Made by a program: the position numbers and the translations under genes
Shown here: positions 1 to 64,000 of the stretch, in pieces
Layout: every line of letters starts with the position of its first letter
How positions within the stretch are numbered: position 1 is the stretch's first letter
Source of the DNA: Thermococcus sp. 2319x1
Lineage (GTDB): Archaea; Methanobacteriota_B; Thermococci; Thermococcales; Thermococcaceae
DNA: 64,000 nucleotides
Assembly: GCF_001484685.1 (NCBI RefSeq)
Contig: NZ_CP012200.1
Location: 614,321 to 678,320 of the forward strand
Reading direction: 5' to 3'
The notes under the pieces: generated by a model
Databases searched by the model: none
What the model was told of the DNA's origin: nothing
Seen by the model: the letters and a program-made list of their open reading frames with translations, nothing else

Positions 1-1
1 A

Positions 2-487
2 CTCGGGCCCCACTTCAAGGGGGATGCAAAGCTGATTGCAAAATGGATCGACGAGCAAAACGACAGGGAGCTTTATGAGAAGCTCATGCAAGGAAAGCTG
101 AAAGTGGAGATAGAAGGCAAGGAGTTTACAATCGAGAGGGAGCACATTGTCGTTGAGGAAGAACTCCCGGACTTCCTTGTAGGAGAAGAATTCGATCACG
201 GCAAGGTATTTGTTGACAAGACACTCACAAGGGAGCTCATGATGGAAGGGCTTGCAAGAGAGTTCGTCAGAAGGATACAAGAGATGAGAAAGCACCTTGA
301 CTTGGATGTCAATGACAGAATAGTGGTTTACATTGAAACAGCTGAGGAAAACAAAGAGCTCCTCAAAGAGATGCTTGACTACATAAAGGGAGAAACAAGG
401 GCGGTTGACGTTAGGTTCGAAGAGGCTAAGGGCTACGTTGTCGAGTGGCCGGAAGTTGAGGCGAAGATAGGGATTGAGAGAGTTTGA
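2..487 (+). CDS. ileS: isoleucyl-tRNA synthetase, C-terminal part (5' end outside window)
   Basis: The reading frame is open from the first base of the window to the TGA at 485-487, giving the last 161 residues. The segment carries the hydrophilic C-terminal region of class Ia isoleucyl-tRNA synthetases, including the stretch LTRELMMEGLAREFVRRIQ that is typical of the domain after the anticodon-binding helices in archaeal IleRS. The enzyme charges tRNA-Ile in the cytoplasm. The catalytic Rossmann core (HIGH, KMSKS) lies upstream of the window and cannot be checked. Only the identity of the C-terminal part is supported; it is intact to its stop. Confidence 0.9.
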   Translation, partial: LGPHFKGDAKLIAKWIDEQNDRELYEKLMQGKLKVEIEGKEFTIEREHIVVEEELPDFLVGEEFDHGKVFVDKTLTRELMMEGLAREFVRRIQEMRKHLDLDVNDRIVVYIETAEENKELLKEMLDYIKGETRAVDVRFEEAKGYVVEWPEVEAKIGIERV

Positions 488-497
488 TCTTCACCCT

Positions 498-1304
498 TTA
501 CCCTTTTCCACCAACAAGGTAGGCGTAGGGCATGGTAACATTCTTCGACCCCCTAACCATCAGTATTCTGGCAAGTCCAAGACCCTCTATTTTCCCGCAT
601 TCAATGTATAGATACTCACCGTTCCTCGCATAAAGCCTTGAAAACACCACCTCCACAGGATTCTTTTGCCATTTTCCAAAGTCTTCAACAGCGGTAAAGT
701 TAAGGCGCCTACATATTCTTTCAACAATATCATCCAGAGAACACGAGCAACTTGCTTCAATTAAATTGGGTGAAACCACTCCACCATATATAGGTTCCGA
801 CCAAAAGACCCAGCGTCCCTTATAGAGTGGGATGAAATAGTAGGCAATTTCTAAACTTCCACTCAACGCTCTGACACTGCCTAGGTCAACCCTCTCTGGT
901 TTGGAACCCTTCCCCAAACAGCTCCCATGCTCATACTGGACGTAATGTCCCAAACTGTTTGTGTCTCTTGGGAGGGTTATCCTCCACTCCTCTCCCAATA
1001 TCGCACATTGTGGTGAGATGCCAGCTCTTTAGTCCAGCTGCTTTTTCACCGTTGAAAAATACGGGAATGACTTCATTGTCCCCAACTTCATACACATACT
1101 CTTCGGAGAAGAAAACGAACTTATCCCCAGCAATCCTCACTGCTGTGGTGAGCCAGAAAGGGGAGTATGGAACTGAAGAAAGGCAATCGGTGGAGAAGTT
1201 GCTCATCGGGAGTTTACACTCAGGATTCCCGCGTGGAACGATATGTGTAAGAAGAACCATGGAGAAAAGGAAAAAATAACGCCAGTGATGAATCTCTTTC
1301 CCAA
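498..1304 (-). pseudogene. frameshifted secreted protein of unknown function
   Basis: Two overlapping minus-strand reading frames (1260-931 and 998-498) join into one product if one base is corrected near 1000. The upstream frame reads GLKSWHLTTMC, and the shifted frame continues with AILGEEWRITLPRDTNSLG. Further upstream a third frame begins with a TTG at 1304 behind GGGTGA and encodes a short basic stretch followed by hydrophobic residues resembling a signal peptide, so a second frameshift near 1260-1300 is likely. The stop of the preceding C39-like gene (TGA at 1312-1310) sits inside this ribosome binding site, so the two were probably an operon. The family is not recognised. No catalytic motif is evident. 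If the ATG at 1260 is used instead, the N-terminus would lack the signal peptide. Confidence 0.5.
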
Positions 1305-1309
1305 TCGAA

Positions 1310-2103
1310 TCACCCGTTGGCAGTTATGGCCACATAGGGACATACTCCACCCCAGCACATTTTTATCGGCTTCACAGTTGTGTTATCATTGCATCCACCC
1401 AGTTGCCGATCCTCACCCACCCAGCCGAGGATTTTTTCAAGTTGTGTGGACATATATTGCCGGGATGCTTGCATCATATTCAACAAAAGGTCATCGAGTG
1501 TCCAACAATCCGACCATTGCTGAGTCCCCAGAAGACGTTCAAAAGACTGGGATGATTATTGTCAACTTCACATTTAGTCGCCAGGAACAGTTGGTAGTCT
1601 GAGTAGTATTTGTGGTTCTTGGCGTCATATCCATAGGTTGGATGAACACCAAGATATCCTTCTCTGTAGAGTTTTGTAGCTTCCCAGTAGAAATCTTCAA
1701 TTCCTTTCAGTATGCCATCTGGCTCTGTTCCACCCTTACTATTTGTTCCCATTGTGAAATGGAGAATGTCAATTATGGCCTCCCTTAGATTGGGAGTTCT
1801 AAATTGAGAATCATAATATGCAACAACCATTGATGCCTCTATAGGAGAACAACCATCCCAATTGTCCCACGGATCTGCGGCAGAACCCACGTTATTGGGA
1901 TATTTAGTATCAGCGTTTCGCAGTGCTATACATTTGGAAACTAAGGAGAGGGCTTTAGTAGGACTCGTGGGCACTTTAGATGTGGAGTTTCCTGCAACAT
2001 GGCTTCCTGTGTTAAGCAGGAATGTTCCTAAAACCAAAAACACCAACAATATCCCTAAGCCTCTGCTTCCCCCTTCATGGTCACCACTTAACCAGCCAGC
2101 CAC
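1310..2103 (-). pseudogene. secreted C39-type peptidase-like protein, frameshifted
   Basis: The main frame (2103-1480) has a hydrophobic N-terminal segment (LGILLVFLVLGTFLL) and the motif WDGCSPIEASMVVAYY around residues 83-98, which resembles the Cys-containing active-site region of C39/C39_2 papain-fold peptidases; NGRIVGHSM near the end resembles their histidine motif. It stops at 1480. A shifted frame continues for about 58 codons from roughly 1490 to a TGA at 1312-1310 and contains a Trp/Cys-rich tail. The best start is ATG at 2078 behind GGTGACC, but it is out of frame because of a run of five G at about 2071; the GTG at 2103 opens the same frame as the body. At least two frameshifts are therefore needed to restore a protein of about 260 residues. 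The substrate is unknown; the location would be extracellular. Confidence 0.6.
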
Positions 2104-2183
2104 TTAGGATAACATGTGTGAATATATAAGTTTTACTTTTATAAGTTGTATTAACTAACGCTTTTTTTCGTAAGATTTTCAAC

Positions 2184-2773
2184 TTACAACCGTACTAAAA
2201 CGACGAGAACATTGTGAGCCATCATGGAATAGTACCAGCTGGCCAAAACAAAAACGTAAAGCGCCATCGAGACGCTCTTTTCCAAACTCACCTCGGAGGA
2301 ATATGCAACTGTAAAGAGAAGGAGGGACGTTGAAAGCTCCCTTAGAAAGTTCTGCCAGGAGTAGGTGATTTTCTCAGGAGTCTTATTCTTGCTATAAAAC
2401 ACCGAGGCGAGGAACATCAGAAAGGAGCCCACTGCAAAGAGAAAGCCGAGCACCTTGACGAGTGAAACGAACGAAGTTCCAGGTTTTGCAAAGACCAAAT
2501 ACTAAGCCCGAATAAGAGCACAACTGAACCCAAACGAGCCAAGGAAAAAGATGAGATATCTTGCACCCTTGGATTTTAAGAGTCCAGATTTCTCTCTCCA
2601 TTTATCTGACTTCTCCCAGAAAACATGGGCTAAGGTATAGAGAAAAGCTGGGATAACCGCAAAGGAAAGGCTTTTCCGGCAAAAGAGAGTGCATAGCTAA
2701 ATAGCATTGCCAGAAAGACAATCCCGACAAAGAAGCTTAGAAAAAGGAAATATCTCCTCAATTCCAACTCCAC
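2184..2773 (-). pseudogene. polytopic membrane protein, broken by a frameshift and an in-frame TAG
   Basis: A GTG at 2773 behind GAGGTG opens a frame reading VELELRRYFLFLSFFVGIV, a first membrane segment. Near 2665 (the GGAAAAGCC region) the frame must shift to continue with AVIPAFLYTLAHVFWEKSDK. The product then runs through a second hydrophobic segment (YLIFFLGSFGFSCALI) to an in-frame amber at 2504-2502. The same frame continues past it as YLVFAKPGTSFVSLVKVLGF and further hydrophobic helices to TAA at 2186-2184. The pieces together make roughly 195 residues with about four or five membrane helices. The family is not recognised. Continuity of hydrophobic segments across both lesions is the evidence that this was one gene. 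Confidence 0.6.
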
Positions 2774-2825
2774 ACCACCTCAGGAAGGCCAGGCTCATCA
2801 TTCTGCGAATGGGAAACACAAGGGA

Positions 2826-3176
2826 CTACTTTTCTAAAATTTTCACCTTAAGCCCGTATTCTTTGAACCTCTCAAAGCCCTCGTCGCAGATAAAAAGGGC
2901 CATGTTGTGCGCTATCGCCGTTGCTGCTATGAGTAAATCCTTCGTCAAAGGTCTCTGCTCCTTTGAGGCCAAATCTTTGAATATTTACCCAGCAACTTCC
3001 GCGCTTACCCTGTCAAAGTTTACAAGTCTCTGTCTGGGCTTAAGCCAGCAGCAGAGGAGCTCAAAGAGTACTATAGAGGGGAGAGCATACTCCCTCTCGG
3101 GAGGAAGTTGAGTGGAAACCTTCGTGTTCCCTTTGAAAAGTTCAATCACGACGCTGGTGTCTGGGAGTTGAACCAT
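2826..3176 (-). pseudogene. vapC: VapC-type PIN toxin with in-frame TAA
   Basis: The frame from ATG 3176 to TAG 2828-2826 is exactly 117 codons, interrupted only by a TAA at 2987-2985. The first part, [17 protein letters not shown], holds the first PIN aspartate (DTSVVIELF) and a later conserved Glu (LFELLCCW). The second part after the TAA contains the third acidic cluster, DLLIAATAIAHNMALFICDEGFERF, then a normal C-terminus. PIN toxins cleave tRNA or rRNA. The start overlaps the 3' end of the antitoxin remnant by 31 bp, as usual in these operons. Because the frame is otherwise perfect, this is a single nonsense lesion, either a true null or a sequencing error. Confidence 0.75.
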
Positions 3177-3326
3177 TCCTCGACCTCCTTCATTTCCTTC
3201 TCAAACTCTTTGACCTCATCCTCATTCATTGTTCCAAAGGCTATCATGAGCACATCCAGGTTTCCCTTCTTTCTTGCCGATCAGCTCCCTCAGGAGTCCC
3301 GAAAAGCTCTTCTTTCCCAAGGACAC
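3146..3326 (-). pseudogene. vapB: VapB-type antitoxin remnant (UPF0330/DUF217-like)
   Basis: The segment reads [18 protein letters not shown], then after a one-base shift near 3258 [19 protein letters not shown] and [16 protein letters not shown] to the TGA at 3148-3146. This pattern (SFS.LLREL..KK.GN.D.LM.AFG...EEE...) is characteristic of the DUF217/UPF0330 antitoxins that pair with PIN toxins in Thermococcales. The N-terminal DNA-binding strand, normally some 15-20 residues before KSFS, is missing: upstream there is only an in-frame stop and a TATA-like TTATATA. It is both truncated and frameshifted. Together with the nonsense-carrying toxin next to it, the whole module appears dead. Confidence 0.65.
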
Positions 3327-3444
3327 CACCTATAAGTGCATGCGTGCACGAAATATATAACCTTGTGAACTCCTCTCCACTAGTTAACTCTGAGGCGAAG
3401 AGAAAATTTTTTAGGAAATGCATTATAATCAGTGTTGTAAGAGC

Positions 3445-4133
3445 ATGGTGAAATTTACTCTAAAACTCGACATCGAGATATTCAAGCTGGCCATCGTTAC
3501 GTTAGCACTCTTCATCCTGTACAAAAACCGCCGTATTTTTGAGGTGACCCCAAAAGCTTGATGCGGAGGGGCACTCACGTTGTCGTCCTTTTCTGGCTGG
3601 GCTTTCTCGCCGAGGTAATGAACGACGTTGTACTGGAACTAACCAGATTTCTATGTGACCAGATGCATGAAAAGCTCTGGAAACCGCGAACGTTTGAATA
3701 CCAAGATCTTGGAATGCCCATAGATAACCTCTACTTTGAAGGCGTCGAAGTTGGTTAAGCCCCCTACAACGCAGAGGAATCTACCCCTATTGGCAAGAGG
3801 AAAGGAACTCGATAAACCCTTTGAGTACTACGCGCGCTTGCTAACTTCCTGCCAAAAAAGCAGGGATTCGGAAATCTGGGTTGCACTGGACGAGGATTCG
3901 GAATAGACAGAAAGGTTTTCTGCGGCTTTTTGCCTGCATATTTTCAATGGATGATATAGATGAAGTCGTAATGGCTCTCCCGGAGGAAGTAGAATGAAGA
4001 GAAAAAGAGCTCAAAAGTCTGATAGAATCCAGGGCCACGTCCATCGATGTGAGGGGATGGCATAAAACTGAACCTAAATGAAATCGGCCTCGTATCACTG
4101 GGGAGATTCCTGGACTTGGAGGAAGAAACATGA
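3445..4133 (+). pseudogene. unidentified gene remnants in a decayed stretch
   Basis: Short rightward frames follow one another without forming a protein. ATG 3445 gives MVKFTLKLDIEIFKLAIVT plus a hydrophobic helix and ends at 3561. A shifted frame continues with LMRRGTHVVVLFWLGFLAEV to a stop near 3758. Weak fragments near 3960-4060 read DEVVMALPEEVE and REKELKSLIESRATSIDVRG. A last fragment KLNLNEIGLVSLGRFLDLEEE ends with TGA 4131-4133, just before glmA ends on the other strand. I do not recognise the family. The pieces could belong to one membrane protein gene or to several. Treat the whole 3327-4138 stretch as non-functional coding debris. Confidence 0.35.
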
Positions 4134-4138
4134 AAAGC

Positions 4139-6499
4139 TCAGAGGAGTTCTACCTCGAAGTACTCTCCAGAGTGCTCCACAGCCATCCTTAGGATTTCTC
4201 CATTCTCCTCGTCAATTATCCTACCACCCTTCACCTTCACCCTGCTCCTGCCCCTTATGGCCACTTCGCTGACGCCGGAGAGGTGGTTCCTGAATGTAAG
4301 AATCCCTCCCTCCCACTTCACCAGTGTTGCAGTGGCGTATACTATCTCAACACCTTCCTTTCTGACACCAAAGGGAAGGTAGAGGGTGCCCCTCTTCCTC
4401 ATTTCAATGCCATCGAGCAGGACTGGAATCTCAAGGCCGCGGTAATTTATCTTACCCTTTATCTCGTGGCCCCTCGGATTGGTAACGGCTAGGTAGGCGT
4501 AATCGCTCCCCTCCATCGGAAGGAGTATCATGTCGGGGTTTGTGACCTCGAAGTCCTCCCTTACCCCTTGGAGCTCCTTGAGCTTCCAGACGAACTTTCT
4601 GTGGAGGTCGTGGTGGCTCGTGTAGTACTGGAGTCTGAAGCCTAGAACGACGGCACTTCCTCTGCCCTTTCTGACGAACGCTCCGACGGGTTTTTCACCC
4701 ATGAAAGCTATGGGTTCTCCGCCTTTTACTTCGCGAACGGTGTTCCTGACGAGCATCCTGTCTATGCCATCTGCCGATACGCTTAGAAACTGAATGAGGC
4801 GCGGATTCCTCCTGGCATTCGCCCTCTCAACTTCAACGCCGAGGAAGTCTGCAAGAGAGCTGTAGGGCTCCATGTCCTCATCGTAGCGCGGGAGCATCGG
4901 GAGTATAACGAGGTTCCCACCTCTCGCAACGAACTCGACGAGCTTGTCCTGAACTTCCCTGGACATGAAATCGAGGCTGTAGACCCAGAGCTGCTTGTAA
5001 CTCAAGAGTTCGTCAACCGTGGCATCCTCAAGATCAACGGCATCAAAGGGTGTGTTGCTCATGGCCAAGAGCGTGAAAAGACCCCTCTCCCCAAGGAGGT
5101 ACTCGTTTAAGTCGGTGCTTTCCTCAAGGCTTTCGTAGCCCCAGAGGTTGAGGGGTTCATAGGGCTCGTATAGGCCGACCGCAACTTTGGGCTTCAACTC
5201 GGCATCGGCGAGTCCCTCTGCGGAGGTCATTGTCTCGGAAAGGGCCTTTATGACTCCGAAGTGAGGTCTCTCAGACCCATCAAGACCAACTGGCGAGTAA
5301 ACGTCCCAAGTGATCCCGTTGTGAGATTCATAGCCCTTCGGATTCTCCCCACCGACGAAGAGGTAGTAGTTGATGTTCGGTATGCCCAGCGGGGGCAGTA
5401 TGGAGTACAGGAGCTCGGCCTCCGTCGGGTCGATGGTGTGGGCGAGCGAGCTCTGGGTCTCGATGCTTAGCGGCGGTGTTCCGGCTTTCCTGACGTGGTA
5501 GCGGTAGATTCCCGTCTTGTAGTAGATGTGGCCGAGCTTATCCTCCTTAAAGTCGAAAGAGCGGTAGAATGAGTACCAGAACTCGGTCCAGACGTGAATC
5601 TTCATATTGTGTTCCCTTATGTAGTTGAAGAAGTGCCTCCAGGCCATCTGGAGGAGGTAGGGATCGAGGATGCTTATGGGAACGTCGAACTCCCTCTCCA
5701 TCCTCTCGTAAATCCAGCGGACGTACTCGTTGACCATCCAGAGCTTGAAGTGGTGCCAATCGAGGAGCTTTGGCAAGGGCTCGGAGAAGCTCGTCGGCAC
5801 CTTTATCTCGGAGTAGTCCATGAAGTCGCCCTTGTAGCGCCTCCTGAGGTCTTCAATTGTGTAGTTTTCCTCAAGCCACCTCTCCCACAGTCCTCCGGGC
5901 CTCGTTATTACCTCGTTGTAGTCAGTTAAAAAGGGCTGGAAGATTGTTTCCCAGTATGAGGGCTCGTCGTCGATTGAGACGCTTATTATCGGCCCCCCGT
6001 TCGTGTAGAGGTACTTCCTGATCACGGGAAAGACGGCGTTGTACCACTCCTCCACGGCTTCCAGGTAAGTGGGATGGAGGTAGGTGATGGGCGGATAGTA
6101 GATGTCCCTAGGAAGCGGCCCGTTCGACCCTTTGGCCAGAATCTCCGGATGAGCGTCTATCAGCCAGTCTGGAATGCCGCCGTTCCGCCACTCGCCGCAA
6201 ATGTAGGGGCCGGGCCTTATGATGACGTAGAAGCCAAGATTCTGGGCAAGTTCAAGAAAGCCGACCAAATCCCTCTGTGGGTGAGTTTCACCCGTGAAAT
6301 CAAAGCTCCCCCTCTCAGGTTCGTGCCAGTTCCAGGCGACGTAGGTGTCAACCGTGTTGAGGCCAGCTTCTTTCATCTTTAAGAGCCTCTCCCTCCATGT
6401 GTTTGCCGGAACCCTGAAGAACTGAAGCGTTCCCCCCGCTATCGTAACGGGCTCTCCATCGATGATGTATCTCTTGCCGCTAAACTCAACCTTTCCCAT
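4139..6499 (-). CDS. glmA: exo-beta-D-glucosaminidase (GH35-type, GlmA)
   Basis: The product removes GlcN from the non-reducing end of chitosan oligosaccharides, the last hydrolytic step of the Thermococcales chitin pathway. The N-terminal TIM barrel shows GH35 signatures, for example RPGPYICGEWRNGG and an N-terminal DTYVAWNWHEP. By register with the characterised T. kodakarensis enzyme, the acid/base is the Glu in SIDDEPSYWE and the nucleophile is the Glu in LSIETQSS; with the start chosen here they are residues 179 and 347. A 786-residue length matches the family. ATG 6499 is preferred because GGTGA lies five bases before it; two upstream GTG codons and an ATG at 6505 are in frame. It is the last gene of the transporter-glmD-glmA operon; glmD ends at 6505, five bases before this start. 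It is intact. Confidence 0.93.
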   Translation of the reverse strand: MGKVEFSGKRYIIDGEPVTIAGGTLQFFRVPANTWRERLLKMKEAGLNTVDTYVAWNWHEPERGSFDFTGETHPQRDLVGFLELAQNLGFYVIIRPGPYICGEWRNGGIPDWLIDAHPEILAKGSNGPLPRDIYYPPITYLHPTYLEAVEEWYNAVFPVIRKYLYTNGGPIISVSIDDEPSYWETIFQPFLTDYNEVITRPGGLWERWLEENYTIEDLRRRYKGDFMDYSEIKVPTSFSEPLPKLLDWHHFKLWMVNEYVRWIYERMEREFDVPISILDPYLLQMAWRHFFNYIREHNMKIHVWTEFWYSFYRSFDFKEDKLGHIYYKTGIYRYHVRKAGTPPLSIETQSSLAHTIDPTEAELLYSILPPLGIPNINYYLFVGGENPKGYESHNGITWDVYSPVGLDGSERPHFGVIKALSETMTSAEGLADAELKPKVAVGLYEPYEPLNLWGYESLEESTDLNEYLLGERGLFTLLAMSNTPFDAVDLEDATVDELLSYKQLWVYSLDFMSREVQDKLVEFVARGGNLVILPMLPRYDEDMEPYSSLADFLGVEVERANARRNPRLIQFLSVSADGIDRMLVRNTVREVKGGEPIAFMGEKPVGAFVRKGRGSAVVLGFRLQYYTSHHDLHRKFVWKLKELQGVREDFEVTNPDMILLPMEGSDYAYLAVTNPRGHEIKGKINYRGLEIPVLLDGIEMRKRGTLYLPFGVRKEGVEIVYATATLVKWEGGILTFRNHLSGVSEVAIRGRSRVKVKGGRIIDEENGEILRMAVEHSGEYFEVELL

Positions 6500-6504
6500 T
6501 CCCA

Positions 6505-7485
6505 TCACCACTTTACAACCTTGCTCAGGAAGCGCGGATTATCGGGATTGAGGCCCATTTGAACCGCTTTGTAGTAGGCCAAGAGCTGGATAACCGGGAG
6601 GTAGACGATTGGTGCAATAGCCCCCTCCAGCTCTTGAGTCTTCAGGAAATAGTCAGCTCCCGTGTTTTCGGGAGCAACCGTGAAGACCTTCGCACCCTGA
6701 TTCTGGAACTCCTTTGTGAGCTTCTCGTGCCAATCAAAGGGCCTATTGGTAAGCAAAACAACGAGTGTTCCATCATCTGCTATCGACTTGAAGCCGTGCC
6801 TGACCTCGAAGGTATGATATGCCTCGCTCCAGAAGAGCGCCATTTCCTTCATCTTCAGCATTGCTTCGAGGGCTACTGGGTAGAGGATCCCCGAACCGAG
6901 GAATATGACGTTCCTGAAGTCAAAGGAATCCACGAGATTCCTGATGTATGGCTCTGCTTTGAGTACCTCTTCCGTGAGCTGTGAGATTTCAAGGGCGTTA
7001 TAAGTCTCCCTACCCCACGATTTCAGAAGGAGCTGGAGGTAGGCAAAGTAGAAAGCCGGGAAGGAGTGAGTCATCACAATGCTCTCCTCATGAGTAGGAA
7101 CGATCAGAGCATAGTCTGCCATTCTTGAGAGCGTGCTCTCGTAGGCTGTGAGGGCAAGCTTGGGGATGTTTAGTGCCTCAATGGCCATTATCGCCTCGGT
7201 AGTCTCCCCAGAACGCGAGATTGAAACGAGGAGCTGAGGGGTTCCCAAAGGATAGTATTCGCGGGAATAAAGAAGTTCGGAGCAAGGGAGGGCAATTCCC
7301 CTGCCCCCCAGGTGTGTGGTTATCATGGCCAGCAACTGCGACAGAAAGTAAGAGGAACCACAACCCGTAAAGAGAACTTCACCGGGTATCTTGAATTCGT
7401 ATAGATTAGCAAACCTTTCAAAAGCCTTCTGAGCCTCAAGAATTCCTTTCGGAATCCTTCTGATTTCCTTGATCGTCTTGTGCAT
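6505..7485 (-). CDS. glmD: glucosamine-6-phosphate deaminase, SIS-domain type
   Basis: The protein has two SIS (sugar isomerase) halves related to the isomerase half of GlmS. Visible motifs are [14 protein letters not shown] near residue 40, [12 protein letters not shown] near 90 and a C-terminal lobe with [20 protein letters not shown]. The T. kodakarensis orthologue converts GlcN-6-phosphate to fructose-6-phosphate and ammonia, and is unrelated to bacterial NagB. ATG 7485 is chosen since GAGGGTGAGGGG directly precedes it; a longer in-frame extension overlaps the upstream ATPase gene. It starts four bases after the ATPase stop and ends just before glmA, so the three are co-transcribed. The 326-residue length fits the archaeal enzyme. 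Confidence 0.9.
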
Positions 7486-7489
7486 CCCC

Positions 7490-8455
7490 TCACCCTCCAA
7501 CGTTATAGCATGCGACCCAGTGGTTTTTCTCGAATTCAACTACTTCAGGCCTAACCCTCCAGCACTTCTCAGTGGCCAGCGGGCAGCGCGGAGTGTAATT
7601 ACACCCAACTATCTCGTAAACACCTTCCTCTTCCTCAGGCCGAACCTCACCCCTGAACTCCCACTTAACATTCAAGTCAGGCACACTCTCCAAAAGCATT
7701 TTAGTGTACGGGTGCAAAGGATTCTTGAAAACCCTCTCAGTATCACCAAACTCCACCAAGCGCCCCCTGTACATGATCAACGTCGTATCACTGATGTAGT
7801 ACCCCAAGGCAAGATCATGCGTAACGAAAAGCACTGAAGTCCCAAGCCTATCCCTCACCTCACCCAAAAGATTCAAAACATCAATCCTCGTGCTTGCATC
7901 AAGCATCGAAACCGCCTCATCCGCCACTAGGAGTGAGGGCTCGATGAGTAAAGCCCTAGCTATTAAAACACGCTGCAACTGCCCCCCACTGAGCTGGTGA
8001 GGATACTTACCAAGAACCTCATCGGGATTAAGACCAACACTCTCCAAAGACTTAACCATCAAATCCTCCCGCTCCTCCCCATTCATATTGGGGAAAAAAT
8101 TACTGAAAACCAAGTCGAACGTCCTATCCACAGGATACAACGGGTTAAAACTCGCGAAAGGATCCTGAAAGACCGCCTGAACCTGCTTGTAGTAATACTT
8201 CCTCAGCCTACTCCCGCTAAACTCACTGATATCCTCCCCCCTGAAGAGAATCCTACCCGACGTTGGAGTTAAAAGCCTCAAGATGAGCTTTCCGATGGTC
8301 GTTTTTCCACTACCACTCTCCCCAACCAGGGAAATAATTTCACCCTCCCCAATGTTGAAACTAACATCATCCACAGCCCTAACCTGAAAACCCCCAATGA
8401 AACCCGAAGTGAAAACCTTAGTCAAGTGCTCAACCCTAACCAAAGGCTCACTCAT
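7490..8455 (-). CDS. ABC transporter ATPase, OppF/DppF-like (chitooligosaccharide uptake)
   Basis: This is an oligopeptide-family ABC ATPase. The P-loop GESGSGKT is at residues 45-52, the signature [15 protein letters not shown] is about 110 residues later, Walker [13 protein letters not shown] follows, and the C-terminal oligopeptide/dipeptide extension with a Cys cluster ([15 protein letters not shown]) is present. In some family members this cluster binds an Fe-S cluster. It powers import with its partner ATPase, whose stop overlaps this start by four bases (ATGA). Placement between the permeases and glmD/glmA indicates that the substrate is diacetylchitobiose or related sugars rather than peptides; this is inference from context. 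Confidence 0.9.
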
Positions 8456-9426
8456 TCCTCATCACCCCCGTAAAGATGACAAGCAACCAAATGATCATCC
8501 TCCACACTGACCACCTTCGGCTCAACCCTCGGACAGTGCTCCATCGCGTAAGGACACCGCGGGTAAAACCTACAGCCTTCAGGCGGGTTGAGAAGGCTTA
8601 TAGGATAGCCGGGAATACCCTTCAGCTTAGTCTGCTTGTAGTGCACACCAATCTTTGGAAGGGCTTCGATGAGCATTGAAGTGTACGGGTGCGCTGGAGA
8701 ATTAATGACCTCCTCAGTCGGACCAATCTCAACCACCTTACCCGCGTAGAGAACCATAACCCTATCCGCTATCTTGTCAAGGAGAGCCAGATCATGAGTC
8801 ACGAAGATTATGGACTTAACGATTTCTTCCTTCATGAAGTAATGGAGGAGCTCGAGAACAACCCTTTGCGTTGTAACGTCAAGCGCTGAAGTAATCTCGT
8901 CAGCAATGAGCAAGTCCGGGTTCAATAGCGTTGAAACAACCATCGTTGCCCTCTGCCTCATCCCACCACTTAGCTCCACCGGGTACATGTCAGCGACTTT
9001 CTCACTGAGTTTAACCATCCTAAGCCTCTCCCTGAGGAGTTTCTCAACCTCCCCCCCGTTCGTTTCCCCATGCTCCCTCGCCAAATCCCAAACAATATCC
9101 TTGATTTTTTTGGTAGGGTTTAGGGCGTTCATAGCATACTGGGGAACTATTGAAAGCTCATTGTACTTTATCTTGCGCTCTTCCTCTTTGCTGAGCTTCA
9201 TGAGATCCTTTCCCTTGAATATTGCGTCTCCACCCATGTGAGTCATCGGAGGCTTGCGAAGTATGAAGGAGTGAACGAGAGTGGATTTACCACACCCACT
9301 CTCCCCCGCTATCCCGAAAACCTCACCCTCCCTAACGTCAAAGGACACACCATCAACAGCCTTAACATAACCCACAGGAGTCTTGTAGTAGATTTTAAGG
9401 TTTCTCACATCGAGAATTCTCTTCAT
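8452..9426 (-). CDS. ABC transporter ATPase, OppD/DppD-like
   Basis: This is the second nucleotide-binding subunit of the importer. The P-loop GESGCGKST is at residues 41-49, the signature ELSGGMRQRATMV and Walker B LLIADEITSALD are in order, and the H-loop is in [12 protein letters not shown]. The C-terminal oligopeptide-family extension with RFYPRCPYAMEHCPRV carries the Cys cluster. The start overlaps the permease stop (ATGA) and the stop overlaps the OppF-like start (ATGA), so translation of the three genes is coupled. Like its neighbour it is assigned to chitooligosaccharide uptake because of the operon, while family membership alone would suggest peptides. Confidence 0.9.
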   Translation of the reverse strand: MKRILDVRNLKIYYKTPVGYVKAVDGVSFDVREGEVFGIAGESGCGKSTLVHSFILRKPPMTHMGGDAIFKGKDLMKLSKEEERKIKYNELSIVPQYAMNALNPTKKIKDIVWDLAREHGETNGGEVEKLLRERLRMVKLSEKVADMYPVELSGGMRQRATMVVSTLLNPDLLIADEITSALDVTTQRVVLELLHYFMKEEIVKSIIFVTHDLALLDKIADRVMVLYAGKVVEIGPTEEVINSPAHPYTSMLIEALPKIGVHYKQTKLKGIPGYPISLLNPPEGCRFYPRCPYAMEHCPRVEPKVVSVEDDHLVACHLYGGDEE

Positions 9427-10346
9427 TCACCACCCCTCCTAAGCCTCGGATTGAAAACCTCGTCAAGTCCCGTGTTTATGAAGTAGAGACCTGTTATCAG
9501 GAGGGCTATGACGAGTCCAGGCGGTATTGCCCACCACCAATAGCCAAGCTGTATTGCGTTCCACAGCACTGCATTCTGAAGGATGATTCCGAGGGATATT
9601 CCCCTCGTGGGACCGAGACCTATGAAGTCGAGGCCAACAGCTGCCAGTATTGCACCACCGAACTGGAGGATGAAGACCATGAAGACGTAGGAGACCATGT
9701 TGGGCATTATCTCCCCGAAGATTATGGCCAGGTCCCTCATACCCGCTATCTTGGCCAGCGCCACGAACTCCCTGTTCTTCAGTGAGAGGGTCTGTGCTCT
9801 CACGGCTCTTGCGGTCCAAGGCCAGGCTGTCAGGCCGATGATTATGCCCTCTATCAGGATGCCCCTGTAGGTCACGTAAGCTGCTATGATGATAAGCAGG
9901 GCTAGGGTCGGGATGACGAGCAGTATGTTGGTCAACATCATGAGTATCTCGTCCACCCAGCCGCCCTTGTAGCCTGCCACGAAGCCGATGACAAGGCCAA
10001 TTAGCGTGGCAAGGTTGCCTCCGACGAGACCCACGAACAGTGAGCTCCTCAGACCGTGGACGAGCTGGCTGTAAAGGTCCCTTCCAAAGCTGTCAGTCCC
10101 AAGGTAGTGCTTGACCCTAACGACCCCTTGAGGGGTGAATATCTCCCCCATCTCCCCGGGCGGAAGGTTGGCGATTGAAGCTTTGGTTACCGACCTATCC
10201 CCGATTTTAATAACGTAATAGCCGAGTGGGTCAAATTTAGAGAACATGGGGCCTATCAGAGCAAAAATAATGAAGAAGCCCACTATGACAACCCCTATCT
10301 TGAACTTGTTGTTTTTTAGTGCGATCCGCAGAGTGTTCCCCTTCAT
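9423..10346 (-). CDS. ABC transporter permease, OppC/DppC-like
   Basis: This membrane subunit has an N-terminal helix (VVIVGFFIIFALIGPMFS), a short extracytoplasmic loop and five further hydrophobic segments forming the BPD_transp_1 fold. The coupling-helix region lies around TAWPWTARAVRAQTLSL. The OppC-type N-terminal segment and the motif LGTDSFGRDLYSQLV, typical of OppC/DppC, identify it. Its ATG follows directly on the stop of the OppB-like gene (TGA then ATG), and its own stop overlaps the OppD-like start, so the genes form one translation-coupled operon. It is 307 residues long and intact. Confidence 0.9.
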   Translation of the reverse strand: MKGNTLRIALKNNKFKIGVVIVGFFIIFALIGPMFSKFDPLGYYVIKIGDRSVTKASIANLPPGEMGEIFTPQGVVRVKHYLGTDSFGRDLYSQLVHGLRSSLFVGLVGGNLATLIGLVIGFVAGYKGGWVDEILMMLTNILLVIPTLALLIIIAAYVTYRGILIEGIIIGLTAWPWTARAVRAQTLSLKNREFVALAKIAGMRDLAIIFGEIMPNMVSYVFMVFILQFGGAILAAVGLDFIGLGPTRGISLGIILQNAVLWNAIQLGYWWWAIPPGLVIALLITGLYFINTGLDEVFNPRLRRGGE

Positions 10347-11345
10347 TCACTCTCCCCCCGTGTAGGAGTACTTGACCCTCGGATCTATGACAACGTACAG
10401 GAGGTCTATCACGAAGTTGGCAACGAGGACGTTCAGGATTATCATCAGGAAGCAGCCCTGTATGAGGAAGTAATCCTGGTTGAGTATGCCCTGCATCAGT
10501 ACGTAACCAATTCCCGGATAAGAGAATACGACCTCCGTGGTCAGTGCACCTGCAACGATGAGACCGAGCTGGAGTGCAAGTCCAGTGACCTGTGGGAGCA
10601 TTGCGTTTCTGAAGGCGTGCTTGAGTATAAGCCTCTCCGAGGAACCCAGGGCCTCAAGGTAGTGCGCGTAGTCCGCCTCTATCTCATAGATTATCATGTT
10701 CCTCATTCCTATCGCCCAGCCTCCAAGCTGGACGAGGAAGAGGCTCAGGAACGGGAGCGTCCAGTGGTGCAGGAAGTCCTTGATAAACGCCCAGCTCAGT
10801 GAGGGTATTATCCCGTAGCTGTACGCCCCTGAAACCGGGAATAAATCCAGCTTAACACCCAGAAGGTAAGCTAAGACTATAGCAAACCAGAAGTAGGGTG
10901 AAGCTGTCAGGAAGTAGAAGACCGGCATTAGGTAGGAGTCCATCTTCCTGTTCTTACCGGCCAGGGCCCCCAGCCAGTTTCCGACTATCCAGCTGAGGAC
11001 AATTGAAGGCACGAGAAGTGCAATATCATAGGGAAGGGCACTCTTTATGATTTCAGCAACGGGTTTTGGGTAGTAGTAAATGCTTATACCCAAATCGCCG
11101 TGTAGAAGGGCGTTCCAGAACGAAATGTACTGCTCCCAAAGGGGTTTATCCAGACCGAAGGCCTGAATGAAGTAGGAGTGAAGGTGTTCGGCAACGTTCG
11201 GCAGGGTTGCAAACCTCGACAAAAGCACTGCCACCGGATCCCCCGGCATGAACCTCGGGATGGCCCAGTCTATGGTGACCGCGAAGAAAAACGTGAGTAT
11301 GTAAATCAAAATCTTTCTGGTGAGGTACCTCTTTATTCCGCTCAC
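10347..11345 (-). CDS. ABC transporter permease, OppB/DppB-like
   Basis: This is the first permease of the operon, with an N-terminal helix after RYLTRKILIYILTFF and the OppB hallmark IDWAIPRFMPGDPVAVL, followed by about five more membrane segments. The C-terminus carries VVIDPRVKYSYTGGE, the usual ending of this family. The start is GTG at 11345, supported by GGAGGGGAG four bases upstream. It lies 83 bp downstream of the solute-binding protein gene, a gap that could hold a processing or attenuation site, as binding proteins are usually made in excess. It is 332 residues long and intact. Confidence 0.9.
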   Translation of the reverse strand: MSGIKRYLTRKILIYILTFFFAVTIDWAIPRFMPGDPVAVLLSRFATLPNVAEHLHSYFIQAFGLDKPLWEQYISFWNALLHGDLGISIYYYPKPVAEIIKSALPYDIALLVPSIVLSWIVGNWLGALAGKNRKMDSYLMPVFYFLTASPYFWFAIVLAYLLGVKLDLFPVSGAYSYGIIPSLSWAFIKDFLHHWTLPFLSLFLVQLGGWAIGMRNMIIYEIEADYAHYLEALGSSERLILKHAFRNAMLPQVTGLALQLGLIVAGALTTEVVFSYPGIGYVLMQGILNQDYFLIQGCFLMIILNVLVANFVIDLLYVVIDPRVKYSYTGGE

Positions 11346-11428
11346 ATCTCTCCCCTCCGTCAGTTTGAGCCCAGTGGTATTATTTTATGCGCCCCAAGAA
11401 AAAATAAAAATGTCGGAATGCCAAAAAG

Positions 11429-13237
11429 TCACCTCTTCCTCTTTCTGAGGAGAAGCGGGACGACTGCAAGTCCCACGAGCACTGCCGGACCGCAGATGCC
11501 TCCACCTTCGCTGGATGAAGTAGTTGTTGTCTGGGAGGTTGTGCTGCTCTTAACGGGCTTTATGCCAAGGAGGACCTTTAAGCCGCCCATCTGCCAGTAG
11601 TTGTTCCAGCTTATCGGATAAGCGTACGGGTTCTTCTCGGTAGGCCAGTTTGTCCAGTGGGCAGGGCTGGCCTCGAACCAGGCACCGTTGTAAACTATCG
11701 GGATAGCTGGCACTTCCTTGAGCATTATTTCCTGGAGCTCCCTGTAGTACTGGAGTTTCTTGTTCTCGTCCTTCTCGGTGTTTATTAGCTCAAGGAGCTC
11801 GGTTACCCTGTCGTTCTTGTACCTGCCCCAGTTCCCTGAGTAGGATGGCTCCCCAACGGAGGTAACGTCCGGGTAGAGAACCCAGTTGAACCACTGCCAG
11901 GGCGTGGCGTAAACCTGGCTTCCGAAGTTGTTGATCGCCATGTCAAAAGTGCCCTTGGTCAGGTCCTCCCAGTACTTGCTGTAATCCGGGAACTTGGGCT
12001 CCGCGCGTATTCCGACTGCTGCAAGCTGCTCGCTGATGATCCTGATCATCTCCATCCAGTCGGTCCATCCGTATGGGACTATTATCTCGAACTTCATTGG
12101 ACTACCGTCCGGGAACTCCCTGTAGCCGTCGCCGTTCACATCCTTGAAGCCGAGGCTATCGAGTATCTGAATAGCCTTCTCGGGATCGTACTTCCAGCCG
12201 TACTTCTCCTCAAGGTCCTTTGCCTTTATCTTTTCAAACACCGGAACAGGTAGGAGTCCAGTTGGGTCAGCAGGCAGAACCTGATTCTGCTGAGCCCTCG
12301 CGGCAATTTCCTCGGGGTTTATCGCATAGGCAAGTGCCCTTCTAAAGTCCGGGTTGTTGAGGGGTTCCTTCTGAGTGTTCAGGAAGAGGAACGCGGTGTT
12401 GGCTGGAAGGTGATAGGGCTTGTCATCGTACCAAGTCACTATGTTGTAAGTGCTCTTGACATCTGGGACACCCGGGATGAAGAAGTTGCTCCAGTCAAGA
12501 TCGCCCTTAACAAGCATCGAGAGAGCAACGTTGTTGCTGTAGACTATGACGTAAACGATGTACTTCGGAGCGGGCTTACCAAATACCTTGGTTCCCCACC
12601 AGTCGTCGTTCCTAATCCAGATAGCCCTCATCTCGTCGGTCTTGTAAAGCTTGTACATACCCGAACCCACTGGGTTTTCGGTGTTGGCGTAGGAAATCGG
12701 ATCTTCAATGCTCTCCCATATGTGCTTTGGAACTATCGGAACGTTGTACAGCCAGTAGGTCCACTCCTCGTAGTGGGGCTGGCTGAAGACGAACTGAACT
12801 GTTCTGTCGTCCACGACCTTTACTTCGCTGAGCCAGTCCCATATCGGGGCCCACCCAACGCCGCCGTTTTCCTTGGCAATGTCAAAGGTGAACTTCACGT
12901 CATCAGCGGTCAGCGGCTTTCCGTCCTGCCACTTAAGGCCCTCCCTGAGCTTCACTTCGTAGGTGTTGTCGCTTACCCACTGGCCGGATTCGGCAAGCCA
13001 GGGCTCAAGCTTGTCGTTCAGCGGGTCGTAAATAAACATCGTCTCGTAGAGAAGTCCTATAGTTCCGGTAACTGCGGCCCACGGGGTCAGCGGGTTGAAG
13101 TTGTTTGGCTGGCTCCAAAGGCCACCACCCACGTACAGGGTTTCGTCCCTCGGTAGTTCCTCGGCACGGACGTATCCGGAGCTCAAGACGTTTGCAAACA
13201 CCACCAGGGCTATTATAGCACCCAACAGTTTCTTCAT
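11429..13237 (-). CDS. ABC transporter solute-binding protein (SBP family 5) with CGP-CTERM tail
   Basis: This is a family-5 (oligopeptide/sugar) binding protein of about 602 residues that captures the substrate outside the cell. The start is ATG 13237 behind GGTGGTG, giving MKKLLGAIIALVVFANVL as a signal peptide cleaved near YVRAEE. The body shows LRDGLKWQDGKPLTADDVKF-like features of family 5. The C-terminus has a Ser/Thr-rich linker (SSTTSQTTTTSSS), GGGICGP, a hydrophobic helix and a basic RKRKR end: the CGP-CTERM signal peculiar to Thermococcales, thought to allow lipid anchoring at the Cys. It is the first gene of the leftward chitin operon, transcribed divergently from the GH1 gene. A second, damaged paralogue lies at 19738-21561. 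Confidence 0.92.
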   Translation of the reverse strand: MKKLLGAIIALVVFANVLSSGYVRAEELPRDETLYVGGGLWSQPNNFNPLTPWAAVTGTIGLLYETMFIYDPLNDKLEPWLAESGQWVSDNTYEVKLREGLKWQDGKPLTADDVKFTFDIAKENGGVGWAPIWDWLSEVKVVDDRTVQFVFSQPHYEEWTYWLYNVPIVPKHIWESIEDPISYANTENPVGSGMYKLYKTDEMRAIWIRNDDWWGTKVFGKPAPKYIVYVIVYSNNVALSMLVKGDLDWSNFFIPGVPDVKSTYNIVTWYDDKPYHLPANTAFLFLNTQKEPLNNPDFRRALAYAINPEEIAARAQQNQVLPADPTGLLPVPVFEKIKAKDLEEKYGWKYDPEKAIQILDSLGFKDVNGDGYREFPDGSPMKFEIIVPYGWTDWMEMIRIISEQLAAVGIRAEPKFPDYSKYWEDLTKGTFDMAINNFGSQVYATPWQWFNWVLYPDVTSVGEPSYSGNWGRYKNDRVTELLELINTEKDENKKLQYYRELQEIMLKEVPAIPIVYNGAWFEASPAHWTNWPTEKNPYAYPISWNNYWQMGGLKVLLGIKPVKSSTTSQTTTTSSSEGGGICGPAVLVGLAVVPLLLRKRKR

Positions 13238-13422
13238 AGACACCACCCCGACCCCCCTGTTCATAATGGGGGGCCTGTAGTGTAATATGCGCTAATCATT
13301 TATAAGTTTTCCTCGAGTTTATAATAACTTGGATCAGGATTTATAAAACTGGCCCAAACATTTATAAAATCGAATCCCCAAACTATTCAACAGCAATGTA
13401 ATGAAGCTGGAGGTTGATTACG
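13238..13422. promoter_or_regulatory. divergent promoter region between chitin transporter operon and GH1-RHH-PIN operon
   Basis: The 185-bp gap between the binding-protein gene and the first GH1 gene contains four TTTATAA elements near 13299, 13318, 13340 and 13362. Some can serve as TATA boxes for each direction. The rightward gene has GGAGGT eight bases before its ATG; the leftward gene has GGTGGTG. The repeated spacing suggests co-regulation, but I see no clear inverted repeat and cannot name a regulator. Confidence 0.55.
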
Positions 13423-14961
13423 ATGCTACCGGAAGAATTCCTGTGGGGCGTTGGGCAGTCGAGCTTTCAGTTCGAAATGGGCGACAAGCTCAGGAGGCAC
13501 ATTGACCCGAACACCGACTGGTGGAAGTGGGTTCGTGACCCTTTTAACATAAAAAAGGAGCTTGTGAGTGGAGACCTTCCAGAGGACGGCATCAACAACT
13601 ACGAACTTTTTGAGAATGACCACAAGCTCGCCAGAGGCCTCGGCCTCAACACCTACAGGATTGGAATAGAGTGGAGCAGAATCTTTCCCTGGCCGACGTG
13701 GACGGTCGATACCGAGGTTGAGTTCGACACTTACGGGCTAATAAAGGACGTTAAGATAGACAAGTCCACCCTTGCGGAGCTCGACAGACTGGCCAACAAG
13801 GAGGAAGTCCTGCATTACAGGCGCGTCATTCAGCACTTAAGGGAGCTCGGCTTCAAGGTTTTTGTGAACCTCAACCACTTCACGCTTCCAATCTGGCTCC
13901 ACGACCCCATAGTGGCAAGGGAGAAGGCCCTTACCAACGACAGGATCGGCTGGGTCTCCCAGAGGGCGGTTGTTGAGTTTGCTAAGTATGCCGCTTACAT
14001 TGCTCATGCGCTCGGAGACCTCGTGGACACCTGGAGCACCTTCAACGAACCGATGGTCGTCGTTGAGCTCGGCTACCTCGCCCCCTACTCAGGATTTCCT
14101 CCCGGTGTTATGAACCCGGAGGCGGCGAAGCTGGCGATCCTCAACATGATAAACGCCCACGCTTTGGCCTATAAGATGATAAAGAGGTTCGACACCAAGA
14201 AGGCCGATAATGACAGTAAGTCCCCAGCGGACGTTGGCATAATTTACAACAACATCGGCGTTGCATATCCAAAGGACTCCAACGATCCCAAGGATGTTAA
14301 AGCCGCCGAAAACGACAACTACTTCCACAGCGGACTGTTCTTTGATGCCATCCATAAGGGGAAGCTCAACATCGACTTCGACGGCGAAAACTTTGTAAAA
14401 GTTAGGCACTTAAAGGGCAATGATTGGATAGGCCTAAACTACTACACCCGCGAGGTCGTCAGGTATTCGGAGCCCAAGTTCCCGAGTATACCCCTAATAT
14501 CGTTCAAGGGCGTTCCCAACTACGGCTACTCCTGCAGACCTGGCACAACCTCCGCCGATGGCATGCCCGTCAGCGACATAGGCTGGGAGGTCTATCCCCA
14601 GGGCATCTACGACTCGATAGTCGAGGCCACCAAGTATGGCGTCCCGGTTTACGTCACCGAGAACGGCGTTGCGGATTCAGCGGACACACTGAGGCCCTAC
14701 TACATAGTCAGCCACGTCTCAAAGATAGAGGAAGCCATTGAGAATGGATACCCCGTAAAAGGCTACATGTACTGGGCGCTTACCGACAACTACGAGTGGG
14801 CCCTCGGCTTCAGCATGAGGTTTGGCCTCTACAAGGTCGACCTTATCTCCAAGGAGAGGATTCCGAGGGAGAGGAGCGTTGAGATATATCGGAGGATAGT
14901 TCAGTCCAACGGGGTTCCTCAAGACCTCAAAGAGGAGTTCCTTAAAGGTGGGGAGAAATGA
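13423..14961 (+). CDS. GH1 family beta-glycosidase (chitin island copy 1)
   Basis: This is a 512-residue GH1 enzyme. The acid/base Glu is E209 in TFNEPM and the nucleophile is E413 in VTENGV; the N-terminal QSSFQFE and the Trp-rich ALTDNYEWALGF near the C-terminus are subsite residues of the family. It resembles the beta-glycosidase of the T. kodakarensis chitin cluster rather than the well known CelB type: the early WVRDPFNIKKELVSGDLPEDGINNY insertion is shared with the second copy here. The natural substrate is unknown; a chito- or gluco-oligosaccharide is plausible. ATG 13423 is chosen with GGAGGT eight bases upstream. Its TGA overlaps the ATG of the following RHH gene, so all three genes of the cassette are translation-coupled. 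Confidence 0.88.
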   Translation: MLPEEFLWGVGQSSFQFEMGDKLRRHIDPNTDWWKWVRDPFNIKKELVSGDLPEDGINNYELFENDHKLARGLGLNTYRIGIEWSRIFPWPTWTVDTEVEFDTYGLIKDVKIDKSTLAELDRLANKEEVLHYRRVIQHLRELGFKVFVNLNHFTLPIWLHDPIVAREKALTNDRIGWVSQRAVVEFAKYAAYIAHALGDLVDTWSTFNEPMVVVELGYLAPYSGFPPGVMNPEAAKLAILNMINAHALAYKMIKRFDTKKADNDSKSPADVGIIYNNIGVAYPKDSNDPKDVKAAENDNYFHSGLFFDAIHKGKLNIDFDGENFVKVRHLKGNDWIGLNYYTREVVRYSEPKFPSIPLISFKGVPNYGYSCRPGTTSADGMPVSDIGWEVYPQGIYDSIVEATKYGVPVYVTENGVADSADTLRPYYIVSHVSKIEEAIENGYPVKGYMYWALTDNYEWALGFSMRFGLYKVDLISKERIPRERSVEIYRRIVQSNGVPQDLKEEFLKGGEK

Positions 14962-15215
14962 AAACCATAGCCGTTGATGAGGACACCTGGGAGGCTATAA
15001 AGAAGCTCAAGGCCAAGCTGGATGCACGGTCTTACGACGAGGTACTCAGGAAGCTCATCGAGGCATGGCACCTCGTGGAGTTTGACCTCAAGACGGAAAA
15101 GGTCGTCCTGGACGACGATGAGGCCGAGCTCATGATTAACCTTATAAAGGACAGGGAGAGAGCGATATCAAGAGGAGGTAGCCATGAGAAGACTTCCCAA
15201 GAGGGTGGTCTTTGA
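14958..15215 (+). CDS. vapB: RHH-type antitoxin-like protein (cassette copy 1)
   Basis: This is a small 85-residue protein beginning MKTIAVDEDTWEAIKKLKAK with SYDEVLRKLIEAW, the beta strand plus helix-turn-helix pattern of ribbon-helix-helix VapB antitoxins. The start (ATGA) overlaps the GH1 stop by four bases, and the C-terminal coding part overlaps the PIN gene by 32 bp. This position is unusual: the antitoxin is translated from the tail of a catabolic enzyme gene. It may autoregulate with the PIN partner, or act as a regulator of the glycosidase cassette. The first 69 residues are close to the second copy at 23238; the last part, reading HEKTSQEGGL, is only the shadow of the PIN gene start. 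Confidence 0.75.
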   Translation: MKTIAVDEDTWEAIKKLKAKLDARSYDEVLRKLIEAWHLVEFDLKTEKVVLDDDEAELMINLIKDRERAISRGGSHEKTSQEGGL

Positions 15216-15672
15216 TCCGCAAGCCCTCATCGAGATAAACAGGAGACGAAACAGGGACATCCTGGAGTTCATACTGGCCGAGTTCGAAGTCTTCGTGCCT
15301 TTCCCCTCTCTACATGCCTATTTTCTCGGGAAGGCCTACCTGGGCCGCAACGTTGAGGAGGATCTCTCCAGGTTTGAGGAGATCTACCGGACCACATATC
15401 CTGATAGGGAGCTTTTGATAAAACTCGTGAATATAGAGGCCTCCCTCATAAAAGAGGGAGTTTTCATGTCTCTCGAGGACCTATTAACGGGTGTTTCCGC
15501 AATAATGGTCGAGGCCCTCCTGGTTTCCACGGAACCGGAGAGGTTCAAGCCCCTCAAAAAGTACGGCCTCGACTGCGTGGGTCTTGAGAAGTTCTTTGAG
15601 GAAGTCGGCGAGCTGGCGAGGGAGGAGATAAAGAAAAAGAAATCGGGGGCAAAGGAAAGCACCGTTAAATAA
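15184..15672 (+). CDS. vapC: PIN-domain protein, VapC-like (cassette copy 1)
   Basis: This 162-residue protein has a PIN fold: VVFDPQALIEIN holds the first Asp, a central Glu-rich helix follows, and FMSLEDLLTGVSAIMVEALLVSTEPERF is the DxLTG plus last-acidic region. In the second copy that last motif reads TADQDRY; here the Asp is replaced by Glu/Pro (STEPERF), so nuclease activity may be weakened. ATG 15184 is preceded by GAGGAGGT. It overlaps the RHH gene by 32 bp. It is the last gene of the GH1-RHH-PIN unit. A role as RNase toxin or as an RHH-bound regulator cannot be decided from sequence. Confidence 0.72.
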   Translation: MRRLPKRVVFDPQALIEINRRRNRDILEFILAEFEVFVPFPSLHAYFLGKAYLGRNVEEDLSRFEEIYRTTYPDRELLIKLVNIEASLIKEGVFMSLEDLLTGVSAIMVEALLVSTEPERFKPLKKYGLDCVGLEKFFEEVGELAREEIKKKKSGAKESTVK

Positions 15673-15718
15673 CGCTGCTTTCGTGAAGTTTTTATATCCG
15701 TTTCTTGATTGTCTGCTC

Positions 15719-16870
15719 ATGGAGCGGAGAAGACTCGTAGGCATTGCCCTGCTCGTGGTCTCAGCATTCACAGGAACCCTCGCCTTTCGCCTTGCCACAC
15801 CCGCCATAGCCTTCTACACGAGGGACACGCTCAGCGCGAGCATGCTGGCGGTTTCCATAGTTTCCATGTCCTTCGTTTTGGCCAGAGCTTTTTCCTCGGT
15901 GTTCGGTGGCCTCCTCCTTGAGAAGAGGAAGTCCCTCCTCCACATCGGCGGAATTGCCATGATGGGGAATGCGCTGGCCGTTCACCTCTACCCTCTCACC
16001 TCAAACTGGATTCAGGTCGCTGGAATAAAGCTCCTCAACGGCTTTCTCAACGGCCTCAGCTGGCCCATGGCCCAGTTCGTCGTTGCCGTGGCGACTCCAC
16101 GGGAGATACGTGCGAGAGTTACGGCCGTTTACTTCTTCTTCGGCAGCATCGCTTCCCTCCTCGGCAATTATATTTACGCCTACACGATAGATTTTGGACT
16201 TTCTGGCCAGATGTGGATATCTTCTGTCTTCTTTGTGCTGACCGGACTGATAATGATAATCGCCTACATCCTCCTCTCTGACTGGATAGTACCGAAAAGG
16301 GAGAAAAAGAGCTCTCAGGGGCCTTCCCTTGACCCAAGAAAAGTCCTCGTGATAGCTTCCTTGATGGCAGTCATAGTGGCGTTTACCTCGGGAGAGATAA
16401 CGTACGTCTACGTCTCCGAGGCCCTTGGGCTGGAAAAGGCAACTACCGCGACCCTACTGGGGTGGGTTGACTTCTTCGCATCTTTACTCAGCTACTTCTC
16501 CTCTTGGTTTGCGGATAAGGTCAGCGAGGTTGGGATGGTAAAGCTGACGGCCGTACTTGCCGGGATTTCGCCGCTCCTCGCGGCCGTTAAAACATCGTTC
16601 ACCGTTTTCCTCGGGATATTTCTAGCTCTCTTCGCCTTCCAGAGTTTCAGGCCCATATCCAGAAAGGTACTCGCCAGCTACCACCGCTCTTCCCTGGCCA
16701 TAGGCGGGGTTAACGGCGTTCAGAACCTCTCGACTTTCCTTGGAGGGGTTTTCTTTGGCCTTGCGTATTCAATAGGGGAAATCCACGTTGGGGTTACCTT
16801 GAACGGGGCGCTCCTGGCGTTTACGCCGGTCTCAGTGATTCTACTCCTTAAGGCGTCTGCCATTAGGTGA
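15719..16870 (+). CDS. MFS transporter
   Basis: This 383-residue membrane protein has about twelve hydrophobic segments in two halves. The loop after helix 2 reads SFVLARAFSSVFGGLLLEKRK, with a basic G-x3-R/K-rich stretch as in major facilitator permeases, and a charged central loop (SDWIVPKREKKSS) separates the halves. The substrate is unknown; the neighbourhood suggests sugar or drug export. ATG 15719 is chosen because TTTTTATAT at about 15688-15697 places the transcription start only a few bases upstream, that is, a nearly leaderless mRNA; an upstream GTG would overlap this TATA box. It is downstream of the PIN gene but has its own promoter. Confidence 0.85.
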   Translation: MERRRLVGIALLVVSAFTGTLAFRLATPAIAFYTRDTLSASMLAVSIVSMSFVLARAFSSVFGGLLLEKRKSLLHIGGIAMMGNALAVHLYPLTSNWIQVAGIKLLNGFLNGLSWPMAQFVVAVATPREIRARVTAVYFFFGSIASLLGNYIYAYTIDFGLSGQMWISSVFFVLTGLIMIIAYILLSDWIVPKREKKSSQGPSLDPRKVLVIASLMAVIVAFTSGEITYVYVSEALGLEKATTATLLGWVDFFASLLSYFSSWFADKVSEVGMVKLTAVLAGISPLLAAVKTSFTVFLGIFLALFAFQSFRPISRKVLASYHRSSLAIGGVNGVQNLSTFLGGVFFGLAYSIGEIHVGVTLNGALLAFTPVSVILLLKASAIR

Positions 16871-16961
16871 CATCACCATCGGTTTTTAACTTTTGGAGTT
16901 AGAAATATTTATATTTGTATCTACCACCCATATTACGAAATAACTGCATTAGGAGATAACC

Positions 16962-18323
16962 ATGAAATTTTGGAAGCATGTTTGGGCAGCAATACTTGTT
17001 GTACTTGTCCTAGCCCTGCCGGGAGTGGCGGCTCTCTCTTACCCCTGGGCAGGATTCCCGGTTTTTGGGCCAGAGTCCGGTGCATACCCAATCCGCTTGG
17101 TTGGGGTTGATCAGAAGGACAACATTGCCATAGTAACTTGGGATGTGCCAACTAACTGCTTATCTGGTATGGGGACTGTCCTCATGAGCAAAGACGGCCA
17201 TAATATTGCGGAGAGTGTCAATCTTGGCCGCTTAAAACCCTGGGGCAAGAAAGTTGCCGTTGTAGTCCAAGTGAGGGAACCCCTCTATGTGAAGCTCCGC
17301 ATTATTGCAGGGAACGGGGTGTTCATGAGTTCCTGGGTCAAGCTCACACCGGATTCGCGGCATCCATACACACCAACGGGTGAAAAAGGTGTAATAACCC
17401 CCCAGCTATTCCCTGGACTGGCCCTTCTGATAGTTGCTGGGTTGACACTTTGGGATGCATACGACACCTACAAGACCTGCAAGAACTACGGCATAGACTC
17501 AATGGAATGTAAAGTCCAGGGGACGTTCTTTGTGGTGGGCCTTGCGCTTCCTGGGGACGAGGGCATAAAGCTCGTAAAGAAGGGCGCTACCAAAATCGGG
17601 GTAACTAGTAAGATTTACAGGGTTCTCAAGAATGCTAAAATTATTGACAACGCGGATAATGTTCTAACAAAATTCACCCATATTTTTGATGACATCGCCA
17701 AATATGGTGATGATGCTGCAGACGCTTTGGACAACCTGCTCGGGAGAGGGATTACAAGTGATGCCATAGAAAATACAGTGAAACACGGCGTAACTCTAAA
17801 AGCCTTAAGAGAGGGCATCGAAAAAGCTGACAGGCATTTTTCAAGGAAATTCAGCACCGTTTGGACTCCTCTCTGGGGGAGTGCTTACAAAGTTGGTGAC
17901 GTCAGTGATTCCATGATAACTATCCCCAGAGGTAACGAGAGGATGGGATTAATACATTCATTCCTCAGGCATATCTGGGGTTATGAGGCAGAAGTTAAAC
18001 CCATGACATCCTTCTGGCCTATAGGTCAGAGGGTTACCATTAACGGCAAAACCCTCCAAATGCCCAAGGTCTTTAAGGACGAAGGGGAGGTTGCGGAATT
18101 TGCAAGTGACGTCCTTCAGAGGGCTTTAAAGCTCGATAAATACAGGGGACAATTCACGAGTGGCAGAGTTGTTCTAGATGTTGATCTCTCAGACGTTGGC
18201 ATCTACAAACCCGGAATAGACTCGGTAACGTATGTCTTTGCCTGCGAGGGAAGGACATGTGGCTTAATAACAATGTATCCAAATGGTCCCGAGGTAGTGA
18301 TTTACAAGAGGTTTGGGGGATGA
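16962..18323 (+). CDS. secreted toxin-like protein with C-terminal candidate effector domain
   Basis: This is a 453-residue exported protein not assignable to a named family. Residues 1-25 form a signal peptide (basic start, AAILVVLVLALPG, AALS). Residues 25-125 look like an extracellular beta-rich domain. A second hydrophobic helix, LFPGLALLIVAGLTLWDAY, is at about 148-166, followed by DTYKTC and LALPGDEGIKLVKKGATKIG, which recalls the pretoxin linker that precedes effector domains in polymorphic toxins. The last 150 residues are soluble; LIHSFLRHIWGYEAEVK and a C-terminal GLITMYPNGPEVVIYK strand pair are reminiscent of BECR-fold RNase toxins, an inference only. TATA AAATATTTATATTT lies about 65 bp upstream and AGGAGAT precedes ATG 16962. 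Its TGA is embedded in the ribosome binding site of the next gene, the usual toxin-immunity arrangement. Confidence 0.6.
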   Translation: MKFWKHVWAAILVVLVLALPGVAALSYPWAGFPVFGPESGAYPIRLVGVDQKDNIAIVTWDVPTNCLSGMGTVLMSKDGHNIAESVNLGRLKPWGKKVAVVVQVREPLYVKLRIIAGNGVFMSSWVKLTPDSRHPYTPTGEKGVITPQLFPGLALLIVAGLTLWDAYDTYKTCKNYGIDSMECKVQGTFFVVGLALPGDEGIKLVKKGATKIGVTSKIYRVLKNAKIIDNADNVLTKFTHIFDDIAKYGDDAADALDNLLGRGITSDAIENTVKHGVTLKALREGIEKADRHFSRKFSTVWTPLWGSAYKVGDVSDSMITIPRGNERMGLIHSFLRHIWGYEAEVKPMTSFWPIGQRVTINGKTLQMPKVFKDEGEVAEFASDVLQRALKLDKYRGQFTSGRVVLDVDLSDVGIYKPGIDSVTYVFACEGRTCGLITMYPNGPEVVIYKRFGG

Positions 18324-18327
18324 TGTT

Positions 18328-18990
18328 ATGGAGGAGTTGCTGCTTGAGGGAAGGCATTTTACTGTGAGGGTTTTTACTAACCGGCCTGTTGATTATGCTT
18401 TTCCTTTTTTTGGCATTATCCTCGTTGATGGAGAGTTAATTGCCGGCACGTGCATGATTGAGGGGGAGAGAAAAACCCTCTCCCCAATTGATTTAGACCC
18501 ATATGTTACCTTTCAGGATTTGCTTGATTGTTGTGAGTTTTTCCTGTTTGATACGGAGGAGCAGGGTGGATATAGGGTTGGAGACATTAGGAGGCACGCT
18601 AAGAAGCATGGTTTTCCCGTGGGAGAAAAGACAAGATTATTCTGGTCAAGCTTAGGCGTATACATGGGAGATTACACCTTCGAACTCGCGAACAATACCG
18701 TAAACCTCCATTACTACAATAATTATCTCAAGTTGAGCAATGGTTGTCCTGAGTTTGAGGGGAGGTATAAGGGCACGATTTTAATTCCCCTGAAAGAGTT
18801 TGTAGAGGACGCTTTGAAGTTAAGCTACGAGTACCTGACAAAACACGGGCCAATACTCGATGAGCTCTTTATAAAGGAGGGACTTAGACCAACCAGTGAA
18901 GAGCTCTATGATGCGTTATGGAAGAGGCACAAAACGGTCAAGAAACTATATGAGGAAATCTTTTCTGGGGGTAGTAAATCTTCAGGGTGA
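18328..18990 (+). CDS. unknown protein coupled to the toxin-like gene; candidate immunity protein
   Basis: This is a soluble 220-residue protein without signal peptide or membrane segment, as expected for a cytoplasmic partner. ATG 18328 is preceded by GGGGGATG, whose last bases are the toxin stop, so translation is coupled. Internal features are an acidic first half with DLLDCCEFFLFDTEE, a central RRHAKKHGFPVGEK and a helical, charged C-terminus (SEELYDALWKRHKTVKKLYEE). I recognise no family. Its first 40 bp are repeated immediately behind its own stop (18988-19027), where a second truncated copy begins. Strict adjacency to the exported protein and the duplication of its 5' end support an immunity role; proof is lacking. 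Confidence 0.55.
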   Translation: MEELLLEGRHFTVRVFTNRPVDYAFPFFGIILVDGELIAGTCMIEGERKTLSPIDLDPYVTFQDLLDCCEFFLFDTEEQGGYRVGDIRRHAKKHGFPVGEKTRLFWSSLGVYMGDYTFELANNTVNLHYYNNYLKLSNGCPEFEGRYKGTILIPLKEFVEDALKLSYEYLTKHGPILDELFIKEGLRPTSEELYDALWKRHKTVKKLYEEIFSGGSKSSG

Positions 18991-18994
18991 TGTT

Positions 18995-19093
18995 ATGGAG
19001 GAGTTGCTGCATGAGGGAAGACATTTTCGTTGTGAAAATGGATGCGGGGAGATGTTCTCGAACAGCCGGGTGCTATGGTCGTCTACCGTTTAA
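18995..19093 (+). pseudogene. truncated second copy of the candidate immunity gene
   Basis: ATG 18995 opens a frame reading MEELLHEGRHF, nearly identical to MEELLLEGRHF of the gene at 18328, with the same GGTGATGTT leader. Homology stops after 40 bp (two mismatches); the frame then runs through unrelated residues to a TAA at 19091-19093. It is therefore the 5' end of another immunity-like gene joined to foreign DNA. Such orphan immunity fragments are left when toxin/immunity arrays recombine. Confidence 0.6.
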
Positions 19094-19113
19094 CCGTTAA
19101 GCTTAAAGGTTGG

Positions 19114-19497
19114 ATGATAAGGCAGAACGCCCTTGAGGCCATCCGTATCCAGGTGAACAGGTACCTCCAGAAGAACGTTGGAAGGAGCAACTACAACTTC
19201 AAGATCAGGGTTTATCCGTTCCAGGTTCTCCGTGAGAACCCGATGGCAACCGGAAGGAAGGCTGACCGTTACGGAAACGGTATGCGCAGGCCCTTTGGAA
19301 AACCGATTGGACTTGCCGCCAGGGTTAGGAAGGACCAGAAGATACTCACCGTCTGGGTGAACGGCCAGCACCTCAAGTTCGCCCTCGGTGCAATGCACAG
19401 GGCCAAGATGAAGCTCCCCTACAGTGCCTACTACAGGATCTACGATAAGGAAGGCAACGACGTTACCACGAAGGTTCTCTCCACCATGAAGCTCTGA
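19114..19497 (+). pseudogene. rpl10e: ribosomal protein L10e (rpl10e), 5'-truncated copy
   Basis: From about 19117 the frame encodes [20 protein letters not shown], the [19 protein letters not shown]-type core (here [20 protein letters not shown]) and a normal C-terminus ending [10 protein letters not shown], all diagnostic of archaeal L10e (universal uL16). An intact archaeal L10e has about 180 residues; roughly the first 55, with the conserved YTRREYI/GAPGP region, are absent and replaced by unrelated sequence (in-frame ATG at 19042). The remaining frame is undamaged, so the truncation is recent or the fragment is a partial duplicate. A full copy is expected elsewhere in the genome since L10e is essential. 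Confidence 0.8.
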
Positions 19498-19579
19498 CTG
19501 CATTCTTTTCTTCCTTTGACTTCTGGCGTATATTCATAATGGTTATTAACGGTGCCTCCCTATTCAAACCGGTGGGAGC

Positions 19580-19735
19580 ATGGTAAGCTCGTACTTCAGG
19601 AACCTGTTCCTCAAGCTGGGCCTTCCAGAGGACAGGATGGAAGTTCTTGAATCCAAGGGGGCTCTGGTTGAGGACGAGTTCGAGAGGATAAAATACCTCC
19701 ACTTCAGGGACTCCGCGAGGAACTTCAGGAGGGGA
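19580..19735 (+). pseudogene. 3'-truncated fragment of a small conserved gene
   Basis: ATG 19580, preceded by GGTGGGA, starts MVSSYFRNLFLKLGLPEDRM and continues to about HFRDSARNFRRG. At about 19735 the frame leaves its homologous body and runs into the antisense of the neighbouring binding-protein gene. The residue pattern looks like a genuine protein (amphipathic helices, acidic/basic alternation). It probably followed rpl10e in the donor locus and was carried along with the L10e fragment as one piece of about 620 bp. Function unknown. Confidence 0.45.
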
Positions 19736-19737
19736 AC

Positions 19738-21561
19738 CGCCGCGAGGAGAACCACCACACCAGGCCCGCAGATTCCTCCACCCCCACTGCTCGTTGATGA
19801 TGTCGGAGATTCACTTGAACTGGTTGTAGCTGGGGCTGATGTTGTGGTTGTCTCGGAGACAGGGACTTTAGCGGGCTTGACACCAAGGAGGGCAGGGGCT
19901 GTACCCCAGGTGCCGTAGTTAGTCCAGAAGATTGGAACACCATATGGGTTCTTCTCGTTCGGCCAGTTAGTCCAGTACTCAGTGTTGGCCTCATAGAAGA
20001 GCGTTGCCATGTAAACCGGAGCCGCTGGAACGTCTTGGAGCCAAATCTGGCAGAGCTGCTTTATGTACTGGACCTCTTTGTTCTCGTCGACCGTCTTTCC
20101 AAACTCCTCTAAAATCTGGTCAACCTGTGGGTTCTCGTACTTGCCGTAGTTGGCTCCACCGTCCTTTGAAATGAGCATGTTGAAGACAGCATAAGCGCTC
20201 GGCTGGAAGGTTCCGGACCAGTGGAGGGCAAGGTCGAAGTCACCATTCTGAAGACTCTTCATAAAGAAGTTGGTCCAGTCACCCTTCTCTATCTCGACCT
20301 CAATTCCAACGGCCTTGAGCTGGTTCGCTATGATCTCACCGGCTTGGAGCCAGTCGTTACAGCCGGCACATGTGACGAATTTGAGCTTGAGCGACTTGCC
20401 GTTGTACTCCCTGATGCCGTCGCCGTCGGTATCCTTGATACCAGCCTCGTCGAGGAGCTTTATTGCCCCGGCAACATCACCGTACTTCCAGCCGTACTAG
20501 CTGATGAGGCCGTCAATACCAACCTTGTTGCTCCACTTGTTTAGGAGACCCGGACCGAATGGAACCTGCTTTGGAAGGTCGCTTATCGGACCCTGGTTGA
20601 CGATCTGGTAAGGGTTGATTGCCATCGCTATTGCCCTTCTGACTTTCGGATTGTCGAGCGGGGCGTGCTTGGTGTTGAAGTAGAGCAGAACGGGGGCAAC
20701 GGGCGGGAAGTAGGGGTACCTGTCGAGCCAGCTCGCGAGCTTGGGGTTCTTCTGCTTGGCCGAAACTATGTCGATATAATAGGTACCGACGTCGAGGTCG
20801 CCCTTGATGAACATGTTGGCGGCCTGGTTGTTGTCGGTGACGTAGAGCTGGACGATGTACTTTGGTCCGGGCTTTCCGAAGATCTTTGCTCCCCACCAGT
20901 CCTCATTCCTCTCAAGGATGGCCTTTTCCTGTCCCACTATCTCCTTGAGCTTGTAGGCTCCAGAACCGACGAGGTACTTCATCTCATCGCCGGTGAAGGT
21001 CATCTTTGGTATGTCCTCGGGGTTGATCTTCTCAAAAACGTGCTTCGGAACTATGAGTGCACCCTGTCCCCAGCCGAAGAACATCTGAAGCTGCCAGAGC
21101 TGATAGTTGGGGGTCCCCTCGAAGATAAACTGAACCGTCCTGTCATCAACGACCTTTATCTCCTTGAGTCCGAGGTTGCCCCAGTTCCTGAGGCCAATCT
21201 TTTCGTAGTACTCATAGGAGAACTTGACGTCTTCGGCGGTCAGGGGCTTGCCGTCCTGCCACTTGAGGCCCGATCTGAGCTTGACTTCAAAGGTGTCGTC
21301 GTCAACCCACTTGGCACTTTCTGCAAGCCACGGTTTGAGCTCACCGGTCATGAAGTTGAACATGCACAGAGGCTCAAAAACAAGACCATCTATTCCAAGC
21401 ACTGAGCCTCCCGTGAACGGGTTGGCGTTCGTTGGAGGGGCGCTGTTGGCAGTGTAGAGGGTCTCATTCCTTGGCAGACTTTCTGCCGCCAAACCGTATC
21501 CAGCCCCGAAGAGGCTGGCCAGTAAAATGGCCATAAGGCCCATGGCTACGGCTTTCTTCAT
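19738..21561 (-). pseudogene. second family-5 solute-binding protein, in-frame TAG and truncated CGP-CTERM
   Basis: This is a paralogue of the binding protein at 11429-13237: signal peptide MKKAVAMGLMAILLASLFGAGYG from ATG 21561 (GGTGGTG ahead), the LRSGLKWQDGKPLTAEDVKF motif and the same order of conserved segments. A TAG at 20499-20497 interrupts it after GIDGLIS; the same frame continues without error (YGWKYGDVAGAIKLLDEAG) to the C-terminus. There the Ser/Thr linker and GGGGICGPGVVVLLAAVPLL are followed not by a basic RKR tail but by residues read from the antisense of the 19580 fragment, to a stop at 19564. Two lesions are thus visible: a nonsense codon and loss of the last anchor residues. 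Without readthrough the product would lack its C-terminal lobe. No permease or ATPase genes accompany it. Confidence 0.8.
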
Positions 21562-21786
21562 AGGCACCACCACTTATAATGTTGATCATTTTTATAGTTT
21601 AAGCCCAATCTATATAAACCTTTTTATTATATAGACCTGAGCCGATAACTGCAAAAATGCCCTAAATACCACATTGGGCTATCCAGTGAGCGATGTTCCT
21701 GAGGAGGCAAAAACGCCAAACAGCAAAATGCCAAGGTTACGAAAATTATAAAAAAGGTTAGAGTTATAATTTATATAGGTGAAAGC
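21562..21786. promoter_or_regulatory. divergent promoter region of the second binding-protein/GH1 pair
   Basis: Leftward, the reverse strand holds a TATA-like GGTTTATATAG near 21610-21620, about 55 bp before the binding-protein start. Rightward, AAATTATAAAA near 21742-21752 could direct transcription from about 21772 toward the GH1 start at 21787, which has GGTGA five bases before its ATG. The organisation mirrors 13238-13422, but the two intergenic sequences have diverged and I see no shared long motif. Confidence 0.45.
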
Positions 21787-23241
21787 ATGGCGGAGTTTGC
21801 ATGGGGTGTTGTACAGTCAGCGTTTCAGTTCGAGATGGGCGATCCTCTCAGGAGGTTCATAGATACGAGGAGTGACTGGTGGCACTGGGTCCGCGACCCT
21901 TTCAACATAAAAAACGATCTCGTGAGCGGCCATCTTCCGGAGGATGGCATAAACAACTACGGACTCTATGAGATTGACCACCAGCTTGCGAAGGATATGG
22001 GGCTCAACGCCTATCAGATAACGGTTGAGTGGAGCAGAATCTTCCCCTGCCCGACTTTTGGAGTCGAAGTTGATTTTGAGAGGGACTCCTACGGACTTAT
22101 AAAGAGGATAAAGATAACCAAAGAAACCCTCAAAGAGCTCGAAGGGCTCTCAAACCTTAGAGAAGTGAAGCACTACAGAAAAGTCTTAGGGAACCTCAAA
22201 AAGCTGGGGTTCTCCACTTTCGTAACCCTGAACCACCAGACCCAGCCGATATGGCTCCATGACCCTATAGAAGTCAGACAGAACTTCGAGAAAGCCCGGG
22301 CCAAGGGGTGGGCCGATGAAAGAGCCATACTTGAGTTTGCCAAGTTTGCAGCATTTGCCGCCTGGAAGCTCGGAGACTTGGTCGACTTCTGGGCGACCTT
22401 TGATGAGCCAATGGTGACTGTGGAGCTCGGCTATCTGGCACCCTACGTTGGGTGGCCCCCCGGAATACTAAACCCCAAAGCTGCCAAAGCAGTTATCATA
22501 AATCAACTCGTTGGACACGCAAGGGCCTATGATGCTATAAAAGCATTTTCGGACAAACCCGTTGGGATAATCCTCAACATAATCCCAGCATATCCCCGCG
22601 ACCCAAACGACCCTAAGGACATGAAGGCCACCGAGAACTACGACCTCTTCCACAATAGGATATTCCTGGATGGAGTAAACGAAGGAAAGGTTGATCTTAA
22701 TTTCGACGGAGACTACGCCAAAATCAATCACTTGGAGAGAAACGACTGGATAGGCGATAACTACTACACCAGGGAAGTGATAAGGTACACAGAGCCAAAA
22801 TACGATGAGCTTCCGATAATAAACTTCGTAGGAACGGAAGGCTACGGCTACTCTTCAGAGCCCAACAGCGTCTCCAAGGACAACAACCCAACGAGCGACT
22901 TTGGCTGGGAGTGCTTCCCTCAGGGGATGTACGATTCAATAATGATCGGAAACGAGTATGGAAAACCCGTTTACATAACGGAAAATGGAATAGCCGATTC
23001 CAGGGACCTTTTAAGACCGAGATATATAAGGGAACACGTGACAAAGATGTTTGAAGCAATTCAAGCCGGCGCCGACGTGAGGGGATATTTCCACTGGGCA
23101 CTCACGGATAACTACGAATGGGCGATGGGTTTTAAAATAAAGTTCGGCCTCTATGAGGTTGACCCGATAAGCAAGCAGAGGATACCAAGACCCAAGAGCA
23201 TAGAAACCTACAAGAAAATTGTGCGGGAGGGATTACCTTGA
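21787..23241 (+). CDS. GH1 family beta-glycosidase (chitin island copy 2)
   Basis: This 484-residue paralogue of the enzyme at 13423 shares QSAFQFEMGDPLRRFID, DPFNIKNDLVSGHLPEDGIN and the order of all conserved blocks. The nucleophile is E399 in ITENGI. The acid/base Glu is E207, but the motif reads TFDEPM instead of the family TFNEP: the Asn that normally hydrogen-bonds the sugar 2-substituent is Asp. WIGDNYYTR likewise has Asp where copy 1 has Leu (WIGLNYYTR). These changes could alter specificity at the 2-position, for example toward amino sugars, which is inference. ATG 21787 has GGTGA upstream. Its TGA overlaps the TTG start of the following RHH gene. Confidence 0.87.
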   Translation: MAEFAWGVVQSAFQFEMGDPLRRFIDTRSDWWHWVRDPFNIKNDLVSGHLPEDGINNYGLYEIDHQLAKDMGLNAYQITVEWSRIFPCPTFGVEVDFERDSYGLIKRIKITKETLKELEGLSNLREVKHYRKVLGNLKKLGFSTFVTLNHQTQPIWLHDPIEVRQNFEKARAKGWADERAILEFAKFAAFAAWKLGDLVDFWATFDEPMVTVELGYLAPYVGWPPGILNPKAAKAVIINQLVGHARAYDAIKAFSDKPVGIILNIIPAYPRDPNDPKDMKATENYDLFHNRIFLDGVNEGKVDLNFDGDYAKINHLERNDWIGDNYYTREVIRYTEPKYDELPIINFVGTEGYGYSSEPNSVSKDNNPTSDFGWECFPQGMYDSIMIGNEYGKPVYITENGIADSRDLLRPRYIREHVTKMFEAIQAGADVRGYFHWALTDNYEWAMGFKIKFGLYEVDPISKQRIPRPKSIETYKKIVREGLP

Positions 23242-23447
23242 AAACGATAGCAGTTGATGAGAACACCTGGAAAAAGATAAAGCTCCTGAAGGACAAGCTC
23301 GACGCAAGATCCTACGATGAGGTGCTTCAGAAGCTCATTGAAACTTGGCACCTAGTGGAGCTTGACAAGAAGATCGAAGACATAATCGTCGATGATGACG
23401 AAGCGGAGATGCTACTTAGAGTCATTAAGGAGAGGGGTAAACAATGA
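23238..23447 (+). CDS. vapB: RHH-type antitoxin-like protein (cassette copy 2)
   Basis: This 69-residue protein starts at TTG 23238 inside the GH1 stop (TTGA), KTIAVDENTWKKIKLLKDK and SYDEVLQKLIETWHLVELD being near-identical in pattern to the copy at 14958. The ribbon-helix-helix fold is inferred from the N-terminal strand plus two helices. The acidic C-terminus (DDDEAEMLLRVIKERGK) would wrap the toxin. Its stop overlaps the PIN start by four bases (ATGA). Conservation of this chain in both cassettes shows that the coupling to the GH1 gene predates the duplication. Confidence 0.75.
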   Translation: MKTIAVDENTWKKIKLLKDKLDARSYDEVLQKLIETWHLVELDKKIEDIIVDDDEAEMLLRVIKERGKQ

Positions 23448-23896
23448 CCCTCCCTGATAGCATCCTATTTGACGCAACATCACTGATAAAAATGCACACT
23501 GCAAGCAGGAGGAGGCTACTTGAGGTGACCCTAGCAAAATTCAACGTTTTCGTCCCGATAATCTCGATTTACAAGTATCTGGTATCTAAGGCATACATAA
23601 ACAGAAAAATAGAGAACGAATTCAAAGTCCTCAAAGAAATCTACACCATCCTCCCCCTAACCGAGGAGATAGTTCTACACGGTGCAAAGATAGAGGCCAA
23701 ACTCCTCAAAAAGGGGCTGAGACTTGAAGTCGATGACGTGCTCACGGGAGCCTTCGCAATAAAGCACAGAATGCTCCTGGTAACCGCTGACCAGGATAGA
23801 TATAAGCCCCTAACCGAGTTTGGACTTGACATGATGGAGCTTGACTACTTCCTGAAAGAAGTAGAAAGGATGGTAGAGGAAGAATTAAAGGCCTAA
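23444..23896 (+). CDS. vapC: PIN-domain protein, VapC-like (cassette copy 2)
   Basis: This 150-residue PIN protein has the acidic positions visible in SILFDATSLIKMH, EVDDVLTGAFAIKHRMLLVT and ADQDRYKPL; all look compatible with metal binding, unlike copy 1 where the last motif is STEPERF. It starts within the RHH stop (ATGA) and ends at 23896, overlapping the 3' end of the convergent dac gene by a few bases. Presumed RNase toxin neutralised by the RHH protein; a regulatory role for the cassette is an alternative. Confidence 0.75.
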   Translation: MTLPDSILFDATSLIKMHTASRRRLLEVTLAKFNVFVPIISIYKYLVSKAYINRKIENEFKVLKEIYTILPLTEEIVLHGAKIEAKLLKKGLRLEVDDVLTGAFAIKHRMLLVTADQDRYKPLTEFGLDMMELDYFLKEVERMVEEELKA

Positions 23897-24696
23897 ATAA
23901 GTTCGGCAAAAGGACATATATGCAGGAAAAGGCTAGGAATGAACCTTATACCTTCAGCGTACTTGTAACCACTCATTTTTCCATAATAGAGAGCTATTGT
24001 CCTGAGATACGGCTCCCAAAGCTTCCAGATGTCGTCAGGAAACTGGCTTCTATGGGCCCTCACAGCCCTCAGCTTTGTTTCCATGACATCGGTTATATCA
24101 ATGAAGTAGTTTGGTTTGTGGGTGTAGTAGAAGCCAACTGCGGAGACGTTATGGGGCTCAAGTCCAGCAATGAGGTCGGTTCTGTTGAAGTTTGGGAGAC
24201 CCGAAAAGCCGACCGCCTCTATTCCGAGGAATCCCGCATGCCTGTGATCGGGGTGACTCTCGTAGGGGAGCCACGGATCGGGCATCAAAACCATATCAGG
24301 TTTCTCCTTTCTTATCACAGTGACTATCTCCTTTCTGACCTCCCTCGTGTAGGGAAGTTCGGTGTCGCCAAGGTCTAGGGTGTGTATCTTCTTAACCCCA
24401 AGGATTTCAGCGCTCTTTTTTTCTTCTTCAAGTCTCTTTAGGACAAGCTCATGGCGTGATATCCCATCGTCGGTCGTTCCCATCGAGCCGTCCGTGAGAA
24501 GTAGATAGACAACCTCAACCCCTGAGTCCGTTAGCTTTTTAATGGTGCCCCCGAGCCCGATAGCACAGTCGTCTGGATGCGGCTCTATGCAGATAATCTT
24601 CTCCACGTTCTTGAAAGGCTCGTTTATTTTGAAGTCAAGCTCGTCCATGAGTGCCGAAAGTGCATTGTCAAACCTCTCAAACAGTTCAAACCCCAT
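23893..24696 (-). CDS. dac: diacetylchitobiose deacetylase (Dac)
   Basis: This PIG-L/LmbE-family Zn hydrolase of 267 residues is the signature enzyme of Thermococcales chitin breakdown. EPHPDDCAIG at about residues 39-48 gives the H-x-x-D(D) zinc motif, and SHPDHRHAG near 155 supplies the third ligand. It removes the acetyl group from the non-reducing residue of GlcNAc2 in the cytoplasm before GlmA acts. ATG 24696 is preferred: GGGGTG lies six bases upstream, while the ATG at 24705 would be too close to it. It is transcribed divergently from the chitinase remnant and converges with the PIN gene. It appears intact. Confidence 0.92.
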   Translation of the reverse strand: MGFELFERFDNALSALMDELDFKINEPFKNVEKIICIEPHPDDCAIGLGGTIKKLTDSGVEVVYLLLTDGSMGTTDDGISRHELVLKRLEEEKKSAEILGVKKIHTLDLGDTELPYTREVRKEIVTVIRKEKPDMVLMPDPWLPYESHPDHRHAGFLGIEAVGFSGLPNFNRTDLIAGLEPHNVSAVGFYYTHKPNYFIDITDVMETKLRAVRAHRSQFPDDIWKLWEPYLRTIALYYGKMSGYKYAEGIRFIPSLFLHICPFAELI

Positions 24697-24914
24697 ATCA
24701 TGCACCCCTATATTATAGAATTGCTCTATTTTATAATTTTTTGGAACCCCGTCTGTACACTTTTAACGGATATTTTTCGGCTTTAGGTGACAGTATTGAC
24801 ATTGAATACCGCAGCTACATAAAATGTAATTTTGGAAATATTTATAAATATTTGAGCACATGTAAATAATTAAATAATGCAAAACTCCAAAAAGATCCCA
24901 GTGGGGTGTAGTGG

Positions 24915-25871
24915 ATGCAAAAGAGTGGGCCTTCGATAGTTTTAATGGTCCTGCTTCTGCTGTCCTTAACCCAAGTGGGCACTTTCTCCTGCTCAGTATC
25001 CACAAGCCGCTCGTTGAGTACTACAACCTCACGGGGACACCGTACTTCACTCTCGCCTTTGTCTTATACAGTTCAGTCTACAACGGGCCGGCCTGGGCTG
25101 GAAGCATTCCCCTTGACGCCTTCGTTGAGGAAGTGAAGGAGCTCAGAGAAGCTGGAGGGGACGTTATTATAGCCTTCGGAGGCGCAGTTGGCCCCTACCT
25201 CTGCCAGCAGGCAAAGACCCCAGAACAGCTCGCGCAGTGGTACATTCAGGTCATAGACACATACAACGCCACCTACCTTGATTTTGACATCGAGGCTGGT
25301 GTGGACGCCGACAAACTGGCGGATGCCCTCCTTATCGTACAGAGAGAAAGACCGAACGTTAGATTTAGCTTCACACTGCCCAGCGACCCAGGAATAGGTC
25401 TCGCGGGCGGATACGGAATAATAGAGACCATGGCAAAGAAGGGGGTTATCATCGACAGGGTCAACCCGATGACGATGGACTGCTACTGGATGCCAGCAAA
25501 CGCGGACAACGCCATAAGCGTGGCCGAACACGTTTTCAAACAGCTCAAGAGGATCTATCCAAACAAAAGCGACGACGAGATATGGGGCATGATAGGCCTG
25601 ACCCCCGATGATAGGAACCAACGACGACAAGAGCATTTTCTCGCTCCAAGATGCCGAAAAGCTCGTCGACTGGGCGATACAGCACAGAATACGCTCACTG
25701 GCCTTCTGGAGCATTGATAGAGACCACCCAGGCCCAATCGGAGAAGTCTCACCCCTTCACAGGGGAACCAGCGACCCTGACTGGGCCTTCAGCCACGCTT
25801 TCCTTAGATTCATGACGGCCTTCCAGCCGATTGCCAACGCGACCCAAGTGGCCGTTGCAATCTCCGTTTGA
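24915..25871 (+). pseudogene. chiA: GH18 chitinase, short and doubly frameshifted
   Basis: ATG 24915, with GGGGTG upstream and a TATA box TTTATAAATA near 24838, begins the signal peptide MQKSGPSIVLMVLLLLSLT. Near 25000 the frame must shift to reach HKPLVEYYNLTGTPYFTLAF and the GH18 barrel, including the catalytic DxDxE as YLDFDIEAG and MTMDCYWMPAN. Near 25610 a second single-base change (CCCCGATGATAGG) breaks the frame; the shifted frame gives MIGTNDDKSIFSLQDAEKL and the rest of the barrel. One GH18 domain and no chitin-binding domains are present, against the large two-domain ChiA of T. kodakarensis. Either a dead gene or one needing two corrections. Confidence 0.78.
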
Positions 25872-25911
25872 CTTCTTTTCTTCTCTTTTTTAGGCAAAAT
25901 TGGGGAAAGAC

Positions 25912-26994
25912 TTATGGAAGCGGAATCCTCTCGACCTCTATTCGATCCCACGTTGGATACTCCTCGACTATGTAGAACTTTACGTCCCCTTCTATTGCAT
26001 CGGCAAGCTCTTCTGCAACCTCTATGGGCATTTCAATCCGTCCTTTCTTTGTATTTATGTAGAGCCACTCCTCTGGAACCTCCGCTTCATTTACAAGCAA
26101 ATTGTAGAGCTCTATTAGGTCATCGTACTCCGCAATCCCGAACCTTAAGGTTCCCTCTTCCGTGATTTCCATATAGGGTTTGGCGACGTTTTTTGCCATT
26201 CTTTTAAGCCTGTTTCTCAGCTGAACAGCGTCCTTAAGCTTGGCTGTGCATAGGTGGTAGTTCAGGGAGGTGTTCTCTTCTCCCCATTCGAGGATTTTCA
26301 AGCCCAGTTCAAGGCTTCCCGCTATAGCTGAACTTTCGTTGCTAACAGTTCTAAGTCCTCTTGAGAGGAGGGCATCTAAATTGGTCTCACTGAATTCAAG
26401 TTCATTTATGTTGAGAAACCTCGCTTCACGGGCGTCTAAAAACTCGGCGAACCACTTAATCCTTTCTTCCTGCCCCGGAACACTCGGCACTTCTCCGCCT
26501 ACATCCCAATCAAAATCAAAAGCATTCTTTATGTTCTCAAGCTCTTTCTGGAAAATCCTTGAGTTGGGATTAAAAAGATCCGGGTGGAAGCGTATTTCAT
26601 CCAAACCCGCTGAGTAGAGCTTTTCAAGGTTCTCTCTTGTGGCCAATGCTCCAGTGGTGTAGAGGTGGATGTGGAACTTCTCTCCAAAGTTTTCTTTTAG
26701 GGCTTTTATATATTCCACAGTTCTGTCTATCCTCGAGAGGGGATCTCCTCCAGTAACTCCTGCACCCAAGGCCTCTTGGATTTTGGCCTCTTCTATTATG
26801 TCGTCAAGACTCTTTATCGGTCTTTCATTTGCATAGCTTACATCCCCTCTCCTCCAGGGACTTAGGGGGCAGTAGAAGCAATCTCTGGGACAAACTCCGG
26901 TTGTAAAGAGCACCAACTTTGCTCCCTGAACGCAGAGCTTGCACCCTTCCGGAAGCTCCCCAACTACATACGAATAATACTCGGTTCCTTTCAT
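25912..26994 (-). CDS. archaeal radical SAM protein (COG2108-like)
   Basis: This 360-residue protein has the radical SAM cluster motif CPRDCFYCPLSPWRRGD at about residues 34-50 (C-x3-C-x2-C), preceded by GCKLCVQGAKLVLFTTGV. A TIM-barrel middle (VTGGDPLSRIDRTVEYI, DEIRFHPDLF) and a C-terminal extension about 100 residues long follow. The family is widespread in archaea and usually annotated as pyruvate-formate-lyase-activating-enzyme related; its substrate is unknown. It is a single gene on the minus strand, 60 bp from the next gene upstream. Confidence 0.82.
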   Translation of the reverse strand: MKGTEYYSYVVGELPEGCKLCVQGAKLVLFTTGVCPRDCFYCPLSPWRRGDVSYANERPIKSLDDIIEEAKIQEALGAGVTGGDPLSRIDRTVEYIKALKENFGEKFHIHLYTTGALATRENLEKLYSAGLDEIRFHPDLFNPNSRIFQKELENIKNAFDFDWDVGGEVPSVPGQEERIKWFAEFLDAREARFLNINELEFSETNLDALLSRGLRTVSNESSAIAGSLELGLKILEWGEENTSLNYHLCTAKLKDAVQLRNRLKRMAKNVAKPYMEITEEGTLRFGIAEYDDLIELYNLLVNEAEVPEEWLYINTKKGRIEMPIEVAEELADAIEGDVKFYIVEEYPTWDRIEVERIPLP

Positions 26995-27031
26995 GGTTCC
27001 TCCCTACATGCAGATTCTTTAAAAACCTTTG

Positions 27032-27472
27032 CTACGCAACATCGACCTGCTCGTGTGTTGGCAGTCCCCTCTTGTGTTTGAGAAGTAACTCATAAAAGAA
27101 TTCTTTCATCTCCGGGCTCATATTGTCATCTAAAAGCAGATCCGCTTTTCCATTATAGCTCTTCTCGGCTTCTCTAATAAGTGTGTGAAGGGCTGGCAAA
27201 AGATGGTTTATCAACGCCCTCACAAGCTCTGGATAAGCATCCTCGTCAATTACTTCATCGCTTTCTAAGCCGAGATAAATCACGTATCCCCTCATCTGGA
27301 CTGCCAGCACAAACTCATTGTCTGCAATCTCAACAAAAGAAAAATTATAGCTCCTTGAGTCTGTTTTTGCTATCATAACCCCTCTTACAGATAACGTCAC
27401 CACTTCATCGTCAACCTCAAAGAGCAAATCCTTTGCAAGTTCTCTCTGGGCTATTGCATAGAGGTTTATCAT
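27032..27472 (-). CDS. conserved hypothetical protein downstream of rqcH
   Basis: This soluble 146-residue protein has no recognised domain. The first half is predicted beta strands (DDEVVTLSVRGVMIAK, NFSFVEIADNEFVLAVQMRG), the second half helices (PELVRALINHLLPALHTLI). Its ATG overlaps the stop of rqcH by four bases, so it is co-translated with the ribosome rescue factor. This suggests, but does not show, a link to translation. Confidence 0.7.
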   Translation of the reverse strand: MINLYAIAQRELAKDLLFEVDDEVVTLSVRGVMIAKTDSRSYNFSFVEIADNEFVLAVQMRGYVIYLGLESDEVIDEDAYPELVRALINHLLPALHTLIREAEKSYNGKADLLLDDNMSPEMKEFFYELLLKHKRGLPTHEQVDVA

Positions 27473-29421
27473 TCGACCACCTCCACAATCTCACCGTTTC
27501 CGGGTGGCAGGATTTGCATTAACTCATCAAGATCCACTTTGTATCCCCACTTCTCGAAAATTTTAGCTATTTTTTTGGCAAGTTCGCTCTTTTTTGTTCT
27601 TCCCGGGCGGATAATGATGTACCTATCCGTATGAGCCCTAACTGCATCAACAGGCCCACACATTGGGAGCTTCTCTCCTTCATACTCCACTATTCCGATG
27701 GCGAGCTTTAGAGGAATTCCGTGATACCAGTTTCTCTTTCCATAAACCATGAACGCACCTTTGCCAAGATACTCTCCGCTTGGAGCTTTCTTTGTAACTT
27801 GATTTGGATACGCCCAGTAGGCATCTGCTGAGTAAACGCCTTCACTCCATGCTTTTGACATTGAAACGGCAAACTGACATGCCTCAAATATGGTCTTTTC
27901 ACTCGCTTTCTGTCCGTCTTTGAGTACAACGTGAGGCGCTCCGTGAACATCAGCGTGACAATACAAGTCATTTTCGTTCATATGCTTTTTAACTACCATC
28001 TCATTGGTCGTTGCATCCTTCCCCCCTATAATGAGAAATCCTTCGCTGCTTATGAACCATCTAAACTTTTCAAACCACTTCTTCTTTCTTTTTTCAAGCT
28101 TTTTGACTTTAAGTTCCTTTTCTCTCTCTTCCTCAATCAGCTTTTCAATTTCTTGAATTTTTTTCAGTGTGTCTTCGTAAGCTTTTCTTGCTCCTTCCAG
28201 CTTGTGCTTGGCTTTTTTAGCTTCCTCATAATAAATCTCGGCATTTTCTCCTACGCTCCTGTTGAGGTAGAGCTTTACCTTTTTACTTTCAAGTTCGATC
28301 GTTACGGCCTTCTCTTTTGGATCTACATCTTTTATCATCTGAGCTACTTTATTGCTCGATTTTCTACCTTCTTCTATTCTTTTCTTGAATTCCTCCCACC
28401 CAAGCTTTTCAACTGCCTTTGAAAGCTCCTTGAGGAGATTTTCCACAAAGGTGAAGTTTGCATAGATTAAGTCACCAATCTCCTGATTTTCCTGCATTTG
28501 CCTCTCAAAACCTTTTATCATTTCTTCTTGCTTTCTAAGAGTAACCTCCAACCCTCTCTTTTTTTCCTGAAGCTTTTTGGTTCTCTCAATTTTTGCACTC
28601 TCAATGAGGATCTTTCCAAAATACTCATCTAAAGCCTCGCTGAAAGTCTCGAAGAATTTTTTTTCATAGCCTTCATACCACTTGAGCTCGATTGGAAGGA
28701 CATCTATGGGTGTGGAGTCTTTATATACTATGTTTGGCTTCTTTGGAGCGTTAAATACCTCTCTCATCTTTTCAAAAATCAGCTTAAGTTCTTCTTCGCT
28801 CAGCTCATTTGCTTTCTTTTTCTTGTCAATTTCAGCTCTCAGAAGAATTTCTTCTGCGTAGAGACCTCCCATGTTCATTTTTCTTGCCAATGCCCTTACA
28901 ATCTCAACGTCTTCTCCTTTAATTAATTCAACGAATCTCTCCCAGCTCACTTCTATGGGACTTTCCCTAGCTGGGGGAAGTTTATACTCATGCTTTGGTT
29001 TTATTGCTCTGTCTTTAAATTCTTCATAACTTAAAGCGCCAATGATAATGTTGTTTTCATCAACCAAAACTATGTTTCCTCTTCTAAAGAGCTCAGCTAT
29101 GAGAGTATAGTTCCCAACCTTAATCTTCACAATCCTGTCAAAGTCATGCTGCTCAATATTATCAAAAAAGCCTCCACTTAGGTGTTTGCGGAGAAGCATC
29201 GTGAAAGATGAGGGCATCTTTGGAGCTTCTTTTATGTAGCTTGTCAAGTGAATTCTTTTGCCAGCCTCAATTATTAGCTCTTTTCTCCCTTCTCCTGCTT
29301 TATGGAGCTTAATCCTAATCTCACTCCCGTCATGATAAATCTTGTCAATTCTCGCACCTTTAAGAGACTTAAGCTCTTCAACTATGTATTTGATGTCAAC
29401 GCTGCTCATTTCTTCTTTCAT
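27469..29421 (-). CDS. rqcH: RqcH/NFACT-family ribosome rescue protein
   Basis: This 650-residue NEMF/Rqc2/RqcH orthologue has an N-terminal NFACT-N domain with the conserved Asp-Arg pair in QHDFDRIVKIKVG, a middle with helix-hairpin-helix-like and long coiled-coil segments (residues about 280-460, rich in Glu/Lys), and a C-terminal NFACT-R domain (KFRWFISSEGFLIIGGKDA, HADVHGAPHVVLKDG). Family members bind the peptidyl-tRNA-obstructed large ribosomal subunit and, in bacteria and archaea, add Ala tails for degradation. ATG 29421 is used since AGGTGA lies five bases before it. It forms an operon with the 146-residue gene. Confidence 0.9.
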   Translation of the reverse strand: MKEEMSSVDIKYIVEELKSLKGARIDKIYHDGSEIRIKLHKAGEGRKELIIEAGKRIHLTSYIKEAPKMPSSFTMLLRKHLSGGFFDNIEQHDFDRIVKIKVGNYTLIAELFRRGNIVLVDENNIIIGALSYEEFKDRAIKPKHEYKLPPARESPIEVSWERFVELIKGEDVEIVRALARKMNMGGLYAEEILLRAEIDKKKKANELSEEELKLIFEKMREVFNAPKKPNIVYKDSTPIDVLPIELKWYEGYEKKFFETFSEALDEYFGKILIESAKIERTKKLQEKKRGLEVTLRKQEEMIKGFERQMQENQEIGDLIYANFTFVENLLKELSKAVEKLGWEEFKKRIEEGRKSSNKVAQMIKDVDPKEKAVTIELESKKVKLYLNRSVGENAEIYYEEAKKAKHKLEGARKAYEDTLKKIQEIEKLIEEEREKELKVKKLEKRKKKWFEKFRWFISSEGFLIIGGKDATTNEMVVKKHMNENDLYCHADVHGAPHVVLKDGQKASEKTIFEACQFAVSMSKAWSEGVYSADAYWAYPNQVTKKAPSGEYLGKGAFMVYGKRNWYHGIPLKLAIGIVEYEGEKLPMCGPVDAVRAHTDRYIIIRPGRTKKSELAKKIAKIFEKWGYKVDLDELMQILPPGNGEIVEVVE

Positions 29422-29570
29422 TAGTCTCACCTGAGGACGTTTATCTCGATAGTTTTTAAACTATATTGCAACTTGCCTTTCATGCCATAGCCAATTATTT
29501 TCTGGTAGGTTCTTTGGCGGTCTTCCGCTTTAACAGGAGAACTAAAATGATTTTGGAATACATTTAGAGG

Positions 29571-30332
29571 GATACTGTCAGGATAAGCATTGGAGTGTCG
29601 GGTTTAAATCCCAGACACCACCACAGAAGAAGAAAGGGAGGAAATATGCAAGCTGAAACCATTATTCACCATTTACTCCCTTAAAACCCCTTCACCTCAA
29701 CAAAATCCCACCAGAAAAGAAAGTCAGGACGGTAGAATTATTGCAAGGCTTAAGCTACAGACAGACCCAGAATCCTTGGAATTAGTCACACAAGAGCCGA
29801 AGCAGTTCAAAAAATAGCGGAAGCAATCTACCAGCCAAAACTCCTCGCAGTCAAAAAACAGAGAAACTTCATTGCAGTTGAGGAAACAATAATAAAAATC
29901 AACGGGAGGAAAAGATTCCTCTGGGCTGCAATTGACGTTGAGGGCAAGGGGTTTTAGCAATCTGGATTGCAACCCTTAGAAACTGATAGGTCGCCAGGGA
30001 TTTCATTCTGGTTGTTTTAAAGTCATGTGAGGGGCAGCCTGTCTTTCTGGTTGATAATGCTAGGGTACAAGCCAGCGTTTAAGAGTTTGGGGTTGGGTTA
30101 TCTGCTGTGACTTTCGGGCCGAGGAATTGTGTTGAGCGCTGGTTTGGGACGTTGAAAGGGGTACGAAGCTTTTCTGGAATAATTTCAGGGGTAAAGAGTG
30201 GAAAGCTCAGAAGTTTGTTTTTCTGTTTGCCTTCTGGTATAATTTTGTTAGGTTTCATTCTGGTTTTAAGGTCATCCGGTGATTTTACTGAGTGGCTTCG
30301 GGAGGTGATGCCACGGTTATCCTGACAGTATC
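29571..30332 (+). mobile_element. decayed IS element with 16-bp terminal inverted repeats
   Basis: Perfect inverted repeats GATACTGTCAGGATAA occur at 29571-29586 and, reversed, at 30317-30332, giving a 762-bp element. The interior encodes pieces of a transposase resembling the IS6-type elements of Pyrococcus (ISPfu group) in more than one frame. No flanking direct repeat is visible (TTTAGAGG left, AGCAAAAT right), which fits an old insertion or a deletion at one side. The insertion sits between rqcH and the UPF0147 gene. Confidence 0.7.
29646..30325 (+). pseudogene. transposase remnant (IS6-like)
   Basis: ATG 29646 begins MQAETIIHHLLP. After a shift the frame gives LKPLHLNKIPPEKKVRTVEL and GLSYRQTQ, and after another shift GISHTRAEAVQKIAEAIYQP and NFIAVEETIIKINGRKRFLW up to a stop in GKGF. 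Later pieces are VTFGPRNCVERWFGTLKG and a C-terminal fragment. The order matches a single DDE transposase of about 230 residues. The position expected to be the first catalytic Asp (VDET in related elements) reads VEET. At least three frameshifts or stops make it inactive. Confidence 0.65.
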
Positions 30333-30425
30333 AGCAAAATAACCGAAAGGTTTTAATAACCAATGTGCAATATATGGTGGAAAATTTTTAGTTACGAATT
30401 CTTACTTAAATTGGAGGTGATGGAA

Positions 30426-30680
30426 ATGAGCGAGGAAATGATCCAACAGATTATCCAAGTTCTGAAAGAGCAGGTTGTTCAAGATACAATCGTCCCAAGA
30501 AATATTAGGAAGGCTGCTGAACAGGCAATTGAAGTCCTAATGGATACAAGCAAGGATCCAACCGTGAGAGCCGCGGATGCTATTGCTATTCTTGAGGAGA
30601 TTAGCGAGGATCCAAACATGCCAATGCACACAAGAACTATAATCTGGGAAGTATTGGGCGCTTTGGAGCAGGTTAAATGA
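30426..30680 (+). CDS. UPF0147 family protein
   Basis: This small all-helical acidic protein of 84 residues (EEMIQQIIQVLKEQVVQDTI, NIRKAAEQAIEVLMD, ISEDPNMPMHTRTIIWEVL) matches the archaeal UPF0147 family of unknown function. ATG 30426 has GGAGGTGA five bases upstream; an in-frame ATG at 30420 overlaps that site. A TATA-like TTTTAATAACC lies at about 30350. It ends overlapping, tail to tail, the aldolase gene on the other strand. Confidence 0.85.
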   Translation: MSEEMIQQIIQVLKEQVVQDTIVPRNIRKAAEQAIEVLMDTSKDPTVRAADAIAILEEISEDPNMPMHTRTIIWEVLGALEQVK

Positions 30681-31245
30681 TTTGCTTGCCTTTTTCTTTT
30701 AGATACCATAGCTTTGCACTTTCTTCTACCAATTCCGCTTTGTAATAAGCTTCCCTTAAGCTTTTTCCGACGGTCACTATTCCATGATTCTGTAAAATAA
30801 CTGCATCGTAATGTTCTATATACTTTGCAGTCTCTTTAGCCAATTCCCAGCTTCCGGCTGGTTTGAACTCAGCTATGGGAATCTTTTTCAGGTATATCTC
30901 AGCCTCGGGTGTTATTATGGGGAGTTCTTCACTAAGCAACGTGGATGCAACTATCGAATAAGGGGGATGGAGATGGACTATAGCTCTTATATCCCCTCTC
31001 CGCTTGTAGCCTTCAACATGAAGTTTCCATTCCGAAGAAGGCTTTACTAAGCTTAGGACGTTCCCATCAAGGTCAATTATGGCTATTTGCTCTTGCGTAA
31101 GTTCACCCATAACAGACCCAGTTGCCTTTATGAAGATTTTTCCGTTGAAAAGAACACTCAAATTTCCTCCAAATGCCGCGGTTAGCCCTCTTTCGTGAGC
31201 CAGTCTGGAGTACTTAACAAGCATCTCCTTAACAATTCTGCTCAT
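30673..31245 (-). CDS. class II aldolase/adducin family protein
   Basis: This 190-residue zinc aldolase of the fuculose-phosphate/rhamnulose aldolase fold has GGNLSV near residue 26, IVHLHPPYS with two zinc His near 90, an acidic catalytic region PEAEIYLKKIP and a third His in LQNHGIVTVGK near 150. It cleaves or forms phosphorylated ketoses; the exact substrate is not fixed by the sequence. ATG 31245 is preceded by GGTGGTG and overlaps the stop of the upstream gene by four bases. Confidence 0.83.
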   Translation of the reverse strand: MSRIVKEMLVKYSRLAHERGLTAAFGGNLSVLFNGKIFIKATGSVMGELTQEQIAIIDLDGNVLSLVKPSSEWKLHVEGYKRRGDIRAIVHLHPPYSIVASTLLSEELPIITPEAEIYLKKIPIAEFKPAGSWELAKETAKYIEHYDAVILQNHGIVTVGKSLREAYYKAELVEESAKLWYLKEKGKQII

Positions 31246-31826
31246 TTTTTCACCACCTTTACTCCAAAACCGCAGGAGCTACAGTGGGCAATTCCCCCTT
31301 GCCACACAAGTCCATCGGCTCCACATATAGGGCACACCCCAAGTTTGCCACTTTCTTTCCATGCCTCATAGGTTTTCTCACTTATTACAAGAAAGATGTT
31401 CTCCTTTTCCTTTTCAAAATGTCCCAAAACTGGGGCACTTTTTAGTTCAAAAGTTTCCGCATCTATTATGACCGGCTCTATGCCAATGTTTCCTTCAAAT
31501 TCGAGCTCATTAGCCGGCATTATATCAACTATATAGGCATCGAGTGTTTTGTCTTGATACACCATGAGCTCTAGAGCGTCGCTTAAATCTCCGGAGGAGG
31601 AGAATATATCAACGGTTATATACTTTGCAGATGGAATCAAAAGGGCGAAAACGTACTTAGAGCGGAAGAGGGCAAGTCCCCTTCCCAAACAAACCTCCTC
31701 GAGACCAAGAGATGTCAATATTCTTCGAAAATCCTCGCCCTCTGGCATTTTCTTTTCTTGTAATATCTGATCTTTAATTTTTTCCGCGAGGGGCATTGCT
31801 ATCATTATAGGTTCGTAAAGTATCAT
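31242..31826 (-). CDS. conserved hypothetical protein with C-terminal zinc ribbon
   Basis: This 194-residue protein has no recognised enzyme motif in the first 160 residues (mixed alpha/beta, GRGLALFRSKYVFALLIPSA). The last 30 contain CPICGADGLVWQGGIAHCSSCG, a four-cysteine zinc ribbon. ATG 31826 is chosen since GGTGAG lies four bases upstream; an in-frame ATG at 31877 would overlap toward the tRNA. It overlaps the aldolase gene (ATGA), so it heads a two-gene operon. Function unknown. Confidence 0.72.
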   Translation of the reverse strand: MILYEPIMIAMPLAEKIKDQILQEKKMPEGEDFRRILTSLGLEEVCLGRGLALFRSKYVFALLIPSAKYITVDIFSSSGDLSDALELMVYQDKTLDAYIVDIMPANELEFEGNIGIEPVIIDAETFELKSAPVLGHFEKEKENIFLVISEKTYEAWKESGKLGVCPICGADGLVWQGGIAHCSSCGFGVKVVKK

Positions 31827-31885
31827 TGGCCTCACCATAGAAAAGTGGTAATCTCGGCTTTTAGATTTTGTTGTCACAAGAGATT

Positions 31886-31973
31886 TGGTGCGGGGGCGGG
31901 GATTTGAACCCCGGAACCCCTACGGGAGTGGATCTTGAGTCCACCGCCTTTGACCAGGCTCGGCAACCCCCGC
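31886..31973 (-). tRNA. tRNA-Leu (anticodon CAA), CCA encoded
   Basis: The minus strand folds as a type II tRNA: acceptor stem GCGGGGG/CCCCCGC, D arm, anticodon stem GTGGA/TCCAC with loop CTCAAGA (anticodon CAA), a long variable arm CTCCCGTAGGGG and a T arm with GGTTCAAATCC. The 3' CCA is part of the gene. No intron is seen. Confidence 0.95.
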
Positions 31974-32061
31974 TTTCTGTACATTTTCTCTATACACCAA
32001 TTCGGTTTTAAAAACCTTATGGTCTCAAAGTTTTATTATAAGCTCTGTTGCTTCCTGTTTT

Positions 32062-32107
32062 GTTATGAGTTATAAGTTATAACTTACAAGTGATAAGTTA
32101 TAAGTTT
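32062..32107. repeat. AT-rich repeated GTTATAAGTT-type motif
   Basis: Between the tRNA-Leu gene and rpiA the sequence repeats GAGTTATAAGTTATAACTT and GTGATAAGTTATAAGTTT; the core ATAAGTTATAA occurs twice and AAGTTATAACTT is palindromic. It lies 25-70 bp downstream of the rpiA stop. It could be a terminator-proximal element, a protein-binding site or simple slippage DNA. Confidence 0.4.
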
Positions 32108-32129
32108 AGAAGTTTGGGATAAAAAAGCA

Positions 32130-32813
32130 TCATCTTTCCATTCTTTTAACGCCATCCTTAGTGCCAACAAGAACGATATCCGCTATATCAGCAAAGATGC
32201 CGTTTTCGACAACTCCCGGGATGTTGTTCAGCTCAATCTCCATGTCAAGAGGATCTTCTATCCTTTCGAATTTTGCATCGAGGATAAAGTTCCCGTTGTC
32301 AGTTATCACAGGCCCGTCTTTTTTAACGCCCATCCTAAGCTCAGCCTTTGCATTGAAGACTTCAAGCTCTTCTTTTATAGCCCTCCATGCTGCAGGGATG
32401 ACTTCTATGGGGACTGGCATTTTCTGGCCAAGGTATTCCACGAGCTTGCTCTCATCAACGAGCACTATAAACGTTCCAGCCCTGTACTCAATGATCTTTT
32501 CCATAGTTAATGCTGCACCCCTTCCCTTGATGAGATTGAGATGGGGATCAACTTCGTCTGCACCGTCAATTGCGATGTCAATTGCATCAACTTCATCAAG
32601 AGCCACAACGGGGACGCCGTTCTCAAGGGCCAAGAGGCGGGACTGATGAGAGGTGGGAATGCCATAAACATCTTCAAGTTCCCCAGTCATAAGCATCTTT
32701 CCAAGCATTTGAATAAAATAAGCCGTTGTAGAGCCCGTGCCTAACCCGATTATCATATCATCGTCAATGAATTTCAGGGCCTCCTTAGCAACCATTCTTT
32801 TCATTTCTTCCAT
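32130..32813 (-). CDS. rpiA: ribose-5-phosphate isomerase A
   Basis: This 227-residue RpiA interconverts ribose-5-phosphate and ribulose-5-phosphate. Motifs in order are IIGLGTGSTTAYF (phosphate loop, near residue 21), IDIAIDGADEVDPHLNLIKG with the catalytic acidic pair (near 79-97), KGRGAALTMEKI and FILDAKFERIEDP. In Thermococcales it works with the ribulose monophosphate pathway to supply ribose. ATG 32813 lies three bases after the stop of the upstream membrane protein gene, so they are co-transcribed. Confidence 0.95.
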   Translation of the reverse strand: MEEMKRMVAKEALKFIDDDMIIGLGTGSTTAYFIQMLGKMLMTGELEDVYGIPTSHQSRLLALENGVPVVALDEVDAIDIAIDGADEVDPHLNLIKGRGAALTMEKIIEYRAGTFIVLVDESKLVEYLGQKMPVPIEVIPAAWRAIKEELEVFNAKAELRMGVKKDGPVITDNGNFILDAKFERIEDPLDMEIELNNIPGVVENGIFADIADIVLVGTKDGVKRMER

Positions 32814-32816
32814 CCT

Positions 32817-33140
32817 TCATCCCTTCGTTATGTTGTAGAGGAGAGACTGATTTGAGTAAAATTTCGGTTCAGGCTGCAGGATGAGGTTATAGCTAAAAAT
32901 CGTGAAGTACAGCCAGAACAGAAAGAATCCCCAAAAGCCCTTTCTAAGCAGAATTCTCTCATCTTTTAGCTCATCTGGAAGATCCTTAACAAGAGCGATG
33001 ACCACCTTTGGTGAGAGCAGATAAATCAGCAAACCCGCGATGTAACCCATTTGAGCCTGAGTTGAGAGGATTCCACTCACTATCCCTGCTATTGTTCCAA
33101 TTGCGTAAAATATGAGCGACATCTTGTTTTCAGCATTCAC
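32817..33140 (-). CDS. small membrane protein (possibly EMC6-like)
   Basis: This 107-residue protein has three hydrophobic segments: LIFYAIGTIAGIVSGILS, YIAGLLIYLLSPKVVIALV and GFFLFWLYFTIFSYNLIL, with a conserved LPDELKDERILLRKGFW loop before the last. The topology and size resemble archaeal EMC6-type insertase partners, a weak suggestion only. The start is GTG 33140 with AGGTGAT five bases upstream. It is the first gene of the pair with rpiA. Confidence 0.65.
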   Translation of the reverse strand: MNAENKMSLIFYAIGTIAGIVSGILSTQAQMGYIAGLLIYLLSPKVVIALVKDLPDELKDERILLRKGFWGFFLFWLYFTIFSYNLILQPEPKFYSNQSLLYNITKG

Positions 33141-33189
33141 CCTCTATCACCTAAAACTTAGTTTAAGGATTCATTTAAAATACTTTCCA

Positions 33190-34521
33190 TTACTCCTCAA
33201 AGTTCTCGAGCAGTCGCTCCCCTTTTTCAGTGAGCTTGTAGTAAACCCTTCTTCCCCTCTTGTACGCCTCTCCTATTAATCCAAGAGCCTCAAGTTCTTT
33301 TATGTGCTGATAAACTGCTTGATACTTCATTGGCTTTTCGAGGTTCTCCCAGATTTCATAGCCATACATGGGCTTCTCTCTTAGGAGCTTTAAAATTTCC
33401 AGCTTTGTCCCGCCAATTGAAAAACGCTCCCTCTCCTCTACATGGTAGCTCTTTAATCCCGAACCCGTAACTATCAAAGCTACTTTGTCCCCTTTTTCAA
33501 AATATCCACTTTCGTGGAGCTTTACCAAAGCCGGAATAACAACGGCCGAAGAATACTCAGCAAAGACACCCTCCTTAGCAAGAGCCCTTTCCCCAAAATC
33601 AAGCTCATCTTCCCTTACAACCACGGCCGTTCCATTGCTTTCTCTGACAGCTTTTATTGCAAGTTCCTTGTTTATTGGGTCTTTGACATATAACCCGAGG
33701 GCTTTGGTAAACTCCCTTCTGCTTTCTATCCCCAATATCTCAGCCGCTATTGGAGAGCAGTTTTCAGTTTGCACTGCAATTAGTTTGGGGAGCTCTTCAA
33801 TAGCGCCAATTTCTAAAAGTTCCCTAAAACCCTTGTAGATGCTATAGATGTTGCTTCCACTTCCCGTTGGTACGATTACATGGGTTGGGTTTATCTCTTC
33901 CCATAGCTCAAAAGCGAGGGTTTTCTGTCCTTCAAGCCCGATTACATTGTTTTCGGGGGTTATGTCATAGAGACCGTTTAACCGGGAGAGTTCTCTAGCA
34001 TATTCTATACACTCATCCACGCTCTCTCCATAGCGAATTATCTTAGCCCCAAAAGCTATCATCTGAATGAGTTTCCCTTTATCAACCTTCTTTGGCACGA
34101 CAACAAAGGCCTCTTTATTGGCCCTAGCGGCGTAAGCTGCTAAGGAAGCTGCTGCATTGCCATCGCTGGCAACTATGAATCCATTGCCGGCATATGGCAG
34201 ACCATATGAAACTCCTACCGTAGCAAGCCGATCCCTAAATGAGCCTGTTGGATTCCTCGTCTCGTCTTTAATAAAAACATCTATTCCAAGCTCTTCACCG
34301 AGTTTTGCTTTAACTAAAGGTGTTCCGCCTTCTTTTAGGGAAATTATTTTAGGCACACCGGGAAGTAGCTCTTTGTACCTCCATACTCCCCTCTCTCTGT
34401 TTTTCCATCTTTTGACATCCACTTTAGAATAATCATATGACACCTCAAGGAAAGCACCACATGAACATTTTGGGGGTATTATCTGTTTATACTCCCTTCC
34501 ACAGTTGGGGCACTTTATCAT
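33190..34521 (-). CDS. threonine-synthase-like PLP-fold protein with C-terminal winged helix, PLP lysine replaced by Arg
   Basis: The N-terminus has a two-CxxC-like zinc motif (CPNCG, CSCG). The fold-type II PLP domain shows LKEGGTPLVKAKLG, IKDETRNPTGSFRDRLA and the phosphate loop VPTGSGSNIYSIYKG, all typical of threonine synthase. The Schiff-base lysine normally in GSFKDR is arginine here (residue 96 from this start), read clearly as AGG. Residues 370-443 form a PadR/wHTH-type domain (MYGYEIWENLEKPMKYQAVYQHIKELEALGL). The protein may be a PLP-independent regulator or sensor rather than an enzyme. ATG 34521 is picked with GGTGGG five bases upstream; ATG 34524 and GTG 34527 are alternatives. 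Confidence 0.8.
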   Translation of the reverse strand: MIKCPNCGREYKQIIPPKCSCGAFLEVSYDYSKVDVKRWKNRERGVWRYKELLPGVPKIISLKEGGTPLVKAKLGEELGIDVFIKDETRNPTGSFRDRLATVGVSYGLPYAGNGFIVASDGNAAASLAAYAARANKEAFVVVPKKVDKGKLIQMIAFGAKIIRYGESVDECIEYARELSRLNGLYDITPENNVIGLEGQKTLAFELWEEINPTHVIVPTGSGSNIYSIYKGFRELLEIGAIEELPKLIAVQTENCSPIAAEILGIESRREFTKALGLYVKDPINKELAIKAVRESNGTAVVVREDELDFGERALAKEGVFAEYSSAVVIPALVKLHESGYFEKGDKVALIVTGSGLKSYHVEERERFSIGGTKLEILKLLREKPMYGYEIWENLEKPMKYQAVYQHIKELEALGLIGEAYKRGRRVYYKLTEKGERLLENFEE

Positions 34522-34545
34522 CATCACCCACCAAAAAATTAAAAA

Positions 34546-36492
34546 TCACTTGAGCCTGATGGCGTCAAGATTGTTGGGAGCCCTTGTAGAAATACCAAAC
34601 TTCTTGTGGATACTTGAGGCAAGATCAAGGCACTTCTGAGGCTCTCCGTGAACTGTTATTACCCTTTCTGGTCTCGGCTTTACCCTTGCCACATAGCTCA
34701 TTAACTCCCTTCTATCGGCGTGACCTGAAAATCCGTCTATCGTGTGAATTTCCATGTTTACTTGGATAACTTCCGTCTTTCCACCTTCACCGACTGTTGG
34801 TATCTCCCTTAGACCTCTTTGAACCTGTCTTCCCAAAGTCCCTTCTGCCTGGTAGCTTACGAATATCAGCGAGTTTCTAGGATCTGGAGCAAGATGCTTA
34901 AAGTACTCCACACTAGGCCCACCAACCAGCATACCGGAGGAGGCCACGATTATTGCGGGTTCTTCACTCTCTATTATGTCCTTCCTTTCGTTTGCATTTG
35001 CCACTGGTTTGAATATCTCATTTAAGAACGGATTATAGCCTTCGTGGAATATCTGATTCCTGAGGCCCTTGCTTAAATATTCAGGATATGCTGTATGGAT
35101 TGCCGTCGCCTCCCATATCATGCCATCCAAGTATATTGGAACGTCCAAGCCTCCTACCCTCACGTAATCTTCAAGGGCTATCATTATCTCCTGAGCCCTT
35201 CCAACGGCCATTGCAGGGATAAGAACCTTTCCTTTGCGCTTGATCGTCTGAAGGATGACCTCAATAAGCCGCTTCTCAGCTTCTTCTCTCGGCATCTGGT
35301 AATCTTTGCTTCCTCCATAAGTTGATTCCATTATTAGAGTCTCAAGTCTTGGGAATTTTGCATTTGCTGGCTCAAAGAGCTTTGTGGGAATGAACTTGAA
35401 GTCCCCAGTCACGGCTATGTTGTGGAGACCGTTTCCAACGTGAAGGTGGACTATTGAAGAGCCCAGAATGTGGCCCGCATTGTGCAGGGTAAGTCTCAAA
35501 TCTGGCGAGATGTCCCTGACTTCTCCATAATCAAGGGTTATTGTGTGCTTAACGACCTCTTTTATGTCTCTCATTCTGTAAAGGGGATCAATACCGTTGC
35601 TCTGCTGTATTTCAATGAAGTCCTTTTGAAGAAGAACCATTAAATCTCTTGTAGGCGGAGTTGCATAAATAGGGCCATCAAATAAGTTGTACCTGAAGAG
35701 GTAAGGCAACAGTCCAGAGTGGTCAAGGTGTGCGTGGGTAACTATTATTGCATCCAAGAGGCCTTCTTTAAGAACGTAAGTAAATTCTGGAGCATCAAAG
35801 TGCGGAAATCCCTTCTTGGGGTCATTCAACGCCGCAACGTTTACACCAAAGTCAACCAGCACAAAACTCTCATTTGTTTGGAGCAAGAGGGCACTTCTTC
35901 CAACTTCCCTGAATCCTCCAAGTCCCGTTATCCTTATCCAGTCACTCTTAAGTTCTGGCTTTCTGTAGATGTTTCTCCCAACCTGTCTCAGGAATTTTCT
36001 CCTATCTTTACTCTCAGACTGCAAAATCCCCCTAATAGAGTATATGGTCTGGGACTGCAAAGGAGGTGTTCTAACGACTTTTGGCGCCCAGTAAACTTTT
36101 TGGGTTATCTCTCTAAGCGTCTCCCCGTTCTTTCCAATCACAAGTCCGGGCTTTTTAGCCTCAATTATTACCTCACCAACAGAAGGATCGAAACTTATAT
36201 TCGTTATTTCCGCCTCTGGCGGAACTATCTGCTTAATTAACTCCTCGGCCTTTTCAGGAGGAAGAAGAACATCCGGATCCGGCCTCACACTAATCCTCTT
36301 TTTGAGAACCTTTGCAAGGTTTTTTATAAGATCTCCATCCTGCATTACGACTTCAGGGTTTTTTACGTAGATAACCAGCTCCGGTCCCTCAAATTCAACT
36401 TCTGTTATCTTTGCCTCCTTAGGCACCATCTGGTTAATAATCTCCCTGATTTCCTTTAGAACTTCATCAACGTTTGTTTCTCTTTTTATCAC
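34546..36492 (-). CDS. fttA: transcription termination factor FttA / aCPSF1 (KH, MBL, beta-CASP)
   Basis: This 648-residue archaeal CPSF1 has two N-terminal KH-type domains (the second with GLVIGKNGETLREI near residue 130), then a metallo-beta-lactamase domain with the HxHxDH motif THAHLDHSG and a beta-CASP region with a C-terminal HGEPQKC. The protein cleaves RNA and terminates transcription genome-wide. GTG 36492 is chosen since GGGGTGA lies five bases upstream and the resulting length equals that of orthologues; the longer TTG-started frame would overlap the psmB stop. It is downstream of psmB, probably the same transcript. Confidence 0.93.
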   Translation of the reverse strand: MIKRETNVDEVLKEIREIINQMVPKEAKITEVEFEGPELVIYVKNPEVVMQDGDLIKNLAKVLKKRISVRPDPDVLLPPEKAEELIKQIVPPEAEITNISFDPSVGEVIIEAKKPGLVIGKNGETLREITQKVYWAPKVVRTPPLQSQTIYSIRGILQSESKDRRKFLRQVGRNIYRKPELKSDWIRITGLGGFREVGRSALLLQTNESFVLVDFGVNVAALNDPKKGFPHFDAPEFTYVLKEGLLDAIIVTHAHLDHSGLLPYLFRYNLFDGPIYATPPTRDLMVLLQKDFIEIQQSNGIDPLYRMRDIKEVVKHTITLDYGEVRDISPDLRLTLHNAGHILGSSIVHLHVGNGLHNIAVTGDFKFIPTKLFEPANAKFPRLETLIMESTYGGSKDYQMPREEAEKRLIEVILQTIKRKGKVLIPAMAVGRAQEIMIALEDYVRVGGLDVPIYLDGMIWEATAIHTAYPEYLSKGLRNQIFHEGYNPFLNEIFKPVANANERKDIIESEEPAIIVASSGMLVGGPSVEYFKHLAPDPRNSLIFVSYQAEGTLGRQVQRGLREIPTVGEGGKTEVIQVNMEIHTIDGFSGHADRRELMSYVARVKPRPERVITVHGEPQKCLDLASSIHKKFGISTRAPNNLDAIRLK

Positions 36493-36509
36493 ACCAATCA
36501 CCCCTAGAA

Positions 36510-37124
36510 TCAAAGCTTCTTAATGATCTTCTCGACTTCTTCTTTAGAAAGCTCGCTATAACCTTCTTTTGTAATAACAACAACCATTATACCATCTCCA
36601 GTAAAGACGTCCCTTTTTATTGCGGTGTTTATAGCCTTTATGGCCAATTTAACGCCTTTTTTAACATTCATCTTTTCATCGTATTCGTTATCCAAAACAG
36701 AGTAAGCAAACTCCATACCAGAACCTGCAGAAACATATTTATCTTCAGTAATTCCTCCAGCCATATCAATCGAATAAAGACCCGGCTTCTCGTCGTAACC
36801 TCCTACTAAAAACCAGCCGAAGTAGGGGAAGTACCGTCTTCCATTTAAGATGTTAGAAGTCAGCGTTGCCAATGCCTTTGTGCTCATCTCTCTGCCAACT
36901 CTCGCTCTGTAAAGCTTTGCTTCTGCCCTCAAAAGCCTTACAAGGCTCAGTATGTCTCCTACACTTCCAGCTCCTGCTAGAGCTAAATGGTCGTCTATTT
37001 GGAATATCTTGCTAACTCCCTTGGATAGGATCATGTTGCCCAGTGAAGCCCTCATGTCCGCAGCTAATACCACCCCATCATTACAAACAATGCCTACTGT
37101 TGTTGTCCCTTTAATTTTGTCCAA
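36510..37124 (-). CDS. psmB: proteasome beta subunit
   Basis: The sequence [20 protein letters not shown] shows the maturation site: cleavage before the first Thr of TTTVG creates the catalytic N-terminus. [18 protein letters not shown] and [14 protein letters not shown] are beta-subunit signatures (catalytic Lys region, SGSG loop). The product forms the inner rings of the 20S core. A TATA element CTTTAAATAC on the minus strand near 37200 puts the transcript start near 37175, which excludes the longer frame. TTG 37124 (GGGGTG six bases upstream) gives a six-residue propeptide and 204 residues in all; GTG 37133 is the alternative. Confidence 0.92.
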
Positions 37125-37318
37125 AGCCAACACCCCTTTAGGATAGTCATTTTGCTTGAGAATAGAAACAAATGTTACAGTGGGGGTTTGACCGAGGGAG
37201 TATTTAAAGTTTTCGCAAAGCAACATGAGTTGCTCCTTTCAGATGGGCAGCTAAAGGAAAAAGCTTTTTATTCTATGAATTGTTTTACAGTAGTGTAACC
37301 ATTGGGAGGTATGATAAA

Positions 37319-38047
37319 ATGGGTGTCGAAAAAGTTCCCAAATACGATATACCAGTAAAGAAAGTTGAATATGTTTTTATTGAGCTGGAAAAGATGAAAC
37401 CCCACGAGCAGCTCGTCCAAAAAGAGCTCGAAGCATTTATTGAAAGCGTAACAGGTTCGGGTATTTTCTGGAAACCAATGCTTTTGGCAAAAGTTCCCGG
37501 TGAAGATATGTACCTTATCGTTGATGGTCACCACAGGTGGGCAGGTTTAGAAAAGCTCGGGGCAAAGAGGGCTCCTTCTGTAATTCTCGACTATTTCAGC
37601 GACGATGTTAAAGTTTACACTTGGTATCCAGCGTTTAAGGGAGACCTCAACAAGGTTCTGGAAAGATTAAAAGCAGAGGGTTTGGAAATAGTTGAAGACG
37701 AAGAGGCTGAAGAAAAGGCAGAAAAGGGAGAAATAGCCTTTGCCCTCATTGGAGAAAAGAGCTTTGCCATTCCAGGTGGTCTTGATGAACAGAAGAAGGT
37801 CAGCAAAGTGCTTGATGAGATGAGTGTTGAGGGAGAGATAGAGCTCATTTACTATGGTCTCAAAGAAGACGCGAGGGAAGACATGGACAAGGGCGAAATT
37901 GACTATGTCTTCATCAGAAAAGCCCCAAGCAAGGAAGAGGTCATGGAGCTTGTGAAGAGAGGAGAGGTATACTCTCCAAAGACAACAAGACACGTTCTGC
38001 CATTTATACCGGATAAGATTGACGTAAAGCTCGAGGATCTCTTCTGA
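37319..38047 (+). CDS. serk: ADP-dependent L-serine kinase (SerK), ParB-like fold
   Basis: This 242-residue protein is collinear with the T. kodakarensis SerK that makes O-phospho-L-serine from serine and ADP, the entry to cysteine synthesis. The essential Glu of the family is at residue 30 (KPHEQLV), and the ParB/sulfiredoxin nucleotide motif VDGHHRW is at residues 68-74. A C-terminal ferredoxin-like half rich in Glu/Lys follows. ATG 37319 has GGGAGGT eight bases upstream; a longer in-frame start at 37280 lacks a site. Immediately downstream lie remnants of PLP amino acid enzymes. Confidence 0.92.
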   Translation: MGVEKVPKYDIPVKKVEYVFIELEKMKPHEQLVQKELEAFIESVTGSGIFWKPMLLAKVPGEDMYLIVDGHHRWAGLEKLGAKRAPSVILDYFSDDVKVYTWYPAFKGDLNKVLERLKAEGLEIVEDEEAEEKAEKGEIAFALIGEKSFAIPGGLDEQKKVSKVLDEMSVEGEIELIYYGLKEDAREDMDKGEIDYVFIRKAPSKEEVMELVKRGEVYSPKTTRHVLPFIPDKIDVKLEDLF

Positions 38048-38049
38048 TG

Positions 38050-38390
38050 TTCTTCCCTTTTATCTTGACGAGCTGAACGAACTGGTAGATAAAAATACAA
38101 AGCTCATAGTAATCAACCGGAGCCCTCTTGGACGAGAAAAGCTGAAAGGAATTCTACAGGGGCTTTATATTGATCCAAAAGATCAGGTGCCGTCGATAGT
38201 GGATATCTCCGACAGGTCAATAGCAACGAGCTCTTTCTCAAAGCCTCTCTCTAACGGCTCTACGCCTTGGATGGGTAGCCACATTCAGTGAAGAGGCTAA
38301 GGAGTCGACCCTTCATCGGAATTATACCACGATAAGCGTTGGCATTCTCATAGAAAAATTAGTCGCCCTTGCAGTCAAGAAAAGGAGAAC
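38050..38390 (+). pseudogene. class I aminotransferase remnant
   Basis: One frame from 38050 reads VLPFYLDELNELVDKNTKLI and IVDISDRSIATSSFSKPLSN, and ends near 38290. A shifted frame continues LTALRLGWVATFSEEAKEST and NYTTISVGILIEKLVALAVK. These match the substrate and PLP-lysine region (SFSK) and the following RLGW block of aspartate/aromatic aminotransferases. The N-terminal third and the C-terminus are absent and the NNPTG region is garbled. It is a dead fragment; it begins only a few bases after the serK stop. Confidence 0.6.
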
Positions 38391-38569
38391 CCCTGATAGT
38401 GACTGTTTTAATGCCGGAGAGAGACCACATGCTAATTGAAGGAACAGCGGCACTTCCAGTTGCAGCCTATTTAAAAGAGTTAGAGCGTTTTAGAGGCAGA
38501 AATATCGTTTTGGTTATCAGTGGGAGTAGGATAGGTTTGGGCGCCCTTAGAAAAATCCTGGGATGTTGA
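38381..38569 (+). pseudogene. threonine dehydratase/serine racemase-like C-terminal fragment
   Basis: The frame up to the TGA at 38567-38569 ends VTVLMPERDHMLIEGTAALP, VAAYLKELERFRGRNIVLVI and SGSRIGLGALRKIL. The IEGTAALP and (V/L)SGxxI blocks are typical of the C-terminal end of fold-type II threonine dehydratases (EGAGA..A.. / VVVLSGGN). No catalytic Lys region is left. It abuts the aminotransferase remnant, so the two may represent one deletion-fused locus. Confidence 0.5.
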
Positions 38570-38616
38570 GCCGTCTTTTCCAAAACTTTTTATCCACCAC
38601 TTCTTATATTCTTTCA

Positions 38617-38673
38617 ATCGATGATGAGGGATCAACCGACTGAAGGATGATGAAGTCTAGCCTATCTGAGATG
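38617..38673 (+). ncRNA. C/D box sRNA (archaeal 2'-O-methylation guide)
   Basis: The layout is perfect: C box ATGATGA 38621-38627, 12-nt guide GGGATCAACCGA, D' box CTGA 38640-38643, 3-nt spacer AGG, C' box ATGATGA 38647-38653, 12-nt guide, D box CTGA 38666-38669. Ten bases of the first guide (GGATCAACCG) are complementary to the conserved 5' end of archaeal 16S rRNA (CGGUUGAUCC). TTTTTATC at about 38587-38594 is a suitable TATA element. It lies between the PLP remnants and the HAD gene. Confidence 0.85.
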
Positions 38674-38689
38674 CATCCGGGGGATAGGG

Positions 38690-39355
38690 ATGTTAAGGGT
38701 ATTAATATTTGACGTCGATGAGACGCTTGTTTATTATGAACACTACAACGATGGGGAATGGTTTGAAAAATGGGGGAAGAAAGAGATAGAAAAACTTGGG
38801 ATAAGCGTTGACCACGAAACGTACAAAAAAATGGTTAAAGGAGAACTCCCAAGGAGCTGGGTCGAAAAGCTTGGAGTTAATCACGTGGAATTCTGGAAAG
38901 CCATAGACAGGGCAAAGCTCAAGTACAGAAAATGGGCCGCAGAAAAGGGATTAATAAAAGCCTTCCCCGATGTGGATGCTTTGGAGAATTTCAAGCAAAT
39001 GGGCTTAAAACTGGCAGCCGTTAGCAACGCTTCCCAAGATTGCACGGAATTCGTGCTGGAGCTTTATAACTTGAGGGAATATTTTGATGTCATTCTTGGT
39101 AAAGACTACAGGTATTTGGATGGCGCCAAGCCGAATCCCTATCTAATCAAAAAAGCCCTCGATGCCCTCGGAGTTCTTCCAGGTGAAGCTTTGGTCGTGG
39201 GGGACTCTGAATCAGATATCTTGGCAGCCCATAGGGCTGGCGTTAGGGCCGTTCAAGTGATGAGGTTTGGGAAAATGGAGGGGGCAGACTATTACGTGAA
39301 AGATTTGAACGAACTTGTACAGTTAGTGGGCTCATTAATGGATAAGGATTTATAA
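38690..39355 (+). CDS. HAD-superfamily hydrolase
   Basis: This 221-residue phosphatase has motif I FDVDETLVYYEH at residues 7-18 (nucleophile and acid Asp), a helical cap, motif II AAVSNASQD, the Lys motif GAKPNPYLIKKAL and motif IV VVGDSESDILAAHRAGV. It likely dephosphorylates a small metabolite; the substrate is not evident. ATG 38690 follows GGGGGATAGGG. Its 3' end overlaps the TATA box (TTTATAAA at 39349-39356) of the H/ACA RNA downstream. Confidence 0.88.
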   Translation: MLRVLIFDVDETLVYYEHYNDGEWFEKWGKKEIEKLGISVDHETYKKMVKGELPRSWVEKLGVNHVEFWKAIDRAKLKYRKWAAEKGLIKAFPDVDALENFKQMGLKLAAVSNASQDCTEFVLELYNLREYFDVILGKDYRYLDGAKPNPYLIKKALDALGVLPGEALVVGDSESDILAAHRAGVRAVQVMRFGKMEGADYYVKDLNELVQLVGSLMDKDL

Positions 39356-39376
39356 AGGAACGACCTAACTTATAAT

Positions 39377-39595
39377 GCCCCCGCGCGAGGACCCACCCAA
39401 TTAATGAAGGTGGGGGCGATGCGGGGGCAACAGCTCGGCCATAGCGAGGTCCCCACGGGAGGGCCTTCCGCGTTACGGAGCGCGATGACCGTGGGAAACC
39501 CTGGCCGAGTACACTTTTCTGGCCCGCCTGGGTTAAGCCGCTTGAGATTGCCCTATGGCTTCAATGAGAGCGGTCGTTACGGGCGGGCCACATTT
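39377..39595 (+). ncRNA. three-hairpin H/ACA guide RNA
   Basis: Three GC-rich hairpins follow each other, each closed by a perfect 8-9 bp stem and each followed within about a base by ACA. Hairpin 1: GCCCCCGC (39377) / GCGGGGGC (39421-39428), then ACA 39430-39432. Hairpin 2: CTCGGCCA (39434-39441) / TGGCCGAG (39502-39509), then ACA 39511-39513. Hairpin 3: TGGCCCGCC (39520-39528) / GGCGGGCCA (39582-39590), overlapping ACA 39590-39592. Each has an internal loop and an upper stem with TGA/GA sheared-pair signals for L7Ae. TTTATAAA lies 25 bp before hairpin 1. It should direct up to three pseudouridylations. Confidence 0.82.
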
Positions 39596-39596
39596 A

Positions 39597-40670
39597 TTAG
39601 AAAGTCTTTAATGGTTTAGAAATGGAGATTAGCTCTTCCACTGCCAGTGCCAGCTCTTCTGGAGTTCTGGGGTAATATGTGCCAATTTCATAATTTCTTT
39701 TAAGACTTGTTACGAGCAAATTTGCGGAGGACTCTATACTAGGCCCCTGATAATTTGTGGTAATTTTAGAATGCAAATTTTGATAATACCGAGGCTCAAT
39801 ATCAAAAGAGGGGGTTTTTGATATCCTCCTTATTACTTCCTTATTCTTTTGAGTGTTCCTGACAACAAGGATTATTTTGGACAACTCCTTATTGATGCTT
39901 CCAATAACAGTTATTAACCTCTCAACAGTACCATTTATCCATGGAGAGACTATTACCGGCTCCTCAGCATCATAAAGGACATCGGCTATTCCAGCATAAA
40001 TTGTATAATCACCAGGCATTGTTCGAATTATATCAGAAGATTCAACATAATCCCTAATTAGCCTCTCTCCATCTTTTGTCAGTCTTATTTTATTGTCTCC
40101 CTTATCTATCAAACCCAAGTCTACAGAAAGCGGTATGAAAAGAGAACTTACGACAAATTTATTGTAAGGCTTTGCAACGTTCCCTCTCTGGAGGATCCCC
40201 AGCTGATAAAGTATTGATGTCCAGTGTTTCATTTCTCCTCCCAATTCTGAAGATATAACTTTTGGGCTTGCTGAGCCTTTATGGTCAATGTATCTCAGAA
40301 AGACTATCAGAGGATACCATTTTTTGAAAATCGTTCTTAGAACATTCTCCCTGTTTTCTGTATCTTCCTCCATTTGGGTTAACAAATTCTGACCATATGA
40401 GCTTATTCTATATTCTCTTCCAGAACTTTTGACCAAAATTCCCAGATGCCATAATAGCCTAGCGAAGTAATGCCCCTCTTTTCCAGTCTTAGCAAAGGGA
40501 TTTTGACTGTTCTTTTTTAAGAAAGAGTCCATCTCGTTAGTGCTCACGATCTTTTTTGACTCAATGAAATTAAGAAGTTTTAAAAATGTATCTACATCAA
40601 ACCACGCGATTCCATAGCTTGAGAAATAAATCTTGGCAGCATAATAAGGTCTACTTATGATAGGCACCAC
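39597..40670 (-). CDS. winged-helix protein with PLD-like C-terminal domain
   Basis: This 357-residue protein is AT-rich compared with its RNA neighbours. Residues 1-200 are helical, with several winged-helix-like segments (ISSELGGEMKHWTSILYQLG; IDKGDNKIRLTKDGERLIRD). Residues 215-350 resemble a phospholipase-D/HKD domain: EEPVIVSPWINGTVERLI, ILVVRNTQKNKEVI, then YYQNLHSKITTNY (HxK) and ESSANLLVTSLKRNYEIGTYY, the usual GSAN-LERNYEIG ending. The Asp of HxKx4D is not conserved, so catalysis is uncertain. GTG 40670 is the first plausible start (GGTGGTG, weak site). It lies between the tRNA pair and the H/ACA RNA and its stop is next to the H/ACA tail. Candidate DNA- or RNA-targeting defence or regulatory protein; unproven. 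Confidence 0.65.
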   Translation of the reverse strand: MVPIISRPYYAAKIYFSSYGIAWFDVDTFLKLLNFIESKKIVSTNEMDSFLKKNSQNPFAKTGKEGHYFARLLWHLGILVKSSGREYRISSYGQNLLTQMEEDTENRENVLRTIFKKWYPLIVFLRYIDHKGSASPKVISSELGGEMKHWTSILYQLGILQRGNVAKPYNKFVVSSLFIPLSVDLGLIDKGDNKIRLTKDGERLIRDYVESSDIIRTMPGDYTIYAGIADVLYDAEEPVIVSPWINGTVERLITVIGSINKELSKIILVVRNTQKNKEVIRRISKTPSFDIEPRYYQNLHSKITTNYQGPSIESSANLLVTSLKRNYEIGTYYPRTPEELALAVEELISISKPLKTF

Positions 40671-40712
40671 CAGAAAAATTAGGAGTTTTTCACAAAAATC
40701 ATTTTCGGTGAT

Positions 40713-40790
40713 TGGTGGGCCCGCGGGGATTCGAACCCCGGACCTCCACCTTGTCAGGGTGGCGTCATAACCAGTCTAGACCACGGGCCC
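40713..40790 (-). tRNA. tRNA-Val (anticodon GAC), CCA encoded
   Basis: Acceptor GGGCCCG/CGGGCCC, D arm with GTGGTCTAGACTGGTTATGAC, anticodon stem CCACC/GGTGG with loop CTGACAA (GAC), T arm GGGGTTCGAATCCCC. The discriminator is A and CCA is encoded. It sits 13 bp from tRNA-Ala, same strand. Confidence 0.96.
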
Positions 40791-40803
40791 GCCCTAAAAG
40801 TTA

Positions 40804-40881
<78 letters not shown>

Positions 40882-40980
40882 ACTTCTTCAAGCCAGATAC
40901 GTATCCTAGAAATGAGTTTAAAAACTTTACGCTAAAGCAACTTTTTAAAGGGAGCAAATAACAATAAGTGAGGTGATTCC

Positions 40981-41511
40981 ATGTGGCATCTTCTATACCC
41001 CATGAGAACTTTTCTGATAGTTTCGGGGCGAGATAATGAAATAAACGTGATGGCAGCTGATTGGCTAACTTATCTCTCTACAAAACCTCCAATTGTTGGG
41101 ATATCTATTCATCCGGCTCATCACACCCACGGCTTGATAAAGAAACACAGAGAGTTCGTGATTAGCATCCCTACAATAAACATGCTCAGAGACGTTTTGA
41201 TTGCTGGAAGAAAGAGCGGTCCAGAAAAGCTCAAGAAAATGAGTGTAACCTTTATTCCGTCAAAGAAAGTAAAAACGCCAAGTATAAAAGAAGCTGCCGC
41301 AAACATTGAATGTAAGGTTATAGAAGAAAAGTCCTACGGCAATTATACCTTCTTTGCCGCGGAGATAGTTAACTTCATCCAAAACGAAGAAGCGTTCAAA
41401 AACAGTCAACCAGATGTAAAATTCGGCTTTATGGCGCATTTAGCTCCCGGCACAAACAAGTTCGTCGTATTTAACGAGGAAATATATGAGATTCCAACCA
41501 AAGACCTCTAA
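40981..41511 (+). CDS. flavin reductase-like (FMN-binding split barrel) protein
   Basis: This 176-residue protein has MRTFLIVSGRDNEINVMAADW (the N-terminal FMN-binding pattern N-x-M-x2-x-W), STKPPIVGISIHPAHHTHGLI and REFVISIPT, which are characteristic of the flavin reductase/DIM6 family. It may reduce flavin or serve as a flavoprotein of unknown partner. ATG 40981 lies behind GAGGTGATTCC, and CTTTTTAAAG about 35 bp upstream is a plausible TATA region. Monocistronic, convergent with the DNA ligase gene. Confidence 0.85.
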   Translation: MWHLLYPMRTFLIVSGRDNEINVMAADWLTYLSTKPPIVGISIHPAHHTHGLIKKHREFVISIPTINMLRDVLIAGRKSGPEKLKKMSVTFIPSKKVKTPSIKEAAANIECKVIEEKSYGNYTFFAAEIVNFIQNEEAFKNSQPDVKFGFMAHLAPGTNKFVVFNEEIYEIPTKDL

Positions 41512-41533
41512 CGGATTAAAAATAAAAAGAGAC

Positions 41534-43216
41534 TCACTTACCTCCTTTCATTCTCTCCTGCAGTTGGTAGAGCTCGGCTATCCTCTGGACTGTATCCGCA
41601 TCCTCTGGTCCCTTGTCCTCTCTTAGCGCAACGTATCTCGGGAACCTCAGTGCAAAGCCGCTCTCGTACTTGGGGCTCTTCTGAATCTCCTGATAAGTAA
41701 CTTCAATCACAATCTTAGGCTCTATTTCAACTAACTTGCCGTGTTCCCTTTTTATAAAGGGTTTAAGCATCTTTGTGAACTCCACTAAATCCTCATCAGT
41801 AAATCCGCTTCCCACTTTACCAACCGGGACGAAATCTCCCCTAACGGGATCATATGCACCTAAAAGGAACGAGCTCAGGACTCCACTTCTCCTCCCTTCG
41901 CCCCATTCCGCGCCTATAATAACTAAATCGAGATTCTCCATTGTTGGCTTAATCTTTAACCACTTCTTGCCCCTGTTACCGGGCTCGTAAACTGAGTCGA
42001 GCCTTTTTGCCATTAGTCCTTCATGACCCAGGTCAAGGGCTCTGTGATAGAACTTCTCGGCCTCTTCTGGATTCTTTGTTATTAAGTTCTCCGCCACTTT
42101 TATCCATTCGTTTGTGGTCACAATGCTTTCAAGGGTCTTCCTCCTCTCTATGAACTGGACATCTATCATGCTTTTGCCATCAACGTAAAGAACATCGAAG
42201 AGGTTAAGCTCAAGGGGTATTTTTTCAACCATCTCATCTATGTTGTACTTCCTTCTAAATCTCCTCAACACGTACTGAAACGGCCTCGGTCTTCCTTCTT
42301 CCCCAACGGCGACGAGTTCGCCTTCTACAATAACTCTCTCCGGCTTTAAAGACTCTTTAATCCTCTCAACAACCTCTGGAATTGATCTCGTAACGTTTTC
42401 AAGACGCCTTGAATAAACGATAACCTTCTCTCCGTCCTTGTGAACCTGAACCCTCGCACCGTCATATTTAATCTCAAACTCCGCCTCTCCACCCATTTCC
42501 ATTAGAGCCTCTCTAACGTTGGCTGCCATCTGGGCGAGCATCGGCTTAATGGGCTTCCCTACTTGGATTTCTACTTTCAAAAGACCTTCGTCTCCCTCAA
42601 GCCTTGCTACTTTAGCCACAAATCCAAAGTCACTCGTAAGCATGTAAGCCCTCTCAACAAGCTCAACCTTTACCCTAAACGCCTCCGCTATTGCATCCCT
42701 CAGCAATCCTTCTGCAACTCCCGTCCTCATGGTCCCAAGTATCGTCCTTGCCAAATACTTCCCTTCCTCTGGAGAAGCATCCATAAAGAGATTGGCGAGG
42801 TATTTCAGCTTTCTATCCTGACTCCCTTCGCCGGTGGTTTCGGCAACTTTAACTAAAGTGCTATAAACTCTTTTTATTGTAAGGGGTTGGGAGAAAAAGC
42901 TTTTTTGCTTCCTCTTTTGAAGGGCAAGGGTAACGCTTTCCCCCAAATCGCCAGTATCTTTTACGGAATTTTCTATCTCGTCACTATTTATTCCAGTGGC
43001 CATAGAAACGGCCCTTATCAATAGCTTCTCACCTACGCCAAGCTCTCTCTCATCCCAATCCGGAAAGACCTTACCGAGGATTAAATAGGGAATAATTTCC
43101 AACAGCTCTGGATCTTCAGCTTTCTTTAAAAATTCTGCCACAAATTTTGTCTTAAGGGTCTTCAGAGTCGTTTTCTCAAGTCTTTTATAAAGCTCGGCCA
43201 GTTCTCTGTATAACAT
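41534..43216 (-). CDS. lig: ATP-dependent DNA ligase
   Basis: This 560-residue archaeal replicative ligase has an N-terminal DNA-binding domain ([20 protein letters not shown]), an adenylation domain with motif [16 protein letters not shown] (catalytic Lys near residue 250), motif III-type VEGELVA and motif V KWLKIKP, then an OB domain ending with [19 protein letters not shown]. Thermococcal ligases use ATP and some also use ADP or NAD+. ATG 43216 is chosen because GGTGGTG precedes it by three bases; an upstream in-frame start lacks a site. It is downstream of the pantoate kinase pair. Confidence 0.95.
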
Positions 43217-43258
43217 AAACACCACCATATTGGAGTATCGTATCAAAGGATAAAAAGA

Positions 43259-43489
43259 TTAATCCCTCTGCATTGGTCTGAACCTCAGGAATTCAAAGAA
43301 TACAGTGGCTACGAAGCCTCCAGCAAATATAAGTGGGAGAGGGTATCCACTTTTTTCAAAGGCAAATAAGAATGCAAACCCTCCAGCAAACCCAGATGCA
43401 AAGAGACCCATTTCCCGCTGGTTGCTTTTGTTCAAGTATATTGCTAAAAGAAGGGAGAGGATTGAAAGGGTAAGATACACCGGGTTCAT
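43259..43489 (-). CDS. small membrane protein
   Basis: This 76-residue protein has two or three hydrophobic stretches (VYLTLSILSLLLAIYL, MGLFASGFAGGFAFLFAF, LPLIFAGGFVATVFFEFL). ATG 43489 has GGGGG immediately upstream and overlaps the stop of the pantoate kinase gene. Function unknown; the coupling to CoA synthesis is conserved only as far as the position shows here. Confidence 0.6.
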   Translation of the reverse strand: MNPVYLTLSILSLLLAIYLNKSNQREMGLFASGFAGGFAFLFAFEKSGYPLPLIFAGGFVATVFFEFLRFRPMQRD

Positions 43490-44400
43490 CCCCCTTCCCC
43501 CATCCATCTTTCAACACTAGGCCTCTGGGTGTAAACCTCACATATGTGGTACTCTTCTATGGAAAGGTCATCTAAGAGAGACTTCACTTTCTCTACCTCA
43601 TTTTCCCTCAAAAGTGCAAAGAGGCTCTTTCCCAGCATTATCATTGATGATGGCAGGTGGAGAACCCTATCAATTTCATTGGCAATTTCCAAGAGCTCAC
43701 CGGAGAGCAGACCCGTACGCTCAGCAAATCCTCTTGCCTCTTTCATCAAAACCTCAACTCTTGGATTTGAGAGAAGTGCGTTAAAGGCTTTCTCTCCCTC
43801 TTTCTCGATTAATCTAATAACGTCGCTGTCAAGCACCTCTCTTGTGGATAGCCTCCCCATCGGCACTGCCAGAACCTTGTATTCTTCGAAAAAGATGTTA
43901 TCCACTACTCCAATCCCCGGTGCACCGGGTTTTATCCTAATTTCTATCCCTCCGTGAATTTGGGCTATAACATCCCCAAGGCCACCCTTGTGGATGACCT
44001 CATGCTTGTGGGCTATTTGAGCGGCTTGGAGAAAAGTTTTCTCTTTAAAGGCAAAAGCCAAAGAAAGGGCAGTCCCAAGAGCCCCACCGGCGCTGTTCCC
44101 AAAACCGTAACCGTTTGGAAAGTCAAAGTACTGCCAGATTTCAACCTCTCCGGTAAAATTCTCCGGGACGATCTCATTAGCGACGGAGTAGCTGATAATG
44201 GCATCTTCTTTTTTAACGGGTTCTCCATTAAAAGCAATGTGTATGTGCCTCTCTAAGCCTTCCCCCAAGCTTACAAAAACGTTGATTCCTCTGCTTAAAT
44301 TTATGCCGGCTCCAAGTGAACCGGCTAAAAGAGGTTCTTCGTTGAATTTGGGAACAAAAAAGGCCGTAATGTGCGCTGGAATGAAAGTCCTTATCAGCAT
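43486..44400 (-). CDS. pantoate kinase (PoK), archaeal CoA biosynthesis
   Basis: This 304-residue GHMP kinase family protein starts MLIRTFIPAHITAFFVPKFN and has the glycine-rich ATP loop YGFGNSAGGALGTALSLAFA near residue 100 and a C-terminal GHMP motif around SSMIMLGKSLFALL. The archaeal pathway phosphorylates pantoate before condensation with beta-alanine, so this enzyme replaces bacterial PanC/PanK logic. ATG 44400 is followed by the small membrane gene in an overlapping arrangement. Confidence 0.9.
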   Translation of the reverse strand: MLIRTFIPAHITAFFVPKFNEEPLLAGSLGAGINLSRGINVFVSLGEGLERHIHIAFNGEPVKKEDAIISYSVANEIVPENFTGEVEIWQYFDFPNGYGFGNSAGGALGTALSLAFAFKEKTFLQAAQIAHKHEVIHKGGLGDVIAQIHGGIEIRIKPGAPGIGVVDNIFFEEYKVLAVPMGRLSTREVLDSDVIRLIEKEGEKAFNALLSNPRVEVLMKEARGFAERTGLLSGELLEIANEIDRVLHLPSSMIMLGKSLFALLRENEVEKVKSLLDDLSIEEYHICEVYTQRPSVERWMGEGG

Positions 44401-44439
44401 TTTCTCACCCCCATCTAAGTTGGGACGGATGTTTTTAAA

Positions 44440-44900
44440 GTTGAGCTTGGAACAAAGTATTGACGATAGAGATAAACATGTTAGAGTCCTTAAGGAATAC
44501 GGGATTAAAAGGCTTTGAGGTAAAACAGATTGAAGAGCCGGGGACGTTATGGTAACCGACCAGGGTGTTATTTTTTGTTAGGGCTTCCCAGAGAACTAAT
44601 GTAGAAGGTATAAAACAACTGGCTCGATATTCGCCCAATGTAAAAGTCGTAAAGGTCCCCAATATCGAAAATCTTTCACCTGCTTTCTGGAGTTAACTAC
44701 CTCGGAAACAAGAGGATTGCAGTATCTCCCGGCGTAGTGGATGTGAGTTATTTCAAAGGATTCAAGCTCATCAAACAACATGCTCCATCTCGGAGAGAAC
44801 AACCTATTGCTTCCAGAGGGATACCCAAAGACCGAAGAAAAACTAAGAAGAGGGGGATTTAAGCCGGTAACGGTAGATGTCTCCAAAAAGAAAGAAAAAG
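44440..44900 (+). pseudogene. dimethylargininase/amidinotransferase-family remnant
   Basis: Fragments in three frames line up as one protein: HVRVLKEYGIKRL; GDVMVTDQGVIFC; RASQRTNVEGIKQLARYSP; VKVVKVP; FHLLSGVNYLGNKRIAVSPG; MLHLGENNLLLPEGYPKTEE; and EKLRRGGFKPVTVDVSK. The GDVMVTD, SQRTNxEGI, H-LxSGVNYLG and PEGYPKTxExLxxxGF blocks are those of N(G),N(G)-dimethylarginine dimethylaminohydrolase-like proteins. N-terminal part and the C-terminal active Cys region are missing. At least four frameshifts or stops. It ends against the nhaC gene. Confidence 0.6.
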
Positions 44901-44901
44901 T

Positions 44902-46500
44902 TCATTCCTCAACAACATACACCGGCACTTTTCCGTGCGGAATGCCGTATTTCCTGCCGTACCACTCACTGAGAACGTACCATGCAGCTATTAAAAGTAC
45001 TATGCCTGTTGGAAGTAAAATTGCCCAGCTGCGGATTCCTATAGCAAAGAGCAGGTACAAAATAACACCCACGCTCGCTGCTGTCACTGCATATGGGATT
45101 TGTGTATTTACGTGGTCTATGTGGTCGCTTCCGGAGAACATTGAACTCATGATTGTTGTATCGCTTATTGGTGAACAGTGGTCACCGAAAATACCACCTG
45201 CAAAGACCGCGCCTATTGAGGCATAGAGCACCGGGCCGATTTGTCCCCCTGTGATTTTGTATGCTAGTGGAATCGCAATTGGCATCAAAATACCGAATGT
45301 TCCCCATGAGGTTCCCGTTGTAAACGATATGAACATTGCAACCAAGAACACTATAAGCGGAACTATACCCGCTGGAATGTTTGCGCTGGTGGCCAAGTTT
45401 ACCACATAGTCTGCCGTTCCAACAGCGCTTGTGGCACTCTTGATACTCCATGCAAGGACTAAAATTGCATTAGCCATCATCATCTGTTTCATACCTTGGA
45501 CAATTGCAGTCTCGGCCTCTTCAACTGTCATCTGTTTTCTTCCAAGAACTAGCACTAATCCTACCAGCACCATGCTAAACGATCCCCACAATAGGGCTGT
45601 TGCCGCATCAGAGTTTGAAAGCACGCCCATCAAGCCCTTTTCTGCATAAGTTGCCCCTCCACCGCCGGTGTACCACATCCCATAGAGTGTTACAAAGACA
45701 AGGCTGAAGATGGGCAGGATAAAGTTCCAGACGTCTCCTCCTTCTTTTGGAGTTCCTAAATCTACTTCAGTTGTCATCAATGGTTTTGCTCCATCGCGGA
45801 GGACTTTACCCGTTGTTCTAGCCCTATACTCGGCATGGAGCATTGGACCATAGTGCCTGTGAGTATAAGCGACAATAAGCACCAAGAGTATCGCAAGTAG
45901 TGAGTAGAACCTGTATGGAACACTTGAAAGCCAAGCAGCATATGAGCCAAGAGTAATTCCAAGGCTATCGAAGGACTTGCCAATAAGCCCTATCTCATAA
46001 CCGATCCACGTAGAGACTAAAGCTAATCCTGCTACAGGCGCTGCAGTAGAGTCATCGATGTAAGCGAGCATTTCTCTTGAAACCCTTGCCCTATCTGTTA
46101 TTGGCCTCATGGTGTTACCGACTATGATTGTGTTGGTATAGTCATCAAAGAACACAAGAACACCAAGGAGCCATCCAAGTACTGAAGCTGCCCTGCTGTT
46201 GTTCACTCTCTTTGTCAAAGCTCTTGCGATTGCATGGGCACCTCCCGATTTGTAAATCAATCCAACTCCCGCTCCAATCAAGAAATCAAAAACCAAAATT
46301 GTTGCGTTCCAGCTCTCTGTTACATTCTCAATAACCCACTGCCAAGTGATTATTGTACCCGTTACTGGATTCCATCCGGAGGCCATAACTCCGCCAACCC
46401 AAACACCAGCAAATAAAGCGAACAACACCCTTTTGGACCATATAGCCAATATAATGGCCACGAGTGGGGGCAGCAAAGACAACACCCCAAAGTCCGACAC
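44902..46500 (-). CDS. nhaC: Na+/H+ antiporter, NhaC family
   Basis: This 532-residue protein has about twelve membrane helices. Hallmarks are VFFDDYTNTIIVGNTMRPITD (acidic residues in a membrane segment), DDSTAAPVAGLALVSTWIGYEIG, ISFTTGTSWGTFGILMPIAIPLA and FGDHCSPISDTTIMSS. NhaC exchangers use the Na+ or H+ gradient to control cytoplasmic ions. The start is GTG 46500 with GGAGGTG six bases upstream. A minus-strand TATA box ACTTATAAAGA is at about 46547-46557. Confidence 0.9.
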   Translation of the reverse strand: MSDFGVLSLLPPLVAIILAIWSKRVLFALFAGVWVGGVMASGWNPVTGTIITWQWVIENVTESWNATILVFDFLIGAGVGLIYKSGGAHAIARALTKRVNNSRAASVLGWLLGVLVFFDDYTNTIIVGNTMRPITDRARVSREMLAYIDDSTAAPVAGLALVSTWIGYEIGLIGKSFDSLGITLGSYAAWLSSVPYRFYSLLAILLVLIVAYTHRHYGPMLHAEYRARTTGKVLRDGAKPLMTTEVDLGTPKEGGDVWNFILPIFSLVFVTLYGMWYTGGGGATYAEKGLMGVLSNSDAATALLWGSFSMVLVGLVLVLGRKQMTVEEAETAIVQGMKQMMMANAILVLAWSIKSATSAVGTADYVVNLATSANIPAGIVPLIVFLVAMFISFTTGTSWGTFGILMPIAIPLAYKITGGQIGPVLYASIGAVFAGGIFGDHCSPISDTTIMSSMFSGSDHIDHVNTQIPYAVTAASVGVILYLLFAIGIRSWAILLPTGIVLLIAAWYVLSEWYGRKYGIPHGKVPVYVVEE

Positions 46501-46826
46501 TCCTTACACCTCCATATACATTTTTCGTGAGCCCAAATTTTTCGAACTCTTTATAAGTTTTTCGCAAATATTGTTGTCTCTTTGATAATTTTCGAAATTT
46601 TTTGTATATTTTCCACGATTTACTGAAATAAATTCGGGATAAAATGTTGCAGGGTTTTGTTCCTCACTGCATGCTAATGGCATATCGTGTTTAACATTAT
46701 ACAATAATGCTTTCTTACCATAAAAACGTTTTCCCAGCGTTTTTTGACACTTTTTGAAACCCTCATTGAAAGTTATTGGATTAAAGAGAATAATAGCAAA
46801 AAAGAATTCGGAGTAAAATTACAAAG
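46501..46826. promoter_or_regulatory. AT-rich intergenic region with nhaC promoter and repeated TTCGAAAA-type motifs
   Basis: No gene is visible. The nhaC TATA box lies near 46550. Three related motifs flank it: TTTTTCGAA near 46540, TTTTTCGCAAA near 46558 and TTTTCGAAATTTT near 46585, spaced about 18-27 bp, a pattern compatible with operator repeats for an ion- or stress-responsive regulator. The rest up to the UDG gene stop is unstructured. Confidence 0.4.
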
Positions 46827-47414
46827 TTAAGACAAGCTTTCTAGTACCTCTTTCAGCTTTTTAAAGTCTTTTTCAAGCTCTTCTCTAAGCTGGGGCTTAT
46901 AGAGGGCAACGGCCGGGTGATACATTGGCATAATGACAACCTTCCCGAAAAGGGTTCCAGCTTCAAGTATCTTCCCATGCATCTTACTTATGGGCTCGGC
47001 TTCAAAGCCAAATTTATTAAGGATGTAAGCCATTGAATATCTTCCCAGGGGGACTATGACCTTCGGCCGGATTATGTCTATTTGTTTATCTAAGTAAGGA
47101 GAACAAGCCTTGATTTCTTCCTCGGTTGGATCTCTATTGTTGGGAGGCCGGCACTTTACAACGTTGGTGATGTACACCTCTTCGCGTTTAAGCCCAACAC
47201 TTTCCAAAAGCTCATCCAGCACTTTCCCGGCCCTTCCAACAAAAGGTAAGCCCTTTTGATCTTCCCAGTAACCCGGGGCTTCTCCGACAAACATTATTTT
47301 AGCATCATAACTTCCCGAGCCGGGGACAGCGTTTGTCCTTAATTCTCCCAACGGACACTTTTTACAAGCTTTTATCTTTTCTTCAAGTCCCTTCATAGCT
47401 TCACTTTTTCCCAT
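46827..47414 (-). CDS. uracil-DNA glycosylase, family 4 (Fe-S type)
   Basis: This 195-residue enzyme has C17 and C20 in IKACKKCPLGELR, plus CRPPNNRDPTEEEIKAC, which supply the four 4Fe-4S cysteines. The active-site loop is GEAPGYWEDQKGLPFVGRAG and the HPA motif is in PMYHPAVAL. It removes uracil from deaminated cytosine, important at high temperature. ATG 47414 has GGGTG six bases upstream and overlaps the stop of the upstream gene. Confidence 0.93.
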   Translation of the reverse strand: MGKSEAMKGLEEKIKACKKCPLGELRTNAVPGSGSYDAKIMFVGEAPGYWEDQKGLPFVGRAGKVLDELLESVGLKREEVYITNVVKCRPPNNRDPTEEEIKACSPYLDKQIDIIRPKVIVPLGRYSMAYILNKFGFEAEPISKMHGKILEAGTLFGKVVIMPMYHPAVALYKPQLREELEKDFKKLKEVLESLS

Positions 47415-47769
47415 GCTTAACACCCAGTCTCTCTTGAGAGAGATACGCCGTTAAAAGTTCTTTCCATGCCGTGTAGTATCCTTTCTCATAATCGTCCCTA
47501 AATTCATGCTGGAGTATGCTCTCAAAATGTTCAAGGAGTTTTTGAGCTTTTTCATTGTCCGGATTTCTTACAAGCTGGACTATCAGAGAGTCGGTGTCAT
47601 TGTCATTTAACGCAGATAAAAAGCCATTTATAGCCTTGCTGTATCCCCTACCCCACTCGTCATCTCCCACTATCTTCTCAAGTTTGTCCAGATGAGCTTT
47701 CGCCTTGGTGTAGTCTCCCTTCATCAGCGCTCTGAGGAACATCTCCATTCTCATCTCCCGTGCTGGCAT
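47401..47769 (-). CDS. conserved hypothetical helical protein
   Basis: This 122-residue all-helical protein (AREMRMEMFLRALMKGDYTK, AHLDKLEKIVGDDEWGRGY, LLEHFESILQHEFRDDYEKG) has TPR-like amphipathic pairs. ATG 47769 follows GGTGGTG. The gene overlaps the UDG start, so they form an operon. Function unknown; possibly linked to repair by context. Confidence 0.65.
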   Translation of the reverse strand: MPAREMRMEMFLRALMKGDYTKAKAHLDKLEKIVGDDEWGRGYSKAINGFLSALNDNDTDSLIVQLVRNPDNEKAQKLLEHFESILQHEFRDDYEKGYYTAWKELLTAYLSQERLGVKHGKK

Positions 47770-47945
47770 TTTTCACCACCATCTTATTTGGGAGTCTCGG
47801 TCTTTTTAACCCTTTTCAAGGGGTCGCACATATAGGGAAGAGACAATATTATAGGGCCTTTCGTGTATCTATGAAAGTAAATCTTCATATTTACGCAAAA
47901 GTTTTTATACTCCATACTTGTAAAAAACTCGTAGAGGTGATTAGA

Positions 47946-49697
47946 ATGGAAGAGATAACAGAGGGAATACCAAGTGGGGAGAGAGAATTTGGTGAGCTTA
48001 CTAAAAAGGTTCGCGATCTCATCGAATACCCCGAAATAGGTGAAGAGGAATTTCACGAGCTCCTTACAAAAGCCACCAAGGGTTACGGTGGAGCTCTCCC
48101 CCACAGAACTTGGTCCCTCTGCCCAGAAACTAGAAAAGTTGTCCCTGCCGTGGTCTGGGAAAAGGATGGAAAAGTGTGGATAACGAAAAAATGCCCAGAA
48201 GGCCTGATAACTGATGTTTATTATGAAGACGTTGAGATGTATAAGCGTTTTGAGGAGTGGAGGTATGACTTTAAGATAAAGAGCTACAACGTTGAGAACA
48301 CCGGCGTAAACTGTCCCTTTGATTGTGGTCTCTGTCCAAGGCACCGCTCCCACACGAACCTGCTTAACATAGTTCTGACAAATAGGTGTAATTTGAGCTG
48401 CTGGTATTGCTTCTTCTATGCCAAGGAAGGCCAGCCAATTTACGAACCTACCCTCGAGCAGATACGCATGATGCTCCGCAACGCAAAGAAAGAGCAACCC
48501 GTTGGAGCTAATGCCGTCCAGTTCACTGGAGGGGAGCCAACACTGAGGGATGACCTCATAGAGATCATAAAGATTGCAAAGGAAGAAGGCTACGATCACG
48601 TTCAGCTTAACACTGATGGAATAAAGCTCGCCTTCGATCCGGAGCTTGTGAAGAAGATTAGAGAAGCCGGCGTCAATACCATATACCTAAGCTACGATGG
48701 AATGACCCCAAAAACAAACTGGAAGAATCACTGGGAGGTTCCGTTGATCTTCGAAAACGTGAGAAAAGCCGGCGGCCCTGGAATCGTTCTTGTGCCCACA
48801 ACAATAAGGAACGTAAACGACCATGAGCTTGGAGCTATAATCAACTTCGGCCTCAATCACCTCGACATAGTCAGAGGAGTCAACTTCCAACCCATCTCCC
48901 TTGTGGGAAGAGTCCCAAAGAAAGAAAGAGAGCGCTTCAGGATTACCATTCCCGGGGCAATAAAGAGAATAGAGGAGCAGACCAATGGCACTATAGCAAA
49001 GGAGGACTGGTATCCAATACCGATTGCCGGCCATATTGCGAGGTTTTTTGAAGCGTTTGCAGGCAGAAAATACTATATGACATCCCACTTTGGCTGTGGA
49101 GCTGCAACGTATGTGTTCCTTGACGAAGACAGAGTGGTTCCAATTTCGAGATTCCTCGACGTTGAAGGCTTCGTGGAATTCCTTGAGAGCAAGGCTGAGG
49201 AGATTGAAAAATGGAAAACCTTGAGAAGACTTCAGAAGCTCAAGCTTGGGGCGGAGATATTCCTCAAGTTCAGGAGCTTCTACGACGAAAAATATGCTCC
49301 AAAGAGCTTTGACGTGTTGAGGATTATAAGAGAAGCGTTCACCCACGGAACTTACGAGGCACTTGGTCAGTTCCACTACAAGACGCTCTTCCTCGGAATG
49401 ATGCACTTCATGGATGAGTACAACTACGATGTTGAAAGGGTGGAGCGCTGTGTAATTCACTACGCAATGCCCGACGGAAGGATTGTACCCTTCTGTACCT
49501 TCAACGTGATTCCAGAGCTCTATAGAGACAAGGTCCAAGCCCAGTTTAGCTACACCTGGGGAGAATGGAAAGCCCTCCACCCAGACTGGGAGTACCAGAA
49601 GGACAAATACGTGAGAACCAAGGAGTTCGTTGAAAAAATGAAGGAGAGTGAGCTCTATAGAAAGACTTACATTGACATAAAGAACTACTTCGGGTGA
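47946..49697 (+). CDS. radical SAM enzyme, Tes-like (candidate tetraether lipid synthase)
   Basis: This 583-residue protein has an N-terminal NTGVNCPFDCGLCPRHRSHT motif, then the radical SAM cluster LTNRCNLSCWYCFFYAKE near residue 140 and GGEPTLRDDL in the barrel. A C-terminal region has further Cys (HFGCGAATY, RCVIHYAMPDGRIVPFCTFN) that could hold a second cluster. This organisation is that of Tes, which joins two archaeols to form GDGT tetraether lipids. ATG 47946 is supported by GAGGTGATTAGA; the long upstream open extension is not needed. It is followed by a DUF3213 gene four bases after its stop region. Confidence 0.75.
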   Translation: MEEITEGIPSGEREFGELTKKVRDLIEYPEIGEEEFHELLTKATKGYGGALPHRTWSLCPETRKVVPAVVWEKDGKVWITKKCPEGLITDVYYEDVEMYKRFEEWRYDFKIKSYNVENTGVNCPFDCGLCPRHRSHTNLLNIVLTNRCNLSCWYCFFYAKEGQPIYEPTLEQIRMMLRNAKKEQPVGANAVQFTGGEPTLRDDLIEIIKIAKEEGYDHVQLNTDGIKLAFDPELVKKIREAGVNTIYLSYDGMTPKTNWKNHWEVPLIFENVRKAGGPGIVLVPTTIRNVNDHELGAIINFGLNHLDIVRGVNFQPISLVGRVPKKERERFRITIPGAIKRIEEQTNGTIAKEDWYPIPIAGHIARFFEAFAGRKYYMTSHFGCGAATYVFLDEDRVVPISRFLDVEGFVEFLESKAEEIEKWKTLRRLQKLKLGAEIFLKFRSFYDEKYAPKSFDVLRIIREAFTHGTYEALGQFHYKTLFLGMMHFMDEYNYDVERVERCVIHYAMPDGRIVPFCTFNVIPELYRDKVQAQFSYTWGEWKALHPDWEYQKDKYVRTKEFVEKMKESELYRKTYIDIKNYFG

Positions 49698-49702
49698 TGA
49701 CG

Positions 49703-49975
49703 ATGAGGAGGGTAGATCTCAAATTCAGCAAAATAACCCCTGACGAAGCCAGAGAAATGCAGTACAAACTCTCACTCGATTTGGCAGTTTATAGGGTTTT
49801 TATCAACGGGTACTCAAAGAGCGGTTACGTGATATTTGACGAAACAAAATTGCCAAAAGAGAAGCTTTTGGCGATGCTTAAGCCCTTTGAACCGGAGGTT
49901 ATCAACGAGAAAGAGCTAACTCCACAAGAGCTCATAGAAAGCAGTCTGAGCTGGAAAAACACAATAGCTGCTTGA
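49703..49975 (+). CDS. DUF3213-like small protein
   Basis: This 90-residue protein is alpha/beta: MRRVDLKFSKITPDEAREMQ, VYRVFINGYSKSGYVIFD, KEKLLAMLKPFEPEVINEKE. The ferredoxin-like strand/helix pattern and Thermococcales restriction fit DUF3213. ATG 49703 has GGTGA five bases upstream, inside the stop region of the Tes-like gene, so the two are co-translated. Function unknown. Confidence 0.68.
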   Translation: MRRVDLKFSKITPDEAREMQYKLSLDLAVYRVFINGYSKSGYVIFDETKLPKEKLLAMLKPFEPEVINEKELTPQELIESSLSWKNTIAA

Positions 49976-50007
49976 TTTTCTTTTTAAAATTTTAAAAACA
50001 AAAAAAG

Positions 50008-51489
50008 CTAAAGGAGCTTTATTCTTATTTTTCCTGCAATATCTGGTTCCTCCAGCTTAAATGAAACTATCCCGCTGAATGAGGATAAATCAATAATGTT
50101 TCTACCGCTTTTTATTCCAATGAACTCCTCATAAGCCCTCTCAACCGGGAGCGAAAGATCATACTCGTATATTGTCAACAGGTTGTCCTTGCTTGAGTGT
50201 ATTATCAGCTCGGCCTCTCTATATCCGTCGAGAGGTATTCCTCCAAAGGCCTTTGCCCCAAAGAGCTTGCCCGCTTTTGCCAAGGCAGAGGTGTTGAGGG
50301 AAATGCTGAGTGCGGGAGGCTTTCTATGTAGTACATCTTCGTCAAGAACAACGATGTCCCTATTGCCAGTGTCAAAAGGCGTCGCTTCCAGAGCCCCTGT
50401 GTTGGGAGTGGTGTTCGTTCCAAGGAGTATCTTTCCGAAGGCCTTTTCTATACTTGTTATCCTCGCACCAAAAACGCCCACCACCTTAATCATTGGGGGA
50501 GCCACATAAAGAAGCAAAGAGGGGGCGTTTATGGTGTTTGTAAATTTTGCCATAACCCTACTCCCCTCATCCACCGGTCTGTAGATTGCATCATGATGGG
50601 CATTGTAAGCTATCAGTATTCCTCCCCCTATTGGAAGAGCGTTCGTTCTCATAGGGGCATAGAAGCTTGGAAAGTCCAGCAGTCTAAGGAAGACCATCTC
50701 CTCACCGTTAAGGGGATTGCCCACAAACATTCCTCCCCTCACAAAGGCAAAAACCCTGTTGTATGCGCTCTCCATATCACCCAGAACTGGCCTCACGGGA
50801 GGATTTCCGTCCACAGAGCTCACAGCTACTGGAAATACTTCCCACTTTCTCGTAACTAAATCAAAGGCATGTAATTCTCTCACTCCCCACTCGAAATTCT
50901 TTCCAACCCCGAAGAAGACGGTGTCGTGGACAAGAGTCCCCTTAAGGCTCGGATTTTCATTGAGAAGCTTTGCCTCCCCGGTTTTTCTGTCAAGTTCATA
51001 TATACCGAGGTTTGCATGCCCATCTTCTCTCGCTATTAGGAGCTTGTCCTCATAGGGATCGTAGATTATATCGCTCACTTCCCCCGCCCAATCGGTTTTA
51101 TGATGGATAGAGTCTTTCCAGAGAAGCCTTATTTTGTCGTTTTCTGTATCGTATTCGTGAACGTGGGAATATTTGTTGACAAAACTTATTGTCGATTTCT
51201 CGTTCTTTCCTTCATAAACTGCCGGGGCATGAACCCAGCCCCCAAAGTAAATAAACTCATCAACGGTCTCAACCGCATTGTAGGTGTCTCCTCCCGAAGT
51301 TGGCCCTTCACCAACGAGGTCAAACTCGTAAACCTTCTTTGAGTCTTCCCGTATAAAATGCGCCTGAGCTTCAAACGCCACCGTGAAGTACAAAACGCCG
51401 TTGTGATACCTTAAACCAAATATTCCACCACTTCCCCATTCGGGACCATAACGAGGTGGAAACCTGTTTAGGTGTTCCAGTATCTTCAC
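50008..51489 (-). CDS. DUF2139 family beta-propeller-like protein
   Basis: This 493-residue protein begins KILEHLNRFPPRYGPEWGSG and is rich in beta strands with repeated short blade-like units (FGLRYHNGVLYFTVAFEA, EVSDIIYDPYEDKLLIARED, VRPVLGDMESAYNRVFAFVR). The start of the sequence is that of archaeal DUF2139 proteins. GTG 51489 is favoured since GGTGAT lies four bases upstream; ATG 51501 is in frame. No signal peptide and no catalytic motif. Divergent from ppcA. Function unknown. Confidence 0.7.
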   Translation of the reverse strand: MKILEHLNRFPPRYGPEWGSGGIFGLRYHNGVLYFTVAFEAQAHFIREDSKKVYEFDLVGEGPTSGGDTYNAVETVDEFIYFGGWVHAPAVYEGKNEKSTISFVNKYSHVHEYDTENDKIRLLWKDSIHHKTDWAGEVSDIIYDPYEDKLLIAREDGHANLGIYELDRKTGEAKLLNENPSLKGTLVHDTVFFGVGKNFEWGVRELHAFDLVTRKWEVFPVAVSSVDGNPPVRPVLGDMESAYNRVFAFVRGGMFVGNPLNGEEMVFLRLLDFPSFYAPMRTNALPIGGGILIAYNAHHDAIYRPVDEGSRVMAKFTNTINAPSLLLYVAPPMIKVVGVFGARITSIEKAFGKILLGTNTTPNTGALEATPFDTGNRDIVVLDEDVLHRKPPALSISLNTSALAKAGKLFGAKAFGGIPLDGYREAELIIHSSKDNLLTIYEYDLSLPVERAYEEFIGIKSGRNIIDLSSFSGIVSFKLEEPDIAGKIRIKLL

Positions 51490-51633
51490 AGATATCACCA
51501 TTAAAAGTTCCCCCCAAAGATTTAAAACATTGTGCAAGCTGTGGGGGAGAGCATCACCACTCTTTGCCATTTTTTCAAAAAAATTGTCAAAAAACTTAAA
51601 TTTTGTGCACTCCCAATGGAAATGGTGAGCGAA

Positions 51634-53064
51634 ATGATACCAAGAACAATGAGTACCCAGCATCCTGACAATGTGTATATACCCTTCTTTGCTCAGGAGC
51701 CCCAGCTGAGTGGGGAGGATGAAATAATTGAAGCGTTCTATGCTTTTAGCGTTCTTGGGGTAGAGGAGCAAATGTGGGACTTTGAAGGAAAGGAAGTGGA
51801 TGAGTTTGTTGTTAAAAAGCTTCTGGAGAAATATCCTCATTTCTTCCGAAAGCACAGGCTTGGTAGGGACTTCAGAATAACCCCCCGCGTGCCAAACCCG
51901 AGCGTGGAGAAAGCAGAGGCAAAGCTCTTGCTTGAAACCCTTGAAAGCATTCCTAGATCTGCCGATTATGCAAGGTTATTTTACGGAGAGAAAGTCGCCC
52001 CAATTTTTGAAGTCATCTTGCCCATGACAACCTTCTCAGAGGAAATCGAAAGGGTGTATGAGCTTTACAGAAGGTATATCATAGGAAAGCAGTACAAAAG
52101 GGTGTACGACGTTAAAATCTATGAATGGATTGGAGAGTTTTTTCCGGAAGAGATAAATGTCATACCCCTATTTGAGACAAAAGAGGCCATCCTGAACTCG
52201 CATGAAATCCTGGAGGAATATCTAACCGGAAAAAACTTTGAGTACCAGAGGGTGTTTTTAGCAAGAAGCGACCCCGCAATGAACTATGGCCTCATAAGTG
52301 CGGTAATGTACGACAAATATGCTTTATTCAAACTCCAAGAACTTGAAGAAGAGCTAAGCATCCCCCTATATCCAATAATCGGTGTTGGTGGAGCCCCTTT
52401 TAGGGGACATTTCACACCCAAGAATGTCGATGCAGTAATGGAAGAATATCCAAGCGCCCAGACCTTCACCGTCCAAAGCTCATTTAAATATGATAATGAG
52501 CCTAAAGAAGTTATCAAAGCTATTGAAAAGGTAAACGATACAAAAAGAAAAGAAACGCAAGCAATTGATGAGAAGATATTTGAGATACTCGACAAATATG
52601 AGGAAGAATACACCAAGGAACTTAAGATTCTCGCCCCCTATATACGGGAGGTTGCAAAGGCTGTTCCCTCAAGGAGGAAAAGGAAGCTTCACATAGGGCT
52701 CTTTGGATATTCAAGGGAGGTCAACGGAGAAGCCCTTCCAAGGGCTATAAAGTTCACGGCATCTCTGTATTCCCTTGGAATACCCCCGGAAATCCTAGGA
52801 TTAAGGGCACTGAGCGAAGGGGAGCTGGAGAGGATAAGTGAACACTACAGGGGGCTTTATAATGATATATCTTTTGCATTAAGGTTCTTTAATCCAAAAG
52901 CAGCCTCCCGTTTTAAATTTCTGGGGGATATAGCCAAAATGCAAAAAGAAATGGGCGTAGAAAAGGATGAAAGGCATTTAAGCATAACCACCCAAATACT
53001 GAATGGAAAAATTGAAGAGAGCCTTGTGGTAGAGGCAGCCAGTATCAGAGGATTTCTCGGGTAA
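51634..53064 (+). CDS. ppcA: archaeal-type phosphoenolpyruvate carboxylase
   Basis: This 476-residue protein starts MIPRTMSTQHPDNVYIPFFA, the signature of the short archaeal PEPC (PpcA). The body carries VLPMTTFSEEIERVYELYRR, ARSDPAMNYGLISAVM and VGGAPFRGHFTPKNVD, and the end is the long helix region to ASIRGFLG. The enzyme carboxylates PEP to oxaloacetate to refill the C4 pool. ATG 51634 has GGTGA five bases upstream; upstream in-frame codons belong to the leader. It is divergent from the DUF2139 gene. Confidence 0.93.
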   Translation: MIPRTMSTQHPDNVYIPFFAQEPQLSGEDEIIEAFYAFSVLGVEEQMWDFEGKEVDEFVVKKLLEKYPHFFRKHRLGRDFRITPRVPNPSVEKAEAKLLLETLESIPRSADYARLFYGEKVAPIFEVILPMTTFSEEIERVYELYRRYIIGKQYKRVYDVKIYEWIGEFFPEEINVIPLFETKEAILNSHEILEEYLTGKNFEYQRVFLARSDPAMNYGLISAVMYDKYALFKLQELEEELSIPLYPIIGVGGAPFRGHFTPKNVDAVMEEYPSAQTFTVQSSFKYDNEPKEVIKAIEKVNDTKRKETQAIDEKIFEILDKYEEEYTKELKILAPYIREVAKAVPSRRKRKLHIGLFGYSREVNGEALPRAIKFTASLYSLGIPPEILGLRALSEGELERISEHYRGLYNDISFALRFFNPKAASRFKFLGDIAKMQKEMGVEKDERHLSITTQILNGKIEESLVVEAASIRGFLG

Positions 53065-53462
53065 GCACTGCGATTTTTCTTTATTCTTTGCGTTTTTACG
53101 TGAAGTACTCCAATAGCGGCACAATAAAGCTCAGACACCTGCCACCTACAAGGGGCCTCAAGAACTCAATGAACCTTTTTCAGAGGTTATTGAGGACGAA
53201 AAGGTTGAGGTCGAGCCTATAAGAAGTTACTAAAAATGACCTTGAAAAATTCTTGGTAGTTCTCTACTATGTTGGATCGAGAAATGTTCTCCGGACTCCG
53301 AAAGAGGCTATCTGGTAAATGAAAAATTAAAACTGAAAACCCCAATCCCCTACCCGTGAGGTAATCCCTCCACATTTACAGCCGGAACCGCTCCTAAAAT
53401 CCTGAGGGCCAAGCCTTTCAAAATAGCACTCCGAATAGGTTTCAACAAGAAAGCATCGGATA
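53065..53462. other. intergenic debris downstream of ppcA
   Basis: There is no complete gene in these 400 bp. A rightward frame near 53220-53310 reads EVTKNDLEKFLVVLYYVGSR and stops quickly; it may be the tail of a lost gene. A T-rich stretch just after ppcA (TTTTTCTTTATTCTTTGCGTTTTT) is a plausible archaeal termination region. Nothing else is recognisable. Confidence 0.35.
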
Positions 53463-53700
53463 TTAAAGCGTCTTTTTTAAGTAATCAGCAGGAGGAAACT
53501 TATACCGAGCATAAATATCCTCTGTAAGACCACCAAACTCCTTTTCTCCAGTTATTAGTACGCTCGAGCTTTTGGCTGCTTTGATGAACTTCCTTGTCTC
53601 GCTGCCTTTTCTACCGTATAGTCTGAAGTCTCCAGTGTAGGCCAAACTTAACTCCCCCCAATTATGTAGGCCGTGACTATGTTCCGGGAGGCAATCTTTT
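53463..53700 (-). pseudogene. metallo-beta-lactamase-fold protein fragment
   Basis: The minus-strand frame reads AYTGDFRLYGRKGSETRKFI, KAAKSSSVLITGEKEFGG and a short helical end. The first block (YTGDFR.HG.....TR.F...A) is the region around the third zinc ligand Asp in MBL-fold hydrolases/exonucleases, followed by the strand that starts the beta-CASP or lid region. The N-terminal HxHxDH half and the rest are missing. A fragment of about 60 codons only. Confidence 0.5.
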
Positions 53701-53746
53701 TAAAAGCTGGTTAACCTTAATAAATCACGTAAGTGAAGTGAGGGTG

Positions 53747-55732
53747 ATGCCTATTCTGATCGTTGGGATTGATATAATCAGTGAAGAACCAAAACGTTTT
53801 GCCGTGGTTAGCTGGTTTAATGGGAAGATAATCAAACACGGTGAATTCACCTTTTACCGGCTTCTGAGATTTATAAGGGTCAAAAAACCCGATATTGTTG
53901 CCATGGACAACATCCACGAGTTTGGAGAATACCTTAGGAAGTTCATAAGGGCAATTCCGCAGGGGACAAAGATAGTTCAGGTAACTGGCAGACCCGAAGA
54001 GCAGAAACCCCTATGGAGATTAGCTAAGGAACACGGAATAAAAGTGGGGGATAAGTTTAACCCCTATGAGGAAGCAAAGGTATGTGCCCTTTTAGCCGCT
54101 AAGGGGGTAGGCTATGAAGTTCTTCCTTTTGAAGATGAGGTCATTATAAAGGTCTCAAGAGGAAGAAGTCAGGGAAAAGGAGGATGGAGCCAAGATAGGT
54201 ACAGGCGGAGGGTCCACAATCTGATTCTGAATAAGGTCAGAGAGATTGAGGAAACGCTCAAAAGAGCCAACATTCCATTTGACCTCGAAATTAAGGAGAA
54301 AGACCAGGGGCTGGAAAGGGGAGAGTTTAGGGTTTATACATCCAGGGAGGAGCTTGCGGGTCTCATAAAGCCTATGAAGGGGGGAGATGTTGAAATAAGA
54401 ATCCGCCCAGTGGAGAGGAAGACTTTTGAGTTTGTACCCCTAAAGAGTGAAAGCGCCATAAGAGAAAGAAAAAGCATTATTGTAGGGCTTGATCCCGGCA
54501 TCACCGTTGGAATAGCTGCCTTAGATTTGAACGGCAAGATTTTAGCACTTTACAGTGAGAGAAACATGGCAGTTAGTGACATTGTGAGATTCATAAGCGA
54601 TGTTGGTCATCCAATAATAGTAGCCACTGACGTAAACCCCGCTCCCGGGTTGGTGGAGAAAATTTCCCGCTCTTTTAAGGCAATACTCTTTGTTCCGCGG
54701 GAGAGCTTAAAAGTTGAGGAAAAGAATGAGCTTTTAAAGAACTTGGGCATAAGCGTTGAGGATGATCACCAAAGGGACGCATTAGCTGCAGCCTACAAAG
54801 CATACCTTCGCCTGAAGCCAAAGCTTGACCATGTTGAAGCAAAACTCAGAGAGATGGGCATCACAAAGAAGGAAGAGGAGATAAAGGCTCTCGTAATCCA
54901 GGGGTACAATCTTGGAGAGGCCATTTTGAAAGTAAAAGAAAAAGAGAAGGGCAAAGAAGTAAAGACTGCCGGGGTAACCGAGACCTCCGTTGACGTTACT
55001 CCCTACATAGAAAAGATAAGGGAACTTGAAAATACCATAAATCTTCTGGAGAGGGAGAATCAAGAGCTAAGAGCTGTAATTGAAGAGCAGAGAAAAATTA
55101 TAGAAAGCTTGGAGAATAGATTGGCAACCTATGACGAGAGAATCAGGGAAAAGATCATCAGAGAGAAGGAGATGGAAATTAGAGAGAAAAGAATAGAGTA
55201 CCTTGAGAAAGAACTTAGAGAAGCCAGGTTGATAATAGAAAAGCTCAGCAGAGACTTGGTCTTGGCAAAGAGGATGCACCTGTTGGAACTTAAAGGCACT
55301 GCGGTTCCTCTAAAGGTAATCGAAAACCTAACTTGGAAAGAGATTGAAGAGTTAGAGCGTTCTGCGGGTATTAAAAAAGAGGACGTCCTCTATGTTGTTA
55401 ATCCTTCAGGTGCCGGAAAGAGCATAGCAGAACACCTTGCAGAAAAGAAGATAAAAGCCCTTATCAGTGCAAAAACACTACCAAACCTTGTATATGAAAC
55501 GCTAAAGGAAAACAAAATACCAGTTCTCTACGAGGATGAGATCGAAGTAAAGAGGGTGGATGACTTCGCAATAGTTGATAGAGAAGAGCTTGAAAAAGCC
55601 ATAAATTCCAAACTAAAGCGTTGGGAAGAAGAGGAAAAAGAAAAAGAAGTTCAGGAGTTTCTAAGACTTGTCGAGGAGTACCGGCTGGAGAGAATCAAAG
55701 AGCTCAAAAAAAGAGCCGAGGAAGGCCATTAG
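53747..55732 (+). CDS. DUF460 (COG2433) RNase H-fold protein with coiled coil
   Basis: This 661-residue archaeal protein has two RNase H/RuvC-like regions: LIVGIDIISEEPKRFAVVSW at the N-terminus and SIIVGLDPGITVGIAALDLN near 250, with the late acidic motif EDDHQRDALAAAYKAY (DHxRDA) as in YqgF/RuvC nucleases. Residues about 420-510 form a heptad coiled coil (Glu/Lys/Arg rich) and a C-terminal alpha/beta domain follows. Probably a structure-specific nucleic acid protein; no experimental role is known to me. A TATA CTTAATAAAT near 53712 places the mRNA start near 53737, so ATG 53747 (or GTG 53738) is nearly leaderless. Confidence 0.82.
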   Translation: MPILIVGIDIISEEPKRFAVVSWFNGKIIKHGEFTFYRLLRFIRVKKPDIVAMDNIHEFGEYLRKFIRAIPQGTKIVQVTGRPEEQKPLWRLAKEHGIKVGDKFNPYEEAKVCALLAAKGVGYEVLPFEDEVIIKVSRGRSQGKGGWSQDRYRRRVHNLILNKVREIEETLKRANIPFDLEIKEKDQGLERGEFRVYTSREELAGLIKPMKGGDVEIRIRPVERKTFEFVPLKSESAIRERKSIIVGLDPGITVGIAALDLNGKILALYSERNMAVSDIVRFISDVGHPIIVATDVNPAPGLVEKISRSFKAILFVPRESLKVEEKNELLKNLGISVEDDHQRDALAAAYKAYLRLKPKLDHVEAKLREMGITKKEEEIKALVIQGYNLGEAILKVKEKEKGKEVKTAGVTETSVDVTPYIEKIRELENTINLLERENQELRAVIEEQRKIIESLENRLATYDERIREKIIREKEMEIREKRIEYLEKELREARLIIEKLSRDLVLAKRMHLLELKGTAVPLKVIENLTWKEIEELERSAGIKKEDVLYVVNPSGAGKSIAEHLAEKKIKALISAKTLPNLVYETLKENKIPVLYEDEIEVKRVDDFAIVDREELEKAINSKLKRWEEEEKEKEVQEFLRLVEEYRLERIKELKKRAEEGH

Positions 55733-55925
55733 GCCTCGTTTAGGATCTCCCGTAACAATTTTAGATATTCTCCAGTTATCTGGGCACCTTTTTTTAGTTA
55801 TTTCCACTGCAGTTCTCGGCCTATCGGAAAAGACTTTTTTTGAGTTTTATATACCCGGCTTTTTCAAGAACTCTGAGATGAGAATCCAGCCTCTTCCGTG
55901 ATCCCCAAGTTAAGCCTTGGAACTG
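55729..55925 (-). pseudogene. winged-helix regulator remnant
   Basis: Shifted minus-strand frames give LTWGSRKRLDSHLRVLEKAG, YIKLKKSLF, then DRPRTAVEITKKGAQITGEY and LKLLREILNEA to a TAA at 55731-55729. This is the recognition helix, wing and C-terminal helix of an ArsR/MarR-like DNA-binding protein (LT-G-L--HL--LE-AGYI ... R-R---ELT-KG). Two single-base changes break it. It is adjacent to the frameshifted membrane protein gene and 540 bp from the palindrome at 56269. Confidence 0.6.
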
Positions 55926-56219
55926 CAACCCACCCAATTATCGCCCCTACTATCCAGGGAAGAGCTATAATAGAGAAGCAAAGAGGCCTTCAAGTCTCTT
56001 ACCAACCATCACTCCTACCCATACCACGAGAACAAATGCTCCAATCCAGTAAATAGCTGAAAAAATGCTGTTAAATCCTACAATAGCCCCAAGCACATAA
56101 TAGAGAGCCATCACCGCCAAGAAAGCTATGAACCACATTGCCCCATACATATACTGCGCCGCTATCAGCTTTCCCTCAACCCTCTCAAGCACACTTTTAA
56201 GTTCCTTAACATCCTCCAT
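55864..56219 (-). pseudogene. membrane protein, frameshifted near its end
   Basis: ATG 56219, preceded by GAGGTGGGG, starts MEDVKELKSVLERVEGKLIA and continues with two membrane helices (YMYGAMWFIAFLAVMALYYVL, IFSAIYWIGAFVLVVWVGVMVG) to a stop at 55965. A shifted frame just before it continues IALPWIVGAIIGWVAVPRLN, a third helix that should belong to the same protein, to TGA 55866-55864. The original protein therefore had about 118 residues and three helices. The family (a membrane partner next to a wHTH regulator) is common in Thermococcales but has no assigned function. Confidence 0.55.
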
Positions 56220-56268
56220 ATTCCCCACCTCAATTTAGGGTAGTACATCTATTATTTATAGCGTGAAG

Positions 56269-56289
56269 TTTCTCTGAATTTCAGAGAAA
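56269..56289. promoter_or_regulatory. perfect 21-bp palindromic operator with a third half-site at the AmrS start
   Basis: TTTCTCTGAA, one T, then TTCAGAGAAA form a perfect inverted repeat in the divergent promoter region. A further copy of the half-site TTTCTCTGA overlaps the start codon of the next gene (56314-56322). A minus-strand TATA CTATAAATA is at about 56252-56260, and the plus-strand promoter lies between palindrome and start. Symmetric binding by a dimeric regulator, probably the wHTH protein encoded nearby, is the simplest reading. Confidence 0.7.
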
Positions 56290-56321
56290 ACCTTAAGCCA
56301 AATAAAAACCAAATTTCTCTG

Positions 56322-57329
56322 ATGAAAATTGAAGAGCTTTACGAAAAACAGGGCAGAGGCGTTAGGTGTCTTGTCTGTGAGAGGGGGTGCTTGATAGAAG
56401 AGGGCAAGAAAGGGATATGCAGGAACTACGCCAATTTAGATGGGAGACTAATCCATATAGGCTATGGAAAGCTGAGCGCCATTGAGAGCAGACCAATTGA
56501 GATAAAACCTTTCTTTCACTATTACCCAAATTCCACCGCACTTACTTTCTCCGGCTTTGGGTGCAATTTCTACTGCCCTTGGTGTCAAAACTACCATCTG
56601 AGCTTCTCCGACATTCCAGAGGGGATCAAGGGGGTTTCGGCAGAAGAGCTTGTAAGGCTGGCCTTAAGGAATAATGACAAAGGTCTTTGTGCAAGCTTTA
56701 ACGAACCAGCAACCCTTTATACCTATCTCCTTGATGTTTTTGAGCTGGGAAAAAAGAGAAACCTCTATGCCTGCTTGGTCACAAATGGTTATTTCACTCT
56801 CAAAGCTTTGAGAAATCTCATCGAAAACGGAGCTTCTGGCTTTAGCATAGACATCAAAGGGTGCCCCAAGATGAAAATTCTAAGCGTTGATCACAAGAAG
56901 GTTTTCAGAAACGCCAAAGAAGCAATAAACTTAGGGGCCCATGTAGAGATGGTTTATCTTGTGGTCACAAACACAAACGATTCTGAAGAATGTTACAACT
57001 GGATTTTTGACATGCACTTAAAAATGCTCGGAGAAGATGTTCCCCTACATATAAACCGCTATTACCCGATGAACTACTGGAAAGAGCCGCCTACACCAGT
57101 AGAAAAGCTGGTAAAGTTAAAGGAGATCGCTCAAAAGGAGTACAATCTGAATTACGTCTACGTTGGAAACATTGGCTCAATCGAACACGAAACGACGTAT
57201 TGTCCTAAATGCGGCGAAAAGCTGATAATACGTTCCGGTTACAGAGTGCTGAAATGGAATCTAAGGGACAACAGATGTCCCCGATGTGGCGAAAAGATTC
57301 CAGTCTATGGGGAGTTCACTCGATTCTAA
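56322..57329 (+). CDS. AmmeMemoRadiSam-type radical SAM enzyme
   Basis: This 335-residue protein has an N-terminal pair of Cys motifs (VRCLVCERGCLIEEGKKGICRNY), a radical SAM cluster in SGFGCNFYCPWCQNYHLSF near residue 83-100 (C-x3-C-x2-C), the GGEP-like SFNEPATLYTYL, and two C-terminal zinc ribbons (YCPKCGEKL, RCPRCGEKI). This is the AmmeMemoRadiSam system radical SAM enzyme, usually found near AMMECR1 and Memo genes, substrate unknown. ATG 56322 is nearly leaderless and lies on an operator half-site. Confidence 0.88.
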   Translation: MKIEELYEKQGRGVRCLVCERGCLIEEGKKGICRNYANLDGRLIHIGYGKLSAIESRPIEIKPFFHYYPNSTALTFSGFGCNFYCPWCQNYHLSFSDIPEGIKGVSAEELVRLALRNNDKGLCASFNEPATLYTYLLDVFELGKKRNLYACLVTNGYFTLKALRNLIENGASGFSIDIKGCPKMKILSVDHKKVFRNAKEAINLGAHVEMVYLVVTNTNDSEECYNWIFDMHLKMLGEDVPLHINRYYPMNYWKEPPTPVEKLVKLKEIAQKEYNLNYVYVGNIGSIEHETTYCPKCGEKLIIRSGYRVLKWNLRDNRCPRCGEKIPVYGEFTRF

Positions 57330-58281
57330 AGGTGATTCCCTTTTCCTTTGCCTTCTCCTGCACTTGAAGCTTGAAGCTGCATGCCTTACATATCTCTCCA
57401 GTTGTCGGCTGCCCGCAGATTCTGCATCTATTGAGGTCTCTGTTGGCATAGGCTTTGGCTAAAAGGGGAAACATTTTGTCGTAGCTCCTCAAAATTTGGT
57501 ACTTAGTTCCCGGGTGCTTTTCTTCCATTTCATTTACCCAGTCTCTGATTTCTGCTCTAAACGCCTCCACCGCATAGGGGCATTCAGAAAAATCTACTTC
57601 AATGTTGTTCAAAATCGCATAAAGCACTATCTCCTTTTCCGGTACCTCTCTAAGGGGCTTTATTCTAGGGACTAACCCTTCGTGAATAACTTCATAATAG
57701 GGGCCGGTTCTCCCGAGTCTAGCCACATCTCCACGCATAATGTTCATGAGAAACATCTGAACTTCATCGTCCAAATTATGGCCAACGGCAAGCTTGTCAG
57801 CATGGACATCCTGAGCAGCATAGTTTAACAACCACCTCCTCCAAACGCCGCAGTAGGAACATGCCCCGACCCTTTCTCCTTTTTCGAAGCTTCCCATTAT
57901 GTTGACGGTCTCATCGAGGGTGAAGCCTATGTATTCCTTGAAGGAATAGATGCGGTGCTCAATTCCAAGCATCTTTGCATTCTTCCTCGCTATTTCAACG
58001 CTTTCCGGCCTGTAACCGGCTATCCCCTCATCTACGGTTATCGCTATTATTTCAAAAGGAAACCTCTGGCTGAGCTTGTGGAGGATGTGAAGGAGAACAA
58101 CGCTATCTTTCCCGCCGCTTACTCCAACGGCTATTCTGTCCCCTCTCTTGATTAACCCGTATTTTCTTACAGTTTGCTTTACTTTGCTCTCAACCATTTC
58201 ATTGAAATGTTTGTGGCAATAAAACTTTCCCTCATATCTCGCATGATACACTGCCTCTCTTTCACACTTTGTACATTTCAT
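57316..58281 (-). CDS. ttuA: tRNA 2-thiouridine synthetase TtuA family
   Basis: This 321-residue protein has a zinc finger at the N-terminus (MKCTKCEREA... CHKH), a PP-loop SGGKDS at residues 55-60, the CxxC region GACSYCGVWRRWLL and a second zinc finger at the C-terminus (RCRICGQPTTGEICKAC). TtuA thiolates U54 of tRNA, giving 2-thioribothymidine which stabilises tRNA at high temperature. ATG 58281 is followed after 14 bp of overlap by the convergent radical SAM gene. Confidence 0.92.
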   Translation of the reverse strand: MKCTKCEREAVYHARYEGKFYCHKHFNEMVESKVKQTVRKYGLIKRGDRIAVGVSGGKDSVVLLHILHKLSQRFPFEIIAITVDEGIAGYRPESVEIARKNAKMLGIEHRIYSFKEYIGFTLDETVNIMGSFEKGERVGACSYCGVWRRWLLNYAAQDVHADKLAVGHNLDDEVQMFLMNIMRGDVARLGRTGPYYEVIHEGLVPRIKPLREVPEKEIVLYAILNNIEVDFSECPYAVEAFRAEIRDWVNEMEEKHPGTKYQILRSYDKMFPLLAKAYANRDLNRCRICGQPTTGEICKACSFKLQVQEKAKEKGITFRIE

Positions 58282-58397
58282 TTTTCTCTCGCCTCACTGC
58301 GGGAAGATATTTTTCTTTAAAAAACCTTTCCATTTAAATGAAAAGATTTAAATAAACCTTTTCTTTACTTGCAGTAATAATTTTGTCGGTGATTACC

Positions 58398-59132
58398 ATG
58401 GAGCTCATAAGCACTAAGATTCCACAACTTGATGAGGCGTTGGGGGGAGGGATACTTGAGGACAGTATTGTTTTGATAACCTACGATACCTATTCACAGG
58501 GATGGACTCTCGCCTTTGAGATTCTAAAAAGAAGAATAGAAGAAGGAGATTTCGGAGTGATAATAAACTCCGTGCTCCCCCTTTCGATGTTGAACATGGA
58601 GCTTAAGAGGATTGGTTTTGACATCTTTGAGGAAGGCGAAAAAGGAAATCTTGGCATAATTGACATTTTTGCATCGTTCTATGGAATAAAATATCAACAG
58701 CCCTACATCTACTATGCCGATATGGATCAGGAGACTTATCTTCCAAAGTTTATGAACCTTTACAGAAGAATGCTGAAGGAGAGAATAGAGGATAGGAGGC
58801 CAATAGGGATACAGATAACTGCGGATGGATTTGTGTTTTTAATAGGTGAGGACAGAGAGCTCAGGAACCTTCAAAAGAATTTGGCAGCAAAAGAAAACGC
58901 TTTACTCCATGAGAAAAGGAAGAGACCGATAAATATAACCCTCCTCAACAGGGACAGAGTCTCCTCGAAATACTTCTCATGGCTCTCCCTTTACAGCCAA
59001 TACCAGATCGACTTCAGCTCCCAAGAAGGAAAGCTTGAGGAGAAGATGCTCATAAGAAAATCCCCTTTGCCAAACTTTAAGCCAACTACGCGCATATTTA
59101 AGTTAGAAAACGGAAAGGTCAACATTATCTAG
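58398..59132 (+). CDS. KaiC-like ATPase relative with degenerate P-loop
   Basis: This 244-residue protein has the KaiC/RecA opening STKIPQLDEALGGGILEDSIVLI, but the expected Walker A (GxPGxGKT) is replaced by TYDTYSQGWTLAFEI. The acidic motif after strand 4 is also weak. It may have lost ATP binding and act as a partner of intact KaiC-like proteins, as seen for other archaeal paralogues. ATG 58398 follows GGTGATTACC; TATA ATTTAAATAA lies near 58350. Confidence 0.7.
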   Translation: MELISTKIPQLDEALGGGILEDSIVLITYDTYSQGWTLAFEILKRRIEEGDFGVIINSVLPLSMLNMELKRIGFDIFEEGEKGNLGIIDIFASFYGIKYQQPYIYYADMDQETYLPKFMNLYRRMLKERIEDRRPIGIQITADGFVFLIGEDRELRNLQKNLAAKENALLHEKRKRPINITLLNRDRVSSKYFSWLSLYSQYQIDFSSQEGKLEEKMLIRKSPLPNFKPTTRIFKLENGKVNII

Positions 59133-59637
59133 CGAGCTCCAGTGCAAGTCTGGCAGCTTCCTTTGCATCTTTTGTAAAGTGAACCTTTACAAGTTTTTTA
59201 TGGTCAAAGTAGCCATCCTGAGCAAGAAGCTCAAGTCTGTCGCTTGGATAACCCGTATCCGTGACCACAACAAGGGGTTTTGAATAGTCGTACGCCATCA
59301 ATGCCTCCACCATAGTTCCTATTCCGCCTCCCAAAACCACTAAAACATCGGCTGAGTTGATCATAATCGCACTCCTCTCCGCAAAGTCCATCCCGGTTTT
59401 TATTCTGATTGTGTTGAACTCGTTTCCTTCCTGTCTCTCAGGGAGAACCCCCACAACGAGTCCTCCAAACTTTACAAATTCCCTGCTTGCTATCTCCATG
59501 ATACCTCCCCTGCCTCCGGTAAGGAGGACTACTTTATCTTTGTGCTTAGCTAACTCCTCAATGAATTCTTTTGTCTTTTTTACTGCCCTTGCTAAGGGTT
59601 TCTCATCACTTGACCCTGCTATGGCTATTTGGATCAC
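59125..59637 (-). CDS. LOG/TIGR00725 family protein
   Basis: This 170-residue Rossmann-like protein starts IQIAIAGSSDEKP and shows VVLLTGGRGGIMEIASREFVKFGG and VVLGGGIGTMVEALMAYDYS, the GGGxGTxxE motif of LOG-type phosphoribohydrolases and lysine decarboxylase-like proteins. It may hydrolyse nucleotide monophosphates. Its stop overlaps the KaiC-like gene tail to tail; its start is five bases after the S2P stop. Confidence 0.84.
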   Translation of the reverse strand: MIQIAIAGSSDEKPLARAVKKTKEFIEELAKHKDKVVLLTGGRGGIMEIASREFVKFGGLVVGVLPERQEGNEFNTIRIKTGMDFAERSAIMINSADVLVVLGGGIGTMVEALMAYDYSKPLVVVTDTGYPSDRLELLAQDGYFDHKKLVKVHFTKDAKEAARLALELAR

Positions 59638-59641
59638 TCTA

Positions 59642-60775
59642 TCACCCCAGAAGGCTTCTTAAAGCCGGGAAGAGGTTCACAGCGAGCAAAAACAATCCTA
59701 CCCCTACAAATAGGTAGGTTATAGATTTTGCAACTTTGGAAGGAAGGATGGCCTTTAGAATATCATCAAGCATCTTTCCTCCATCAAGCGGAACTAAGGG
59801 GAAGAGATTCATCAGCCCTATGCCAAGATTTAGCACGTAAATCCAGTAAAGTGAAAACGCCAGAGGGAGCACGATCCCGTTGAAGCCCACCTTTGAGGCT
59901 ATGTGCTGTGCAGGATAAACCCCAAGGTAGCCTTTTTCCGGATTGTCCGGATGAGAGGCCAAGGGGATGGTAATGACTTCCTTTTTTCCTTTGCGTATTA
60001 CCTCAACTTCTATCGTTTCTCCGGCTTTTGTTTTGTTCATTATGTTGAAGAACTCCTCCACTGTTGCTATCTGCTGGCCGTTTATACCCACGATGATATC
60101 CCCCTCTTTGAGGTAATCTTTGGCGGGCCCTTCCGGGGCCAGTTTGGAAACCTCGACTCCGGCTGGCTGTATTATGGGAGTTAAAGCATAGCTCAAAAGC
60201 AGAATGGCAAGAAGAGCCGTTACAATATTCGCCATGGAGCCAGCGGCATAAACCCTTAGACGGCTCAGCAGGGGAGCCTTTGTTAACTCTTTCTCATCCG
60301 GTTCAACAAACGCACCCGGAATCACAAAGAAAAGCACGAGACCAACGGACTTTAGGGGCAAATTCTCAGCTCTGGCAACAAATCCGTGGCTTAATTCGTG
60401 GACGAACATAACTACAACAAGTCCTATAAGCCCATACCATAGGGGAATCGTAATGCCCGGTATAACAAGCTGAACACCCGGGGTGGCGGCTTTTGTACGA
60501 ATATTCTGCATGGCAAGATTGAAGAGGGTGTGGAAAACATAGGCCATCCCTACGAAGCCAGCAATTACACCAACGGTGGAATAACCTTTCCAGAACTTCC
60601 TGTACTTCGTTCCAACTTTGTCTATGAAGTTAACAAACCTTTTGGTTCTCCATATAGCAACGAAAAGGTCAACCTGCAGACCTTCTTCTTTCTCTTCTCC
60701 TCTCCTTCCAAATGCGAGATATAGAACTCCCCAGAAGCCGAGTATCAAAGTTATTGCTGTAATTAAGCTCACCAT
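59642..60775 (-). CDS. site-2 protease (RseP/M50) with PDZ domain
   Basis: This 377-residue integral membrane metalloprotease has the zinc motif HELSH in VVMFVHELSHGFVARAENLP, a central PDZ domain (residues about 195-280: LAPEGPAKDYLKEGDIIVGIN), and the second ligand motif LDGG in LFPLVPLDGGKMLDDILK. It cleaves membrane-bound regulators within the bilayer. ATG 60775 is chosen since AGGTGG precedes it; an in-frame GTG at 60784 lies in that site. Confidence 0.9.
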   Translation of the reverse strand: MVSLITAITLILGFWGVLYLAFGRRGEEKEEGLQVDLFVAIWRTKRFVNFIDKVGTKYRKFWKGYSTVGVIAGFVGMAYVFHTLFNLAMQNIRTKAATPGVQLVIPGITIPLWYGLIGLVVVMFVHELSHGFVARAENLPLKSVGLVLFFVIPGAFVEPDEKELTKAPLLSRLRVYAAGSMANIVTALLAILLLSYALTPIIQPAGVEVSKLAPEGPAKDYLKEGDIIVGINGQQIATVEEFFNIMNKTKAGETIEVEVIRKGKKEVITIPLASHPDNPEKGYLGVYPAQHIASKVGFNGIVLPLAFSLYWIYVLNLGIGLMNLFPLVPLDGGKMLDDILKAILPSKVAKSITYLFVGVGLFLLAVNLFPALRSLLG

Positions 60776-60857
60776 TTTGTCCACCTAATTTCACTTCCAA
60801 GGGAAGTTTAAAAAGATAGTGCATATCCTTAAAAACAAAAGCCCTCAAGAAAAGTAT

Positions 60858-60914
60858 GCGATGATGAGTGATGGGCGAACCGAAAGATGAGGATGGAAAG
60901 GTGATCGCTGAGCG
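60858..60914 (+). ncRNA. C/D box sRNA candidate
   Basis: In the gap between the S2P and lplA genes: C box ATGATGA 60861-60867, guide GTGATGGGCGAA, D' box CCGA 60880-60883 (one mismatch to CTGA), 3-nt spacer, C' box ATGAGGA 60887-60893 and D box CTGA 60908-60911 behind guide TGGAAAGGTGATCG. CCTTAAAAAC near 60829 can be its TATA. Targets were not identified by eye. Confidence 0.65.
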
Positions 60915-61664
60915 TTATTTTTGGAAGTTCCACTTTTCGTTACCGTATCTTTCTTCTACAAGCTTTTCTGCAAGTTCAAGCTCGTAATCTGTAAGTTCTC
61001 CTTCCTCAAGGGGGAACTCCTCAAAGAACTTTGACCTCAATAGCTCGTAGACCTCGTCTCTGCTGAGCCTTATCCCTTCCCTTTCAAGTGTTGTCACCCT
61101 TTCCCATATGCTTGAAACTCCCTTGTCCTGCAGTTTTTTCCGGGAAACTTTGAGTACAGAAGCGAGAACTTCAAGCCGAGTTGCGTACATAAAAGTGCCA
61201 TGCTGTAGGATAATTCCCTTTCTTCTTGTTTGTGCGGATCCACTGATTTTCTTGCCGTTAGCCAGTATGTCGTTTAACCCAGAAAAGCCACCGCTTATTC
61301 CCAATTCATCAAGCGCTTTGACGAGTGGAGAAGCCAAGAACCTGTAGCTTCTTTCTATGTTCTTCAAGCTCTCGTGAAAGTCCTCGCCTATGATCACGCT
61401 GTAAGTTATCTCTCCATACTGGTCGTGGAAGACGCTTCCCCCGCCGGTTATTCTTCTCACCACAGGGATGCTAAGCTCCCTGCACTTGTCAAGGTTAACG
61501 TCATGCTCAATACTCTGAAATCTACCGATGGTAATGGAACTCGGCTTGAAAACGTAAAGCCTAACGGTGTCCTCAACTTTTCCCTCAATTCTCGCCTGCA
61601 TTATTGCTTCATCTATAGCCATCTGCACTTCGGGTCTTGCAACTATCATTGGAACAAACCTCAT
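60915..61664 (-). CDS. lplA: lipoate-protein ligase A, N-terminal type
   Basis: This 249-residue LplA has the lipoate/ATP-binding motif RRITGGGSVFHDQYGEITYS near residue 67, NDILANGKKISGSAQTRRKG (Lys motif) near 130 and a C-terminal helical end. It attaches lipoate to acyltransferase or GcvH-like proteins. ATG 61664 has GGTGATGTT upstream; in-frame ATG 61688 lies before that site. Confidence 0.88.
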   Translation of the reverse strand: MRFVPMIVARPEVQMAIDEAIMQARIEGKVEDTVRLYVFKPSSITIGRFQSIEHDVNLDKCRELSIPVVRRITGGGSVFHDQYGEITYSVIIGEDFHESLKNIERSYRFLASPLVKALDELGISGGFSGLNDILANGKKISGSAQTRRKGIILQHGTFMYATRLEVLASVLKVSRKKLQDKGVSSIWERVTTLEREGIRLSRDEVYELLRSKFFEEFPLEEGELTDYELELAEKLVEERYGNEKWNFQK

Positions 61665-61737
61665 AACATCACCAAAGAGTGAAGACAATTAGGGCTTAAA
61701 AATGTGTGCCCAAAGAACAAAAATAGAAGGGAAGATT

Positions 61738-61795
61738 CCGGTCAGGGGCCGATTAGCTCATCACCCTTCAGCAACCTACCCTTCACATCATCCCA
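61738..61795 (-). ncRNA. C/D box sRNA on the minus strand
   Basis: Read on the minus strand: C box ATGATGT (61791-61785), guide GAAGGGTAGGTTG, D' box CTGA (61771-61768), 3-nt spacer AGG, C' box GTGATGA (61764-61758), guide GCTAATCGGCCC, D box CTGA (61745-61742). Box spacing equals that of the sRNA at 38617. It lies directly behind the signal peptidase gene and shares its last codons; it may be processed from that mRNA. Confidence 0.75.
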
Positions 61796-62297
61796 GCCCA
61801 AGTCTTTCTCTCACGACTAATGGGGGGTATCCAATCTTCGGAAAGACAAGCAGTGCCTTTGCCTCGATTGCCTCTTGAGGGATGCATGGAAGCACATCCC
61901 CTTCAGCTAAGCCGGTATAGTCTTTAAGATAGGGAAACCCCTTTATGTCAAGGGGGTAAAAGTCGTGTATCCAGTTGTTGTCTCCCTGAATCACGAAGCA
62001 CCTTTTTCCGTTGTACTCAACTATATCCCTAACCCTATGAATTATTGGATACCTCGTATAGGGCCTCTTGTAGACAACAACGTCTCCAACCTTTATCTCA
62101 CTCGGGGGAACTCCCTTGAGAAGGACAACGTCTCCCCGATAAAACGTCGGCTCCATTGAGCCGCTTATCACAATAACCAGTGGCGAGTCGGTGTGAAGGG
62201 CAATCTTTAAACCGCTATGAAGGGCAAAAACGACCACAAGGCTGATGAGGAGAAATGCAACGTCCCCTTTCCACCCACTTAGTAACTTTTCCTCCAT
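61788..62297 (-). CDS. signal peptidase I (archaeal Ser-His type)
   Basis: This 169-residue membrane protease has one N-terminal helix (VAFLLISLVVVFALHSGL), the catalytic Ser in VISGSMEPTFYRGD near residue 46, and YPIIHRVRDI where archaeal enzymes carry His in place of the bacterial Lys, then GDNNWIHDFYPLD (acidic box). It removes signal peptides outside the membrane. ATG 62297 has GGAGGAATTGAA upstream and overlaps the DUF531 stop. Confidence 0.93.
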   Translation of the reverse strand: MEEKLLSGWKGDVAFLLISLVVVFALHSGLKIALHTDSPLVIVISGSMEPTFYRGDVVLLKGVPPSEIKVGDVVVYKRPYTRYPIIHRVRDIVEYNGKRCFVIQGDNNWIHDFYPLDIKGFPYLKDYTGLAEGDVLPCIPQEAIEAKALLVFPKIGYPPLVVRERLGLG

Positions 62298-62827
62298 TTC
62301 AATTCCTCCATTATTGTTCTAATTTTCGTTGGTATTGAACCTATGGCAGTGCATGTTTCCAGACTTATTCTCTTTCCATCGGTGATATCTAAATGATAGT
62401 TGGCCAACTTAAAGATTTCCTTCGGAAGTCCATGCCTTCCAAGGCCAACAACTAACATAAAGCTTTCCCCTTTAAGGGCCCTTTCTGCAAGCTGATGAGA
62501 AGATATCTCCTTGTTTTCATTGGGCTTCCGTGTAGTTGCCACAATATGACCGAACTGGGAAGGAAAGCCGCCTTTTGGAAACTCAATGAGGTGAAACTTG
62601 TTTGTCCTTGCAAGCTCTATGAGGTATTTTCCACCCTCTCCAATAGTTGTATTCTGGGATATTTCCTCAGCTATTTCATTAGGTTTCTTTTTTTCAAAGG
62701 GGAACCCTATGAGGGCAAGGTGGAAATCGAAGGCATAACAGATGGGAGCTGCTCTAGCGATGGCTCTCAGATGCGCTTCGTGAAGCTTCTTGGGATCGTA
62801 TGAATTGTAGAGGGCCAGGGTAAGCAT
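62279..62827 (-). CDS. DUF531 family protein
   Basis: This 182-residue protein has a knotted-methyltransferase-like layout: LALYNSYDPKKLHEAHLRAI, IGFPFEKKKPNEIAEEI, FMLVVGLGRHGLPKEIFKLA and CTAIGSIPTKIRTIMEEL. It corresponds to archaeal DUF531, with resemblance to SPOUT proteins at GLGRHGLP. Substrate unknown. It forms an operon with the signal peptidase gene by overlap. Confidence 0.72.
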   Translation of the reverse strand: MLTLALYNSYDPKKLHEAHLRAIARAAPICYAFDFHLALIGFPFEKKKPNEIAEEISQNTTIGEGGKYLIELARTNKFHLIEFPKGGFPSQFGHIVATTRKPNENKEISSHQLAERALKGESFMLVVGLGRHGLPKEIFKLANYHLDITDGKRISLETCTAIGSIPTKIRTIMEELKWRKSY

Positions 62828-62897
62828 CCTGAATCACCCGATATTAGGAAAGTGGGAATGTTTATTAAGTTGTTTCTCCAATATATTTTTGATAACG

Positions 62898-63968
62898 ATG
62901 GTTGAGATTGAGGACATTGTGTTTTTGGTGAGGAACGGAAAATACGAGGAAGCATTGAAATTACTCAACAACCTAGACAATAATCTGGATAAAGTGTTAG
63001 CTCTCAGTGCTATGGCTAAGGTGATTTACCCGCAGGACATGGAGATGGCTTATGGTTTTTTGGAGGATGCAGAATATTTTTCTGAAAAAATTAAGGACAA
63101 GGGAGAGAAAGCGAAAGCACTCGCGAATATTGCCTCTGCATATTACAAGATAGGGGATACAGAATACGCCTTGGAGCTGTTTGAAGAGGCAATAAAGGAA
63201 GCGGAGAAAATAAAGAAGCCTGAAGATAGGATATACCCCCTTGCAAATATTGCGTATTATATGGGCATTTCCGAACTTGTGGATTTCTCGCTGGATCTAT
63301 TTGAGAGGGTTTTTGACATAGTGGTCAACCTAAGGGTAAACTACGTGAGGAAGACCGAGTACCTAATAGAACTTGGGAACATAATGGAAAACGTTGGAGA
63401 CGAGCTACCTTCAGAAGAGGCCATTAAATTCTACGAGAGGGCCCATGACTTATTTGAAAAGCTCCGCGTACCAGCGAAAGCTGCGACTATTGAAAGGAAA
63501 ATCGACCTAGCGAGAATCATGGCCACAGTTGGTCTGCCTGAAATAAGAAAAGCCGTCTCGGAAGGAAAATACATCTACGCCACCAAATTAATTATACGCA
63601 CATTCAACGATGAGAAGATGTTTATTGGTCTTTTAGAGGTAGCTCTATGGATGAAAAAGAACGAAACCCTTGGGTACAGCCACATAGTCGAAACAGCCCT
63701 TAAATATCTCCAAGAAATCCAAATATCCAATCACTATCTACATTACGTAATAAAGCTACTGACTGAACTCGAAAGATTTGAAGAAGCGTTAAAACTTTCC
63801 ATGAACATTGAAGACGTGGAGCTGCGCTCTGAGATTATGGCAGAAATATCCGTGGGGATGTTAAAAAGTGGGGAAATTGAAGGTGCTTTCAAGATAGCTG
63901 AGCTGATACCTGATATCCACATCCGCGCCGCCACAGTAGCGGAACTAAGGAAAATACTAAAATATTAA
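62898..63968 (+). CDS. TPR-like repeat protein
   Basis: This 356-residue all-helical protein has repeated pairs such as NGKYEEALKLLNNLDNNLDK, KAKALANIASAYYKIGDTEY, ALELFEEAIKEAEK and ERFEEALKLSMNIEDVELRS, about seven tetratricopeptide-like units. No enzyme domain. ATG 62898 is nearly leaderless behind a TTTATTAAG element at about 62858. Probably a scaffold; partners unknown. Confidence 0.75.
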   Translation: MVEIEDIVFLVRNGKYEEALKLLNNLDNNLDKVLALSAMAKVIYPQDMEMAYGFLEDAEYFSEKIKDKGEKAKALANIASAYYKIGDTEYALELFEEAIKEAEKIKKPEDRIYPLANIAYYMGISELVDFSLDLFERVFDIVVNLRVNYVRKTEYLIELGNIMENVGDELPSEEAIKFYERAHDLFEKLRVPAKAATIERKIDLARIMATVGLPEIRKAVSEGKYIYATKLIIRTFNDEKMFIGLLEVALWMKKNETLGYSHIVETALKYLQEIQISNHYLHYVIKLLTELERFEEALKLSMNIEDVELRSEIMAEISVGMLKSGEIEGAFKIAELIPDIHIRAATVAELRKILKY

Positions 63969-63996
63969 AAGCAGATAGTCTTATGGGTGGAAAATC

Positions 63997-64000
63997 ATGA
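63997..64000 (+). other. probable start of the next gene at the window edge
   Basis: GGGTGG seven bases before an ATG at 63997-63999 marks a likely start codon. Only four bases of the gene are in the window, so nothing can be said about the product. It would follow the TPR-like gene by about 30 bp. Confidence 0.4.

What the first reader, a model, noticed from the sequence alone, without database searches (positions are those of the whole stretch)
16962..18990. Candidate archaeal toxin/immunity module, not assignable to a known family
Seen: an exported protein (signal peptide, extracellular region, second hydrophobic helix, then a 150-residue soluble C-terminal domain) whose stop codon lies inside the ribosome binding site of a soluble 220-residue protein; the latter's 5' end is repeated downstream. 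Known: polymorphic toxins have this order (export, pretoxin linker, effector tip, cognate immunity gene directly behind) and leave orphan immunity copies. Inferred: the C-terminal domain (HSFLRH, GLITMYP...VVIYK) is an effector, perhaps a BECR-type RNase. Such modules are poorly described in hyperthermophilic archaea.
Basis: partly seen in the sequence, partly recalled or inferred. Interest (0 to 1): 0.85.

Follow-up and report, generated by a model that had tools for sequence, protein, structure and literature searches.

The report
Hyperthermophile polymorphic toxin with immunity gene
This is a two-gene weapon-and-antidote cassette of heat-loving archaea: an exported protein ending in a predicted RNA-cutting toxin domain and, right behind it, the gene protecting the maker; in relatives the toxin ends are visibly swapped and old ends with their antidotes are kept in rows downstream.

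Summary
In detail: an exported 453-aa protein (16962-18323) is followed 4 bases later by a soluble 220-aa protein (18328-18990), whose first 43 bases recur downstream (93%). Neither matches Pfam, NCBIfam, PADLOC or PHROGs. Comparison of 115 genomes shows a polymorphic toxin system of Thermococcaceae. Carriers sit first. All 23 tips scored as carrier tips are followed within 87 bp by the 220-aa family, and 43 displaced tip fragments lie downstream, 37 also followed by that family. Tips and partners co-diversify (Mantel rho 0.66, p 0.0005); the carrier N-terminus does not follow. Two relatives have 96% identical carriers but 37% tips and 18% partners, and the tip of one is a displaced cassette of the other. 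The toxin domain models confidently (pLDDT 90); its best, modest PDB match is a CDI toxin with the BECR RNase fold (7M5F), and H332xxxRH337, T349 and T437 are near-invariant. RNase activity, neutralisation and delivery are inferred. Many displaced cassettes begin inside the nuclease domain, after HxxxRH, an unusual junction. In the window, the transporter-toxin-immunity-truncated rpl10e block came from a Thermococcus-like donor. The key prior survey (Makarova 2019) could not be read.

The parts
16962..18323 (+). Carrier-toxin gene, 453 aa: signal peptide, beta-rich extracellular region, hydrophobic segment, helical pre-toxin region, C-terminal nuclease-like tip
   Evidence: homologues at 50-58% identity
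16962..17036 (+). Predicted Sec signal peptide (residues 1-25, read from the sequence)
   Evidence: sequence; helix 2-18; hydrophobic character kept in relatives
17082..17345 (+). Beta-rich extracellular region (residues 41-128)
   Evidence: strands in the low-confidence model; most conserved carrier region
17406..17477 (+). Second hydrophobic segment (residues 149-172), possible membrane or pre-toxin element
   Evidence: sequence; helix 154-172; conserved
17880..18320 (+). Toxin domain (tip), about residues 307-453, predicted BECR-type RNase fold
   Evidence: pLDDT 90.1, pTM 0.86; best PDB hit 7M5F chain C, E 0.011, prob 0.91
17955..17972 (+). HxxxRH motif (H332, R336, H337), candidate active-site helix and recombination junction
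   Evidence: 31/32, 32/32 and 32/32 conserved; same i, i+4, i+5 spacing as H47-E51-H52 of CdiA-CT BWH57
18328..18990 (+). Predicted cognate immunity gene, 220 aa, soluble, no known family
   Evidence: the partner family follows every carrier tip; co-diversification
18985..19027 (+). Stub of a second immunity gene: 43 nt, 93% identical to the start of 18328-18990
19042..19494 (+). 5'-truncated, foreign second copy of rpl10e; homology starts near 19114. Right border of the transferred block
   Evidence: 97.6% aa to the G084 copy in L083, 77% DNA to the resident copy at G000:C1:1335198
15683..16870 (+). MFS transporter, left neighbour of the same toxin locus in genome G084 (L083)
   Evidence: 75% aa over 370 aa; PF07690

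Best explanation
It is an archaeal polymorphic toxin-immunity module. The 453-aa carrier is exported through Sec and displayed or released by the cell. Its C-terminal tip is a BECR-type RNase that enters neighbouring, probably related, archaeal cells and degrades RNA. The 220-aa cytoplasmic protein binds the cognate tip and protects the producer and its kin. The locus diversifies by recombination that brings in a new tip together with its immunity gene and pushes the old tip-immunity pair downstream, where it stays as a silent cassette and as residual immunity. Shown here: gene order, tip replacement on a constant carrier, displaced cassettes, tip-immunity co-diversification, a confident fold model and a conserved HxxxRH/T/T set, and transfer between genera. 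Inferred: RNase activity, physical binding and neutralisation, export route, delivery into target cells, and identity of the targets.
For: Order: all 23 tips scored as carrier tips are followed by the partner family with gaps of 1-87 bp; 37 of 43 displaced tips are also followed by it. Co-diversification: Mantel rho 0.664 over 37 pairs, p 0.0005, null maximum 0.35; among 15 carriers the partial correlation given the N-terminus is 0.70 (p 0.0005), while tip vs N-term is 0.08 and partner vs N-term is -0.13. Replacement: L041 vs L094 share 96% of the carrier N-term but 37% of the tip and 18% of the partner; the L094 carrier tip plus partner aligns at 90% DNA with a displaced cassette of L041. Carrier variety: L088/L089 have a longer, 21%-identical N-term with the same tip and partner families. 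Fold: pLDDT 90.1; best PDB hit is a CDI toxin described as BECR with H47/E51/H52/R89 as active-site candidates (PMC8616854). One tip relative (L048) hits EndoU_bacteria below cut-off, E 0.0016-0.0065. Sporadic presence: 29 of 115 genomes in the phylum, and only the window's own genome among the 13 of its genus.
Against: No activity data. The fold match is modest (TM 0.36/0.45, E 0.011) and no profile search places the tip in a known family above cut-off. Shuffling was seen only among tips of one family, whereas classical polymorphic toxins swap unrelated folds; one possible exception in L048 is sub-threshold. No delivery machinery was identified. Some carriers are broken (L042, L082, L095). 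A stand-alone secreted version of the domain with no immunity neighbour exists in about 14 genomes.
Confidence: 0.85

Rival explanations
1. A surface recognition or adhesion module of the VARTIG type (variable Thermococcales Ig proteins): the variable C-terminus is a recognition surface for kin sorting and the downstream proteins are accessory, with no enzymatic toxin.
For: Same order of archaea, similar layout (long exported first gene, variable C-terminus, co-directed smaller genes) and hypervariability (PMC8416519). The carrier N-terminus is predicted beta-rich.
Against: VARTIG downstream genes mostly encode membrane proteins and the authors found no DNase or RNase domains. Here the partners are soluble, the tip has a confident nuclease-like model and near-invariant H/R/H/T/T residues, and each displaced tip travels with its partner.
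Confidence: 0.07
2. A secreted RNase with a cytoplasmic inhibitor, barnase-barstar style: the enzyme serves nutrition or RNA clearance outside the cell and the inhibitor only protects the producer; no cell-to-cell delivery.
For: A small secreted single-domain relative (about 183-195 aa) exists in about 14 genomes without an immunity gene.
Against: The digestive explanation does not predict tip replacement, arrays of displaced tip-immunity pairs or a dedicated carrier with a second hydrophobic and a helical pre-toxin region.
Confidence: 0.06
3. An intracellular toxin-antitoxin pair or a decayed remnant without function.
For: A tightly linked pair; broken carriers in some relatives (L042, L082, L095); in the window only one pair and a stub remain.
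Against: The window gene has a signal peptide and a long exported carrier, both ORFs are intact, and conserved residues are kept.
Confidence: 0.02

Closest known systems
Contact-dependent inhibition toxin CdiA-CT of Serratia marcescens BWH57 (PDB 7M5F)
   Same: Best fold match of the tip; BECR RNase fold; HxxxEH vs HxxxRH at identical spacing; followed by its own immunity gene
   Different: TM only 0.36-0.45, no detectable sequence similarity in the profile search; carried by a CdiA filament with CdiB, which the archaeal locus lacks
Tox-Barnase and EndoU members of bacterial polymorphic toxins (Zhang et al. 2012, PMC3482391)
   Same: Listed Tox-Barnase signature H, H, [ST], FP, [STD] is compatible with H332/H337, T349, F351-P353, T437; one relative hits EndoU_bacteria below cut-off
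   Different: No match above cut-off; known immunity partners (Imm-Barstar, SUKH and others) are not found; carrier unrelated
Archaeal polymorphic toxin systems (Makarova et al. 2019, cited in PMC8416519)
   Same: Predicted archaeal carriers with nuclease tips and immunity genes
   Different: Paper not held, so whether this very family is listed could not be checked
VARTIG modules of Thermococcales (PMC8416519)
   Same: Hypervariable, recombining first gene with co-directed smaller genes, same order of archaea
   Different: Large Ig-domain proteins with membrane-protein partners and no recognisable toxin domain

Membership tests
Polymorphic toxin system | Exported carrier with variable C-terminal toxin tip on a constant N-terminus | tested here: met
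   Carrier mean identity 70% vs tip 48% and partner 32% among 15 carriers; L041/L094 96% vs 37%
Polymorphic toxin system | Immunity gene directly behind the tip, co-varying with it | tested here: met
   23 of 23 carrier tips followed within 87 bp; Mantel rho 0.66, partial 0.70
Polymorphic toxin system | Displaced tip cassettes and extra immunity genes downstream | tested here: met
   43 displaced tips, 37 followed by the partner family; up to 12 partner matches in one genome, some being fragments; in the window itself only a 43-nt stub
Polymorphic toxin system | Swapping among unrelated toxin folds | tested here: inconclusive
   All carriers found end in the same tip family; one possible PD-(D/E)XK ORF with a neighbour in L048, sub-threshold
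Polymorphic toxin system | Toxicity relieved by the cognate immunity protein | not testable with these tools
   needs expression and binding assays
BECR-fold RNase | N-terminal helix followed by a four-stranded antiparallel sheet | tested here: met
   Model order: helix 329-337, beta hairpin, core helix 374-388, strands 401-408, 421-429, 432-441, 446-449; best PDB hit is a BECR toxin, but at TM 0.36-0.45
BECR-fold RNase | Conserved catalytic residues | tested here: inconclusive
   H332, R336, H337, T349, T437 near-invariant; catalytic role not assayed, geometry not measured
Pfam EndoU_bacteria (PF14436) | Profile match above curated cut-off | tested here: not met
   Window tip: no match; only L048, E 0.0016-0.0065; on the longer form 17.3 bits vs cut-off 25.3
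VARTIG module | Large Ig-domain protein with membrane-protein partners | tested here: not met
   No Ig family match; partner is soluble by sequence

The most novel reading that the evidence does not exclude
Toxin specificity is switched by recombination inside the nuclease domain: the carrier supplies the HxxxRH helix and silent cassettes supply the remaining half (from TxFxPxGQ onward) with the matching immunity gene, so that displaced cassettes are not toxins by themselves and an active chimeric RNase is rebuilt only on the carrier.
Probability: 0.35. Interest if true: 0.75.

Novelty: new variant of a known kind. Interest (0 to 1): 0.62.

Why it matters
Antagonism between hyperthermophilic archaea is almost unstudied, and archaeal polymorphic toxins were described in 2021 as not yet characterised experimentally (PMC8416519). 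Here the toxin, its antidote, a record of tip replacement and an active-site guess are all in hand in an order of archaea that includes genetically tractable species, so toxicity, neutralisation and kin discrimination above 80 degrees C become directly testable. The junction within the catalytic domain would be an economical way to evolve new toxin-immunity specificities.

Tried and rejected
Pfam, NCBIfam, PADLOC and PHROGs scans of the window proteins: nothing above cut-off. Profile search of PDB sequences with carrier, tip and partner alignments: no convincing relatives. Single-protein genome-contig scan: none; the alignment scan gave two Thermococcaceae MAG loci. Whole-carrier structure from six sequences: poor, pLDDT 52, used only as a hint. 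Viral structure library: no significant match. Tip in plasmids and the L048 relative in phages: none. Tip profile in 427 genomes of two other archaeal phyla: none, and the tool warns that an empty answer without a positive control shows little. VARTIG, digestive RNase, intracellular toxin-antitoxin and pure decay were considered and set aside as above. Makarova 2019 is not in the library.

Full report
Observation. The exported 453-aa ORF (16962-18323) and the 220-aa ORF (18328-18990) are both real and intact. The carrier's stop lies in the G-rich stretch before the second start codon. The start of the second gene recurs at 18985-19027, 43 nt at 93%. No Pfam, NCBIfam, PADLOC or PHROGs family matches either protein above cut-off.

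Relatives. With single-protein queries, 6 of 81 genomes hold the partner and 8 of 81 the carrier or its tip (counts include the window's own genome). With profiles over the 115 held genomes of the phylum, the tip domain is in 29, the carrier N-terminus in 18 and the partner in 23. All lie in one family, mostly in one genus. In the window's own genus 12 other genomes lack all three. Two loci could be named: Thermococcaceae archaeon DJKA121 bin.11 and Thermococcus sp. AUK257, both MAGs.

Architecture of the arrays. I mapped carrier N-terminus, tip and partner by six-frame profile search over the loci and ordered them. All 23 tips counted as carrier tips are followed by a partner at 1-87 bp. The carrier label was automatic: a tip preceded by a carrier N-terminus, or starting at profile position 6 or less. 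Another 43 tips are displaced; 37 of them are followed by a partner. Of the displaced tips, 5 start at profile positions 11-17 (before or at HxxxRH), 20 at 33-48 (just after it, at TxFxPxGQ), 4 at 55-65 and 14 are short 3' pieces starting at 101 or later. Many lack a start codon and begin directly after a stop, so they look silent. Later decay rather than recombination could explain part of the truncation.

Tip replacement. Among 15 carriers the N-terminus is on average 70% identical, the tip 48% and the partner 32%. L041 and L094, from closely related genomes with syntenic flanks, share 96% of the N-terminus but 37% of the tip and 18% of the partner. At DNA level the carrier tip plus partner of L094 matches a displaced cassette of L041 at 90% (L041 reverse complement 8523-9720 vs L094 5854-7066). 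The carrier alignment overlaps it at L094 5854-5936, the segment encoding GLLHAFLRH. This is the expected trace of a new tip-immunity pair displacing an old one, or of the reverse deletion.

Cognate pairing. Over 37 tip-partner pairs the distance matrices correlate with rho 0.664 (2000 permutations, maximum 0.35, p 0.0005). Among 15 carriers the partial correlation controlling for the carrier N-terminus is 0.70 (p 0.0005), while the N-terminus correlates with neither tip (0.08) nor partner (-0.13). The partner therefore tracks the tip, as immunity proteins do. Pairs inherited together also correlate, so this shows co-transmission and co-diversification, not binding.

The toxin domain. A model from 37 aligned sequences reached pLDDT 90.1 and pTM 0.86. 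The best PDB match is chain C of 7M5F (E 0.011, probability 0.91, TM 0.36/0.45), clearly ahead of the rest. The structure providers describe that complex as a CDI toxin with BECR fold and name H47, E51, H52 and R89 as likely active-site residues (PMC8616854). The archaeal tips have H332 (31 of 32), R336 (32 of 32), H337 (32 of 32), T349 (34 of 34) and T437 (35 of 37, otherwise S), with the same i, i+4, i+5 spacing. Zhang et al. 2012 list H, H, [ST], FP, [STD] for Tox-Barnase, which fits; that is a lead, not a membership test. One diverged relative (L048) hits EndoU_bacteria below cut-off.

The carrier. The N-terminal region was modelled poorly. A second carrier type (L088, L089), 21% identical in the N-terminal part, bears the same tip and partner families and adds helical repeats. 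No secretion or injection apparatus was identified beyond the signal peptide, so delivery is inferred.

Transfer into this genome. The ORF behind the module, 19042-19494, is a 5'-truncated second rpl10e: 97.6% identical in protein over 125 aa to the copy in L083 (G084) but 77% in DNA to the genome's resident copy at 1335198. L083 has the same order, MFS - carrier - array - rpl10e, with the MFS protein 75% identical. The block was thus most likely acquired from a Thermococcus-like donor, with a deletion that removed the rest of the array and the start of rpl10e. The window's G+C is about 0.50-0.54 over most of 4-22 kb and mostly 0.40-0.46 beyond 26 kb, consistent with a larger island whose extent was not tested.

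Verdict. What it works like: a polymorphic toxin-immunity system, confidence 0.85. Membership: the comparative hallmarks are met; swapping of unrelated folds is inconclusive; toxicity is untested. It is best called a new variant of a known kind, because carrier and immunity family match nothing in the libraries searched and many cassettes break inside the catalytic domain. That novelty is provisional, as the 2019 archaeal survey could not be read.

Noticed in passing
window 19042-19494: Second, 5'-truncated rpl10e of Thermococcus-like origin next to the module; the resident copy is elsewhere in the genome.
   Followed up: yes
window about 4139-23241: Higher-G+C stretch with sugar-degradation and ABC-transport genes around the module, possibly one transferred island; only the MFS and rpl10e borders were compared.
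   Followed up: partly
window 14958-15672: Small ribbon-helix-helix-like gene followed by a 162-aa gene without a family match; looks like a VapBC-type pair by order.
   Followed up: no
L047, L086, L097-L103, L106-L110: Stand-alone proteins with the same domain, mostly 183-195 aa and secreted in the one read through (L047), with no partner gene nearby in about 14 genomes; possible ancestor or domesticated secreted RNase.
   Followed up: partly
L048:3741-6501: Third carrier type with EndoU-like tip and diverged partner, followed by a 111-aa ORF with sub-threshold PD-(D/E)XK matches and a 184-aa ORF: possible unrelated displaced tip with its immunity gene.
   Followed up: partly
L138:3626-4981; G097, G106 and G111 matches of 459-aa ORFs: ORFs of 451 aa or more with two partner-like stretches (G048) or one (others) and no toxin seen in L138: possible fused or orphan immunity proteins.
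   Followed up: partly
L140:3702-4463: Orphan homologue of the L048 immunity protein in another genus, without a toxin gene nearby.
   Followed up: partly

What the first reader, a model, noticed from the sequence alone, without database searches (positions are those of the whole stretch)
33190..34521. Threonine-synthase fold with Arg for the PLP lysine, fused to a winged helix
The PLP Schiff-base Lys lies in GSFKDR in known threonine synthases; here it is clearly GSFRDR (AGG). The rest of the cofactor site is kept and a PadR-like DNA-binding domain is fused at the C-terminus. This suggests an enzyme-derived metabolite sensor/transcription factor.
Basis: partly seen in the sequence, partly recalled or inferred. 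Interest (0 to 1): 0.65.

Follow-up and report, generated by a model that had tools for sequence, protein, structure and literature searches.

The report
Dead threonine-synthase-like archaeal DNA-binding sensor
A heat-loving archaeon and its relatives carry a protein that databases call threonine synthase, but it has lost the lysine that does the chemistry and the residues that hold the substrate, and it carries a DNA-binding tail, so it is probably a gene switch built from a dead enzyme.

Summary
The gene (33190-34527, minus strand; likely start ATG 34521) has an N-terminal zinc ribbon, a threonine-synthase-like domain with GSFRDR (Arg98, AGG) at the PLP-lysine site, and a C-terminal PadR-like winged helix. 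It is not a one-off. Orthologues occur in 67 of 94 Thermococcales genomes and in 4 genomes of another family of the class (about 47% identical). Arg stands in 65 of 66 aligned fused proteins, written with all six Arg codons. Only two genomes of one genus have Lys, nested in the tree, so probably a reversion. Residues around PLP are kept (Asn87, Thr317, Lys116 equivalents; phosphate loop), but Asn154, Ser155, Arg160, Thr85 and Thr88, invariant in seven canonical threonine synthases, are all replaced. No new lysine appears in the enzyme domain. The recognition helix is invariant and the tail folds like PadR regulators. Twenty-nine near-complete genomes keep the protein but have neither thrB nor canonical thrC. 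NCBIfam NF004170 names the whole fused family 'threonine synthase', very probably a misannotation. Best reading: a non-catalytic, threonine-synthase-derived ligand-sensing transcription factor, working like bacterial MocR regulators but built from a different PLP fold. Ligand, targets and PLP binding are not shown.

The parts
33190..34527 (-). whole gene: ThrC-like/PadR fusion, NCBIfam NF004170 (PRK05638.1); GTG 34527 as listed, ATG 34521 more likely
34456..34512 (-). zinc-ribbon cysteines C6, C9, C21, C23
   Evidence: conserved in 63-64 of 65 fused proteins
33463..34344 (-). PALP (fold type II, threonine-synthase-like) domain, residues 62-355
   Evidence: Pfam 5.3e-70; Foldseek best hits are threonine synthases with PLP
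34234..34236 (-). codon AGG = Arg98, aligned with PLP-Lys61 of T. thermophilus ThrC
33850..33870 (-). PLP-phosphate loop PTGSGSN (residues 220-226; PVGNAGN in ThrC)
   Evidence: alignment
33418..33456 (-). flexible linker, residues 358-370 (pLDDT < 50)
   Evidence: AlphaFold2 model
33205..33411 (-). PadR-like winged helix, residues 373-441
   Evidence: Pfam; model pLDDT 91 and Foldseek hits to PadR regulators
33286..33324 (-). recognition helix, residues 402-414 (YQAVYQHIKELEA); Q403, A404, Q407, H408 invariant
34546..36513 (-). upstream neighbour: KH/metallo-beta-lactamase RNase aCPSF1 (FttA-like), same strand, 18 bp away
   Evidence: order conserved in most Thermococcus and Pyrococcus genomes looked at; name from general knowledge
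36510..37226 (-). proteasome beta subunit upstream in the same gene string
   Evidence: name from general knowledge
32130..33140 (-). downstream neighbours: small membrane protein and ribose-5-phosphate isomerase (rpiA)
   Evidence: names from general knowledge

Best explanation
The protein is a non-catalytic transcription regulator that evolved from a threonine synthase. The enzyme domain keeps the PLP pocket but cannot form the lysine Schiff base or hold O-phosphohomoserine, so it would act as a sensor. Its ligand may be PLP held non-covalently, a PLP-amino-acid aldimine that cannot go further, or an amino acid or its phosphate. Ligand-driven closure of the domain is passed through a flexible linker to the PadR-type winged helix, which binds a conserved operator as a dimer. 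Shown: architecture, loss of the lysine and of other ThrC-invariant residues, a single ancient origin of the Arg on the tree, purifying selection, an invariant recognition helix, and persistence without thrB/thrC. Inferred: ligand binding, DNA binding, allostery and target genes. My estimates within this reading: ligand is PLP or a PLP adduct 0.4, amino acid alone 0.35, other 0.25.
For: Arg98 in 65 of 66 aligned proteins, all six Arg codons, dN/dS about 0.03-0.05. Same in a second family of the class. Tree: Arg arose at the base of the fused family; Lys in genus g2 is nested. K61, T85, T88, N154, S155, R160 invariant in 7 canonical ThrCs but replaced here; N87, K116, T317 and the phosphate-loop Gly kept. 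All invariant lysines of the enzyme domain are shared with canonical ThrC. Winged helix: Pfam PadR in 5 proteins tested, Foldseek to PadR regulators including the operator-bound B. subtilis PadR, more conserved than the enzyme domain between the two families (56-57% against 48-49%). 29 near-complete genomes keep it without thrB and canonical thrC.
Against: No binding or expression data. Two genomes carry Lys (one shown to have the same winged helix, the other cut off by its contig), so Arg is not strictly required and an active form may exist. No operator motif specific to carriers was found upstream of the one operon examined. Gene neighbourhood gives no metabolic partner. Residue roles in ThrC are from memory of the T. 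thermophilus structures, not from a paper read here.
Confidence: 0.72

Rival explanations
1. It is still an enzyme: PLP or another substrate is used without the usual lysine, with Arg or a different base, and the winged helix only regulates the gene or the enzyme (a trigger enzyme).
For: PLP-pocket residues N124, T354, K152 and the phosphate loop are kept; strong purifying selection on the enzyme domain; Lys returned in genus g2.
Against: No invariant lysine of the enzyme domain is new relative to canonical ThrC; substrate-phosphate residues are lost; no metabolic operon partner.
Confidence: 0.12
2. It is a genuine threonine synthase, as NCBIfam names it, with Arg tolerated.
For: NF004170 equivalog 'threonine synthase', 800 bits against a cut-off of 421; canonical thrC is deleted in this genome.
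Against: Schiff-base Lys and N154, S155, R160 replaced; 29 near-complete genomes have it without thrB or canonical thrC; a Lys-bearing ThrC-like paralogue above the TIGR00260 cut-off is present here (L002).
Confidence: 0.04
3. The winged helix does not bind a specific DNA site but serves in protein or RNA contacts, e.g. with a Lys-bearing paralogue or with products of the aCPSF1 gene string.
For: Conserved position behind aCPSF1 in most Thermococcus and Pyrococcus genomes examined; winged helices can bind proteins (general knowledge).
Against: Recognition helix invariant across both families; best fold matches are PadR regulators; the neighbourhood changes in genus g2 and in family f2 while the protein stays.
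Confidence: 0.1

Closest known systems
Threonine synthase ThrC (e.g. PDB 1uim/1v7c, 6cgq/6nmx, 2d1f, 2zsj)
   Same: fold, zinc-ribbon plus PALP layout as in archaeal ThrC, PLP ring and phosphate contacts
   Different: Lys61 is Arg; T85, T88, N154, S155, R160 replaced; extra C-terminal winged helix
NCBIfam NF004170 / PRK05638.1 'threonine synthase'
   Same: same full-length family including the winged helix (442 of 442 positions)
   Different: the name is not supported by the sequence
MocR/GabR/PdxR regulators (bacterial)
   Same: PLP-enzyme-derived sensor joined to a winged helix
   Different: those use a fold type I aminotransferase domain and an N-terminal GntR helix and keep the lysine (general knowledge); reported absent from Archaea (PMC5320631)
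PadR-family regulators (5dym, 5x11, 3elk)
   Same: winged-helix fold and sequence profile
   Different: stand-alone proteins with their own dimer helices; here a tail on an enzyme-like domain

Membership tests
Threonine synthase (EC 4.2.3.1) | PLP Schiff-base lysine (K61 in 1uim) | tested here: not met
   Arg98; R in 65 of 66 members
Threonine synthase (EC 4.2.3.1) | substrate-phosphate residues N154, S155, R160 | tested here: not met
   T190, E192, G197; roles recalled, invariance in 7 ThrCs tested
Threonine synthase (EC 4.2.3.1) | fold type II PALP domain with PLP ring contacts N87, T317 | tested here: met
Threonine synthase (EC 4.2.3.1) | catalytic activity | not testable with these tools
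   needs enzyme assay
PadR-type transcription regulators | PadR winged-helix domain | tested here: met
   Pfam PF03551 above cut-off; Foldseek
PadR-type transcription regulators | operator binding and regulation | not testable with these tools
   one operon promoter inspected, no carrier-specific motif
MocR regulators | N-terminal GntR helix plus fold type I aminotransferase domain | tested here: not met
   C-terminal PadR helix plus fold type II domain
NCBIfam NF004170 (PRK05638.1) | score above the 421-bit cut-off over the full length | tested here: met
   800 bits, 1-442

The most novel reading that the evidence does not exclude
An archaeal counterpart of MocR built from a type II PLP fold: the Arg pocket holds PLP non-covalently and traps a PLP-amino-acid aldimine that cannot be released by a lysine, and this dead-end complex is the signal read by the winged helix.
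Probability: 0.25. Interest if true: 0.78.

Novelty: new variant of a known kind. Interest (0 to 1): 0.57.

Why it matters
PLP-fold transcription factors are known in Bacteria (MocR) and were reported absent from Archaea; no fold type II case was found in the papers searched. If right, this is an ancient lineage-wide archaeal regulator born from an inactivated enzyme, with a natural Lys-reverted branch for comparison. It also means that dozens of genomes are annotated with a threonine synthase that they do not have, which would distort predictions of amino acid requirements in Thermococcales.

Tried and rejected
Threonine-operon regulation: the lysC/met-thr operon promoters share AAAAATATGTCGAAAATTATATAAA-like sequence, but it occurs in genomes with and without the protein and looks like the core promoter or another regulator's site. 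PLP-synthesis regulation: at least 10 near-complete genomes with the protein lack pdxS and the association is not significant. Link to threonine synthesis by co-occurrence: canonical thrC is enriched among carriers (20/52 against 2/23, p 0.012, not corrected for kinship), but most carriers lack it. Sequencing error or pseudogene: rejected by codon turnover at Arg98, dN/dS and conservation. Operon partners: differ between clades. Literature: searches on threonine synthase with winged helix, helix-turn-helix, fold type II regulators, misannotation, and on presumed locus tags recalled from memory found no study of this family.

Full report
What is there. The gene at 33190-34527 (-) encodes 445 residues from GTG 34527; the ATG at 34521 fits the family profile start better. 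It has a four-cysteine zinc ribbon, a PALP domain (62-355) and a PadR-like winged helix (378-441). The PLP-lysine motif reads GSFRDR; the codon is AGG at 34234-34236.

Is the Arg real and general? In the order, 67 of 94 genomes hold an orthologue, counting partial genes on contig ends. All have GSFRDR where the stretch is covered, except G002 and G003, two genomes of genus g2, which have GSFKDR. Four genomes of another family in the class, about 47% identical, have the same fusion and GSFRDR. On a tree built without the Arg column, the fused family is one group beside Lys-bearing paralogues, Arg is at its base, and the Lys member G002 sits inside next to an Arg sister, G001. The simplest reading is one Lys-to-Arg change long ago and one reversion; the tree is a quick one with some long outgroup branches. 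The codon at the site includes all six Arg codons, so Arg itself is under selection.

Is it a threonine synthase? Against seven canonical ThrCs (four with solved structures), K61, G53, T85, T88, N154, S155 and R160 are invariant there and replaced here, while N87, K116, T317 and the phosphate-loop glycine stay. From memory of the T. thermophilus structures, N154, S155 and R160 are among the residues that hold the substrate phosphate. All lysines that are invariant in this enzyme domain are also present in canonical ThrC, so no new lysine compensates. The protein is kept by 29 near-complete genomes that have neither thrB nor canonical thrC. NCBIfam nevertheless calls the whole fused family 'threonine synthase'.

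Is it a DNA-binding protein? The tail models well (pLDDT 91) and its best fold matches are PadR regulators, including one solved on its operator. Recognition-helix residues Q403, A404, Q407 and H408 are invariant in every member, and the tail is more conserved than the enzyme domain between the two families. The enzyme domain and tail are joined by a floppy linker. Fold search of the whole model gives PLP-bound threonine synthases.

Context. In this window, and in most of the Thermococcus and Pyrococcus genomes looked at, the gene follows proteasome beta and aCPSF1 genes; in genus g2 it overlaps a spermidine synthase gene by 4 bp or lies just behind it; in the other family it is divergent from GINS and MCM genes (gene names here are from general knowledge of the sequences). 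So there is no fixed metabolic partner. In this genome the canonical thrC of the met/lysC-thrB-asd operon has lost its middle, from the lysine motif onward. Other ThrC-like genes with Lys remain: L002, which passes the thrC cut-off, and L003 and L004.

Mechanism. Best reading: a sensor-regulator made from a dead enzyme. Enzyme-derived regulators of this style exist in Bacteria (MocR), but use another fold and helix and were reported missing from Archaea. What is bound and what is regulated remain open.

Noticed in passing
L162:8109-8429 (own genome C1:691108-691428, outside the window): Canonical thrC between thrB and asd is internally deleted: about 90 N-terminal residues ending NNLTGCF run in frame into the last 18 or so residues.
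   Followed up: yes
L162:6712-7215: Second aspartate-kinase subunit (AspKin_pair) is also truncated; only about 73 residues match the model.
   Followed up: partly
L177, L178, L179, L180: Met-type operons in other genomes carry lysC and thrB without thrC (three of the four also with asd), suggesting phosphohomoserine is used for methionine there.
   Followed up: partly
upstream of lysC/met operons in L162-L165, L176-L178, L180, L181: Conserved AAAAATATGTCGAAAATTATATAAA-like promoter sequence, in genomes with and without the protein; GTCGAAA may be BRE or a regulator site.
   Followed up: partly
G001, G031, G075, G076, G079, G080, G084, G086, G087, G092: Near-complete genomes lacking pdxS, so probably vitamin B6 auxotrophs.
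   Followed up: no
L129:5239-6574 (G078): The orthologue has several single-base gaps, some in short homopolymers, probably sequencing errors rather than a pseudogene.
   Followed up: yes
L121:4467-5804: In genus g2 the gene overlaps spermidine synthase by 4 bp behind polyamine genes.
   Followed up: partly

What the first reader, a model, noticed from the sequence alone, without database searches (positions are those of the whole stretch)
39377..39595. Three-hairpin H/ACA RNA with three ACA boxes
Three perfect closing stems, each directly followed by ACA, and a TATA box at the right distance. Pocket loops are visible but targets need computation. Such multi-hairpin guides are few in archaea.
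Basis: seen in the sequence. Interest (0 to 1): 0.55.

Follow-up and report, generated by a model that had tools for sequence, protein, structure and literature searches.

The report
Known three-hairpin RNA-modification guide (HgcG)

Summary
Window 39376-39592 (+) is the HgcG / Pab40 / Pf7 H/ACA guide RNA, Rfam RF00064 (206.7 bits, E 1e-58, cut-off 77). It has three hairpins, each with a K-turn or K-loop, a guide pocket and an ACA box; all fit the published 10/5/9 fold. HgcG was found in 88 of 94 searched genomes of the family, 74 of 74 good ones. On 88 aligned copies the structure is paired in 96.4% of cells, with 24 of 54 pairs changed on both sides (0/500 shuffles). Boxes 1 and 2 are ACA in 88/88; box 3 is ACA in 50, AUA in 38. 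A scan of 661 rRNA uridines puts the published sites first for hairpin 1 (Pab U2588) and hairpin 3 (Pab U2016, E. coli 1915). For hairpin 2 it prefers the E. coli U2586 equivalent; published U1932 is third. A 2008 paper proposed that site too, but reported the pseudouridine absent in P. abyssi. Three hairpins and their targets are in print. Already known; low interest; hairpin 2 is the one open point.

The parts
39349..39356 (+). TATA box TTTATAAA of the RNA gene; it overlaps the end of the upstream HAD-like gene (38690-39355)
39376..39592 (+). HgcG (Pab40/Pf7) three-hairpin H/ACA guide RNA; the Rfam match is 39323-39597 and its first 53 nt correspond to upstream sequence that is not transcribed in P. 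abyssi
   Evidence: RF00064 206.7 bits; [quoted passage not shown] abyssi from RNA-seq (PMC4652768, passage)
39376..39432 (+). Hairpin 1 (Pab40.1 type): lower stem 39376-39384/39421-39429, 5' guide 39385-39390 (GCGAGG), GA stem 39391-39400/39406-39415 closed by a K-loop, 3' guide 39416-39420 (GCGAU), box ACA 39430-39432. Target: own 23S U2587 = P. abyssi U2588
39433..39513 (+). Hairpin 2 (Pab40.2 type): lower stem 39433-39441/39502-39510, left strand 39442-39450, GA stem 39451-39460/39487-39496 with K-turn, 3' guide 39497-39501 (AACCC), box ACA 39511-39513. Published target P. abyssi U1932 (own U1931); best computed fit own U2677 (E. coli U2586)
39461..39486 (+). Distal arm of hairpin 2, beyond the K-turn, with a nearly invariant core UUCCGC...CGGAG (85 and 87 of 88); no function known
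39521..39592 (+). Hairpin 3 (Pab40.3 type): lower stem 39521-39529/39581-39589, 5' guide 39530-39535 (GGGUUA), GA stem 39536-39545/39566-39575 with K-turn, 3' guide 39576-39580 (GUUAC), box ACA 39590-39592. Target: own 23S U2015 = P. abyssi U2016 = E. coli 1915

Best explanation
The locus is the orthologue of HgcG/Pab40/Pf7 in a member of the Thermococcaceae. The RNA is transcribed from its own TATA promoter (inferred), folds into three H/ACA hairpins, and each hairpin is bound by L7Ae (at the K-turn or K-loop), Cbf5, Nop10 and Gar1 (inferred from the family). Hairpin 1 pairs around 23S U2587 (P. abyssi U2588) and hairpin 3 around U2015 (P. abyssi U2016, E. coli 1915, helix 69); Cbf5 turns those uridines into pseudouridine. 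Hairpin 2 carries the published U1932 function and may also recognise the E. coli U2586 equivalent. Shown here: family membership, structure by covariation, pocket conservation, target fit. Taken from papers: protein partners and in vitro activity in P. abyssi. Not shown: transcription or modification in this organism.
For: Rfam 206.7 bits. Present in 88/94 family genomes and 74/74 good ones. On 87 distinct sequences 96.4% of cells are paired and 24 of 54 pairs have both sides changed, including pairs in each lower and upper stem of the three hairpins. Boxes and pockets conserved. All three hairpins fit the 10/5/9 rule: 10-layer GA stem, 5-nt 3' guide, 9-pair lower stem, 14 nt to the ACA (rule read in PMC4652768). 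A target scan over 661 U of 16S and 23S ranks the published sites first for hairpin 1 (-19.1, next -11.4) and hairpin 3 (-17.3, next -14.6). Sister-family relatives keep a hairpin 1 pocket that fits the same site first on the window organism's 23S, and the hairpin 3 pocket of one such genome fits its own, different 23S best at the U1915 equivalent.
Against: No RNA or modification data for this organism. Hairpin 2 does not rank its published target first: third with two pocket definitions and ninth with a third. Against shuffled pockets the best score is matched by 6/300 (H1), 23/300 (H2, at most two guide nt skipped), 33/300 (H2, up to nine skipped) and 0/300 (H3), and the gap to the runner-up by 4, 7, 5 and 44 of 300. 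With a 6-nt 3' guide hairpin 1 no longer finds U2587. One of five covariation measures is less extreme (further pair types, 9/500 shuffles), and the basal U-A pair of hairpin 1 is unpaired in 52 of 86 rows. In 9 of 10 copies of this genus the hairpin 1 K-loop has AA where P. abyssi has GA, and the window copy has a C-A mismatch next to it.
Confidence: 0.97

Rival explanations
1. The middle domain is not a third guide hairpin but the branched two-hairpin element drawn in the Rfam RF00064 consensus, so only two hairpins (1 and 3) guide.
For: The Rfam structure line draws two small hairpins inside the middle closing stem, and both form fully in the 7 Pyrococcus-type sequences tested.
Against: Those two hairpins form fully in only 7 of 88 sequences, whereas the K-turn stem forms fully in 84 of 88, the same 7 included, and covaries, with both-side changes in 4 of its 7 pairs. 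Three hairpins are published.
Confidence: 0.03
2. The middle hairpin works on the E. coli U2586 equivalent (own U2677, P. abyssi U2678), as its halophile relative is thought to, rather than or besides U1932.
For: Top-ranked of the rRNA U for the invariant pocket with two pocket definitions (-17.1; next -10.9 or -12.6), with GGUC pairing GACC and AACCC pairing GGGUU. The related halophile hairpin is assigned to L2621, the same position (PMC2584109 and PMC4652768).
Against: The pseudouridine was reported not found in P. abyssi (PMC2584109 citing Muller 2008) while U1932 is listed as a target of Pa40.2. If one more A is counted into the 3' guide, U2677 falls to third (-10.7; best is U2646, -12.5). 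23 of 300 shuffled pockets score as well. The free RNA pairs GGU with ACC across this pocket, which could alone explain the invariance.
Confidence: 0.2
3. The invariant AGCGAGGU of hairpin 2 is the missing guide for the orphan pseudouridine P. abyssi 2585 / T. kodakarensis 2589, since it is complementary to 23S ACCUCGCU just downstream.
For: Ten-base complementarity including one G-U pair, 39441-39450 with own 23S 2588-2597. The site needs L7Ae, Cbf5, Nop10, Gar1 and an unidentified RNA (PMC6138745, passages).
Against: The other guide strand does not fit: rank 21 of 45 U that form a first duplex. Matches at least this strong occur 10 times between the RNA and 23S, and 16.4 times on average for shuffled RNA. 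None of six P. abyssi guide RNPs made this site in vitro.
Confidence: 0.03

Closest known systems
HgcG / Pab40 (Rfam RF00064); Pf7 in P. furiosus, Tko1 in T. kodakarensis
   Same: Same RNA: match over the whole model, three hairpins, the same pockets; published sites U2588 and U2016 ranked first
   Different: Sequence drift, with short deletions against the Rfam consensus in hairpin 1; its K-loop is less regular; the middle-domain drawing of Rfam does not hold in this genus
HgcE (Pab105, RF00060) and HgcF (Pab35, RF00058)
   Same: Also multi-hairpin Thermococcales H/ACA RNAs (papers); HgcE genes give weak HgcG hits (21-43 bits)
   Different: Other sequences and, in the papers, other targets; the eight weak loci fetched pass the HgcE cut-off of 50 bits and not the HgcG one of 77. 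HgcF was not compared further
Haloferax volcanii Hvo1/Hvo2 (HP1/HP2) and A. fulgidus Af4
   Same: Reported relatives of hairpins 2 and 3 with equivalent 23S positions (papers)
   Different: [quoted passage not shown] not compared by sequence here

Membership tests
HgcG (RF00064) | Covariance-model score above the curated cut-off | tested here: met
   206.7 against 77 bits, model 1-276 complete
HgcG (RF00064) | Three hairpins with the Pab40.1/.2/.3 pockets | tested here: met
   Alignment of 88 copies, including the one inferred to be P. abyssi's
archaeal box H/ACA guide RNA | ANA box directly 3' of each closing stem | tested here: met
   ACA three times in the window; 88/88, 88/88, and 50 ACA + 38 AUA of 88
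archaeal box H/ACA guide RNA | K-turn or K-loop at the top of the upper stem (tandem GA) | tested here: met
   GA...GA in hairpins 2 and 3 of the window; hairpin 1 has a less regular AA...GA K-loop. Sequence only; no binding tested
archaeal box H/ACA guide RNA | 10-layer GA stem and 14-15 nt between that stem and the box (PMC4652768) | tested here: met
   10/5/9 in all three hairpins, counting mismatched layers
archaeal box H/ACA guide RNA | Pocket complementary to a known rRNA pseudouridine site | tested here: met
   Hairpins 1 and 3 rank the published site first; hairpin 2 ranks it third or ninth by pocket definition
archaeal box H/ACA guide RNA | Bound by L7Ae-Cbf5-Nop10-Gar1 and active | not testable with these tools
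   Stated in the literature for P. abyssi Pab40 at U2588 in vitro (PMC6138745, passage)
archaeal box H/ACA guide RNA | Expressed as a small RNA in this organism | not testable with these tools
   Only relatives: P. abyssi RNA-seq, T. onnurineus transcriptome naming HgcF/HgcG

The most novel reading that the evidence does not exclude
Hairpin 2 is a two-target guide whose invariant pocket still serves, or is kept for, the equivalent of E. coli U2586 beside the peptidyl-transferase centre in Thermococcales, a modification reported absent in P. abyssi but present in haloarchaea; if it is made under some conditions, one hairpin would modify two distant 23S sites.
Probability: 0.15. Interest if true: 0.4.

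Novelty: already known. Interest (0 to 1): 0.12.

Why it matters
It confirms that an unaided reader can find a real structured RNA gene by eye. For the field it adds little: a broader alignment (88 copies) that supports three hairpins over the Rfam middle-domain drawing, relatives below the Rfam cut-off in sister families, and a sharp, testable question about the middle hairpin's target.

Tried and rejected
Second HgcG hits in other genomes (15 places of 21-43 bits, one more) might have been a paralogue: the 8 loci fetched (L012, L096-L102) all carry HgcE (RF00060) above its own cut-off, so they are cross-matches; the other 8 places were not fetched.

Orphan pseudouridine 2585: looked attractive because hairpin 2 contains AGCGAGGU, but the pocket geometry does not fit and matches of that strength are no commoner than in shuffled RNA.

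Genome-wide pattern scan for hairpin 2 outside the family: my first gap was set wrong (33-42 instead of 30 nt), so it could not match even this gene.

A 19-base complementarity (with five G-U pairs) of 39516-39534 to own 23S 2383-2401: reached by 1 of 200 dinucleotide shuffles, but it uses the variable linker and part of hairpin 3's stem, and the P. abyssi pair shows no such match (its best, elsewhere, is reached by 73 of 200 shuffles). I set it aside as chance or private to this species. The best 16S match is ordinary (132 of 200).

Pocket scoring uses a small hand-entered nearest-neighbour table (recalled Turner-type values), contiguous helices with at most one mismatch, and no RNAsnoop; the numbers are for ranking only. 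A first version gave no candidates because of a coding fault and was replaced. In one search's printout the flag 'published' also marks own U2584, the orphan site, which I added; it is not a published target of this RNA. In one search's printout the label 'both score and gap at least as good' counts the gap alone.

The numbering offset of 26 was found by fitting the hairpin 3 target to position 2016; with it all 11 listed positions are U; one of them (2697) was recalled, not read. The E. coli equivalents rest on my own counting on recalled E. coli numbering, supported for 1915 and 2586 by the halophile numbers.

Full report
What is there. The stretch 39376-39592 on the + strand holds three consecutive hairpins, each closed by a nine-pair stem and followed directly by ACA. 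The minimum-energy fold of the RNA shows these three hairpins (-115.6 kcal/mol, z -5.6, 0 of 200 dinucleotide shuffles as stable). TTTATAAA lies at 39349-39356, the right place for an archaeal TATA box of a transcript starting at 39376. It overlaps the last codons of an upstream HAD-type hydrolase gene; the next gene downstream runs towards the RNA and its frame ends at 39597.

What it is. Rfam RF00064 (HgcG, Pab40) matches 39323-39597 at 206.7 bits, E 1e-58, against a cut-off of 77. The genome is a single contig of 1.96 Mb and gives one match to this DNA and one to the family. The family search finds HgcG in 10 of 13 genomes of the genus, 88 of 94 of the family (74 of 74 good genomes) and above cut-off in 88 of 115 of the phylum. 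Three genomes outside the family give hits below the cut-off (62.7, 62.7 and 35.3 bits). Fifteen extra weak places in family genomes and one were seen; the eight fetched are HgcE genes.

Structure and conservation. I aligned the window copy with the other 87 over-cut-off hits. Eight helices of the three-hairpin model pair in 96.4% of 4631 cells on 87 distinct rows; 24 of 54 pairs have both-side changes. No shuffle of 500 reaches four of the five measures; the fifth (further pair types) is reached by 9. The basal pair of hairpin 1 is unpaired in 52 of 86 rows. The Rfam drawing of the middle domain forms fully in only 7 of 88 sequences, which are Pyrococcus-type, while the K-turn stem of a third hairpin forms fully in 84 of 88. 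That Rfam's structures for most of these RNAs were inaccurate and that Pf7/HgcG has three hairpins was written in 2008 (PMC2241582, passage). ACA boxes: 88/88, 88/88, and 50 ACA with 38 AUA of 88. All three hairpins have the published productive 10/5/9 geometry if mismatched layers are counted (rule: PMC4652768, section read; check).

Targets. I located the rRNAs of this genome and the 23S of the genome inferred to be P. abyssi, and fixed the numbering: published positions equal the model index minus 26; all 11 positions checked are U. A scan of 661 uridines of 16S and 23S with each pocket gives hairpin 1 own U2587 = P. abyssi U2588 first (-19.1, next -11.4) and hairpin 3 own U2015 = P. abyssi U2016 = E. 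coli 1915 first (-17.3, next -14.6). The pocket borders were set after I knew the published sites; the scoring does not use them. Both are published targets of Pa40.1 and Pa40.3 (PMC4652768, passages; U2588 also PMC6138745, passage). With an alternative 6-nt 3' guide for hairpin 1 the site drops out of the list. Hairpin 2 ranks own U2677, the equivalent of E. coli U2586, first (-17.1) and its published target U1932 (own U1931) third (-10.5 or -12.2) with two pocket definitions; with one more A in the 3' guide the best is U2646 (-12.5), U2677 is third and U1931 ninth. Shuffled pockets reach the best score in 6/300 (H1), 23/300 or 33/300 (H2) and 0/300 (H3), and the gap to the runner-up in 4, 7 or 5, and 44 of 300. 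So hairpin 2's preference is only suggestive.

Hairpin 2 as the open point. Its left strand AGCGAGGUC and right strand AACCC are invariant in 88/88; in my scan the U1932 duplex uses AACCC but not the GGUC next to the upper stem. In haloarchaea the related hairpin is assigned to the E. coli 2586 position, and the authors noted that Pab40 could take an alternative structure for it although the modification was not found in P. abyssi (PMC2584109, section read). My scan reproduces that proposal. The consensus fold also pairs GGU with ACC across this pocket, which would give the same invariance for a purely structural reason. The distal arm of hairpin 2 beyond the K-turn is nearly invariant too (85 and 87 of 88), without a known reason.

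Relatives outside the family. In the three weak loci hairpin 1 keeps GCGAGGA and a right strand that fits U2587 first by a wide margin on the window organism's 23S (-21.1, -21.1 and -26.7). The hairpin 3 pocket of L093 fits the U1915 equivalent first in its own genome's partial 23S, which differs there from the Thermococcus sequence, and the pocket of L095 also fits that 23S best at this site. Against this: on the window organism's rRNA the L093 hairpin 3 pocket prefers another site and the L095 pocket ranks U2015 second. The 23S of G097 and G114 was not found, no ACCUCG was found in the G095 23S piece, and the L094 hairpin 3 was not scanned. Hairpin 2 is different in L093/L094 and I could not recognise it in L095. 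Pocket borders in these loci were set by eye.

Mechanism and novelty. The best explanation is an ordinary orthologue of HgcG that guides Cbf5 to several 23S uridines. No defining H/ACA feature tested here failed; the one misfit is that hairpin 2 does not rank its published target first. The RNA, its three hairpins, their targets, its presence in Thermococcus and its expression in relatives (P. abyssi; T. onnurineus) are in print. Papers: PMC4652768 sections 10, 14 and 19 and passages; PMC2584109 section 24 and passages; PMC6138745, PMC7991803, PMC2241582, PMC5316973, PMC3124441 and PMC8339473 passages only; Muller et al. 2008 not held, cited through the others.

Noticed in passing
window 39461-39486: The distal arm of hairpin 2, beyond the K-turn, is nearly invariant in 88 genomes, while the loops of hairpins 1 and 3 vary more; no function known.
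   Followed up: partly
L093 1501-1745 (-), L094 1501-1746 (+), L095 1501-1741 (-): HgcG relatives below the Rfam cut-off in sister families of the same class: hairpin 1 and (where scanned) hairpin 3 pockets are kept, hairpin 2 is different or not recognisable.
   Followed up: partly
window 39391-39415: In 9 of 10 copies of this genus the K-loop of hairpin 1 has AA where P. abyssi has GA; the window copy also has a C-A mismatch below it.
   Followed up: no
window 39516-39534: A 19-base complementarity, with G-U pairs, to own 23S 2383-2401, reached by 1 of 200 shuffles but not seen in P. abyssi.
   Followed up: partly
window 61740-61795 (-) and 60857-60913 (+): Two C/D-box guide RNAs, sR36 and sR1.
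   Followed up: no
window 40716-40790, 40807-40881 and 31889-31973 (-): Three tRNA genes, two of them adjacent and about 1.1 kb downstream of the HgcG gene.
   Followed up: no
window 39597-40670 (-): A 357-codon frame converging on the RNA gene, its end 5 nt from the last ACA box; only a sub-threshold winged-helix match.
   Followed up: no
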